Source: Gordius sp. MW1 (lineage: Eukaryota; Nematomorpha; Gordioida; Gordea; Gordiidae). Taken from it: a stretch of DNA of 64,000 bases. How positions within the stretch are numbered: position 1 is the first letter of the stretch; each line of letters begins with the position of its first letter. Below, in pieces: positions 1 through 64,000 of the stretch. The position numbers were made by a program, and so were the translations under genes. A model generated the notes under the pieces. That model did no database searches. It saw nothing but the letters and a program-made list of their open reading frames with translations, and was not told where the DNA came from. The DNA lies in contig OZ038530.1 in the NCBI GenBank assembly GCA_964036665.1, forward strand, positions 22,900,001 to 22,964,000. The letters are read 5' to 3'.

Positions 1-1035
1 CGCTATCCCGCTAACAGCACCAGAATGGGCTATGAGATATAAACGATCGAATGAAAGTCGAAGGGCACATACTGCAGGAGTTAATACCATCCCACTCCCT
101 AAACCCAACATGACACCCAAAGTGAAGCATAGAATCCCTAAATTGGTGGCGTAGGCTGATAATACAAACCCGGAAAATCCACCTATTCCCCCAATCGCTA
201 AAGCCTAGAAGTGTAAATATAAGTGAACTATAAATCTGATATATGTAAAACAAAGATAATACCCAAAAATATCCATATTTTTCGGATATGAATATCCCAA
301 AAGGGCCGATCAATAGTATGAGGGAGCCGGGGAGTCCAGTTAAAAGTCCGACTATAACCGCTTTTGAAGGATAGACTTTGATCAATTCGGTGTAATATAT
401 TCCGAGTGAATATGAAATCCCTAAAATAGCAGAAACAAAATAAGCAATATATATTTGGGCTTACAAAAAAGCCGTTAAATTAATAAAATTAGTTTGAATT
501 TAATAATTAACTTTATTTCAAAAATGATATTTATGTATCTAATTATCAGAAACCTTTAATATTAAAAATATATTATCCGAGTCATGGGCCTGGCCTGAAT
601 TTAAATTGGCACAGGGCGTCAGGAAGTGATTGAAGAGGGGGCAAAATGATTTCGATTTATAATTTTTTTAAATTTCTAAGGATATCTAATCAAGGTAGGA
701 GGGGGGCAGTGGTCCCCCCCCATCGTGGCCTCTAGAATCACATAGTTATTTTTAAAATATTGTTGAATATTAAACCCAAAATATACAGATAAATTTAAAT
801 AAATTTGACTTTTAATATTATAAAAACACGAACATTCACCTCCCGATAGAAAGCATCCGATAAATGTGGATATCATAACGCACCATGCCCAACCATGGTC
901 GACGTCTAATTTTAAAACAGATGATTTGGGATCAGCTGAGTTTTGGTTAACATCCTTTACATCGTAATGTTGATTCGTAGACGAATTTTTACTCAGCCAA
1001 ATACGCCTTAACAATGCCTTGAGGTAATTCTTCAT
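1..1035 (-). CDS. SLC16/monocarboxylate-transporter-like protein, 5' part (cut by window edge)
   Basis: Three exons are readable: 1035-840, 420-263 and 204 to the window edge. Exon 1 starts MKNYLKALLRR and ends in the first membrane helix. A short cytoplasmic tail of about 45 residues precedes DHGWAWCVMISTFIGCFLSG, which fits the MCT family signature [DE]G[GS]W[GA]W at the start of TM1. The exon 1 donor is GGAG|gtgaat and exon 2 resumes in phase as GISYSLGIYYTEL, the usual MCT TM1-TM2 loop. Exon 2 continues with VGLLTGLPGSLILLIGPFGIF (TM2) and ends TTTTGG|gtatta. Exon 3 gives two further helices and a CALRLSFDRLYLIAHSGAVSG stretch resembling the R.F..RR..A.G..A.G loop of MCTs. Family members are 12-TM proton-coupled or facilitative carriers of monocarboxylates or related solutes; the substrate cannot be told here. 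The intron between exons 2 and 3 is 58 bp. The remaining helices lie outside the window. Confidence 0.72.
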
Positions 1036-3480
1036 TTAACATAAACAACCGTTATGTATGGAGTATAATGAAGTAGGGCGAACTTGTCATAATTTGTTTC
1101 CTTCTCCCACCTATATTATTTTTTAAAGAAGTTTTATAATGTTTTTGAAACCTTGACTTTAGGAATTTTTAGAAAGTAATAAATCTAAAATAAAATCATT
1201 AGTTATATATGATAAAATTATTCTAAAAATATATTGCCTAAGGGGTTAACGAGTAATAGTAGATGGGGTAAAAGGGGGAAATTATTTGTTCAAGGAAGAC
1301 ACGTGATTAAATAGTGCTTAGCTAAAAATAGACAATGCATAACATTTTTCCAAAATTATATTTAATTTAAAAATTAATTTATAAAAGTCAAGAATTTATA
1401 CGTTACCAAGAGAATGTATTTTTAGTTAAAGGGAAATAAATGGCACGAATGTAAATTAGAAAAAGAATGGTAAATTTTTTGAATACCTATCCACGATTTA
1501 TCCTTCCTTAATTTCTTGTCCCTGCAAAATATTGAGGAAGTAAAGTTAGAATGTCGCATTTTAACATTTAATTGCATAAAATACAAATTGGTTGCGATTT
1601 CGTATCTAAAATCAGCAAAGTAAACAAAAATATCAGCAAATAACATCTCTTGTATTTTTCTGGATAACATATACGTTGTAAAACTATATTTTTTTAATTT
1701 GATAATGCAATGAAAAGCAAAAATTAATAATAATTTTAACCTTATAAAGTTGAAAAGGGGGAATTCTTGAATGTCTTTAACTCAAGGTTTTACAAAGTGC
1801 TGATATTATGAAAGTTTGTTACTTTTATAGGATAATTTGAATGTTATCTGAGACAAATTGTATTTTTTATGATTATAGTAAATAATCTTTGAAGAACGTT
1901 ATTTGTGTAAGGTGTAATTACCTTTTTTTGTAATTATATCTATGATTACTTTTAGTTGTTACTAAAAACCATGAGTTTCAACTAATGCATTCGGTGTTTA
2001 ATGTCATAATCTTTTCCCTAAAGAATAAAACAATTTTGTTACTAAAAGTTTAGTGGGGAAAAAGGTAATATAATACATTGCATTTATGTAATTATTTAAA
2101 TTAATTTTCAACAAATTTGACTATAAAATCGTTTGGTTTTAAATCAACCAAAACTTTATTACACTAACTGGAGTTTTAATTGCACATTTCAAATATATTG
2201 AACCCAAAAGTTTACTATATGTGAGTTGTTCGTTAAAGCTATTTGTCTCGATGTTTTAAAGATGTGATGTGTGATTCATTTAATTTTATATAAATGCCCT
2301 AACCAAGATTTAAGCGCTGGATCTCGTTTTAAATATATAACGCCTTTAGGCCCCAAAAAACGTGAGTTAAATACTTTACATTTGACCAAAATATAATCAT
2401 TATACTACTTTAATGTCATTATGAGTTTTATTTTTCTTGACCAATAGTGTGATACTATTTCCGGAAGTAGAGCGGTATTTTTTTAAAATATAATATAAAT
2501 TAACCTAAAATTAAATATACTAATTATTTTTTAATGAAACAAAAGAGTTTATTTCCAAATGATTGTGTATGATACATTAGTAATTTAATTAAACGATTCT
2601 TGACTGCATCCGAATCCTCAAAACACTTTATTTATTTCAAATGGTGACAAAAATAAGAACAGCGAATAAAACTAAACATATGCACTAAGCAAAAGGTATT
2701 AACAGGGAGTGACTTAGAAAATTAGAAAGACTAGACTTTGTGAAAATAACAACTAATATCACTTACTATAAACATTCTCTATTAATTAGAACATGTTTAC
2801 ATTATAAAATAAGCACTTTAAAAATTATTTTAAATCAATAGTAGCCCTTTACTTTTTCCTCCTATTTTTATTTGTTTAAAATCCACAACAATAATATTAG
2901 ACAAATACATATAAACCTACAAAACTAATAGAAAAAAGAGAAACTGCCTATTTCTCAACCTAAAAAAATAAAGTTTTATAGTATAGAGACCTTAAATATC
3001 AATTCACGTGTGTAGTCCGGATTAATATAATAATTATTTGATTTAAAACTAGGGGTCAGGCCAGGCTTAAGTTTAACTATTTTTATTATATATATAATTT
3101 ATATTAATTTACCAATAGCTAGTTACGTGGAGCTCAAAATGCATGAAAATTAAATAAATTTTTAGTTTCCTATAACTTTTAAATATTGAAAATCCTTTTG
3201 TGGGTAAAGTTTTCAGTTTGGCGATAAAGTTATTAGATTTAATACACTTTTGACTTCACTAATTTACTATTGTGTGAAATATAATTACTTTGAAATCTTT
3301 ATACAACGCCATTAACCTATCATTATCCTTGCAAATTGTGGAAATATTATGAATTAACAAATCATTTTTGCAAGTATGGTGAACTTTTTATAATAGCCTT
3401 GACCAATAACGTTATCATCTTCTTGCGACCATAAGTATTGAAATGACCACTAAAGCAATTAAGTAAATTGCTTATAACAT
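1036..3480. other. Intergenic AT-rich DNA, no gene recognised
   Basis: About 2.4 kb upstream of the MCT-like start codon. The only longer open frame, 82 codons on the minus strand at 1670-1422, has no recognisable domain and sits in AT-rich sequence. I see no repeat family shared with the rest of the window before about 3500. Confidence 0.5.
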
Positions 3481-3499
3481 TATACACACATATATATAG

Positions 3500-3720
3500 A
3501 TAGGCGTAGCCAGGGGAGGCATGAAGGAGCCGCTGCCCCCCCCCCCCTCTTAAAAGAAAAACTTTTAGTATTTATAATGATTATGACTGAAATGTTAGAA
3601 AATTCTATTAAGCGTAGAGCCCTGCACTCCAACCCGAGATAGTTTCGCGTTGGGCCTGGGGCCAAATTCATAGGGTATAAGCTTCACATGTAACTTGTTT
3701 TAGTCCCAGGGCCCTCCCCC
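3500..3720. mobile_element. Degraded hAT-type MITE (family A remnant)
   Basis: Contains the family A terminal motif GGCGTAGCCAGGGG near 3502, followed by the poly-C tract typical of the family. The second terminus is not clear, so the boundaries are approximate. Confidence 0.45.
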
Positions 3721-3909
3721 CCCCCCCTTTAATTCTCGTCTTGATATAATTACATTAGCAATGGAGTCTAGATTAATAAAAGGTTATAAGAAATAGTGTT
3801 GGATAAATCCTCTCAAAAAATGTGACTAAAATCGTTTGAATTACAAAAGAATTCAACCAAGAAAAGTTATAATCGAATACAAATTAAATGAATCTTGTTA
3901 TTTTAATAC

Positions 3910-4480
3910 TGGACATGAATGGCTTGAGGTTTTTCCTAGCAAGTTCTCCAATAGCTATATAATATCCAACCATACTTGAATCTTCAGATCCTTCCCTTGA
4001 AAGTCGAATGCGTCCTGACCGTTCCTCACTTGTTCCATGAGAAAACGGTCTCTTTTAAAAATGGGATTCTACATGCATTGACTTATTTGCTCCCTCTAAT
4101 CTTAATTATGACCCCATGGCCCTCGCTAAAGAACGCAAGCTCCAAAAATACAAGGCCCTCTTGGACTCTAGTATTTTTATCTAGTTTCCTCCTATTCAAG
4201 ATTCTATAGAAAAATGGCGTTGGCTTTTTTCAAAGAAATAGGATGGCGATTCCCTCCCTCTAAATATCCTCCCGCATTTTTATTGAAACAATCAAAAGCA
4301 ATTTTAATAGTAAAATTTAATTTCAAATTTTTTTTACATTCTTGGTCTCTACTAAAAGAGATAGATGAAAACATATTAATTTAATGTTTTTAATATTATT
4401 ATTATTATATAATTTTAGTATTTAATATTATGTTGAGATATATATCCATAAACTAGCTTTAGATTTAAAAAAATTTTAAT
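3910..4480 (+). mobile_element. LINE 3' fragment (clade 1, same family as 58595-60600)
   Basis: Translates in pieces to the C-terminal region of the LINE at 58595-60600: a GHEWLEVFPSKF-like start, then LTYLLPL and [18 protein letters not shown] closely related copy lies at 22730-23325, and both end with the same tail (ATAAACTA, then an A-rich stretch). The fragment is 5'-truncated and carries frame breaks. It is non-autonomous debris, not a host gene. Confidence 0.75.
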
Positions 4481-4529
4481 ACTGAAACGAAACATATTTC
4501 AATTTATAATTTGAAACCTTTATATATAC

Positions 4530-4690
4530 ACATGGGCGTACCCCCCCCCCCCCCCCCCAACAAAATTATGCCAATTTAAAAACTTTGGAAATTTAAAAAT
4601 TTTATGTTTTGCCCCCCTCTTATTGAACTTTTAAACGTTTTGCCCCCCCCCCCCCCCTAATCCAAAACCTATATCATGATTTTTTTACTT
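4530..4690. mobile_element. Family A MITE remnant with long poly-C runs
   Basis: Begins CATGGGCGTA and then holds two poly-C runs separated by the family's AT-rich core (about 4542-4660). The closing terminus is missing or altered. Confidence 0.45.
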
Positions 4691-5129
4691 TCCCAATAGT
4701 TTTAATAAGGATGTGTATTAGGAGGGGCTTAAACACATTCTTGTTGTGGCTCAAATTTTAATTGCACAGACTCATGTTTTCTAATTGATGAAGAATAATG
4801 GATAGAAACATAAGTGATACTCATTCTTAACACAAATTTTTATTGGTATTACCAAGTTTATTAATTAGCAAAGACATTTGTTATTATAACATTGACACAA
4901 ACAAAAATGTCTCATTATGGGTTGTAAAGTTTATTTTCTACAATTTTTGCAACGTAAGTAAAATTTGTGAGACACAATTTTAATTTTTTAGGACTAAAAA
5001 ATGATTTTATTATGCGACTCTAAAACAATGAAATCAACATGTATCCCAAACATAAACTTTAGTATTAGTTTTGAGAAATTTCCAAGGAGCTGAACTTCTA
5101 ATATTTGACCGCTTGTTCTTTACTTACTT

Positions 5130-5900
5130 CTTCTTCTTTATTGTGTATTTGATCCATAGTGGTCCTATTGATCAATTTTTTCCATTTGATCAAGTAAAGG
5201 CATGTCCGAATCTTTGTTCTTATTCAACATAACTTATTCCATTTACCCCTTTTACGTTATACTGTCATATTCCCCAGCTCTTTCGGATCCAATATATCTC
5301 GATCTACATCGACCGCATCCTTTCTTAGAATAGGTACGTTCATTATGTCCGACATAGTTGAAAACTCATTATTGCCCTGAGGTAGGGTGTACCCGAAGCT
5401 ACAACGTATCAATCTCATTACCGTGGCTTGAATGAAGATTTATAGAATTAAACACCTATGTTTCGCTTCTATATAGTAAAACCGGTCTAATGCTGAATTT
5501 GTAAGCTTTGCTTTTAAGCCATAATGGCATCTTCTTGCCGCACCTTACAAAATGTAATTCGCCATTTACGTCATATTTTTTAATTCCATCCTTTGTTTTA
5601 CATCGCACAACCTCCCTCTTGATGTAGGACCGAGGTTTGTAGGCCTGTATATTTCTTTGGGTACTTTAATAGGTCATCGGGTGCCTGTGACGTTCATCTC
5701 AATTATACTGTTTGCCGATTATTGACTTTGGGACCATATCCAGCAGATAACACTTTCGACTTTGTCTCCTCACATAGTAATCATAGGCATATGACAACCA
5801 CAAGGAGATGGTTTCACAGATAGACAAATTGCTTCTGTTTTATATAAGTTATATACGAGAACAAATTTTTGAATGACAATGCTTATTATACTCCAAAAGT
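5130..5900 (-). mobile_element. RTE-like LINE fragment (minus strand)
   Basis: Minus-strand translation gives [20 protein letters not shown] followed by a SET-like motif. This matches the plus-strand fragment at 33345-33850 ([20 protein letters not shown], then LYGSETWAL). The block is typical of the region downstream of the reverse transcriptase in RTE-type LINEs. Several stops and frame changes show it is dead. Confidence 0.65.
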
Positions 5901-6199
5901 ATTTTAAGGGAAAGTATGGGAAATTGTAAGAAATATATAAATGAAATGCCTCTTCTTCCTCTTTCCATTTAAGCTAAGCGTTAGAATGGCTGTCATCTAT
6001 TTGCGCAGATAACTATTAAAATTGAGCATGATTAAACCTGAGAGACAAATTATAAAAGTATCATAATATTTCACTAATCAATTAAATAAAGAACTTTGTA
6101 TCAATTCAAAAAAATGCGTGTCTTAAATCTGAACGGCCTTTTATAAATTGGTGTTTATTTGTCATTATGTGTGATTTCCATTTATTAGTACGTTATTCA

Positions 6200-8010
6200 A
6201 TTTTAAATTATCGGATATCAAAGATACGACTTTCTCTTCTATGACTGTTTAGTACCTAGGCTGGTGGTCAGTCTTTTCTACATTAATTTCCAATTATCTC
6301 TATGTTTAAATAAATCTTTATTTATCTTGTGGATTTTCATATCGTGCTTTATTTTTGGATTCAAAGTAAGCTCAGGTTTTTCTCTTTTTAGTTTTCCTGT
6401 GGGTTATCTTATCATTTTCCTTCTGACATAGCTATCATCCTTTCTCTCTACATGTTCATATTAGAAACCTGCAAGGATCCATTTTAAAGACGTCTCCCCT
6501 CCCGTACACGTTTTAAAAACTTTTAGGTTCGCCGAGCCCGCCCGTAACATTTTCTATGTACTTCAGACCCGTCCGTACCCGTTTAGAACAGGGTCCGTTC
6601 GCCCCTTAGCAAGTTAGGCCCCGCTCATTAAGAACTTCAAAAAATATGCAACATTCTATGCGATTTGACAGATATTATTAATCGAATATCCCGAGGAAAT
6701 ATATGGGTGGGTTTTTAAGGGTTTCACTATAATACACACCTTGATCCGTGAAAATATTAGAAAAACTTATGATTTATTAATGATTCGAACGTTGTGAATG
6801 GTCCAGCATCACATTTTTAATTTTAGACCAAAATTTTTCATACAAAAATGGTGTTGTAAAAATATAATTAGAAGGTTATGATTTATAAATTCGAATGAAT
6901 GCATAACATTAAAGATCTTTGTGTAATTAGATATGCAGCAGATGTCCAAAATTGCGCACACAGTCATTTCTAAGTGTAATCTAAATCTCTGGAAATTGGC
7001 AAAAGTCAATATAACCCCTAAAATACTAAATTTAATTAATTAACCTTTTACACATTATGTTTAAATTGCATTTTAAAATATATTACAATTTGTTTAATTA
7101 ATTTAATAAAGAACCTACTTTAATAAGTTATGTAAAAATGTGGTCATTTAATATAAAATAAAATATTTTAAATTTATTAATATAGCATGAAATGCAAAAT
7201 GAATGAACGACGTAAGAATATTTCAATCGTGTCATGATTAAATAAATATAAACACCATTTCTATTTTTATTAAAGGTTTAAGGTCATCTCATGATAAATT
7301 TTGTTTTAAATATTGAAAATTAATTTAAAAAGATTAAAAAGGTTTTAATAGCCCCTTTGCCGTGGGTTTTTTAATCTAAATACCTGAACTGTTTACAGAA
7401 TTTTAGACCCCTTAGCCCTTATGAAACTTTCTTGGCAGCCCCCACCCGAGCCGGTTGATGACATTTTGGCCTGCCCGAGCCCGGCCAGTTAAAATTTTTA
7501 TTTTCAAAGCCCGTCCGTATTCGCCCGCGAGCTGAGCCTGTCATGCATATTTCTAGGCCATACCATCTTAGTATGTTTAATACCAGCTTTATCATCATAA
7601 ATTATGTACCCATATTTCTTCATTGCGTTCATGTTCTTTTTCGCTTATTCTAAACATCCATTAATCTCATCTCCATGGATGGCAGGTGTTACTCTTCCCT
7701 CTTACGCAGAGCTCCTAATTCCCAACTATACAGCGCTGTTGGCAGTATGATAGACCTATACAGTAAATTTTAAAACCTGTTGATATTATCAGACAAAACG
7801 CCTGTCTAATTTCTCCATTTAAGCTATCCAACATTTATCCTTACTTAAATTTCTTTATCCACGATCCGCTTGAAGTGTGATTCCAGATGTTTAAAGGACT
7901 ACACACTTTTAGTTCCCATTCTAATAATGCACATTGCGGATTTTTTATGATTTAAACTTTGTCTTCATGTATTCTGTTTTGATCTGCTCTAAAAACATTT
8001 TCTGCCCATC
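6200..8010 (-). mobile_element. RTE-like LINE fragment interrupted by another element
   Basis: Minus strand from 8010 down: FKHLGSHFKRIVDKEI, then ALYSWELGALRKREE, then LRWYG at about 7557. Reading resumes below 6459 as EHVERKDDSYVRRKM. Together these are the usual LRWYGHV.R.D..YV order of RTE-type LINE 3' ends, interrupted by a separate repeat (6459-7556). The copy is degraded, with stops. Confidence 0.6.
6459..7556. mobile_element. Non-autonomous DNA element with CCCG-rich ends inserted in a LINE
   Basis: About 1.1 kb with imperfect inverted ends (TAGAAACCTGCAAGG on the left; the complement of TAGAAATATGCATGACAGG on the right). Inside each end is a GC-rich block of CCCGNCCGT/GCCCGAGCCC repeats (6505-6600 and 7430-7530). 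Its borders coincide with the break in an RTE-like LINE. Related CCCG-rich blocks occur at 27365-27500, 38510-38610, 46880-47410 and 54920-55160. There is no coding capacity; hAT affiliation is a guess. Confidence 0.5.
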
Positions 8011-8086
8011 GATTTAATAATTGCCAATTCATGTTCACTCTTGGCACAGAGGACTAATTGTCGGCAAAGATTTTATTGCCAAGGTA

Positions 8087-8283
8087 CATGGGCGTAGCCA
8101 GGGGGGGGGGAGGCAGGGGGGGGGGGAAGCGACCGTCTCTATGACAAAAAAAGAATTTTCAATGCAAAAACCCTTTAAAATTAAAGAAATTTCTGTTTTG
8201 CCCCCCCCCCCACCTTAATTAAACTTTTAAACGTTTCGCCCCCCCCCCTCCTCCCTCTTATCCAAAACCTGGCTACGCCCATG
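8087..8283. mobile_element. hAT-type MITE, family A
   Basis: Terminal inverted repeats CATGGGCGTAGCCAGG / CCTGGCTACGCCCATG surround a core with G and C homopolymer runs and the family's AT-rich centre. The flanks CCAAGGTA / CCAATGGA are only weakly alike. Confidence 0.75.
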
Positions 8284-8318
8284 CCAATGGAGCTTCTTAA
8301 TCAAAACCTTTGTAATAC

Positions 8319-8497
8319 CATGGGCGTAGCCAGGTTTTGGATTAGGGGGGGGGCAAAACTCTTAAAAATTAGGGTAGAGGGGGCAAAACATAAAATTTTT
8401 GGATTTTTTCAAGTTTATGGATTGATATTTTTCTCGTAATTTAGGAGAGGGGGGCAGCCCCCCCCCCCTGCCCCTCTTCCCTGGCTACGCCCACATA
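8319..8497. mobile_element. hAT-type MITE, family A, perfect 8-bp target duplication
   Basis: TIRs CATGGGCGTAGCCAGG and CCTGGCTACGCCCACAT. The element is bracketed by the direct repeat TGTAATAC at 8311-8318 and 8498-8505. An 8-bp duplication is the hAT superfamily hallmark. No open frame. Confidence 0.85.
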
Positions 8498-8857
8498 TGT
8501 AATACTATTCATTATCATTATGAAAAAAGGCCTATGAGTTGAATCTTGATCAATTCCATCCTTTCAATTCCTGACCGTATTTCTAATGAAAGTTATATAT
8601 TTCTTGTACATATCTCTTATGGTTCTGACATTCGACTATAAAACTGAAAATGAAAAGCGCTCTTCCCATTAATTAAACACTGTATTTACTTTAATGTCGC
8701 CTTTTAACTTAATACAAAATAGAGTGTTCATTCAATGTTATTTTATTATAAATTGTAAGTTAGAGTCTTGTAATATTTATTTTATTTTTGATACTTTATT
8801 ATAATATTTGCTATATTTGTATGTATTTATGTTTTTAGAGGAGTTAAAATTTAGAAC

Positions 8858-8863
8858 GACGTG
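8858..8863 (+). promoter_or_regulatory. ACGTG-core motif, possible UPR element of HSP90B1
   Basis: CGACGTGC about 30 bp upstream of the TATA box contains the ACGTG core bound by XBP1/ATF6-type bZIP factors in GRP94 promoters of other animals. A full CCAAT-N9-CCACG ERSE is not seen. Inference from a six-base match. Confidence 0.3.
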
Positions 8864-8890
8864 CTTTTTAAGAATAGGTTCACTTCGCTG

Positions 8891-8898
8891 TATATAAA
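8891..8898 (+). promoter_or_regulatory. TATA box of HSP90B1
   Basis: TATATAAA lies 51 bp upstream of the HSP90B1 start codon (8942), so the 5' UTR would be about 20 nt. Confidence 0.55.
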
Positions 8899-8941
8899 CT
8901 TTTCTATTTGAACTCTCACATTGTTGTTAAATCAAATAAAA

Positions 8942-11900
8942 ATGCTGAAATTGGTGTTGTGCTTCATCATTTTCATTGCTTTTCAAGGTAAAAAATAATT
9001 ATACGCTTTGTAATATCTGTACTTAAAATATATATTTAAATTGGTTAATAGGTTGTGTTAAATGTGAAAGCGAAATTCATGAATCCCCCACGATTGTTGA
9101 AGATTTGGGAAAGAGTAGGGAAGCATCTAGAACTGACGAAGAACTTGTTAAAAGGTAAAATTTAATTCATTTTTCTCAATAAAGTTTTAAAGGGAAGAAG
9201 AAAGAATTAAGTTAGATGGCTTAAGTGTCGATGAGATTAAAGCACTCAAAGATAAAGCTGAAAAACATCATTACCAAGCTGATGTTAATCGACTAATGAA
9301 ATTAATCATCAATTCACTATATCAAAACAAAGAAGTACTCATTTTTAATAATATGTTAAATTAACTTTTTAGATATTTTTGCGAGAATTGATATCCAATG
9401 CCTCTGATGCACTTGACAAAATTAGATTGCTTAGTTTAACTGATACAGCAGCTTTGGGAGATTTCAATGTCATGGATATCAAAATTAAGGTTTGCATTAT
9501 GCCTTTGTTACTTATTTTAATGTTAATAGGCAGACAAGGAAAATAATATTCTTCAAATTACTGATACTGGTATAGGAATGACAAGAAAAGATCTTCTAGA
9601 AAATTTAGGTAATATCATATATTAAGTTTTGGATTATTGATAAATTGATATATGTATGTATTCTTTGAAATTAATTGTTTTGTAAATTTTTTTAATGCCA
9701 ATTTGTAGGCTGTGTTGTGTGAGTTAATACAATTATATATTATGTTATATAAAGACCACAGCCAGTTTAAAATAATTTTTACCTACCATTTGTCTAATTA
9801 ACCCATAATTTTTAGTAATGGTTAGGACATTTTGATGACCTACTTGAACTCACACTATAAAGATCAATAAACATTAATTAGTTTAATGTATTTATGTTTT
9901 GGATTTTGATGTTATTATTGCAAATACAATTTGCTATTAATTCCTTCAAATTTAATTTAGCTATGTTAATTTTCTTTAAATAAGTGTAAAATTAGAATTA
10001 TTTTTATTTATGGATTGTAATTATTATGCAATGTTAAAACATAATATTATATGATTATTTTAGGTGAATCCTTATTATACTTTGCACTCAGTTGTCCTCT
10101 ATTTTTTAATTAATATTAGTAACATGTGAAAGGGGTTTAAGAATTTTTATTGGTTATTACTAATTTGATCATTTTTATGAGATAAACTATCATTACTCTG
10201 AGTACATAAATCCATAATCAATCTTAAAAAATTACTTTTTTTTGTCAATTCTGTAAAAATACTGTTTATAGGAATAATATTACATGAACAACTTTTATAT
10301 TTATTATCATAATTATTTCTAATTTTTACTAACTTTTCAATTACCTTTTGGGCAAATTTAATTTTATATCTTTGCTAATAAATAATAATTTTTATTGAAT
10401 TTTATATCTTGTTGTTTAACTTTTTTAACACTTTTTGTCGCTGCAAATGCCTTAAGCCGTTTTCACCAGGGAAGAATTTGGGGGTTGTTCTAATAATTTA
10501 TAAAGCCACAATATGTCTATTAAAATCTAAATATTACGCATACAATTTTCAACTTTTTTAACTTACATTAAATTTAACCTAATTAATAAAGAGCAAAATT
10601 TCGAATAAATTGCCAAATATAATTTTGGTCATTTTCCACTTTACTCCTCGCAGGAACGTTGGCCAAATCTGGCACGAGCGAATTCATGAAGGAGATGGCC
10701 AAGGGCGAACGACAGGCCAGCGACTTGATTGGTCAATTCGGGGTCGGTTTCTATTCCACTTTCCTCGTGGCAGACCGGGTCGTGGTGGTTTCCAAACACA
10801 ATGACGACGCCCAATACATTTGGGAATCTGATGCCGAGAATTTCAGCATCGTGAAAGATCCCAGGGGCAATACCCTCACCCGTGGAACTCAAATTAGGTG
10901 ATTTGCATTGATGTGCATGGGCGTAGGCAGGGGGTCCCTCCCCCTAAATGCCGAAAAAAATGTTTTTTCAATGCAAAAACTCTTAAAAATTAAAAAGGAT
11001 GTTTTGCCCCTCCCTTTTAAACTTTTGCCGCTCCCCCGCCCCTAATCCAAAACCTGGCTACTCCCGTGGATGTGCACAAAGTAGTATATATAGCCGTAGA
11101 CTAAATTTTCCACCATTTTAATGATAACATGGTAAAGTAGTAGTGATTATATAGATATTAGTGATTATCGTAAGCTAAATAATCTTAAAAAGGTAATAAT
11201 AATATTGAATTTGGTAGATGTCCGAAATAGCATTTTAAAATAAATAATATTTACACGGTAAATAAGCATTAAAAATGTAAAAGCTGTGTTGAAAGTTTGT
11301 TTTATAATATAGCGCCATCTATATTTTGAATAATATTCATTTATTGAGTGCGTTCAAATTTATAAACTAGTGAGGAAGGTAAATTGACTGTTATAGGGCA
11401 AAATGACATGATTGAAATACACCAGTTGTAGTTTTCAAAATGGAAGAAAATTTGATACATAACACATATTTATATGGCATGAGCAGTCTATCTAGTCAAT
11501 GTATATATATTGTTAGTTTTTATATTCAATATAAATCTTTAAAAAGATTGAAAATAGACACTTAACAGTTATGTTTTGTTTTTATTTTGAATTTAGTACT
11601 CCTTTGAATTGATGATAATTTGCCTTTTTTGGTTTTCTGTGTGAAATTAGCTTGCACCTAAAAGAAGAAGCTTTGGACTTTTTGGAAGAGAATACGCTGA
11701 AGGCTTTGATCAAGAAGTACAGCCAATTCATCAACTTCAACATTTACTTGTGGGAAAAGTCGGTGAGTTTACACTACTTATCATTTATACTCTTTGTCCT
11801 TACTCCCAATTTTGCTCCCCCGTGCAATGAATAATTTTAATTGGCAACCTTTATGAAATATGCGATTCTAATTTCTAATTGTGGCTTTATGGCCAAATTT

Positions 11901-14900
11901 GTATCTTTTGAACCTTCCTTTCCTGGTTGTTAGTATGACCTACAATTATGGGAAACTCAATGCACACTTTTATCATGATGATCAATCATACCAAAGATGT
12001 CGCTCCCTTGCCTGCAACATTATAACTATATTAACACCAAATCTACTACAACTTTTTAGGATTAGATCACGAATGCACTCGAAGTTATGCTATCTATTTC
12101 CCCCCAACATTTTAACGTTTGTATGAAAATTTTAGAAATTCTCTTTATTTCCTCACCCCTAAGCTACAATTTCAGTAGGAAAAAGTTTTATAACTTCCCC
12201 CCTTTTAGGTGCAAAAAGTTGAAGAACCCATAGAGGATAATATGACGGAGAAGAAAAAGAGCGAGGATCAAGACGACGACGAAGCCAAGGTATGCTTGAA
12301 CATTTAACATAGACTAGTGTTGTAAAAATGGGCCGGTTTTGGGTGGTCGACCTTTGGTTTTAGTCGACTAAACATAAGCGGGTTTTTGCAACACTACAAG
12401 GTAATCGCACAAAAGAACCTTGTATAAAAAGGGTGTCTATATAAAGTAGGTATATTTATTATGAGAACAATTATTGTGCTCAGTATTAAATTCAATTTTT
12501 GCTCAGTAGAATAATTAAATGCTCCTCAGTAAAATATTCAAATGCTCACTAAATAATTTAATGTTCAGTAATTAATTGTTTGCTCAGTTATTTATTCAGT
12601 TATTCAGTTATTATTTCTATGGTTGCTCAGTAAATTTTTGCTCATTAACTGAAATTTAATTTTAAAATAAAATTAATATTTAAGCGAGATTTGAACCAGC
12701 AATGTCAATTCATAAATGTCCTATGTGTTATCTATGTGGTAAAAAGACATGGGTTTTGTTTAGTCGACCTTAAAAGTTCGACTAAGAAAAAGGACAGAAT
12801 TCATTTTTGTGTTTTGGTGACAGTTCTCAAAATTATCGTTTGTAGAGCTAAATAAATTTTTTAGATGAAAATTGATGAGCTAGATGTATCGATATAAATT
12901 ATTTCCCCCTCCCCCCCCCCTTATTTTTTGACCCTCTCTCTCAGGGGAGGGGGGGGGGAGTGATTTGCTCCCCCCCCCCTGTTTTTTGATCTTCTTTCTC
13001 ACCCGGGGGGAGGGGGTTATATGCCTCCCCCCCCTTTTTTCACCCCTCCCCTTATTTTTTACCCTCTTTCTCATCCGGGGGGGGGGGGTTATAAAATATA
13101 AGTGCAAAATAAATTAATATCACAAATTATGAATTTATATTACTGAGCATTTTAGCAAAATAACTGAGTATTATTAATTTAAAGCTGAGCATTTTAAAGT
13201 TAATTTACTGAGCATATTTGAATTTTTAAAATACTGAGCACATTTTACTTAGCATTTTTTAATTTATTACTGTGCATTTAAATAACATCCATTTATTATC
13301 ACTACATGTAGGCTAGTTGTTCGCATTTCAAAGTTTCTTCTCGTGTACAAGACTTTTTATAACCATCACGTATTATCGTGCATTATTACTCCTACTTGGT
13401 TAAATTGAATGAATAAAATCAAAGCGGGCGTAACGGGGTCTTAAAAGACCCCAGAAACTAACGCGTCTACGGCAGATTGATAAAATAGTAATTTACGAAT
13501 TTTTAGGTGGAAGAAGAGAAGGACATCAAAACGAACACCGTAGAAAAGACTGTCTGGGACTGGAAATTAATGAACGGCGCCAAGCCTATATGGACCAGAA
13601 AGTAAGTTTTTAAAGGCACCCAGCGCGTTCCTCTCGCCAGGGAGTTTTTTTTATCGCAAATGTGCCACTATAATAGTCGGGTGGTTTTTAACGAATTTCT
13701 ATCGGGAATGGTGGAGAATAAATTGTTAAATAATGGAATCAAAAAAATAGTGCAAAAATGATAAACTCTTCTTAAGCAGATCGATATGGATATATATAAA
13801 AATGGGAATGGGCGTAGCCAGGGGAAGGCAAGGAAGTTTGGCTGCCCCTCTCTAAATCTAAAAATTTGTTGAAATTTATTAAAATTATCGCTATATTGCT
13901 AAAATTTCAAAAAATGATTATTTTGCCCCCCCCCCTCTAATTCATATCCTGGCTACGCCCTTGAAAATGGGTAAAATATTACTTCCCCAGTCTCGAGGCG
14001 TCTTTTAAATTGGGGATTAGTTGGTCGTATTCGATTCAATCATATCACCCTTTTGTTTTAGACCTAGCGAGGTGGACGAAGAAGAGTACAAAGAATTTTA
14101 CAAGACGATCAGCAAAGAGAGCGACGACCCACTGGGTCACATCCATTTCACGGCCGAGGGCGAAGTCACTTTCAAATCCATCCTCTACATACCCAAGAGC
14201 CCCAACGTCAACATGTTTTCGGAATATGGCAAAAAGGTAACGCGTTTAATTTTCTTATACACATGTACATTTAATTTCTTTTGTTCCTCCTTTACGTGTG
14301 CTGGGTTTCTTCAATTTAGCTAGGCGCTTAAGTGTATATATTAGTGTCGTAAAATGGCTGGGGTTTGCTTGATCGACCTTTGGGTTTAGCCGACAGTACA
14401 CAAACAGATCGACGGTTTTTTGATTTATAATTTTTAGTCGCAGCATGAACACAAATGTAATTTGGCCCAACATTTGGTCTGTTTACGTTTATTCCACCAA
14501 AGAAAATCAAGCAGTTCTTACAAAATAAGTATATACTGAGTGATCCACCCCTCTGGTCTAATTAGGCTATTCTATGGTAAAACGCAACTTGCACATTTAT
14601 ACGCCTAGAAAAATACAATAGGTGCACATCTAGAATGGAGTTATACTTATTAAAGGCAGTCAGCGACATTTTAAATTCCAAGCACTTTTGCGCGTTAAAT
14701 GCCCTAAATTGAGGGTTAATTTTTTATATTGCAACCATTAATTAAAGTTGAAAACGTTAAAAGAATGAAAGGGAAGAGGTAAAATTCAAAAGATACAAAA
14801 TGCCCAAACCGATAATAATCAGGTCTGGCATTTAAAATTTTGCGATTAGGACCCCCCGAATTTTTTGTTTATAGCAAAAAGTGAATTTTAATGTTGTAGG

Positions 14901-17900
14901 TGAATCAATTTGTTACTTAATTCTATTTTTAAAGGCCTATTTCTTTTTTTCCGTCATACGCCGCAGGTTGACCACATCAAACTGTACGTGCGCCGAGTTT
15001 TCATAACTAGCGATTTCGAGGATATGATGCCCAAGTATTTAGCCTTCGTTTTTGGCATAGTGGATTCCGACGACCTGCCCCTCAACGTATCTCGCGAGAC
15101 GCTGCAGCAGAACAAGTTGTTGAAAGTCATCAAGAAAAAGCTGATCCGCAAGGTGCTAGACATGATTAAGAAATTTTCCGAAGCCGACTTCAAGGTGTTT
15201 TGGAAGGAATACAGCACAAAGTAAGTTTTGCGCGCCCTCCCCCCTCTCATTAGAAAACTATCTTTGATTTATGATGGAATTTATAGGCTTTTGCTCGGGT
15301 TTTTCCGCGAAGTAACATTTAAGGTGCCAGCCTTGATCTACACGAGGAAAGTTGGCTGGGTTTAGAACACGTTCTCTAGCCTTACTTCTAGATTTGTCTA
15401 TGCACAACTCTTCTATCCCATAATGTTTTTTAAGCATGATTTTTTGGTTTTCCAATCGCGGGTAGCTTCACCTTTTATCGTGCTAACCAAAATATATGAA
15501 ATTTGGCAGATGCTTAATATAGTAATTGTAATAAATTGTCGTAAATCCACTTTGTACGGTTACTGAATAAGGCTCATAATAGTTGCAGAAATTATTATAG
15601 CTCTTTCCCTTCAATTTTTTGCGATTTACCCTCTAAATGGTTTATGGAGCAGCGCCAGCTATACTCTAAGTCTTTCCCCACTCGCCACATTTATCGAAAT
15701 TTTGACAGGTATGTATGGTGAAACAAGTAAAAGTGCCTAATTTTGCGCACATTGCATCGTTGTAGTAGGCTACATTTATCGCACCTCTGATATCAATTGA
15801 TTTCCGATTTATAGGGACCCTACATATCGTGTCTCAAATTTTTAGCAAGTGCAGATCATACTCATTTTATTTTGACTTTAACAACTTTTAACCTTAATGG
15901 TGATACAAGGGCTTAAGCTATGTGTTGTATGATATTTAGCATGAAGTTAAGCTTAAGAGTGGTCGAAGACGTGGCCAACCGTAATATACAGGAATAAATT
16001 TTTTTTGGTATAAATCAAAAATTCCGTGGCGGCATCCTAGCCTCAAAATGCAAAAATGGGCTACATGGTTCATCTAAAAAACACAAAGTTTTGGGTGAAA
16101 AAACTAGAAACAGATTATTGTTCAGCGCAAAATTCTCTATCAGAATTATTAGTCTGATTGCTGGATGGAATCACGAAGTCAATATTTGTAGGCCTGCCTA
16201 ATTATTTTAAAAAGAAACTTATTTTGGAATAAGTTGTATTGTACTGTGTGTGTATTTTTGTATGTATGTATGTTATTTAGCATGAAGTTGGGAGTGGTTG
16301 AAGACGCGGCCAACCGTAATCGCCTAGCCAAAATCGTGCATTTCTATTCTTCGTTCAACGAAACGGAACCGGTTAGCTTGTCATCCTACGTTGCCCGCAT
16401 GAAGGAAAAGCAAGATGCCATCTACTTTGTAGCCGGACAGTCCATCAACGAGGTTTGTTGAAATAAATAAGGGGGGTCATAAAAATTTGTTGAAGCTCAT
16501 AGACTTAGCTTCTAGCTTAAATATTGAAAAAATGGGAATAACGTGCGTTTTCTCTTAAAAATAAGCGATGAGGCTTTCATAATGATGCCTTTTTTGCTCC
16601 TACGTTCATTGTTTATCGTAATTTGTCGAGCGACTTTTGGTTGCTAGTTTTTTTTGGCCTTGAAAAGGTTTTTTATACTGCTGTGCTAGTGGCGATCTCT
16701 CATCTACCAAAAACAATCATCATCACTTCTTTCACTCAAGGGGTACGAGGCGCGAAATGTTCTTATATAACACTTTAGGTTTGGTTTGTTGTTTTAGGTC
16801 AAGAATTCGCCTTTCGTTGAAAAATTACTGAAAAAGGGCTACGAAGTCTTATATTTGACTGAACCCATCGACGAATATTGCATACAAGCCCTACCCGAGT
16901 TTGAAGGCAAAAAATTCCAGGTAAATAGCTATTAGTTTTTAGCAGCATGTAATAAATAATGTTATTGATAGCTATTATTGTATTGTAGGTAAGAATTTTA
17001 GCTTTTGTAACGCAAATTAAGAACAGGCTATTCCGTCTTCGGGTTTAATATACTACTAATCAACCAAGAAATACCATTGAATATCGTTTTGTTTATTACG
17101 TATAAATAATGAATTACTAAAAAGTAAAAGCTCCTCATTTAATAAAAACTATGCTAGAACGTAGCTAAAGAGGGTCTCAAACTGGACGAAGGCAAGAAGG
17201 CCAAAGCTAGGCAAGAGCAACTCGAGAAGAAATTCCAACCTCTTTTGACTTGGTTCAAAGATGTAGCCCTACCCAATTCGGTAACGCCCCCATATCATTT
17301 GTTTTTTTCAAAATTATTACTCCCTCTCCCACCCCCTTAACCCGAATAACGTCATGAATTTGCGATACTAACACACCATAGTTAAGCAATTTATTTATTT
17401 ATAATAATTGTTGATTGACTCTCGGGCCATCTGAAGATCGAAAAAGCCACCATCTCCCAACGTCTAGCTAAATCGCCTTGCGCCATGGTTGCCAGTTCTT
17501 ACGGCTGGTCCGGCAACATGGAGAGACTCATGACTTCTTCGGCCTACGCCAAATCCGGAGACCCCATGCATCAGTAAACTAGACGACACCCAGCTGAGCT
17601 TGATATTCATCGACCATTTTTAGACTCGACTCACGCGCGCGCATTGACTTTCTACATGCTCGCTTGCTTGCTTCAAAAATCTCTGCCTGCTAGTGTCGTA
17701 AAAACGGCTGGTGGTTTAGTTGGGGCGGCCCTTGGTCTTTGTCGACCTCTAGGCTTAGTCGAAATTTGAGAAACGGACCAGAGTTGACCGTTAGACTTGG
17801 TTAAACCAAAGGTCGACTAAGCAAAACCCAGCCGTTTTACGACGCTAATACCTGCTTCCCCATTTGCTCGCATTTCACTCGCTTTTCTAGGTGATGTTTG

Positions 17901-20878
17901 TCATCTTTCTTTTTAATGATTCCAAACGTGACGAACGTTACCGAGAAAGCCTCGTAAATATTACCTTTTTTCTATTGCACTTTGCTTCCGCCCCCTGCTG
18001 TGCTTGATAAAGGTGGAAAAAGTGCTCATCTCCAAACGCCTCCTCAAATCTCCCGCCGTTTTGGTGGCTCAATTGTACGGCTGGGACGCGAACATGGAGC
18101 GGCTCATGAAATCCTCGGCCTACGCCAAAGCGAACGACCCGAACAATCAGTAGATTCACTTTTCTCTCGCACTTACGAGGAGCTGTAACGTCTTTACCGC
18201 CATCCCCTCCACCTTTAATAATCTCATTTCGCACGAAAGGCTCTGTAATGACCGTCCTATTCCCCAATGCTTAATCACTAAGTCCCCCTTGGCCTTTTTT
18301 GAACTTTACCTTAAGTGTACATAGAGCCTGGCCGTGTGATTAGACATAGCTCTTGGGCGTCAATTGCTTTTTAACTTGCGCTTTCGCCTTTAACGAGACC
18401 GACTCGACCACAATCTTTGACTTTGCGTGTATTAGTGTCGTAAAAACGGCTGGGTTTGTTTAGTCAACCTTTGGTTTTAGTCGACTAAACGTAAATATAC
18501 CAAAGATTTTTTGGTCTATTTTTCTTACTCGACCACTAGGCTTAGTCGAAATTTGAAAAATAGACCAGTATCGACCGTTTGTCTTAGTTAAACCAAAGGT
18601 CGACCAGACAAAACCCAGTCGTTTTTACAACACTAGCGTGTATGCATATGCAACTTGATATTCTTGATGAAACAAACCCATGTTTAAATATTATTTTTGT
18701 TTAATTCGCACATCCTAACCTCGCAAGGCATTACGCTAACATGAAAAAAACGATGGAAATCAATCCGACTCATCCCATCATCAAAGCCCTTTACAGCAGG
18801 GTTGAAGTACGTGTTTTTAAATTACCCATCTATCCTAAATGTTAGAATGTCTTTATTTACTCTCTCGGCTTTAAACATAAAATTACTCTACAGGATGTTC
18901 GATATGAGCTTTGTGAATGCCTTTTTTGCACATTTATATCGAAATGGTTCAAATCTCATGCTATTTGACTGATCCTCGAGGCGTTATAACTTTATAATTA
19001 AGAAAAACGCCTTTAATCGACATTCTATGTTCAGTTTCCTTATTAATTACGGAATCAAAAAATTAAACTAAAATCATAAATTTGCAAGTGAAATATCCCA
19101 TTTTTTGTGCCTAGGCGAGCCCCGACGACGAGACTGCCAAGGATATGGGAGTACTGCTATTCGGAGTAGCTACTATGAGGTCAGGTTTCGCCCTGACCGA
19201 CACCAAAGATTTCGCCGAACGCGTGGAAAAATTGATGAGAAAGGGTTACGACATTTCCGACTTTGCTGAGGTAAACGCGCAGAAAATTAATACATCCTTA
19301 ACCTTTATCATCTTCTTGCTATTTAAATGATTCTAATCCCTATTATTTATAACGAACTTTACGTGTTGTGCTTACCCGACCACCTAATGCTTGAAATGTT
19401 TTGAATAGTTTGCTGTATTAGGTGTTTAGGCTAAAGTGCGACATATTTTGTGTCTACAACAAAAATTTTTATCGCGCCGAGTTGTTTAAAGCTTCTTTTG
19501 AGGTTATACCATAAAAGAAAGGATGTCGCGAAGGATGCGAAAAATAAAGTGTGTAAGATATACAGTGCATGTATTTGGATTTTTTTATAATGGCCTTAAT
19601 CGGTCGGACAAACATTTCCTTATTATCTCCTCGAAACATTTGCAATTGATGCTGGAATCCTTCGCATCGCCTTTAAATCACGATCGCATAGAGCTTGTTT
19701 CACAAAATTACACACACGCCTAAAAAGTGGTATCGAAACAAACTACGAATATTTCATTTTCTCTCATCTTAAAACTTCCCCCCGTTTAAAAATTTCCATA
19801 AAAATTGCAAGTTAAAGGTGTCCGTTTTGGTGGTCATAAATTTTGTGCTACCCTTTTTTGTGCTTTGCATCAAGGTTGAAGAGGAATTGGAAGAATTTGA
19901 GGACGAGGAGGAACAGGGTGGAGAGGGCGAAGAAGAAGGCGAGGAAGTAGAAGATGAAGAAGATTCAACTACGACAGCACCTCCCCTCTCCCAAACTGAA
20001 ACACCATCTGCTGCTGCGGACGACGAAAGTTCCAAGGTAAAAACAACGATAATCTTATGAATATTGTTGTATAAAATCGATGGGTTTGGATTGATAACGT
20101 AGGTAGCTATGGTCCATCGTCAGGGGGAAAAAAATAAAAAAGGAGAAGATGAAGTCTCAAAAAATAATTGCCCGAAATATCGCGCATTTTTCTCTATCTA
20201 CGATCAATCCAAACCCACTGATTTTATACAAACGGATTGCCAATTCTACATTATATAAACGATAATTTTGTACAGTGAATGCACACTAAAACCTGCACGG
20301 GTTTGAAAAATTCAATATGCTTTTGGGTTTAAAAAGGGTGGACTTTGCAGTCTCTAGTGCACACTAGCTATAAAAATGTTAAATGGGTGCCATAGAAATA
20401 TTTATAGCTCTAGACTTAGAAATGCACGGTTCCCCCCCCCCACCATTAAGAGAGCACTAGTTTTTAAAAGTACCCTTTATTTACTGGTTCATCACATCTT
20501 AAACTTTTATCAAAACTATCTTGGATTAAAAGGTCCTAAAGTGAACAAATTTTTAAATTGAAATTGTTTATTTGCCTAGCTTAATTGGTAATCGTCGATA
20601 ATTATTTCACATTTTTTTTCTCGGCACCAGTTTAAAAGCCCTAGGCTTGCTAATAGCATACCTTTATAGGCATGGGTTAGATGTTTAGTAAATAAACGAT
20701 CGCTAACAGGCGCCTGTAAATATCTTAAACTCAATAAGGTATTCAATTTTTCTATTATTTTGCCTATCATCATACTTGAAGCATACAAATATTTAACGAG
20801 AAAACTTTAACATTAAAATTTTGCTCTGCCTAATTTACTTTTTGCCATTGTTTAAAGGATTTCAAGGATGAACTTTGA
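8942..20878 (+). CDS. HSP90B1: Endoplasmin (GRP94), ER HSP90 chaperone, complete
   Basis: ATP-driven chaperone of the ER lumen that folds secreted and membrane clients as a dimer. Nineteen coding exons: 8942-8987, 9052-9154, 9193-9334, 9373-9489, 9530-9608, 10654-10897, 11651-11762, 12209-12289, 13507-13601, 14062-14236, 14967-15220, 16281-16452, 16798-16920, 17158-17280, 15a 17437-17573 or 15b 18013-18149, 18728-18806, 19115-19270, 19875-20036, 20858-20878. All introns are GT-AG and phases fit, giving 806 codons (human about 803). Visible: signal peptide (1-16); [16 protein letters not shown] pre-N region; ATPase motifs [14 protein letters not shown] (about 100), DTGIGM (about 148) and GQFGVGFYS (about 188); acidic linker; WDW middle domain; [16 protein letters not shown] from about 623; Glu-rich tail; C-terminal KDEL on a 21-nt last exon. 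Introns 2-4 are 38-40 bp, later ones up to about 1.2 kb. Confidence 0.96.
10918..11068. mobile_element. hAT-type MITE, family A, in HSP90B1 intron 6
   Basis: Ends TGGGCGTAGGCAGGG / CCTGGCTACTCCCGTG are flanked by the perfect 8-bp direct repeat GATGTGCA (10910-10917 and 11069-11076). The insertion begins 21 bp after the exon 6 donor. Confidence 0.85.
11093..11501. mobile_element. Non-autonomous element, family E
   Basis: Ends with GAGCAGTCTATCTAGTCAATG, the right terminus shared with 33941-34391 and 52135-52812. The left end GTAGACTA is a decayed match to their CATAGACTA start. It lies in intron 6 of HSP90B1. Confidence 0.5.
12315..12396. mobile_element. Short foldback MITE, family B
   Basis: TAGTGTTGTAAAAATGGGCC at the left and a GGGTTTTTGCAACACTA end at the right. 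The TTTGGTTTTAGTCGACTAAAC core is kept, so this is an internally deleted copy of the family B palindrome. Confidence 0.7.
12400..13330. repeat. Foldback region with TTACTGAGCA subterminal repeats (family C)
   Basis: The left part (12440-12660) carries repeated TGCTCAGTAA motifs and the right part (13139-13300) their complement TTACTGAGCA, making a large imperfect inverted repeat in HSP90B1 intron 8. The 10-mer recurs in 61625-61760. The centre holds a family B half-copy (12745-12785) and the C/G-run block at 12902-13088. No coding sequence. Confidence 0.55.
12902..13088. repeat. Three tandem C-run/G-run hairpin units
   Basis: Roughly 60-bp units of the form poly-C, TTATTTTTTGACCCTCTTTC, TCACC, poly-G, repeated three times. 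Each unit can form a hairpin of C-run with G-run, and the G-runs could also form quadruplex structures. Confidence 0.65.
13807..13964. mobile_element. hAT-type MITE, family A, in HSP90B1 intron 9
   Basis: TIRs AATGGGCGTAGCCAGG / CCTGGCTACGCCCTTG are bracketed by the perfect 8-bp direct repeat AAAATGGG (13799-13806, 13965-13972). Confidence 0.85.
14342..14526. mobile_element. Foldback MITE, family B, in HSP90B1 intron 10
   Basis: Starts TAGTGTCGTAAAATGGCTGG and holds the TCGACCTTTGGGTTTAG block. The right half is degraded, ending near TTCTTACAAAATA. Confidence 0.6.
15940..15997 (+). pseudogene. Decayed partial duplicate of HSP90B1 exon 12
   Basis: Intron 11 contains a copy of the acceptor region and first about 45 bases of exon 12 (16281 onward). 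Both have TATTTAG|CATGAAGTT followed by GTGGT(C/T)GAAGACG(T/C)GGCC and AACCGTAAT. The copy has a 6-nt insertion ([15 protein letters not shown] against [13 protein letters not shown]). After the homology it runs to an in-frame TAA at 15995. If spliced in it would truncate the protein. It is probably a dead exon copy; a poison-exon role is possible but unsupported. Confidence 0.75.
17437..17573 (+). CDS. HSP90B1: HSP90B1 exon 15a (canonical version)
   Basis: A 137-nt exon, acceptor ctgaag|ATC, donor CA|gtaaac, starting in phase 0 and ending in phase 2. Key stretches are [20 protein letters not shown] and [13 protein letters not shown]. It keeps the HSP90 C-terminal-domain signature SPC.(V)..S.YGW(S/T).NMER, including the conserved cysteine. 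It joins correctly to exon 16 (G|CATTACGCT, giving Q-H-Y). Exon 15b is an alternative with the same length and phases. Confidence 0.93.
17691..17847. mobile_element. Foldback MITE, family B, between exons 15a and 15b
   Basis: Ends TAGTGTCGTAAAAACGGCTG and CAGCCGTTTTACGACGCTA, with the TCGACCTCTAGGCTTAGTCG core in plus orientation. Flanks CTGCCTGC / ATACCTGC match at 6 of 8 bases. Confidence 0.8.
18013..18149 (+). CDS. HSP90B1: HSP90B1 exon 15b (alternative, divergent version)
   Basis: A second 137-nt exon, acceptor gataaag|GTG, donor CA|gtagat, same start and end phases as 15a. Key stretches are [20 protein letters not shown] and [13 protein letters not shown]. It matches 15a at about 29 of 46 residues and has no stop or indel. 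Differences fall on usually fixed CTD positions: SPC becomes SPA, SS becomes QL, WSG becomes WDA. The flanking introns are unrelated to those of 15a, so the duplication is old and the frame has been kept. Using 15a and 15b together would shift the frame. Existence of the exon is strongly supported; its use in mRNA is inferred. Confidence 0.85.
18433..18635. mobile_element. Foldback MITE, family B, perfect 8-bp target duplication
   Basis: Near-palindromic 203-bp element, TAGTGTCGTAAAAACGGCTG to CAGTCGTTTTTACAACACTA, flanked by GCGTGTAT at 18425-18432 and 18636-18643. It lies between exon 15b and exon 16, in the same orientation as the copy at 17691. Confidence 0.88.
20069..20230. mobile_element. 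Inverted-repeat MITE, family H, in HSP90B1 intron 18
   Basis: Ends GTATAAAATCGATGGGTTTG and CAAACCCACTGATTTTATAC. The core CCCGAAATATCGCG is shared with 42600-42735. A half-copy is at 33893-33940. Confidence 0.6.
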
Positions 20879-21551
20879 GGTGCCTGTTTGTTACAAAGGA
20901 AATGCAGGTACCAGCCTTAAGTCTCTGACCAAACATTCTTTTGATATTGTTATACCCTTTTTTATCCAACGCGAACGACACATGTTATCTCTTTCCCCAT
21001 TCGCACATTCTCAACATTTCCACACTTACTTTAGAACGATTTCTTGCGTTGTTGTTTGTTTGTGCTAAATATTCTCTCATACATTCGGCACCCTTTTTTT
21101 GTATAAAGGATGATAATTATTCCTTTTTTACTCTTTACTTGTCTTTTTTGCTACGTATCTCTTTGTTTCTATTACTACTACCCACAACACTCACTCTCGG
21201 TATTACCATTATTATCATTACTTTGTGTAGTAAAGAAAATGTACGATTGATATGCGTGTACGTTTTTAAATGTGTTACCGAATATCCTCTTTTTCTTGAT
21301 GCCGTGTATAACAATATTTGTTGGTGGGAAGCCCCTAAAGTTTGATTGTTTCAATGATTATAAATATTTATTATTATGATGGTAAAATGCGTGTTTGTAC
21401 AATAGATGATTAAAAAATGTGTGTGCCAACGGAGATGAAAAGTCAGGTATTTCTTCGTTTGGGAACGAACACCGGTCTTAGTTTTTCGCCCTGAATATTT
21501 TTAAAAATCGCCATAGCATAATAAAAAATGTAAAATTATATGGGTCAGATC

Positions 21552-21674
21552 CATGGGCGTAGCTAAGGGGCGGCTCATTCATTAAAATATGGATAAAATT
21601 TTAAAAAGTGTTCATTTTGCAACTCCCTAAATCATCATTACCCCCCTCTAATTCCAATGATGGCTACGCCCATG
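21552..21674. mobile_element. hAT-type MITE, family A
   Basis: TIRs CATGGGCGTAGCTAAGG / TGATGGCTACGCCCATG. Flanks GTCAGATC (21544-21551) and GTCACATC (21675-21682) match at 7 of 8. Confidence 0.8.
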
Positions 21675-21823
21675 GTCACATCATTATTTATGGCTAATCG
21701 ATAGTGGCATTAAATAGAATTATTAAGATTTCTAAAACTTTAAAAAAGGTAACAACAAAGTGTTAAACTAAGATTCTCTCGGCGAATCTTATGTAGTTTT
21801 TTATGTACATTATTTTATACTAC

Positions 21824-21829
21824 TTTATT
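21824..21829 (-). terminator. TOP3A: Poly(A) signal of TOP3A (minus strand)
   Basis: TTTATT on the plus strand gives AATAAA on the minus strand, 118 bp past the TOP3A stop codon. It lies upstream of the HSP90B1 signals on the other strand, so the transcripts would overlap. Confidence 0.4.
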
Positions 21830-21853
21830 GCATATTTTATGGATCATTTTTCG

Positions 21854-21873
21854 AATAAAAGCATTTCAATAAA
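21854..21873 (+). terminator. HSP90B1: Tandem poly(A) signals of HSP90B1
   Basis: AATAAA at 21854 and again at 21868, the first clear pair downstream of the HSP90B1 stop codon. Confidence 0.45.
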
Positions 21874-21946
21874 AAAAACTGGAAAATTTCTAATTGGTTT
21901 TCCTCAAGGTTCTTAATAATTTTCAAAGAAAAAAATTTTAAAATTG

Positions 21947-24900
21947 TCAAAAATACCCTAATAATGATGAACGCGTCATTGTGTCTGCGGAATCGCTACT
22001 TTCCCACTGAAAAAATCCGCATTGCAAATCCATCTTCTTTTTGCACGTGTAAAATGCACGACCTCGATTGGGACCTTCTTTCTGCACCGTTTTACGGACA
22101 GAGGCCTGATTACACTTGCATTGGGGGAGCGAGTCTGATTCTATGTCCACTACCGCACGAGTCAACACATCAAATGATAAGTTTAAGGTGGGATTTTGAT
22201 TTAAACGCGAATTATGTTACAACCTAGACTGCTTATCAGCTCAAAAATGGGTGCGCGGATTTCCGCCATTTTTAAATGTGTACAAATAAGACAATTTCAT
22301 ATAGATTATAGTTATTTTGGTTAATTAGTGTTTTTAAAACGTAATGAAAAAAATAGTGAACTAGATGAACATTAAAGTAGCATTTTAAAATATATATTAT
22401 TTACAAAATTCGATGTGATATTAATGCAATTCAGTACCATCTGCATTTTATTAAATGATCCTTATTAATATTCCTTTAACTTATGAGGAAGGTAAATTCG
22501 ATTGTTCTATTTTAACAATGGGGTAATACACTGCAGAAAAACACGGGATTGGGAGATAGTTAAATTTAAAATAGTGTATTTATTTGAGCACTCTATGATC
22601 ACAAAAGATTTAATGCGAAGCTTTCGTCAAGTCATTTGTTAAAGGGATGTCTAATGAGATTGGTGAAGTGAAAAGAGAAAATATTGCTTTTAATTCAAGG
22701 ACAACTTTATTAATGGGGAAGATCAATACTAAATAAATTTAGACACTTGCGACACTCTAAAATCAATTCTATTATCCAGTCAGCCCTTTGAAAAACCCAT
22801 ATTTCCTCCATACTTGAACCTTCAGATCCTGCCCTTGAAGGTCGAATGCGTCCTGACGGTTCGTTAGTCCCATGGGAAAATGGTCTCTTTTTAAAGTGGG
22901 ATTTTACTTGCATAGACCTATTTGCCCCCTCTAATCTTAATTATGACCCCATGGCCCTCGCTGAAGAACGCAAGCTCCAAAAATACAAGGCCCTTTTGGA
23001 TTCTAGTATTTTTATCCCAAGAGTTTCCCCCTTTTCAGGATCCTATGGAAAAATGGCGTTGGCTTTATTCAGAGAAATAGGCAGGCGATCCCCTCCCTCC
23101 AAACATTCCCCCGCATTTTTATTGAAACAATCAATAGCTATCTTAATTGCAAAATTTAATTTCATATCTTTTTTGGATTCCTGTCCTCTTCTAAAAGAGG
23201 AAGATGAAGACATATTACTCATAAGATGTTTTTTTAAATATAATTATTATATAATTGTATCATCTAATATTATGTTTAGATATATATCAATAAACTAACT
23301 TCATCTTTAAAAAAAATAATTAAAATGTGTAAATAGTCGAGATGGTAGAGAGATGAAGTCTAACATTGTTTAAGCAGTAGTGGATCGACAATAGAGGTAC
23401 CATACTAATGACTAGTGTTGTAAAAACGGGTGGGTTTTGTTTGGTCGACCTTTGGTTTTAGTCGATTAAACATAAACAAACCAAAGGTTGGACCAAAAAA
23501 TCTTTGTTTGTTTATGCGACTTCTTTGGTCTGTTTATGTTTAGTCGACTAAAACCAGAGGCCGACCAAACAAAACTCAGCCGTTTTTACAACACTACTAA
23601 TGGACACAATAAAATGGTTTAATAAATCTAATTTTAAATTTACGGAATTGTCTATTACTAAAGCTGAGATATAATTAAACATTATTAATTGCTATGCAAT
23701 TTATGGGCTCACTTTCCAATTTGTTTTGTCACGCTATTCGGCGTGCGCACCGAACGTGGATGTCACGCTGTTCGTGTCACGCACCGAACGTGGATGTCAC
23801 GCACCGTTTTGTTTACTTTTAATTTTTGTTAATTTAACCAGTTTTTGGGTTCGAATCCCGGGTTTTTTTTGACTATTATGATTGTTCCTGTTACTACCAT
23901 TGATAATAAGACTTATTGGCCGTCCGCTGGCTGCTGACCACTGGAAAAAAATGACCATTTGGCTAAAATGTGAATCCAAGTTTATTTTTCCGTTTTTTTT
24001 GCCTCTTATGATTGTTCCTGTTACTACCATTGATAATATTCCTTTTTGGCCGTCCGTTGGCTGCTGACCAATGAAAAAAACGTGGATGTCTTGCACCGAA
24101 TGTCTTTTTTGTTTACTTTTAATTTTTGTTAATTTAACCAGTTTTTGGGTTCGAATCCCGGGGTTTTTTTTGACTATTATGTTTGTTCCTGTTACTACCA
24201 TTGATAATAAGACTTTTTGGCCGTCCGCTGGCTGCTGACCACTGGAAAAAAATGACCATTTGGCCAAAATGTGAATCCAAGTTTATTTTTTCGCTTTTTT
24301 CCGCCTATTATGATTGTTCATGTTACTACGATTGATAATCTGACTTTTTGGCCGTCCTCTGGCTACTGACCACTGGAAAAAATGGTCAGTGTCCGAAAGT
24401 GTGAAGCGAAATTTTTTTTCCCGTTTTTTTGACTCTTATGATTGTTCCTGTTACTACCATTGATAATATGACTTTTTGGCCGTCCGCTGGCTACTGACCA
24501 TTGGAAAAAAATGACCAGTGTCCGAAAGTGTGAAGCGAAATTTTTTTCCCGTTTTTTTTGACTCTTATGATTGTTCCTGTTACTACCATTGATAATATGA
24601 CTTTTTGGCCGTCCGCTGGCTACTGACCATTGGAAAAAAATGACCATTGGCCAAAGTATGAAGTAAAATTTTTTTCCTCGTTTTTTTGGCTAACATTGAC
24701 TTATAGAGTATCTGTTGGTAGTGACCAATGAAAAAAATGACCATTTGGCCAAAATGTGAATCGAAAATTTTTTTTCGTTTTTTTTGACTTTTATGATTGT
24801 TTCTGTTAATACCATTAATAATATGACTTTTTGGCCGTCCGCTGGCTACTAACCATTGGAAAAAAATGACCATTGGCCAAAGTATGAAGTGAAATTTTTT

Positions 24901-27900
24901 TCCTCGTTTTTTTGGCTAACATTGACTTATAGAGTATCTGTTGGTAGTGACCAATGAAAAAAATGACCATTTGGCCAAAATGTGAATCGAAATTTTTTTT
25001 AGTTTTTTTTGACTCTTATGTATTAATAGATTGTCTTTTGGTATATTACTATTTTTGGATTTTGTAAGGTTAACTAAATGCATAGTGCTAGTTTACGACC
25101 TACACGTCAACAACCCGTTTTTAATTGCTATGCAATTTATGGGCTCGTTTTTTTGTGTCCGTCCGTCCGTCCGTTGTCCGTTACCTCCCTATCTATTTGC
25201 ATTGGGTATATTAGGTTATCGCTTTTTTAAATTAATGCATGAGAAAGAGGTGCCCCACCCCTCATCTCTATCAAGAGGTGCCCCACCCCTCATCTCTATC
25301 TCCCTCGCTTTCGGGCGGGGTCGGGTTTTAATTGCTACGTTAAATTAATGCATAAGTATATCTATATTTAAATTTTGGTAATTGCTATGCAATTTAACTA
25401 GTTTTGGGGTTAGAATCCCGGAGTTTTTTTTGACTCTTATGATTGTTCTTGTTACTATCATTGATAATAAGACTTTTTGGCCGTCCGCTGGCTGCTGACC
25501 AATGAAAAAATGACCATTGGCCAAAATGTGAATCCGAGTTTATTTTTTCGTTTTTTTTTGACTATTATGATTGTTCCTGTTACTACCATTGCTATTATGA
25601 CTTTTTGGCCGTCCGTTGGCTGCTGACAAATGGAAAAAAATTACCATTGGCCAAAATGTAATTCGAAATTTTTTTTGACTATTATGAATTTATATCCACT
25701 TTTACCGTGTCCTGGCTGCTGACCAATGGAAAAAAATGACCATTGGCCAAAATGTGATTCGAAAATTTTTTTTAGTTTTTTTTTGACTATTATAAGTTTA
25801 TATCCACTTTTACCGTGTCCTGGCTGCTGACCAATGGAAAAAATGACCATTGGCCAAAATGTGATTCGAAAATTTTTTTTTTCGTTTTTTTTGACTTATG
25901 AATTTATATCCACTTTTACCGTGTCCTGGCTGCTTACCAATGAAAAAAAATGACCATTGGCCAAATTTTATATATAAACTAAAAATTTATTATAGATGGT
26001 CTAACAGACAGCCAACTATGTAATATATATTTTTAACCTTATAAATGCTTATAAATTTTTTTATTGGGTTAATATATTTCATTTAATTAGATTGTGATTT
26101 CATAGAAAACCTAAAAAGTAATATTTAAAAAAATAATATAGGTATTAGATTCTAATTTACGATAAAATATATCGATAGAAACTAACACAAAATTCGAAAC
26201 CTCCTTCAAAGGTATAATCATAGCCCGTTATTTCTAATTAAATTGAATCTACTATTAAACTCAAACACGAATTGTACTTTATTAGATGGCGCGCGTAAGT
26301 TTATATAATTAGTAAAATTTTTCTACGTGTCATAGATATTACACCGCACGTGTGGCAGGGAAATGTCCGATATTTTTAAAATATTTTAGGAATCTGAAAA
26401 GGTTATTTTACCCCCGACCGCCCTGGGCACCTACGGGTAAAGTTTCGAGCGAATCGGGCTGGTAGTTTAAGAATTTAGCCCTTTTTTAAAACTAAAAAAA
26501 AACTTTTTTTTAAATTTTTTTTTACATTAAATTAATATTTTGTTTTTGTTAATACCATTGATAATAGGACTTTTTGACCGTCCGCTGGCTACTGACCGAC
26601 GAAATATATTGATTTTCTAAACATAAAACACAACTTTATTATTTCATTATCTATATAAATAACATAATAACTTCTACTATTTTAAAGCCACCATGGTATA
26701 GTGGTTATAGCGCCGGCTTGTGAACTGATGGTGTGGGGTTCAAGTCAGGGAGGGGACAAATTTTTTTTTTAAATTTTTTTAAATTAAATTAATATTTGTT
26801 CATGTTAATACCAATGATAATATGAATTTTTGACCGTCCGCTGGCTACTGACCAATAAAAAAATGACCATTGGCCAAATAAATCGAAATTTCTTTTCGTT
26901 TTTGAATTGGTTAACATTGATAATTACCCTATGTCCTCCCCTACAAGGGCCTATAACTAATTAACTAATTATTTTGCATCTAATACCCCCTATAGGCATT
27001 CTCGCCCCTTCCCATCTTTCTCGCCCATAAATTGCATAGCAAATATGCTACGTTTATACGGAGTATAGAAGAGTTCCCCCTTCCCCTCTTCCCTTCCCCT
27101 ACTCCCCTTCCCTTCTCCCCCTTCCCACGAGGGCCGAAGGCCCGAGTTTTATTTTTTAAGGTTAAGTTTGTCAAAAGCAACAAAATTAAGAGCTAAATAA
27201 AGTTATAAGAGCTCAATTAAAGGGTTATTTATCAAGGATTATGGAAATGATTATGTCTACGATGTAAAATTCCTTAAGTATATGTGTCAAAATTAATATT
27301 TTAAAAATTTATTTATCCTTATACATATATGTATATAGAGCTTTCTATAAGAGGTCTACACCAGAGACCCGACCCCACATCGGTTGGGTTCAAAAATTTG
27401 AAAGAACTTCGGGTTTGGGGTTAAAACTTTGAACCAGAGATCAAAAAAGCCCGCCCGGTTTACGGGCGGGCAACTTTCTTAAAATTAGACTTTCCGGCGG
27501 GCACTATAAAAAGTTTAGGGGAAAAAGACATTATTAAAGTAGTGTATTCTTTTTTTCTTTCCCCCAAAAAATGAAGAATGAAATTACAAATTTTATCAAA
27601 TACATACGATATTAATTCAAAAAAAAATTAAAAGGGTACCTTCAAATTATGTAATCGTCAAAAAATAAACAATACAAAAAATCCGACGGACAATCATTGG
27701 CGTAGCCAGCATTGGAATTAGAGGGAGGGGGCAATAATGATTTAGGGAGGGGCAAAATAATCATTTTTTTAATTTTAGCCATAATTTTATGAAATTTCAA
27801 CGAAATTTTAAATTTAGAGGCCCCCCCCTTGGCTAAGCCCATGCGGACAGTATAAAAACAGTAAGTTTAAAATAAGAATTCATACCCGAACCCATTCGTT

Positions 27901-30900
27901 CGCTCAGGTGGTTGGTCTTCCTACTACTACTACTACTACCCCCATTAAAAGATGCTTTTTTCCTTCTCCCTTTTCCTTTAATATTTCCCATCCCAAAACC
28001 ACCATTCTCGATAGTGTCTCCTCCTTGCATTGGGTAATCCAACTCGTCTTGCCACTGAAAAAAGGTGCATTGTCCATCCTGCTCTGGGCATTTGTAAAAT
28101 TTCCGACCCGCGTTCGTGCCCTGCTTAGTGGTCAGGATTTGAGCCGATTTTCCGCACAAACAATAAATAACCGGTTCCCCCAACTCGTTGTAAACGCGTG
28201 GGGTCTGGTATGCGGTAGATAACTGCACGGGTGAAGTCACACTACCACTACCAAGTTTTGCTCCAGTCTAAAGAGACAAAATGAATAGTAAATAGTTACT
28301 CTAAATTTTAATGGACGTAGCCTCTAAATCCAAAAATTCTTTAAAATTTATTGAAATTATGGCTAAAATTTTAAGAAAAATTACAATTTTGCCCCTCTTT
28401 AAATCATTATTGCCACCCCCCCCCCCCCCCTCTAATTACAATCCTGGTTAAGCCCATAAATATTTTTATGATATAATCAAGGACATTCTTTACTTTCGTA
28501 AGAACATGTTTATCAACTTCATATTTACAGATTTCATCTCCACGTTTAAATTTGTTACATAGTGGAACCCTCCCCCCCCTTCCCCTACTAATTTTATCAA
28601 TCTAACCTTAACACTTGGTAACAAATATAGTCAATTAAGCCCTATAACTCCTCAAATAGAATATCACAGGACATTTTCGCCCCGTCCACCTAAAATTACA
28701 ATGCTCTGACCCTTTTAACTTTAAATTTTTTACCCCTATTGTTGTTGCCTCAAGCTCTGAGACTTTTGGACTAGCCGCCATTAAACTTTTTAAAGAAATC
28801 AGCCGGCGCTGCCCTGTCTCTAAATATTCCACCAACTTTTTACTTACACAAAAAATAGCTGTATTTTAATCGCAAAGTCTAATTTTAAATCCCTGACCGA
28901 CAGCTGGCAGCTTCTAACGAATGATACATGCGACGCTCTCGATTTATGATTAAATTTATTTATTTTTTCTTACCCCGGCTTTTATATTTCATATATTTCC
29001 CATTTTTTTACTTCGCCTTTATAAAGTTTTTAAATCGAATAAACAAAATTTGAATCAAACAAAATATTAAGCCCTATATAACTTCACCATCATTACCAGC
29101 AAATAAGAACGATCCTTTTAGTCTCGCAATATTAAGCAACTCCGGCGTTGATAAAAGAGATAAGTGAAAACACATCACAAAAGTAAGAATTATTTTACGT
29201 GTGCTGATTGTGGTCTACTGCTAAGGGTCGAGACCCCAACAGCGGGTTGTGCTGGGGCATCTATAGTTGATGACCGATTTTGAGGGGGTATTCTAATGTG
29301 GAGTGCATCAAACAAAATGGCGTCACACCCACCCAAACAAGTGGTATACTCCGAAGGAAAGGTGGGCGGTACTTTGTTTGTGTCGAATGTTAGAGTTACC
29401 AAGTTGTAACGATTTACTGTATAACATTAATAATTATATTATGATAATGAGAAATCTATTTTAAATTAAAATAATAATAACAAAATTATATTAAAGACTA
29501 AGATTCTAGAAAAATCGTGATGGTCATTAAGTTGTGAAGAAAATATTAGGGCAAAAAAATAAACAGACGTAACTGCAATGAGCTCGGCTCTAATTTTAAT
29601 GTATTAATTAGTGTTATCAAAACGGTGTGGTTTTGTTTGGTCGATCTTTGGTTTTGGACAAATAAACCTAAACAGACCAAAGCAATTTACAAAATTCCAA
29701 AAACCACGCCCTTTTTACAACACTAGTAATGGTCTAACCGCGGTGTCAAAAAAATATACTGTTTTTCTCCATTTTTATCAATGCCTCATCGTTAATAAGG
29801 TATCAAATGTACCAACGACACTCTAACAAGGCTTTGTTACAGAGCCGACATTATATTCTACCTACTAACCACAGGCCAAAGGCCTCAAGACCAATCACTA
29901 TCATCATTGAGCCCAAATCAACCCGTCCGAAAGTCAAAGGTTCGGGCAAAGGACCGGGCTTTTCTAGTCTCGGCTAAGGATTTCAAATTACGCTTTCTAC
30001 AATCTTTAGGCAATGTCTAAACTCTCATCCCCATTTTACACCATTCTCTTCCTTCACGGACCTCTACATGGCAAACTTCGAGCCCAAAACAAGCTACTTG
30101 GGTGCTTAGCCTTGCTTAAGAAAACTGTCTCGCCCAACAGTCACATGGGGCTAACATGGGGAGCTAAGCAGCCAGATCTATTGGATTAGCCTAACCACAA
30201 CACGCTCATATCTAGAGTTGTTAAATTGCTAACTTGCTTCAACTCCAGACGCAAGCACGCACACTGGGTTGCTTAATATGCGCGTTAGCACAATATGTGC
30301 TCGCTGTTCGGTGCACTAGGCAGAACAGTAGCGTATAAAAATGCTCGAGGGCCGAGCATAAACTAGAGCATATGGTAGCTGGAGTTGAAGCAAGTGAATA
30401 ATTTAAAACTCTACTCATATCACAGTAGCAGAAAACCAACATGATATCCACAACAACTTCAACTTTTCACGGGTGATTACAGATTCCACTAGGAAAGGGG
30501 GGTGGGTGGTCACTTTAACATAAAAGGATGCCCCCGAGCGCAACCCAGCTGATTGGCCCTCTCGCATTTGGCTCCCACCTGACCGATACTCGTACCTTGT
30601 TCAGATACGAACGTAACACCCAATGGGTTTACTTTTCCAGAATAGACTGAAGAGGCAGACATCGACCAGGGTTTTTGGGAAAAAACGAATTCTCAGAGGT
30701 AGCAGACGGGAAAGAACGGAACTAAATCCCGAGGTGATCACGTGACTCTACACTATTCAATCACGATCACAGCTTCGGAAAATTATTCGTCCGACTTATT
30801 AACCCTTACCCCTTTCGCAAAATTTATCACATTTATACCGGCTAACTCAATTTTTCGCATTTTAGGCGTTAATAAAAGCACCTGGTGAAATTGATTGCGA

Positions 30901-33900
30901 GGCGGATTTTATTAAAAATATATAACTAATAATTAAAAATCCGTTAAAAAACGAGATACCTTGAATGCAAAATGGCTATTGGCGTATATTGTTATTAAAT
31001 ATATGTACTAGGTTGACAGGTATCACAATGGTCGGCCTCAACTTTAGCCGCTAGAATTGCCCCTTTAGGGAACCAGATGGCCCATTTACATTCGGGGTAG
31101 GATGTGCAGGATAGAAATATTTCTGTACCATCTTTATTGCGTTTGAACCTCATGTCACTACCACAGGCACCGCAAGGACGAACTGGCGAGTTATCGAGCT
31201 ATATTTATAAATATTATTATAATTTTGATATAAAAAAACTATTTTAAATGATATAAAATAGATTCTAAAAGAAATCTTTTATCCATTTTAAAACGTTCTT
31301 CCTCCTTTTGATTTTGGCGCAACACTTTATAAAGTCCTAAACTATGTTTGAAATGACAGTCTAGGTAAAAACAACCCTTTCTTTATTAATTATAAAATAC
31401 GAATTTGGTAAAAGTTCATGGAATATTGAAAATAAAAAACTAAGTTTTACAATTTAATGGCTTAAATACAAAACTATTTCAAGAACTTCCATTTAAATTA
31501 GATGATTTCCACGCCTGGCTTAATCATTATACATCCCCCCCCCAAAAAAAACCTCTTGTTCAGGTATAATTTGGAGTTAATCAGAAAGTTGATAATCATC
31601 ACTTTTCTTCTTAGTTTATTGATATTTGTTAGTATTGCGTCAACGTGCAATAGCGGTTTTTATAAAAGCTAACAAATTAATTTTTTACAAATATAGCTTG
31701 AAGAATAAAACTAAAATCTTTAAAATTAGATACAAAGTGAATTTACTAAACTAACCCCCACGGGCGGTCGGGCATTGTTTTGAACGCTTTCGGAGGGGGT
31801 CGTGGTCGGAGCAAAATATTTTGCCAAACATTGGTCTATCAAATGAGCTTTTACTTGAACTTCCAAAAATGCCTAATAACAAACTAATCAATTGAATACT
31901 TTTCGCAAAAAAAGCAAATCAATTTATGTACTTAACTAACTCGTATAAAATCAGCTGAAAAATAAAATAAACATTTATAAAATTTTACAAAAACTTTAAT
32001 TATTCTATTAATTGATTTATTAACGTGTACAAGGAAAAACAGTCATAGGAACATCAATAATTAGATTGGAATTTCGTATATCAATTCGAAACTTACTATT
32101 TTATCTTTACTTTTATAAATAGGAAAAACGATTACCAAACGTATTAACTGATTTATTATTTATATTAGGTCGACCACTAGACTTAGTCGAAATCTGAAAA
32201 ACAGACCAGCGACGACCGTTAGTCGTAGTTGAATTGGTTTTAGTCGACTAAAAATAAACAAGATTTTTTGGTCTATTTTTCTTGGTCGACCATTAGGCTT
32301 GGTCGAAATTTGAAAAACAAACCAGTCTTAGTTGAACCAAAGGTCGACCAAACAAAACCGAGCCCTTTTGCAACACTAGCTAGATATAAGATGAATGTAA
32401 AACGGCAATCACCTGTTTATACTTGGTTAAGTGATGTTGTAGAACGGAATTTTTATCTTTTGCCCCTTGACAAATGGCTTCTAAATCAGTTTCTAGCTCT
32501 GATCTCAGTTTGGGTTTAGCCAAAGCGTGTCCCGTAGCGTTATAACCCTCTACCAAAGCCATACCTAATAATTCAATATATGATAACTAATTTTAAAATT
32601 AACAGATCAACAATTGAAATTAGAGATAGGGGGGAGGGGGGGGGCTATAATGATTTAGGGAGGGGGGGCGAAATGAATTTTTTTAAAGTTTAGCCATAAT
32701 TTTATGGAATTTTTGGGTTAAGAGGAGGGCAGCCGTCCCTTTCTGCCCTACCTTAGCTACGCCCATGATTTTAGCACAGCTTAGCAGTTGAAATAAAAAA
32801 TGCCCGGCACGAAAGCACAAGGTGTGAAATTCTCACCTAATTGACCGGGTAGAAATCCTAAAACAGATCCTAAAGAACTTTTAGGACCTAATTTTTTGTT
32901 TTTGTTCCTATTATCGGAACGAGTCTGCTCGACTTCACTTTCACTATCGCCTTCTTGTTCTTCGCCCTCTTCAGCATCAATTTGGTACTTTGCTTTACCT
33001 AATAAAATATATAACATTGTCATATTTGTGAATACATTAAAAAACTTATAATTTAATTTATTATATTTATAGTTGCTATAATTATATGTTTTAATATTGT
33101 GAGCAAAAGCCGAGTTGGTAAAATCGTATGTTTTTATATTTGTCTATTTGTTTTGTTTTGTTCGCATTTCGCGTCCCATCCCCTGGCCTTAATAGAGAAC
33201 TTATAATTATCATATTCCTTTCCTAATTCAATATTCCGTACATTACTAATGGATATATTCCTTTCATATTCAATTTATCAGCCTTCTTTAAATATATTTT
33301 GTAAGTCATCTGGCGTTATATTTATCAAATGCATTCAGCAGAAGTCAATTCCCGGATCTAAAAAGGATGGCTAAAATGACGAAGTATATCCGGTGTAATG
33401 TGCGACAAGAAAATGCCAATATGGTTGAAGAGCAAAGCTTACAAATCCATCGTAAGACCGGTGTTACTATATGGAAGTGAAACATGGGCATTAAACACCA
33501 CGGAAGGAAAGCTATTACACACAGAGATGAGAATGTACGGTGGAGCTTGGGGTATACTAAGCTCGACCATATGACGAATGACTTTCTCATGACAAAAATG
33601 GGTATCCAACCTATGGCGGACATGATTAACGAAAATCGGCTAAGGTGGTATGGGCATAAACTAAGAAGGGACACGGATGACTTAAATCGAAAAGTAAAGA
33701 GAGGAAGAGGACGACCCCGTGTCACGTGGAAAGGGCAAGTCGATAAAGCTATGAAAACTAAAGAAATTAGTCAAGACATGGCAATTTACCGGTCAAGATG
33801 CAAGAAATTCATCAAAACAAGCCCCACGACTGTGGGACCAAATACTTGATTCATAAGAAGATTAGTTACTTACTGTGAATCCTTTGATTCGTTTTATAAA

Positions 33901-36900
33901 AGGGGTGGGGTTGGATTGATAAAACGAGTAGAAGGAAATGCATAGACTACATAGACTGCTTATGACATATGTTTCATATGGTAAAATGTTTAACAAAATC
34001 CACCATACTGAATTTAACTATCTTCCATGTCCTTCTGTAGTGTACTCCCCATTGTTAAAACAGAAAAAGTGAATTTACCTTCCTCATTAGCTATTAAATA
34101 AAAAAGAATGTTAACAAATGATTATTCAATAAAATGCAGATGACACTAAATTGCTTTAACATCACATCATCGCAGTAATTTTATTTTTGTGAATTTTATA
34201 AATGATATATAAATTTAAAGATGCTCGTTTTAATGTTTAATTAACTCAATATTTTTTAATGCTTTTTAAAAACACTTTAACTAACCAACATTACAAAAAT
34301 ATCCATGTCCTTGCCTTATTTGTGCACATTTCAAAATGGCGGAAAAAGGGTACATTTATTTAAAATTGATGAGCAGTCTATCTAGTCTATGATCCTATTA
34401 TTATGAATACACATTTTTTTGTTGATTGGCAACAAAATACCAAATGAATACACGCACTTAAAGATACACAACCGACGTAATTTCGACTTTTAATAGTTTC
34501 AATGTGATCCGCATGAGTTGCATCAGTGCCAATTCCATTCTTTTCCATCAAAGTTATTAGTTCGGGTTCTGTGAGGAGAGGGGGTGGTTTAGTTGTGCCT
34601 TCCTTCATCTCCAACCTGCTAGGGGTAAAGGTTTGACCCACACGAAATACTGGAATGTTCTGGAAATATCGCACACACAAACACAAATAAACACTATTAT
34701 AAAGTTGGACAAGCTGGAAAAATAAGCGGTTCAAATTTACGAATAAAAAGGTGAAATAAAAATCGTATCGTTTTTATTCGTAGACAACAAAAATTAATGA
34801 AACAAAAAAAATAATCTTCATAGATTTATTATCGGGAATGTTAGAGGGTGTTAAAAATAAATTCTAATTATTATAATATAAAGGAAATCCATCATCAGAA
34901 AAAATAAAAAAAATAAATGTTAATGTAAATAAAAAATCTATGAAGAACATAGATTATGAGGTTAAAAATCTTCTAAAAAAATATTGACAATTTCTAATAT
35001 CGGAGTTTTCCAGTATAGCAAATATAGCAAGTTGGACACTTCGGGACACTACCTTTTTCTTCGACAGTGAGTCCATTGCTTAGTAATTTGGAGAGTACAA
35101 AAATGTTCAGCTAAGCGTTACATTGTTACATACACACAAAACATCAAGTATAATATATAAAAACGAGCATAAAATAGCGTATAAAAACTCAAAGGGCTGG
35201 ATTTTGCTAGGTCGTCCTTGGGTTTTAGTCGACTAAACATTAAATGAAAAAAAGCTTTGGTGTGATTTTCTTAGTCGACCTCTAGGCTTAGTCAAAATTT
35301 GAAAAACAGACCAGAGCCGACCGTTAGTCTTAGTAAAACCAAAAGTCGATCAAACAAAACCCATCCGTTACAACACTACGACACACTAACATCAGTAGCA
35401 GTACCGCGGGCGCGAGCTAGATTTAATTATACCCAGCCAAACGTCAGTCAAAGCCACCCCTAAAGTTTTACACAATATGTTTATCTTTTAAATACATACA
35501 TACATACATACATACATACATACATACATACATACATACATACATACATACATACATACATACATACAAATCAAGGGAGGGGGGGGGGCAAAAATACTCT
35601 AAAAAGAAAACTTTTTAAAGATACACATACACATATTGAATATGTTCAACAACAATAAAAATTCACTTTATTGTTCCAAGTTTCGTACGGCCAGTAAACT
35701 TCTAAATAATTTTTTTCCAAAATCATGAGCCCTCGGGCACTGAACGACTCGATCCCTATCATAATTTCAACAGTAGTTTCGTGAGCTTTTGCATCTGTGG
35801 AGCAACAAGCCAAAAAATGGCGAGTAACCAATTCGTATATCCTTTTCTCTTTATCTATCATTACAAACGTTAAAATTGCAATTTAAAAAAAAATTTAATA
35901 TACTAATTATTTATTATTAAAAAAAAATACAAATTTTGTGAAGATGAAATAAATAAATAAAAGTTAAGAAACATAGTGGGAAAACTTTCCAATATTGCAA
36001 TTGAATTTAGTTACAGAAAGTAATGCCGATTTTCTGTCTTATAAAAAACGATTCGCGATTATCATGGGATAGTGAAGAAATTTTTTCCCCCATAATAAGT
36101 TGTAAGGCTTGAAATTATTTAATTTTTCAAATATTACAACAATACCTAATAGAATGTCTATTTTAGATAGTAAATGTTGGTGTGAAAAATAATTAAAATA
36201 TTGGTATGGAGGCATAATACTAAGAAGGGAGACTAATGGTGTAAGTCTCGAAAAGTTAACTGGACATGGAGGTACCGGGGAAGAGAGGAAGAGGACGACC
36301 TCGTGTCACGTGGAAAGAGCACGTGGACAACGTTATGAAAACTAAAAAGAGATTATTCAAGACATGGCACTTACCCGGTCAAGATGGAAGTAGTATTGTA
36401 AAAAGGGCTGGGTTTTGTTTGGGAAAACATAAACAGGCCAAAGGCTTTTCTTCTATTTATCTTGACATCTAGGCTTAATCGACATTTGAAAAACAAACCA
36501 GAGTCGACCGTTTTAGTCGACTAGAACCAAAGGTCGACCCAACAAAACCCAGCCCCTTTTACAACACTGCATGGAAGACACCCATCGAAACAAATCCCAC
36601 ATAGCCTGCAAAATAATTAAATTTTGCTGGAACGACACGCTATTAATTACCAACTAATTCCGTTTCAGCTTTAATTGGATGTATAGGGGGATGAGCTTTG
36701 TCACTTTTATGACCGTTCCTGGGGCAAGGTCCCCCCTCCGATAATATCGTGGTGGCAAAATCACCCCATCTCGGGTCTCCACTCTGTTTTTCCACCTTAA
36801 TTAACGGGTTAAAGGAGACTTGAGAAATCGCCGATAAATTTATATGCTTAATATCTCATTATTTTTTTTTGTAATTTTGGAATCATTTTGCCAGTAAGTA

Positions 36901-39900
36901 TAATAATCACCCTTAATTGCTTACCTATGTGTAAATCATGTGCGTAGCCAGGGCGGGGGGGGGGGGGGGAGCATGGAAGGGCGGCTGCCCCCTCTAAATC
37001 CAAAAATTCTTCAAAATAAATATAATTATGGTTTTAATTTCTAAAATTTATCATTTTGCCCCCCCCCCTCTAGTTCTAATCCTGGCTACGCCTATGTATT
37101 TAGTTTTGTTTGGTATTGAAACATAAGATTTGATTTTCTTTTTTCCCTCTAATAAATCCCCACCTAAAAAAGGTCGTATAGATGGAAATTTATTAAACGG
37201 GGATTTATTAATCATTTCGGTCCTCCCCCAAAAAGGGAGGACGAATTTTTGTTCCCTTTTTATTTCTACCGACTAATCTTTATTTAATATCACACCAGAA
37301 ATAAAATAATATTTATAATATCGTAACAATTTCGCTTTTTGACTACGCGAAAAATAATGATAATATGACTGCGCTTTTTAAAAGATAAAAATAAAATAAT
37401 AACAAGCGATTGCGAACTCATGTTAATAAAATACGATTTTAATTCTATACTAATATAACGCGATGCACATAAAAAGCGCTTGATCGCGATGGGTAATAAA
37501 ATCTATTTTTATCCTGTGGTAAAAGCCAATCGAAAAGATAATTAAAACAAGTAAGCGGGGGGGGACAAATAACGAAAAACAAATCAGCTAATAAAACCAA
37601 CGTGGAACACCACACCTCCCCCTTTATCGAGAAGTCAAAGACTTAAAGTCCTGCCGTTCCGATAAAGGTATAAGGGTTTCAGTGTTGTTAAAAACCATTT
37701 AAAGACTGAGGCGGAATAAGGCGATTTACCTTATTCTTTTAAACAAAGTTCAAACAAACTATAGGTATAAGTATAACCAACATAATCTCCAAACATTTTC
37801 TGAAATCTAGCCCATTAATATAATTTATCGTCTGACATCTACTGCCAGTTTATGACCTTTGCCCTCGGATAGACTCAGCGATAAAAAGGGTACGTCATGG
37901 CTAGCGGACTTTCTGTCCCAGCTCTGTAACGCACCGAGCAACAGTCGCAACCAAAATTATAATTAATCAATACTAAATTATCCCAAAGGCTGTACCGTTT
38001 TACTTTTATTTTATACCTATATAACTTGCCATCTTTAAATAATCAAAATAATCATCTCTCTCCGGTTTTTACCACTAGGATAAAAATAGATTTTATTACC
38101 CATCGCGATCGAGCGCTTTTTATGTCCATCGCGTTATATTAGTATAGAATTAAATCGTATTTTATTAACATGAGATCGCAATCGCTTGTTATTATTTTAT
38201 TTTTAACTTTTTAAAAGCGCAGTCATATTATCATTATTTTTCGCGTAGTTAAAAAGCGAAATTGTTACGATATTATAATTATTATTTTATTTCTGGTGTG
38301 ATATTAAATAAAGATTAGTCGGTAGAAAAAAAAGGGAACAAAAATTCGTCCTCCCTTTTTGGGGGAGGACCAAAATGATTAATAAATCCCCGTTTAATAA
38401 ATTTCCATCTATCCGACCTTTTTTAGGTGGGGATTTATTACCCTCGAAAACTTTATTCTGATCTTAACAACCTACCTATCAGAGGTTAGATTTGTATAAA
38501 TTTTTCTGCCCAAACCCGGCCCGGTTCATCTTTTTAAACTAAATTGCCGGCCCAAACTCTTTAAAAATCAATCGAACAGCGGGCCGGACTGGGTTTTTCT
38601 CGTCTCTGATACATATATTCACAAGCACTTAAAAATTTATGCATTCAAACATCGGTTGATTTGAAACCCTTTCTTGTTATCCTAACTATTTTTTTTACCA
38701 AACCACATTTTTAAAAATTTTGGACGTACTTTGACCATTAAAAACACCCTGCCCATCATTCAAACCCAAATTTAATGATTTAAATTCTATAACTTAATAA
38801 AAGTAACTAGTCCTAATAGTGGATAAATTTAAATTTTTCCGCTTGTTAACAAAAATATATAAAAATCATATTGCTTTTTAACCAAGGCACGTAGATTTAA
38901 TTCTTTGGGGAATATGTTTGTTTCGGTTCTGGGATAACTAATATATCCTTTCTGATACAATTTTTCCGCTATGTTCATCGTTTCTTTCGCATTTATACGA
39001 AGTTTACGGGAAGCCAATTTCTCTACAAATCAAACCATAAAACTATCGTTTCAAAAATATTTTGATTTTAAAAATTGTAAAATATGCAAAAACGAAGGCT
39101 CAATTCGCTATTATTGAATGAGCAAAATGCAAGCTTTCGGAATAATAACATCACTACACATTTTGCCTTAATCCAACTAATTAACCCCCTGAATTGTATT
39201 TTAATTTACAAATTCCTTAATTACAAAATTAAAATCAAAAATAATTTAAATTGGTTTTTACGTTGTGTATGGTTTGCAAAAAAATATGATATAAAAAGGT
39301 TGAGGGGCTAAAGCATACAAGAAACATAGAATTTCAATGAAAACCTAATGCAATTGTGTCCATAGGTTGAGGTCTCCACCTCGATTTAGGCTTACTTTTG
39401 ATATCAACAACCCTCGCTAGTGGATTTTCCATGCACATGGCATACAATGCCTATATGTGTAATCAATAATATTTAAAAAACATGTTTTTAAGAATAATTT
39501 TTTAATTATTATAAACATTTGTATTAATAATAACAAAAAATTTCCTCTGTCCTTTAACATAATTTATGAGATTTAGAATAAACAATATTGCCAAATCCCA
39601 TTCAACACAGATTTGAAAGAAATTTAATTGAATCCAAAATAACTTAAAGATTTTAATTATAAACTGGTATAATAAGTTAAATAAAATTTTGTAGCTGCGA
39701 AGATCTATTTACTAATATAATTGGTTTAAAATACATGTCAGGATAAATAAAAGTATATTTTAAGTTTTAACCCCTCTTTTAATTTTTCATCCCTAGTTGA
39801 AAAATGATAATGTAAACTTGTCCAATCATGAAAAGAATTTTAAAACATACGATTATTACCAGACATGCATCCCGATCAAAAAGTCGAACCCTTTTCCAAT

Positions 39901-41066
39901 TAAATTCTGTGCTAGGTGGTAAATCTTTTGTTTGTTCTGAAAGATCTTGATAAGATGCACATATTTTCCAAAATGGTTCTTGAATAAAATTTTGTACTTC
40001 TTTATACCTCTCGACTACTAAGCCAAGAGTTGGAAATTGGCAACTTCCGTAACTCATCAGGTTTTCCTTGAGAGAGGGAAACATGTTTTGGTATCGCATA
40101 GTTTGAAATCTTGTAAAAGCTGCTCCTTAAAATAATGATAAAATAAAATTTTAGTTTTTACAAACAATAATTTGGCAGTCCTAAATCAAAAAAGGGTTCT
40201 GTACCAAATAATTAAGCTGTAGTATATACATTAAATTGTGAATATATTCACTTTATCATAAATAATAGTTATCTTTTATCAATTATATTTAAATATATAA
40301 TATTGACAAGATTAGTAAAAACTACCAATTCTTAAATCAAACTCTTGCCTGGCATCAACAGCTTCAGTTATTTTTTGATCCAATACACCAAGATTTGAGC
40401 ATGCCCTTGAAATAGATTGATAAGTAATTTCTGAAAATTTTGCTCTATAAATTTTAAGATGTTGCCCATTATAGGTACGACATAAATCACCAATTTCAAA
40501 TCCAATATTTTCACCTTCCCTGTCACAATCTGTCCATATTATTAGAGTCTAAAAAATATAAATAATCAGCTAAGAATTAAACCCAATTTGACATATAAAT
40601 AAAAAAAATATATATATTTAATTCTTGCCTTGCATTTTTTTATCTCCCTTTGAATTGTATTTTGTATATCAATGCAATTTTGTAAAACGGATTTTGTTAA
40701 TGGAGCATTAAATAATTCCAATGGAGAACAAGAATGCCATTTTTTATACTCCCCTAAAAATGTAAAACAAATAAAATTATAGGAAACCTGAAAATTCATA
40801 ATTCATCATATGGCCAGATACCGAAGTCATAATCATTCTACAATTTTGGTCAAACATATGAAAATCAAACTCATAAATTTTATTAAATTTAGACAGCCCT
40901 TCCCGTTTTGTGCAGCTAATTACCAATTTAATGCCTTGTAAAGCGATTTATACCTGCCCTTAGACATTATGTTGGCAATGGATTTTGCAGCGTCGTTCTT
41001 TTCAGCTACATTTAATATATACATAGTAGTATTTGAGGCAAATTTCCTAGAAAAGAAATATTTCAT
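21947..41066 (-). CDS. TOP3A: DNA topoisomerase III alpha, complete
   Basis: Type IA topoisomerase, the strand-passage partner of BLM/RMI in junction dissolution and of mitochondrial DNA separation. Seventeen exons: 41066-40954, 40915-40788, 40753-40629, 40548-40326, 40125-39860, 39450-39345, 39022-38883, 36783-36651, 35854-35667, 34659-34473, 32998-32837, 32564-32413, 31872-31756, 31198-31009, 29416-29199, 28267-27886, 22149-21947; 1010 codons (human about 1000). Visible in order: TOPRIM ([26 protein letters not shown]), [13 protein letters not shown], catalytic tyrosine in [44 protein letters not shown], a C4 topoisomerase zinc finger (PCGACG to CDTC), then two GRF zinc fingers (exons 16, 17). 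The vertebrate terminal CCHC knuckle is absent. The exon 7/8 junction is ambiguous (38883/36783, or 38851/36781, which adds ten residues). Intron 3 is GC-AG; introns 1 and 2 are 38 and 34 bp. Confidence 0.95.
22223..22597 (-). mobile_element. Non-autonomous element, family E (reverse orientation)
   Basis: Begins CTAGACTGCTTATCA and holds TTTCCGCCATTTTTAAATGT, the complement of the internal block of 33941-34391. It lies in the last TOP3A intron. Confidence 0.5.
22730..23325 (+). mobile_element. LINE 3' fragment (clade 1)
   Basis: Encodes a stretch ending the [46 protein letters not shown] and [17 protein letters not shown], then an AT-rich 3' tail ending in A-runs. It matches 3910-4480 closely and the 3' end of 58595-60600 more distantly. 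5'-truncated, with stops. Confidence 0.8.
23413..23596. mobile_element. Foldback MITE, family B
   Basis: TAGTGTTGTAAAAACGGGTG to CAGCCGTTTTTACAACACTA, almost fully palindromic. Flanks CTAATGAC / CTAATGGA. Confidence 0.85.
23686..27049. repeat. Satellite-bearing block in last TOP3A intron
   Basis: Tandem monomers of roughly 105-135 bp, each holding GATTGTTCCTGTTACTACCA, GACTTTTTGGCCGTCCGCTG and GACCATTGGCCAAAATGTGA. They run from about 23860 to 25960, with stray monomers at 26530-26600 and 26790-26900. The motif TTGCTATGCAATTTATGGGC lies at the left edge (23692), again at 25127, and inverted at the right edge (27024-27043), as if a larger element carries the array. The long open frames here are read-through of the monomers. 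Confidence 0.75.
26687..26757 (+). other. tRNA-like sequence (pseudogene or SINE head)
   Basis: Has an A-box-like TGGTATAGTGGTTATAGC and a B-box GGTTCAAGTC at tRNA spacing, with GTG in the anticodon position (His-like). The acceptor stem pairs at only about 4 of 7 positions and the anticodon and T stems do not pair, so it is unlikely to be a working tRNA. A T-run follows. Confidence 0.4.
27695..27843. mobile_element. hAT-type MITE, family A
   Basis: CATTGGCGTAGCCAGC to CTTGGCTAAGCCCATG. Flanks CGGACAAT / CGGACAGT match at 7 of 8. It lies about 40 bp beyond the donor of TOP3A exon 16. Confidence 0.8.
28310..28460. mobile_element. Family A MITE remnant
   Basis: ATGGACGTAGCCTCTAAATCC core to AATCCTGGTTAAGCCCAT. 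Decayed ends, poly-C tract inside, within TOP3A intron 15. Confidence 0.6.
28625..29060 (+). mobile_element. LINE 3' fragment (clade 1)
   Basis: Plus-strand pieces [19 protein letters not shown] and [19 protein letters not shown] correspond to the end of the ORF in 58595-60600 (ALELFKKIGKQISLLSHDN), followed by an AT-rich tail. Inserted antisense in TOP3A intron 15. Confidence 0.7.
29609..29725. mobile_element. Foldback MITE, family B, internally deleted
   Basis: TAGTGTTATCAAAACGGTGT at the left and CACGCCCTTTTTACAACACTA at the right, with the TCGATCTTTGGTTTTGGAC arm. Confidence 0.7.
30213..30413. mobile_element. Inverted-repeat MITE, family J, perfect 8-bp target duplication
   Basis: Ends TAGAGTTGTTAAATTGCTAA and the complement-like AATAATTTAAAACTCTA, with AACTTGCTTCAACTCCAG / CTGGAGTTGAAGCAAGTG inside. 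Flanked by CTCATATC at 30205-30212 and 30414-30421. A hAT-type duplication length. Confidence 0.8.
30414..30900. other. GC-richer intronic stretch of unknown nature
   Basis: Within TOP3A intron 14; 30490-30740 is clearly less AT-rich than its surroundings. No long open frame, no shared repeat family and no splice-bounded exon is recognised. Confidence 0.35.
32168..32379. mobile_element. Foldback MITE, family B (rearranged copy)
   Basis: Carries two copies of the GGTCGACCA(C/T)T block with TAG(A/G)CTT(A/G)GTCGAAAT, then ends GCCCTTTTGCAACACTAG. The usual left terminus is missing. Confidence 0.65.
32600..32767. mobile_element. Family A MITE, left end decayed
   Basis: Typical core (ATTAGAGATAGGGGGG, AATGATTTAGGGAGG) and an intact right TIR CTTAGCTACGCCCATG. 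In TOP3A intron 11. Confidence 0.65.
32837..32998 (-). CDS. TOP3A: TOP3A exon 11 with acidic insertion
   Basis: A 162-nt exon that is phase-compatible on both sides. It ends LGFLPGQLG, which joins [11 protein letters not shown] of the next exon as expected for type IA topoisomerases. Before that come about 45 residues with no counterpart in human TOP3A, including [20 protein letters not shown] and [12 protein letters not shown]. The insertion is highly charged, probably disordered, and sits between the conserved NYVG and FLPG motifs. Confidence 0.88.
33345..33870 (+). mobile_element. RTE-like LINE 3' fragment
   Basis: [35 protein letters not shown] and EMRMY, then in another frame [33 protein letters not shown] and [18 protein letters not shown]. 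This is the standard order of RTE-type LINE C-termini. Frame changes show it is inactive. Antisense in TOP3A intron 10. Confidence 0.8.
33941..34391. mobile_element. Non-autonomous element, family E
   Basis: 451 bp with inverted ends CATAGACTACATAGACTGCT and AGCAGTCTATCTAGTCTATG. Internal blocks TTCAAAATGGCGGAAAAA and ACCTTCCTCATTAG are shared with 52135-52812. No coding capacity. Confidence 0.7.
34816..34943. mobile_element. Short inverted-repeat MITE, family D
   Basis: TCTTCATAGATTTATT to AAAAAATCTATGAAGA, with TTAGAGGGTGTTAAAAATAA near the left end as in the copy at 48544-48810. Confidence 0.6.
35191..35386. mobile_element. Foldback MITE, family B
   Basis: GGGCTGGATTTTGCTAGGTC to AACCCATCCGTTACAACACTA, with TCGACCTCTAGGCTTAGTC inside. 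Left terminus altered. In TOP3A intron 9. Confidence 0.7.
35493..35569. repeat. (TACA)n microsatellite
   Basis: About 19 uninterrupted TACA units in TOP3A intron 9. Confidence 0.95.
36190..36385 (+). mobile_element. RTE-like LINE fragment
   Basis: [20 protein letters not shown] and [11 protein letters not shown] match the end of the ORF in 33345-33870. Truncated by the family B element at 36391. Confidence 0.7.
36391..36569. mobile_element. Foldback MITE, family B, inserted in a LINE fragment
   Basis: TAGTATTGTAAAAAGGGCTG to CAGCCCCTTTTACAACACT. Flanks GATGGAAG (36383-36390) / CATGGAAG (36570-36577) match at 7 of 8. Confidence 0.82.
36938..37098. mobile_element. Family A MITE
   Basis: TGTGCGTAGCCAGGGCGG to AATCCTGGCTACGCCTATG with G- and C-run core. 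In TOP3A intron 7. Confidence 0.75.
37150..38440. mobile_element. 1.29-kb foldback element with ~375-bp terminal inverted repeats
   Basis: Arms 37150-37527 and about 38065-38440 are roughly 96% identical inverted copies, beginning TAATAAATCCCCACCTAAAA. The 5-bp direct repeat CCCTC flanks it (37145-37149, 38441-38445). The about 540-bp spacer is non-coding. A smaller hairpin (GGTCCTCCCCC with its complement) is nested in each arm. High arm identity suggests a recent insertion. It fills most of TOP3A intron 7. Superfamily not recognised. Confidence 0.85.
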
Positions 41067-41246
41067 AAAATTTGAAATTTAAATTTTTGAACATACGGCA
41101 TAAAAGTACGATCTAAGGTTAATAGAAAGTGCAACTCGTCATAAATATGAACTTTTTGGCTGCAGGATCTTAGGTCTAGGATCATAGATTCTTATAAAAG
41201 GGTCTACCTTAATTCGCTCTATCCAAACAAATAAAAGTATACATCT

Positions 41247-42600
41247 ATGGCACCGTTAAAACTAAAATATTACCCGCATTTTTAATCACACGCTTAGCTA
41301 TAAAATATAAATACAAAACAACTATTTACGTATGTAATGATAAGCATTTGTACGTTTTTTTATTATATATTTTAGTTTTTTTATACCTCATGCATATATA
41401 TATATACATGTGATTCATATGAGTAGATCTAAATTTGTACAATAAATTTATACATCTCTCTATTATAACGCGTAGCTTTATTCACACCCCTTGGTATACA
41501 ATTTCAATGCAACCTAGACATTTGAATATGGAAATTTAAATATTTAAAAACATATGGAAATCATTCATATTGCTATTCATTCTCTTATAATAGAATATAC
41601 ATAAGCTATATAGTATATTTCGCTATTATCATACCTTCCATCCCTGCTATAAAACGAGACGAGAGCATCAACACTGGTGACGCCGCATTTTGGGGGAGCC
41701 TCATTTTTTTATTCCTCTCTCATAACACTCCCTTTACCATCGGCGTCATGAGATTATTTTTTGGGCATGACTTTTTCAAGCCATCATCAAATAAGACATT
41801 GGCAAAGAATCAACTGTGATGCAACAATCAACCACTTCAACCTCTCAAATAATCTCGATCTATTGTGTCCCAATGCAATGAGCTAATGAAGCTGCCTTAT
41901 GGCTGCTAATACGATGGCAACCTAGACACCTTACTACACTCTTACCATCAACCTTTGCAACGTCTGCCGGCGACTAAAATTATCCACTGCTTTTCATGGC
42001 TATATTCACATCAACAATTCAACCCATCATCAACGCCTACACGGCCTCTTGTTATGAGCAAGGATTTGAAATTGGGCAAGACAATGCATGACACAAATCA
42101 AACGACATTTGATGGGACGGCTGCCAAAAAAGAGCTTTTACCAGAATTCTCACCACCGTTGACCGGTTTAACTGAGGGCCGATGACGATTACAATAGATG
42201 CGTCTGCTCGTGGCATGCATATTACTAAATATTGGATAGCACAACAAAGACACAAACAATCACTCTGATCTTGGCCACCACACTCGCAGTATATGAACAT
42301 CAAGATCAGTTATTCAAAGAAGCTCTCTACATCCAACTAATCAAACACTAACTCAAGCCATACAACCACGAAATCTGGTCGCAAAATTCATTGGCCGACT
42401 AAACTAGCTGAGTATTTTACATCTTGCAAATAGCGATGGAATTTATATGGCACCGTTAAACTTAATTATTACGCGCATTTTTATTCACACCCTTGGTTAC
42501 CTAATTGGAATATAAAATAACTTATTACGAGCAGCTTTATTCACATCCCTCATTATACAATTTTAATGCACCATAGACATGCTACTTTTTTATTTTATTT
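41247..42600. mobile_element. Possible small LTR-type element, fossil
   Basis: Direct repeats at about 41247-41525 and 42450-42590 share ATGGCACCGTTAAA, GCATTTTTA.TCACAC and a TTTATTCACA block. Between them is about 0.9 kb without a usable gene. A CTGGTGACGCCGC motif follows the first repeat. It looks broken and incomplete; family uncertain. Confidence 0.3.
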
Positions 42601-42735
42601 TTTCCCTGAAGATAGGCGTAAGTGCCCGAAATATCGCGTTCCATTTCCCTCTACTCACATTATCAATCCAAACCCACCGTTTTTATTCAACAATATTCAT
42701 ATAAACGGATTGACATTTTTAGATTATATAGAGGA
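42600..42735. mobile_element. Family H MITE, partial
   Basis: Shares CCCGAAATATCGCG, ATCAATCCAAACCCACCG and ATAAACGGATTG with the element at 20069-20230 and its right flank. Confidence 0.5.
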
Positions 42736-42868
42736 AACTATGTTTTGTCTTTCAAACTTTGTTAGGAATTAAAAACCCTATATTGTAAAAGTATAAAAAT
42801 CAATAATTTTTAACTATTTGGCTGATGCCCAATCTTTAATTTTTTTTATTAATTCACACACCAAAGCA

Positions 42869-43028
42869 CATGGGCGTAGCCAGGGGGTGGCAGGGGCGGC
42901 TGCTCCCTCTAAATCCAATTTTTTTTGAAAATTTAAAAAAAATATGCCTAAAGTTTATAACAATTATGAAATGCCCCCTCCCTAAATCATTAGTGTTCCC
43001 CTCTAATTCTAATGCTGGCTACGTCATG
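42869..43028. mobile_element. hAT-type MITE, family A, perfect 8-bp target duplication
   Basis: CATGGGCGTAGCCAGGGG to ATGCTGGCTACGTCATG, flanked by CCAAAGCA at 42861-42868 and 43029-43036. Confidence 0.88.
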
Positions 43029-43302
43029 CCAAAGCATATATCATTATCAGCTTGTTAATTAGGTTGAAGTCCACGTAGCTATGATAGGACATTACTATCC
43101 TAATAATTTTAATACTCTCATCTCAAAAGTCACCCTTTGAAATCTTTATTATAAAATTAAAACTAAAATATTTTGCCAGACGTATAGAGTTAAAGTCATT
43201 TTTTTGTTTAAAACTTATTTTACTTTTGAATGTAATTATCTTGCCTTGAAAACCCTTGTGTCAACCAGGTAAATAATGCTTTAATACTCTTAGCTTATAT
43301 TT

Positions 43303-44780
43303 AGTGTTTCGATCTCGTCCTGGTCTCGATTGCAAAATCTCGTCTCGTTTCGGTCTAGAGAAATCTCGGTCTCGTCTCGACGAGAATTCTCGACTGGTTT
43401 AGACTTTAAAAAATTTATACCAGATAAAAATTTCTCCTGTTTTATTAAAAAAGTGTTAAACACCTTTATATTTCACACAAACTTTTTAAAGATATAGTGC
43501 TATATGGAAAGTGCAAATTAAAAAAACTTTAAATAAATTTGAAGTGTAGAAAATTAACTTTTATAGTTCTAGCGAATTTAACATTTCATGTGTATCAAAT
43601 TCCCTGTGTCTGTCAGATATAAATAGACTTAGAAATTTATAAGTCCGCCTATATTTGACTTAGTTACATAATCGCGCAGATTGAGACTCTTTATTAACAT
43701 TGGCTAATGCCTCAAAGTAGACCTTAACATATTTAAGGCAAGGTTTTAGTGTATTGATATTACCATCATGAATTGCAACCCCTATAGCCTTATAAACCAC
43801 AAAGTGCTAGACTTTAAATAATAATATTATTAATTATAGAACTAATAACTAGTTACACATATTAGGACGTTGTAAAAACAACAGTAAAAGAAGCATTATT
43901 ATAGGAATAAGAACATAAGGTTTTAAATTTTAATTATAGTGTGTGTATTTTAATTTATGACAAAAATCATTATAATTAAATTTGTATTTCAAATAATTAC
44001 CTTCTAATTCTAACAGATTTTGCCATTTAATAGTTATTTATCTAATACAGTATAAGTTAGAATATTTATTTTAATTGTTAAATTTCCGCATTTATAGAAA
44101 TTATAGTAAATATGCACTTGCCAACCCTAGTGCATAATGTGAAAAGTGATGCATATGACAATCCAATGTATTAACATAATGTCTTAATAAGGTTCAAAAA
44201 TAAGGAGCTATTCTCTTAGTTGAGGCATAAAAGCTTCTAGAAACCTCATGATTTTATCTATTACCGTGTCATTGAATACTCACTTGTACTTTTGAAATCG
44301 TTAGGCAAGCAAAAATGACGCTAGGGTGCTCAAAAAATATCGAGCCACCCTAGCTTGTCCTGTACAACTATTCAAACTAATTCACCACAAATTTGATATT
44401 CCGATGCAGGTGACAAACTGCGAAATTTAAATATGCTTTAGTAATATTAACTACTCCATCAGAACTTCTAAGCTTAGATATTTGTAAAATTTAATAATGC
44501 TATGGATACAAATATGTTAAAATATATTGTTAAAGTATTCACATACCCAACAAAATTATATAATATTTGCTACACTTAGGTGTTTTTTTTATATCAAATA
44601 TATCCCATCATATTGATTCCCATTTAATATTTCTAAGGTAAATTATGCAATCAAAACACACAAATGATCCATAAAAAGCCGCCTGGCAGAAAAAAACTCG
44701 TATCGTCTGGTCTCCACATCAAAATTCTCGTCTCGATCTCGAGTCTTTTTTAAAGAGACGAGACGAGACCTATCACTACT
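43303..44780. mobile_element. ~1.5-kb element with TCTCGTCTCG-rich ends
   Basis: The left end AGTGTTTCGATCTCGTCCTG and the right end GACGAGACGAGACCTATCACT form inverted termini. Both are packed with TCTCG/CGAGA repeats over about 100 bp. The AT-rich interior has no long open frame. Probably a non-autonomous DNA transposon. Confidence 0.6.
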
Positions 44781-45164
44781 AATATTAGAAGTAATAATAT
44801 TTTGTAATTAAATATAAATTTTTGCAGAGTTTAGACCCTTATCAAATATTTAAATATTTGATTTAAAAGGCACAATTTTGTTGATAATATTGAATAATCA
44901 AAAAAGAAACTAGGTTTGGAACGAGTTGGCGCAAGTTGTACAATATGTATAATACAATTTTAAAATACAATTCTGACCAAATGTCCTAATTATATTTCAG
45001 CGCAAATTTCCCTTACAAAAATTAGTTTAAGTCAACTTGATATTTACTACTTTTCATAATGATCAAATTTAATCATGAAACTTGATGGTTTAAAAAAATT
45101 AAAATTAGAACCGATAGCGCTTGTAGTTTAATTGACCGTTCTGTCAATAATTTGCTTCTGATTA

Positions 45165-46803
45165 GTGGTTGTAAAAGAACCAAAGGGTTTTCGACTAAGT
45201 TATGGCTAAGGTTTGGTCTTGGTTCTGTTTTCTTAGTCGACCTTTAGATTTAGCCGATTTCCAGGCGCGTAGCCAGGATTTTCTCTGGGGGGGGGGAAAA
45301 TTATAAATTTTTTTTGTAACATTATTTAAAAAACAAAATAAACATTTGATATTTTTTTTCGGGGGGGGGGATTTCCCGTTTCCCCCCCCGTCTGGCTACG
45401 CCACTGCCGATTTCTGAAAAACGGACCAAAAGGTTGTAGGTGTATTTTGTTTAGTCAACCTTTAGGCTTAGTCATAGTCGACCTTTGATTTGGTTTAGGT
45501 GTTTTGTGGTGGGGGGAAAGTAATATATAATTTAATGAGTGACTTTAAAATTAAGCAATATAGTTACAGGTGCATTTTAATTGTACTGGTTTGATTATAT
45601 TTGATGGTGATTTTTAATATTGATATCTAGCTATAATAAAATATAATTTTAGAAATAAATCATTTGTCAACCTAATTTGGTGACTTGTCATAATTGTCGT
45701 TTATGAAGCAATATAAAATGTTTCAACAAATATTGGTGGGTTAGGGTGTCTTAATGTTATAACAAAGTATTTTTTTAAATAAGTTGTCAAATTATTTTAG
45801 TGACCTTTGCTAAATAGTATAATTGCGCCATAATAACTGTTTATTTAATTTCATATTTTTTATCTTCGTTATTTAAACTAATAACTTATTTAGAATTATT
45901 TAAAACAATAATATGCGTTTCCCACACCTAGTAATCAATTGACATTTTATTAGTCATAGTGGTTAGATGATTTCTCAAAATTAAAAGTGTTGCCAAAGGA
46001 AAAAGATAGAAAATTAAGTTTTTCGACGCTAAAAGGTCTTTTTTTAATTATCTATTTCGTTAAAACCTTTTCAACTATTGTTGTGAACTCCAACAAGTTT
46101 TATGATTAAATTTTAATATAATAAATTGCATGGAATAAACAGATTTATTGAAGATAACTCTGTCATAACAACTCCTAAAAAAATATTCTAACCTTGGAGC
46201 TATTGAGACCGGGGTTATACATTTATTCATACAGACATTCTAAGCCTAACCCTTTAATTGATAAGAAGTCATTTAATTACCAGAGTTGGGAAACTAGCTT
46301 TAAAAATGGCAATTATGACAATCGCCACCAAGATAGGGTGACAAATTTAAATTTTAAGATTGCAACAATTTTATGACACCTTAACCCACCAATCTTTGTT
46401 AAAAGAATTTATTTTGCTTCATAAACAACAATTATGACAAATGTCACCAATAGGTTGACAAATAACTCATTTCCAAAATTATATTTTACAACTACGTATC
46501 AATATTAAAAATCACCCTCAACCATTATTATAATCAAATCAGTATAATTTATTAGCTACCTGTAACTATTGCTTATTTTAAAGTCAGTTATTAAATTATA
46601 TATTATTCCCCCCCCCCCCGAAACACCTAAACCAAATGTCGACCAATAATAACAATTAAAAACTTTTGGTGTATTAACAAAATTATGACCAAGCCTTGAG
46701 GTTGGCTAAACAAAATACACTAACAACCTTTTGGTCTGATTTTCGAATATCGGCTAAACTTATGGGTCGACTAAAAAAACCCAGGTCTTTTTACAACACT
46801 CCA
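45165..46803. mobile_element. Large composite foldback element (family B-like ends, family G interior)
   Basis: Outer arms: 45165-45500 (TTGTAAAAGAACCAAAGGG, TTAGTCGACC) and 46610-46803 (GTCGACTAAAAAAACCCAGG, TTTTTACAACACT). Inner arms repeat the family G block in opposite orientation: ATAATTGTCGTTTATGAAGC near 45690 and its complement near 46420. The left arm is interrupted by a family A MITE (45262-45406). No coding sequence. Confidence 0.6.
45262..45406. mobile_element. hAT-type MITE, family A, nested in family B arm
   Basis: CAGGCGCGTAGCCAGGAT to GTCTGGCTACGCCACTG, flanked by the perfect 8-bp direct repeat CCGATTTC (45254-45261, 45407-45414). The terminal CAG.GGCGTAGCC is a hAT-like TIR start. 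Confidence 0.88.
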
Positions 46804-47520
46804 TCTGATGGCTTAAAACTCTTAAAGCTCCAAGCATGCTTGGGTTTTCATGTTCAAAAATGTTGACGACTTTAAAGTAACTAAGCGGGCTTGGGCTGAG
46901 CCTCGATGAAAGTAAGGCCCTGATAGGGCCCACAAAAATCATTTAAATTATATTTTTAATAGCCGTATTTATGATATTTTTAAAATTCTGTTAAAATCAA
47001 TTTTCTTTAACATTATTCATTAAATTTGCAATTTTTAAATTACCGAATCCCAAATTTTGTTGTTTTTTAATATGGTTAAAAATCAAAAAAAGGAATGGAA
47101 TTTTTGTTGAAATAAATTTAACCTTGCATAGAGTTTTGTTTCTAAAATTTTATTAAAAAAAATTGTTTTATTACGGACTACAAGTGTCACTAGCCAAAGA
47201 TTTTTAAACAACGGATCGCTTGTTGGAAGCATTAAAAACCCATTTGAAACCAAGTTATTAGTGATCATTGAAAAATGTTTTAATTAAAAAGAAGCAAATA
47301 TAAAGTAATTTTAAGGGTCGGCTTAGGGCCGGGCCTGGACTTGGTAAAAAATTTGCAGGCCAGGCCCGATTCCTTAGCTTATAATTTTAGCGGGGCCGGA
47401 TTAGTAATTATACGTATAAATATTAAAAGGCCCGTTATAGTTAAAATTTTCAAAAATGTTTTAATTTTAAAATATATTTGTTGATTTTATGGCAAAATAT
47501 TTTTTAAACCAAATTCACCA

Positions 47521-47682
47521 TAGGCGTAGGCAGGATTGAATTAGAGGGGGCAATAATAATTTAGGAAGGGGCAAAATGATAATTTTTGGTAATTTTAGCC
47601 ATATTTATATATGATTTTAAAAACTTTCAGATTAAGAGGGGGACAGGCGTCCCTCCCTACATCCCCCTGGCTACCCCTTCCA
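47521..47682. mobile_element. Family A MITE, decayed
   Basis: CATAGGCGTAGGCAGGAT to CCCTGGCTACCCC with the AATTAGAGGGGGCAATAATA core. Confidence 0.6.
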
Positions 47683-48232
47683 CTACGGTATATTACCCAA
47701 TTTAACTAGCCACAGCCACATGTCTGACTTCGCCCCCCGTAAAAATATAATTAATTTAATGAAAATTTACAATTTAGATATTAAAACAATTTAAATATAT
47801 TAAAAATCCAAAATATTATAGTTAAAAAACAGGGATAATTAAAAATGGTCATATTGAAATGAGTATCCTTGACAACGGATGATTAATAAAAATATAAATA
47901 TATTGATGTTTTTCCAGCCCGCGTATTATGATATTATGGTACAAAAACCTTTAGATTGGTTGTGGGAACTCGCCAAAATGTAGATATTTAGTTTCGGAGT
48001 AAAATTTGTTTTAAAAGGGTCCCTGCCAATTGCAACTAGCGTAATAATAACTTTTTACACGCACCATTTTCGATGTTTTCGCAAATTAAAATGAAATTTT
48101 GATTAATAGCTTAAAGGATGACACCCATTTTCGTAACTTTTCTGTTATGTTAAAATAGTCAAAATTGGCATATGCAGGTGATTTCAACGATTTCATTGCT
48201 CCAAAATGTTTCTCTGCCAATTTTTCAAACAT

Positions 48233-48240
48233 TATATAAA
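48233..48240 (+). promoter_or_regulatory. TATA box of the ACSM-like gene
   Basis: TATATAAA 76 bp upstream of the start codon at 48309, similar in form and placing to the HSP90B1 TATA box. Confidence 0.5.
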
Positions 48241-48308
48241 GCTGTGGTGTGCGTGCTGCTTAATCATAATATTTATCACAAATTCGAAGTTCTCTCAAAA
48301 TAACTACG

Positions 48309-56660
<8,352 letters not shown>

Positions 56661-57006
56661 ATAATATTTTACTATAAACTTGCATTATGATTTAGTAATG
56701 ACCAATAAATTGAAACAATTGTGTGTAAAAATAATATTTAAATGCAAAGATATTCAGTCAAATCTGCATGCACAAGTTGTGTTATCAGCACAGCAAGTCG
56801 TCAATGGTGGGTATATGTTTGCTAGTAAAATTATCATCAAAGCCAAAACCTTGATGCCCTTAGAACAATGAATTAAAAATTTTAAATTAAATTACATTTT
56901 GAGGATCTTGACATAGATGACCTACAGGAATTTAGTGTGGGTATAAATATTGGATTTAAAATTTTGTCCGGAACCTAGAAAGCAATAAGACATTAACATG
57001 AAGTAG

Positions 57007-57787
57007 TTATACATCTAGGTTTGTTAAAGATTGCATTCTTTCAAAACAAGGTAACGGATTATGAGCTAAATGGCTAAAACCCTTCTTAGATGTTTCCTCA
57101 TTTTGTTTGTTTTCTAACAAATGAGTATGCTTTTTTTCTGCAACACTACCCCTCTTGGCTTCGTATAATTCATTAGCTAAATTAAATGAATGCACAACTG
57201 ATCTCGTTAATGCCAAAGCCTATATCTGATAAAGATAGTGATACTTTCATAATTTTACTATTTTTTTCTTGTCACATTGAAAACCATGACATTCTAATAT
57301 TTCATTAATGGAATTTCTAAATATAAAGGCAAATATTTTCCCATACATACTAATTGAAACACATGATGCAATTCTGCTTAAAATTATTGTCACACTAATG
57401 TTAAATATACCTAAAAATTGAGAATTCTTGAAATAAGTCTTTATTCTCTAAATTTGTTGATTTTATTCCTTTTGGAGTTATAAAAAGATTAACTCTAATT
57501 TTCTTTCCACTAAGTTTTGACTACAAATATTCAATGTTGGTATACTTTATATATTACCATTTTAATAATGCTTTTTACAGCCTTGATTGAATAATTCTCC
57601 GTTTTGTAAGATTCAATAATAGTATTGCCAAGATATGTTGCACTAAAAACGACTCCTTCTTTTACGAGTTCGGTACTTAGGCCCAAATCATCAGGCAACT
57701 CTGTGCACAAGATTAAAAAACAATTCCATAATTACTTTTATGCCGATTTTCTTTAATAAACGCAAATGGTTTAAAAAAAGATTCCAT
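57007..57787 (-). CDS. PTB/PID-domain adaptor, LDLRAP1(ARH)-like, complete
   Basis: Five small exons: 57787-57736, 57700-57558, 57520-57411, 57376-57259, 57219-57007. All junctions are GT-AG and in phase, giving 211 codons. All four introns are only 34-39 bp, which is why no long frame reveals the gene. The protein starts MESFFKPFAFIKENRHKKLP, like the RH(R/K)KLPE entry to the ARH PTB domain. Then come GVVFSATYLGNTIIE (PTB strand with YLG), AVKSIIKM (AIKRIV in ARH), GKKIRVNLFITPKGIK, GKIFAFIFRN, ECHGFQCDKKK and a C-terminal helix TRSVVHSFNLANELYEA. ARH-type adaptors bind FxNPxY tails of endocytic receptors. The short tail after the domain (about 45 residues) lacks an obvious clathrin box. It is convergent with the ACSM-like gene, 346 bp away. 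GULP- or FAM43-type PTB proteins are alternatives. Confidence 0.85.
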
Positions 57788-58479
57788 GCGACTTTATTCA
57801 AATTTTATGTTACAGACCAACCATATGGTAAATGCAAATGAATAAATTTTCCATATAAATTTCTAAGGTTCAACAAAATGAATAAATACAAATACATGCT
57901 AAATAGTAGAAAAATTTTGTCTGCAAAATTTTTTATTTTTTTGTACTTTATAGAGTTTCGGGTGGCTAAAATGATAGAAAAAATCTAGAGAGAAATTTGT
58001 CATACGTATTTATAAAAATATATGACAGCTATTTTATTGCGCTATTTATATAATTTATAGATTAAGAATCACTGAGATTGACAACCTCCACATGTTGTTT
58101 AGTAAAATATTTTTTTACTAGATTTTTTAGAAGTTATTACGTGACTAGTCAGGACATTAAAGAGCAGTGTGATCTTAAATCGTTTATTTTTTTTGTGCCC
58201 CAGAAAAGTTTATATAGTGTTTAAAGGAATCGGGAGTATAGAATATGGCCACAAGTTTTGGTAATCTCACAATCTATTTATTCCAATAAAATGCAATTTT
58301 TAAATGATATATTGTAAGTGTAGCTATAAATAACTTTAAATTCTAATAATTACCTGATTCAACACTCAAATGTTTTAAGCTCAATTAGTGGGGGGGGGAC
58401 AACATATTTTTTTTTTATTTTAAGGGTTTTTGTATTTAATTTTTTATTTGTCATTTAGGGAATATTATAACGGAAATCA

Positions 58480-61400
58480 GTGATTTAAGGTGTCAAAAAA
58501 TTTCAACCTGTCTTTGTGGCAATTGTAATAATTGTCATTTAAAGAATTAAATGTAATGGGTGTCAAGAAGTATTTACAATTATAAATTTAAAATTTGTCA
58601 ACAGCCCCACATTTCTTCGGCGCTACTCTAGTATCACTTTCAAAATCTGATGGCGGAATCCGACTTATAGCAATGGGGTCTGTTCTACGCAGACTTTGTT
58701 CCAAACTGATCATAAAACGCATCAAAAGTAAAGCTGTGGAAATCCTGGCACCTACTCAACTCGGTTTTGGCGCAAAAGGAGGATGTGAAATTGCTTCACA
58801 CGCGGTAAGAATTTCTCTTACCACCCCAACCCCCTCGGTGATCGCTAAAATTGATTTCAAGAATGCTTTCAACTCCATTTATCGTTCCCACTTCCTTAAT
58901 AAAACATACAAACATTTCCCTGAATACTCCGCATTTCTTAATCCATGCTATTCACCAGTTTCAATATTACAATTTCACAAACATACCATCGATTCTAGTG
59001 ACGGTATTCAACAAGGCGACTCTTTAGGGCCGCTTCTGTTTTCCCTTGGCATCAAAACTTTAGTTGATAGCCTTGCAACAAAGTTTAATTTGACTTTAAA
59101 CAATTGGTACTTTGACGATGGTACCATCAAAGGCGCCCCGATGATGTTTTTGCCGCTTTGAGATACCTGGAAATCGAATCAACAAACATCGGACTAACTC
59201 TAAATCAATCTAAAACCGAAATTTGTCCCCTTAATGCACCTCTTATTGGCAATCAAGATTAATTATCTTACACATTAATAGATCCTTCCTCTTTGACCCT
59301 ACTCGGATCCCCAATTAGAGGCTTTATCCCCATTTTAAAATTGTTACAAGAAACCAGTCGCAAACTAGCAGACATGAAAAGCCTATTTAAACACCTACCT
59401 GCCCACCAAGCATTTTTTCTAGTAAAAAACTGCTACTCAATCCCTACATTAATGCACAGCTTCCGGTCCTCTGCAGTGTTCTTACATCACGAGGCCTTGT
59501 CCAAGTTTGATACAGAACTTAAGTCTTTAACCGAAGAAATAACCAATCTAACCCTAGGTTCTACACACTGGCAACAAGCTTGCCTTCCAACAAAACGGGG
59601 GGGGGCTAGGCTTAGGCTCAATAGCCTCCGTATCTCTTTTCGCATTTAAATCAAGCCGCATGTCAAATGAAAGCTTAATATCTTAACCCCACAACATGAC
59701 AACTTACTCGACGTCGCCTTCCAACAGTGGAAGGAATTTAACGTCCCTACTAAATTCCCTGAAGTAAACTCCCAAAAGTGTTGGATTGGCCCCCTGTCCG
59801 AGTGCCTCTTAAAGTCTCTTATTAATGGCGCTTCGGCAGAGGAGCTTCCAGCGCTTAGGAGCTTGGCTTCACGCTCAGGTCACGAATGGCTCGAAGCTTT
59901 CCCAAGCCGTAACCTTAGTCTTCTCTTATCCAACACCGAATTCCGCTTCGCAGTAGGCCTAAGATTAGGATGCAATATAGTCTAAACACACTTGATCACT
60001 TTGCAATAATTCCGTAAAATCGAATGGCCATCATGGCCATCACTGTAATCGCAACATAGCCCGGTACTTTCGACATACCGCGGTTAACAAACTTGTACAT
60101 ATCTATTTCACCAAAGCTGGTTTCCCCTCAATTCTCGAACCCACAGGCCTCTGTGATGACAACAAACGACCCGATGGCCAAACTTTAGGTGCTTGGGAAA
60201 AAGGACTTAGTTTAGTATGGGACTATACATGTACTGACTTATTTGCCCCATCTAATCATAACAAAGATCCCTTGTCCTCAGCCAAGGCTCTAAAAATTTC
60301 AAAATACTCGGATATTAACAATACTACTATAATATTTTGTCCCATTGCGACAACTACCCTAACAACCTTTGGCCCCCTAGCCTTAGAACTTTTTAAAAAA
60401 ATAGGGAAACAAATTTCATTGCTATCCCATGATAATCGCGAATCGTTTTTCATTCGACAGAAAATCGGCATAACCATCTGTAGATATAATTCATTAGCCA
60501 TAACCGAATGTTTTCCTAATATTTACGATTCTTAGCTTTTTAATTTATTTATCTCACCTTTACAAAATATGTAATTTTCTTTACCAATAAATTAAAAAAA
60601 AATTTATCTTGGTGACAATTGTCGTTTAGAGAGCTAGTTGTTTTAATAAATATTGTTGAGTTCAGGTGTAATAAAATTGTTACAACTATGAAGACTAAAT
60701 TTGTCAATCTAACTTGGGGAGAATTGTCATAATTGTCGTTTATAGATAAAAATTCTTTAAACGAAAAATGGTGGGTTAGGTTGTCATAGTTACAATATGA
60801 AATTTAAATTGTCAACCAATTTTGGTGATAATCAATTCATTTTATTGGGGGGGGGGGGGGGAGGGGGGGGTGAGGGGTTGTTTCCCAAATTGTAGAGCAG
60901 TCTTTAAAAAATGATTCTAGTATTAAAATTGTTAAAATAAGTTTGAAACTGAAATTTTTTGTTTAAATCTAGATGTGTTAAACGAAATCCCTTCACAATT
61001 ACCTAGATCACATATTTATAAGTTTTTGAAACTTGTCATTATCTTGTAATTTTAATTTATTAATGCACACAACCTAAAGGTTATAAGTTTGTAAAAATAT
61101 TAGTTAAAATAAATATATGAATGGTGCGTTTTAATCTATTCAGCTTTATAAACGATATAACAATCGTCACTAAGATAAAATAAAAATTTATTTGGCTCTA
61201 TAGGTGAGAATTATGACAATTGTCACTAAAATAGGTTGACAAATCTAATTTTTATGTTTAAATTAATCATATGACACCTTGACATATCAATTTTTTTTGA
61301 AAGAAATTATTTAACTCTATGAACGACAATTTTGACAATTGTCCCCAAATTAGGTTGACAAATTTAAATATTATATTTGTAACAACTTTGAGACGCCCTA

Positions 61401-61560
61401 GCCCACCAATTTTCGTTTAAAGAATTTATTTAGCTCTGCAAACGACAATTATGACAATTGTCACCAAACAGACAAAAATAACTACGGTCTTTTTTCTTAA
61501 TCAAACACTTAAGGTCAACTTAATAAAACCCTTGTCTTTCTACCACTCAGGTAACACTTA
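58480..61560. repeat. Family G foldback repeat split by a LINE
   Basis: Arms built of about 125-bp units containing ATAATTGTCGTTTA, GGTGGGTTAGG(G/T)TGTCA and TTTGTCAACCTAA. They lie in plus orientation at 58500-58612 and 60605-60850 and inverted at 61190-61470 (GACAATTATGACAATTGTCA). A poly-G run (60847-60870) lies between the opposing sets. The same units form the interior of 45165-46803. Confidence 0.55.
58595..60600 (+). mobile_element. LINE (clade 1), 5'-truncated and broken
   Basis: Reverse transcriptase blocks: KSDGGIRLIAMGSVLRRLCS, APTQLGFGAKGGCEIASHAV, KIDFKNAFNSIYRSH, DGIQQGDSLGPLLFSLG and the catalytic YFDDGT. Downstream in changing frames: LGSPIRGFIPILKLLQETS, HWQQACLPTKRGGARL, SGHEWLEAFPSRN, FRFAVGLRLG, and a C-terminal ALELFKKIGK with an A-rich end. 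This order is typical of an invertebrate LINE group. Several stops and frame changes and the lack of an endonuclease region show it is inactive. It interrupts family G repeats. Confidence 0.88.
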
Positions 61561-61790
61561 TCTATTATTTACATTGCTGGTTCAAATCTCGCTTGAATAC
61601 TTATTTTATTTTGAAATTAAATTTCAGATACTGTGCAAAATTTACTGAGCATAATTGAAATAAAAACTAAACAAATGAATTAATTACTGAGCAAATAATT
61701 AAAGTGCTGGTTATTGAATTATTTACTGAGCATTTATTTAGTCTACTGAGCACTTCAATATTCTAAGCAATTTGTCTCCCCTTCCCCCAC
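61560..61790. repeat. Family C arm with TTACTGAGCA repeats
   Basis: Three or more copies of TTACTGAGCA or TCTACTGAGCA within 61640-61755, beside GCTGGTTCAAATCTCGC, which also occurs (complemented) at 12680-12700 in the other family C region. Confidence 0.5.
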
Positions 61791-62621
61791 CTTCAATCTA
61801 AATCGTGGCTAGCCCATGTCCTGCCCTTATTAATTAATTTAGAGTTAAGGCTTGAGGGCAAATTTCTGTAAAAATAAGAAAAGAAATACCGTAAAATTTT
61901 TACCTTAAATCTTTGTTTAACGTTTGCTATATGAAATTTAGCCCCCCCCCCTAATCCAAAACCTGGCTACGCTAATTAATCAGTATGAATATAATTTAAA
62001 TAAGTTTTTTTAAATCGTATTCAGGGTCTAAAGAATATAAATTGAATAAATGTTATTACAAATTGTTTATTTATTATATAAATACATTTTTCAATAATTA
62101 TGGCGTAAATTAAAGTCATATGCGAGATTTATGATGAAATAATCAAGATTTTCTTGATTATTCTTGCTTTCTTTAATTTAACATAGATTCCATTTTTATT
62201 TAAATCCTCTCTGTTGGCAAAAATGACTTTAAAGTACCCTATAGCAAAATGTTATTAAAAACCCTTTAAATAGCTTTTAATTTTTTCGTGCTGAAATTTT
62301 CTTGGATATAGTCATAAGCGTTGAATAAAATTACACGGGGTCTCAATTAATTAGAGGGACGGGGTTAGATATAAAATTTTAAAATTGAACTTTTTGGCTA
62401 AACCCGTGGGTGAAGTTATTTAGCTATTAAAATATAATAAACCAACGCTATATTTGTTACATATTCTCAAATTATAAACGGCTTCTTTAAGCATAACACT
62501 TTGATCTATCCAGATTTGGTGTAATAAATTTGTATGAAATATAAATATTCAATATTTTACCCACATCGAGCATCAATCGGAAAGATTTCCCTATTAAAAT
62601 TGAAATTGCACAAAAGCAGCG

Positions 62622-62680
62622 GCGTACGCAAGGGAAAGGTTTTGGGGTTGAAACCCCCCCCCCCCCCCGAAATTTTTTTT
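62622..62680. mobile_element. hAT-like terminus, variant of family A
   Basis: CAGCGGCGTACGCAAGGG followed by a poly-C run: a CAG.GGCGTA start like family A. A related end, CAGGAGCGTATGCAGGAT, is on the minus strand at about 63500. Confidence 0.4.
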
Positions 62681-62751
62681 AAATCATGTAATGCAATACA
62701 AAATTTAATAAGTACGATAGCGGCGTAATACGCAATTTTACCTTAATGAAT

Positions 62752-62898
62752 CATGGGCGTAGCCAAGGGAGGGGGCTGCCCCCTTCAAAATCCAAAAATT
62801 TGCTGAAATACATTAAAATTATGGCTAAAATTTCCAAAAAAGTTCATTTCCTATATCATTATTGCTCCCCTTTAATTCTAATGCTGGCTACGCCCATG
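62752..62898. mobile_element. hAT-type MITE, family A
   Basis: CATGGGCGTAGCCAAGGG to ATGCTGGCTACGCCCATG with the usual core. No clear target duplication. Confidence 0.75.
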
Positions 62899-63549
62899 AA
62901 ACATATGAATTTCGTATTAAAAATTTTTGACAAGTAACAGAAGATTCAATTCCTATTATATTTTGGGGAATAGTGTTGTGAATAAAGAGATTTTACATAA
63001 GGTAACAGAACGTCAAAAATAACGCTATTAATAAATTAATAATTAACTAAGAATTAAAAAAAAAATCAATTTTGTATCTATTTTGAGCCTCAATCGGGCT
63101 TCAGAAGATTCTTGCTTCCTGCATCTTGGATTCTAATTTTAAATAATTTTTTTTAACTGCAAAGCCCAGAATTTTGATATTTAATTGAAAAATATGATGA
63201 TTCCATCTTTGCCAAATAATTTAATTTTTAAAAATCATTTATCGAAATTTGATAGGTTTTTCTCACTTATTAGCAATTAAATTGATGTATGCTAGTTGTA
63301 TTACAATCTTTTAATACAAAATTAGCTTTATATGTTCTCATAAAATCTAAATTTGGCTGGACTAACTCACATGGATATGGATGCTACATTATGTATATAG
63401 ATCTTTAATCAAATTGCAAAAAAAATTCCTCTTAATTTTTTCGATATTTGAAGAAAAACTTTGAAAACCCTCCCCAAAATAAAATCCTGCATACGCTCCT
63501 GCAAAAAAAAGAAAGTTAAGTTTTATTAATATAATGGCAAAATATATAC

Positions 63550-63829
63550 CTCCTTTAAATAAGTGGGGCCTGCCTGTCTCATCGTTATATCGTCGTGGAA
63601 GACTTAAATCACAAAAATATATCTTGTTATGAACAAAATGTATGATGGCCAGGGGTGGTGTTATTTACTTTATATCATTTAGTCTTACTATCTCTTATAG
63701 CAGGAGGCTGCTTTAATTCACTGAAAAGGTGTTTTCCTCGAAATTGTTTGGGTAGTAAAGAGCAAAGTTTGTCAAAGCGGGTGTTAAACCATGTTTACCT
63801 TTGATCAAATACCTAATAGCTTTTCCTAT
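63550..63829 (-). CDS. Two exons of an unidentified protein-coding gene
   Basis: Exon 63829-63722 (acceptor tttag|ATA, donor TCA|gtgaat; 36 codons) reads IGKAIRYLIKGKHGLTPALT, then NFALYYPNNFEENTFS. After a 99-bp intron, exon 63622-63550 (acceptor acaag|ATA, donor G|gtatat; 24 codons plus one base) reads IYFCDLSLPRRYNDETGRPH, then LFKG. The phases agree and the composition is protein-like (Pro, Tyr, Arg, Cys), unlike the AT-rich noise around. I do not recognise the family. The next exon on the left was not found, and upstream exons may lie beyond the window. The function is unknown. Confidence 0.5.
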
Positions 63830-64000
63830 CTAAAGCAATTTAACCCTACAGGGACCAATGTAACTTTTAAGTTACACCCATTTGATTGATGATTACTCAA
63901 AAAGTATTTATTGAAAATTAATTTTTTAAATTGAATTTAACAAAAGAGATGTCAACGTCTTTCCTTTCCGAATCCATTGTTTAAAAGTTATACCATTCCA

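Follow-up and report, generated by a model that had tools for sequence, protein, structure and literature searches.

The GRP94 (HSP90B1) gene of Gordius sp. MW1, located in the window (the whole stretch of DNA analysed, 64,000 nucleotides), carries two versions of one coding exon, 15a and 15b. With a probability of about 70%, we read them as an old tandem duplicate that is likely spliced in a mutually exclusive manner and would yield two ER chaperones with differing client-contact segments. The layout of the pair, its coding constraint and the logic of its reading frame all fit mutually exclusive exons. The first-pass annotation had called this arrangement the classic mutually exclusive layout: layout, constraint and frame logic hold, in a GRP94 that ends in KDEL, whereas the use of 15b and the exclusion of one exon by the other are predictions.

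Exon architecture and reading frame

The gene is built of 20 coding exons when 15a and 15b are both counted, and of 19 in either isoform. Its extent and identity are supported by exon joining, translation, the match to solved structures (PDB set) and a tree; the features on which the argument turns are as follows.

8942..20878, + strand: GRP94 (HSP90B1) gene
17158..17280, + strand: exon 14, upstream partner to 15a and 15b; open frame, phase 0 out, donor TCG/GTAACG
17437..17573, + strand: exon 15a, canonical version (GWSGNMER); 137 nt, phases 0/2, GT-AG
18013..18149, + strand: exon 15b, alternative version (GWDANMER); 137 nt, phases 0/2, GT-AG
18728..18806, + strand: next exon (exon 16 of the first-pass annotation, number 17 in the full list); phase 2 in

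The two versions are adjacent, equal in length and similar, with matching phases and intact splice dinucleotides; the 137-nt length, the entry in phase 0, the exit in phase 2 and the GT-AG sites are all as originally claimed, coordinates included. Each version joins cleanly to exon 14 (at 17280) and to the exon at 18728, as had also been reported. The last codon of exon 15 is split with the following exon, which completes the CA/G codon of 15a and 15b alike. Exon joining, exon 20 included, yields 15a-only and 15b-only isoforms that are both open over 806 aa and end in KDEL. The claim that using both exons or neither destroys the frame was reproduced in the same way: double inclusion shifts the frame and meets a stop inside 15b, and skipping of both shifts the frame and meets a stop just past the start of exon 18728..18806. 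Both premature stops precede several further exon junctions and, because these products are out of frame, decay of the double and skipped transcripts is predicted.

These dead-end transcripts could themselves be the point of the arrangement. Exon 15b would then act mainly as a dosage switch, with both-in and none-in transcripts decaying to lower GRP94 under some condition, and no second protein would be made. The frame shifts and early stops upstream of further junctions are what such a switch would produce, but a poison exon needs no matching phase, no open frame and no GRP94 residues, and 15b has all three; we regard a dosage role as improbable.

Two further features of the gene were observed. 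Third-position GC is low (0.12-0.31) in exons 2 to 5 (9052-9608), where introns 1 to 4 measure 38-64 nt; it is 0.49-0.76 in exons 6 to 18 of the full list (10654-19270), where introns 5 to 18 measure 156-1217 nt, and composition and architecture switch abruptly between the two groups. Exon 12 has been partly duplicated into intron 11: at 15926-15985, its 5' end and acceptor (16267-16320 in the original) recur in part, as a 23-nt block at 96% identity and a 29-nt block at 93%, separated by 6 extra bases, before the sequences diverge. No donor can be made out by eye, and the copy is a truncated exon duplicate within the GRP94 gene.

Gene identity and nearest relatives

Judged by its best matches, the gene is GRP94/HSP90B1. 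Residues 5-796 of isoform a align to an Endoplasmin chain with 1032.8 bits, the best solved-structure match in the PDB set, against 635 bits for the best cytosolic Hsp90; the similarity to endoplasmin is full-length and the highest among Hsp90 types. The translation starts with a hydrophobic N-terminus and finishes with DFKDEL followed by a stop (20858-20878), so that it ends in the KDEL signal for ER retention.

In a FastTree analysis of 83 GRP94-type rows, Gordionus included, and 2 cytosolic rows, the window protein is sister to the GRP94 of Gordionus (Nematomorpha) with support 0.998. At 51 columns the residue of the window protein occurs in just one or two of the rows; Gordionus has that residue at 22 of these columns, and no other row has it at more than 3. 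Over the whole protein, Gordionus ranks first of 94 aligned rows for both isoforms, at 67% identity. Protein searches limited to the exon returned, for the 15b region, three significant matches, the best from Gordionus and the remaining pair resembling cytosolic Hsp90s; for the 15a region, Gordionus stands eighth in the list.

A six-frame search of the genome (212 Mb, 12 contigs; E up to 0.1) gave 7 candidates, all of them scored: six are stretches of the GRP94 gene, and the seventh, on a different contig (C6), is an Hsp90 of cytosolic type. A paralogue or pseudogene elsewhere was rejected, since the search matched only these two genes.

Divergence, coding constraint and age of the exon pair

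Exons 15a and 15b are identical at 93 of 137 bases and differ at 44 of the 135 bases in full codons. They encode the same residue in 28 of 45 full codons, or 29 of 46 with the junction codon, which bears out the earlier count of about 29 of 46, and both frames are open, as the earlier remark on missing indels and stops requires. The differences divide into 17.2 synonymous and 26.8 non-synonymous (pS 0.56, pN 0.26), with pN/pS 0.46 (bootstrap 95% range 0.26-0.75; values of 1 or more in 1 of 2000 resamples). An estimate of dN/dS between the versions, proposed in the first-pass annotation as a check, gives about 0.31, from dN 0.31 and dS 1.03; the pairwise ratio mixes both branches and 15b is the faster, so the constraint on 15b itself is weaker than 0.31 suggests. 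The near-saturated synonymous divergence indicates that the duplication is old and, taken with the dN/dS, that 15b has probably been translated.

Polarisation by Gordionus and the wider family, read from the alignment, assigns at least 3 changes to 15a (positions 17, 33 and 41) and about 12 to 15b. Exon 15b thus appears to evolve faster than 15a, yet it does not look free of constraint. At the 26 positions conserved in at least 95% of 92 GRP94-type rows, 15a keeps 23 residues and 15b keeps 18, and the departures of 15b from the consensus sit at more variable positions than a random choice would give (P 0.017). The third-position GC of 15b, 0.76, is the highest of the 20 exons (the introns of the gene have 0.16-0.46 GC); as local GC-biased conversion could contribute, we count it as moderate evidence.

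The 15b branch was also simulated under neutrality, starting from 15a as a proxy for the ancestor; four distances were combined with two base compositions, at 4000 runs each. An open frame alone survived in 14-35% of runs. Retention of 28 residues alone occurred in 30-33% of runs at a distance of 0.25, in 2-3% at 0.35 and in at most 0.13% at 0.45-0.55. The joint condition of an open frame, 28 or more retained residues and a third-position GC of 0.76 or more, which leans on the GC term, was reached in 0 of 4000 runs in seven of the eight settings; the remaining setting (0.25 substitutions per site, AT 0.50) gave 0.05% of runs. Coding constraint is therefore seen on both exons, in pN/pS, in the simulations and in the conserved core, and is weaker for 15b's own branch.

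These data bear on the possibility that 15b is a leftover duplicate, spliced in almost never or never. All GRP94 would then contain 15a, and 15b would still be open because it decays slowly. Such an exon could well have the weakest donor in the gene, as 15b does, evolve faster than its partner and depart at positions invariant in the family; the share of neutral runs that keep an open frame is not small, and the seemingly non-functional partial copy of exon 12 indicates that duplicated fragments do arise in this gene. Slow decay sits poorly with synonymous sites near saturation in an exon that has gained neither indel nor stop, with joint simulations that almost never yield 15b, and with the retained conserved core and the top-ranking third-position GC. 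We consider a leftover duplicate unlikely, and a translated 15b remains the preferred reading.

Serine at exon position 35 occurs in 15a, 15b and Gordionus and is absent from the other 91 of the 92 GRP94-type rows; leucine at position 31 is likewise common to all three and occurs in 3 of the 92 rows. On these shared residues, the duplication most simply arose in the hairworm line. Identity to Gordionus is 35 of 46 residues for 15a and 29 of 46 for 15b. S35 and L31 also weigh against a chimeric 15b that acquired part of its sequence through gene conversion with cytosolic Hsp90. V1, V4 and A26 are common to 15b and the cytosolic Hsp90 of the genome and are not found in 15a, but across the first 30 codons 15b matches that gene at 54 of 90 bases and 15a at 55 of 90, and 15b has S35 and L31 in common with 15a and Gordionus. 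A chimeric origin is very improbable, and tandem duplication of a GRP94 exon is retained as the source of 15b.

In Gordionus, one protein cluster (P0003) has two members on one contig and an a-like representative; the two members could be isoforms. No b-type representative was found among the database proteins searched, which were clustered at 90% identity and could hide one, and a search with 15b alone gave two candidates, neither significant. Because such clustering could fold a b isoform into an a-type representative, this negative weighs little.

The exon encodes most of the client-binding region

GRP94 is said to fold a restricted set of clients (PMC13061670). Its client-binding region is described as aa 652-678, of which a 653-660 deletion removes GWSGNMER, and GWXGNMER is given as essential for TLR interaction (PMC4868323, the latter point citing earlier work). 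Integrins, unlike TLRs, are described as depending on Met658/Met662, and pro-insulin-type clients as binding an overlapping site (PMC7465916). Exon 15 corresponds to residues 631-676 in the numbering of PMC4868323 and covers 25 of the region's 27 residues.

In 15b, GWSGNMER becomes GWDANMER, and both methionines are retained. Several substitutions fall at positions that are otherwise nearly or fully invariant: S20 (92 of 92 rows) is replaced by Q and S25 (92 of 92) by D, neither of which occurs in any of the 92 rows at those positions; A16 (91 of 92) is replaced by V, also found in 0 of 92; and G26 (91 of 92) is replaced by A, found in 1 of 92. In addition, C15 (82 of 92) is replaced by A. By residue numbering, this cysteine presumably aligns with Cys597 of Hsp90alpha. 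S-nitrosylation of Hsp90alpha Cys597 has been reported to inhibit ATPase activity (PMC4980810).

In a predicted model of the Gordionus protein (mean pLDDT 72.8), the equivalent of the exon, residues 630-675, forms strands at 630-635 and 645-649 and a helix at 655-667. Ten-residue pLDDT means range over 57-91 across the exon and are 71 and 57 around the helix, which is accordingly of low confidence. From the substitutions in the client-binding region, we infer that 15b may change client choice.

Splice sites and intron pairing

Splice sites were scored with matrices built from 17 sites each, so the scores are noisy. The 15b donor scores 0.57, the lowest of 19 donors, against 4.98 for 15a and 3.60-9.39 for the other 17, and lies at the 62nd percentile among all GTs in the window. 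Among the 19 acceptors, that of 15a is the lowest and that of 15b the fourth lowest, at the 26th and 37th percentile, respectively, among all AGs. Regulated exons often look like this, and a failing exon would look so equally.

Two simple exclusion mechanisms were considered. Steric block by a short intron was rejected, as the intron between 15a and 15b, at 439 nt, is too long. A U2/U12 clash does not apply, as the splice sites are ordinary GT-AG by eye.

The introns downstream of each version carry copies of a palindromic, transposon-like repeat, placed by repeat and inverted-repeat finding.

17688..17852, strand not assigned: palindromic transposon-like repeat, copy 1, approximate ends; intron between 15a and 15b
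18429..18640, strand not assigned: palindromic transposon-like repeat, copy 2, approximate ends; intron after 15b

The copies are 84% identical over 103 nt. The first-pass statement that the flanking introns are unrelated is thus correct in part: both introns carry one abundant repeat, and beyond it they contain no direct repeat at matching positions, by a repeat finder of limited sensitivity that missed the 68%-identical exons themselves. A haplotype or assembly duplicate was rejected on this ground and on the 44 of 135 differing bases. The repeat family gave 3764 first-look candidates genome-wide, of which 40 were scored. Further copies were seen by eye near 12320 and 14345, in two further GRP94 introns, with ends like TAGTGTCGTAAAAACGGCTGGGTTT. 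Given this abundance, separate insertion into the two introns is the simpler reading, and chance insertion is a fair explanation for the repeats around 15b.

The repeats include inverted arms around 15b (17803-17851 and 18429-18477; 49 nt, 82% complementary). When the 1447-nt region is folded at minimum energy, the arms pair across the exon. Pairing between the two introns around 15b is stronger than in all 60 of 60 shuffles; with the repeats cut out, 18% of shuffles are as low. Tested for docking-selector pairing, intron 14 pairs with either later intron at an energy matched by 2 of 60 shuffles each; with the repeats cut out, 5% of 60 shuffles are as low for the intron between 15a and 15b, and 45% for the intron after 15b. 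A 17-nt direct repeat alike at 15 of 17 positions (17589-17605, after 15a; 17993-18009, before 15b) was set aside as a signal, since by a rough hand estimate it is within chance for 1.4 kb. A search of 17000-19200 against Rfam gave no match at gathering scores.

Proposed mechanism of exon choice

We propose that one GRP94 exon was duplicated in tandem long ago to give 15a and 15b, and that one exon at a time would be spliced in, producing an open protein through to KDEL. Nonsense-mediated decay would clear transcripts that contain both exons or neither. The choice between the exons may be made by weak splice sites together with base pairing between introns, and the transposon-derived inverted repeat around 15b could loop that exon out. 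Under this scheme, 15a would be the default, and 15b may be reserved for particular tissues, stages or clients.

A bolder version can be formulated, in which the only GRP94 gene of hairworms has a splice-switchable client site, with GWxGNMER rewritten, client specificity changed and the transposon-derived hairpin around 15b as the switch. We hold this full combination to be speculative and doubtful. If the proposal is true, a natural exon swap over the client-binding region would amount to a natural experiment on how one chaperone picks its clients. It would also be a case of an animal obtaining variety in an apparently single-copy chaperone from splicing and not from gene duplication.

Other features of the window

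Repeated runs of G and C, some beside GGCGTAGCCAGG, were seen by eye at 8100-8500, 12910-13090 and other places, upstream of the gene and in introns. On the minus strand, the open frame at 27833-28267 encodes a GRF zinc finger (PF06839, E 1.4e-16) and may be an exon from a gene of the DNA-repair or topoisomerase type, and 23797-24282 is a 161-codon open frame with internal repeats by eye and no Pfam match. A reverse transcriptase fragment lies at 58592-59161 (PF00078, E 1.4e-14). Two other frames, at 59996-60535 and 22792-23298, have no Pfam match and resemble each other by eye (PSILEPT..., SSILEPSD...), which suggests a common retroelement end.

Comparison with known systems

The gene resembles GRP94/endoplasmin in its full-length match and KDEL end; it differs in having a second version of exon 15, with S25D, S20Q and A16V each found in 0 of 92 GRP94-type rows. 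Nematomorpha are reported to be gene-poor, with 8,717-11,114 genes in three species, in the accessible part of PMC11603191.

The first-pass annotation knew of no described case for HSP90B1. Among the titles and abstracts listed from open-access papers, none describes a tandem mutually exclusive exon pair in GRP94, and to this extent the remark stands. It needs qualifying in that rMATS 'MXE' events are listed for human HSP90B1 in microglia data (PMC11346782). That case has the gene family and the event label in common with ours; it differs in that MXE there is a software event class, and the accessible portion of the paper makes no mention of tandem homologous exons or of a client-binding segment.

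Parallels come from insects, where mutually exclusive tandem-duplicated exons are known in Dscam, 14-3-3zeta, Mhc, MRP1 and srp, and where the major exclusion mechanism is given as intron pairing of a competing or bidirectional kind (PMC6071210, as far as its available text goes). Like those pairs, 15a and 15b lie next to each other, are homologous, agree in length and phase, and shift the frame when both are included. Unlike them, they belong to an Hsp90-family ER chaperone, encode its client-binding segment and are a predicted pair. Tandem homologous mutually exclusive exons are a known kind, judging from that text, and the client-binding exon pair of GRP94 likely belongs to it.
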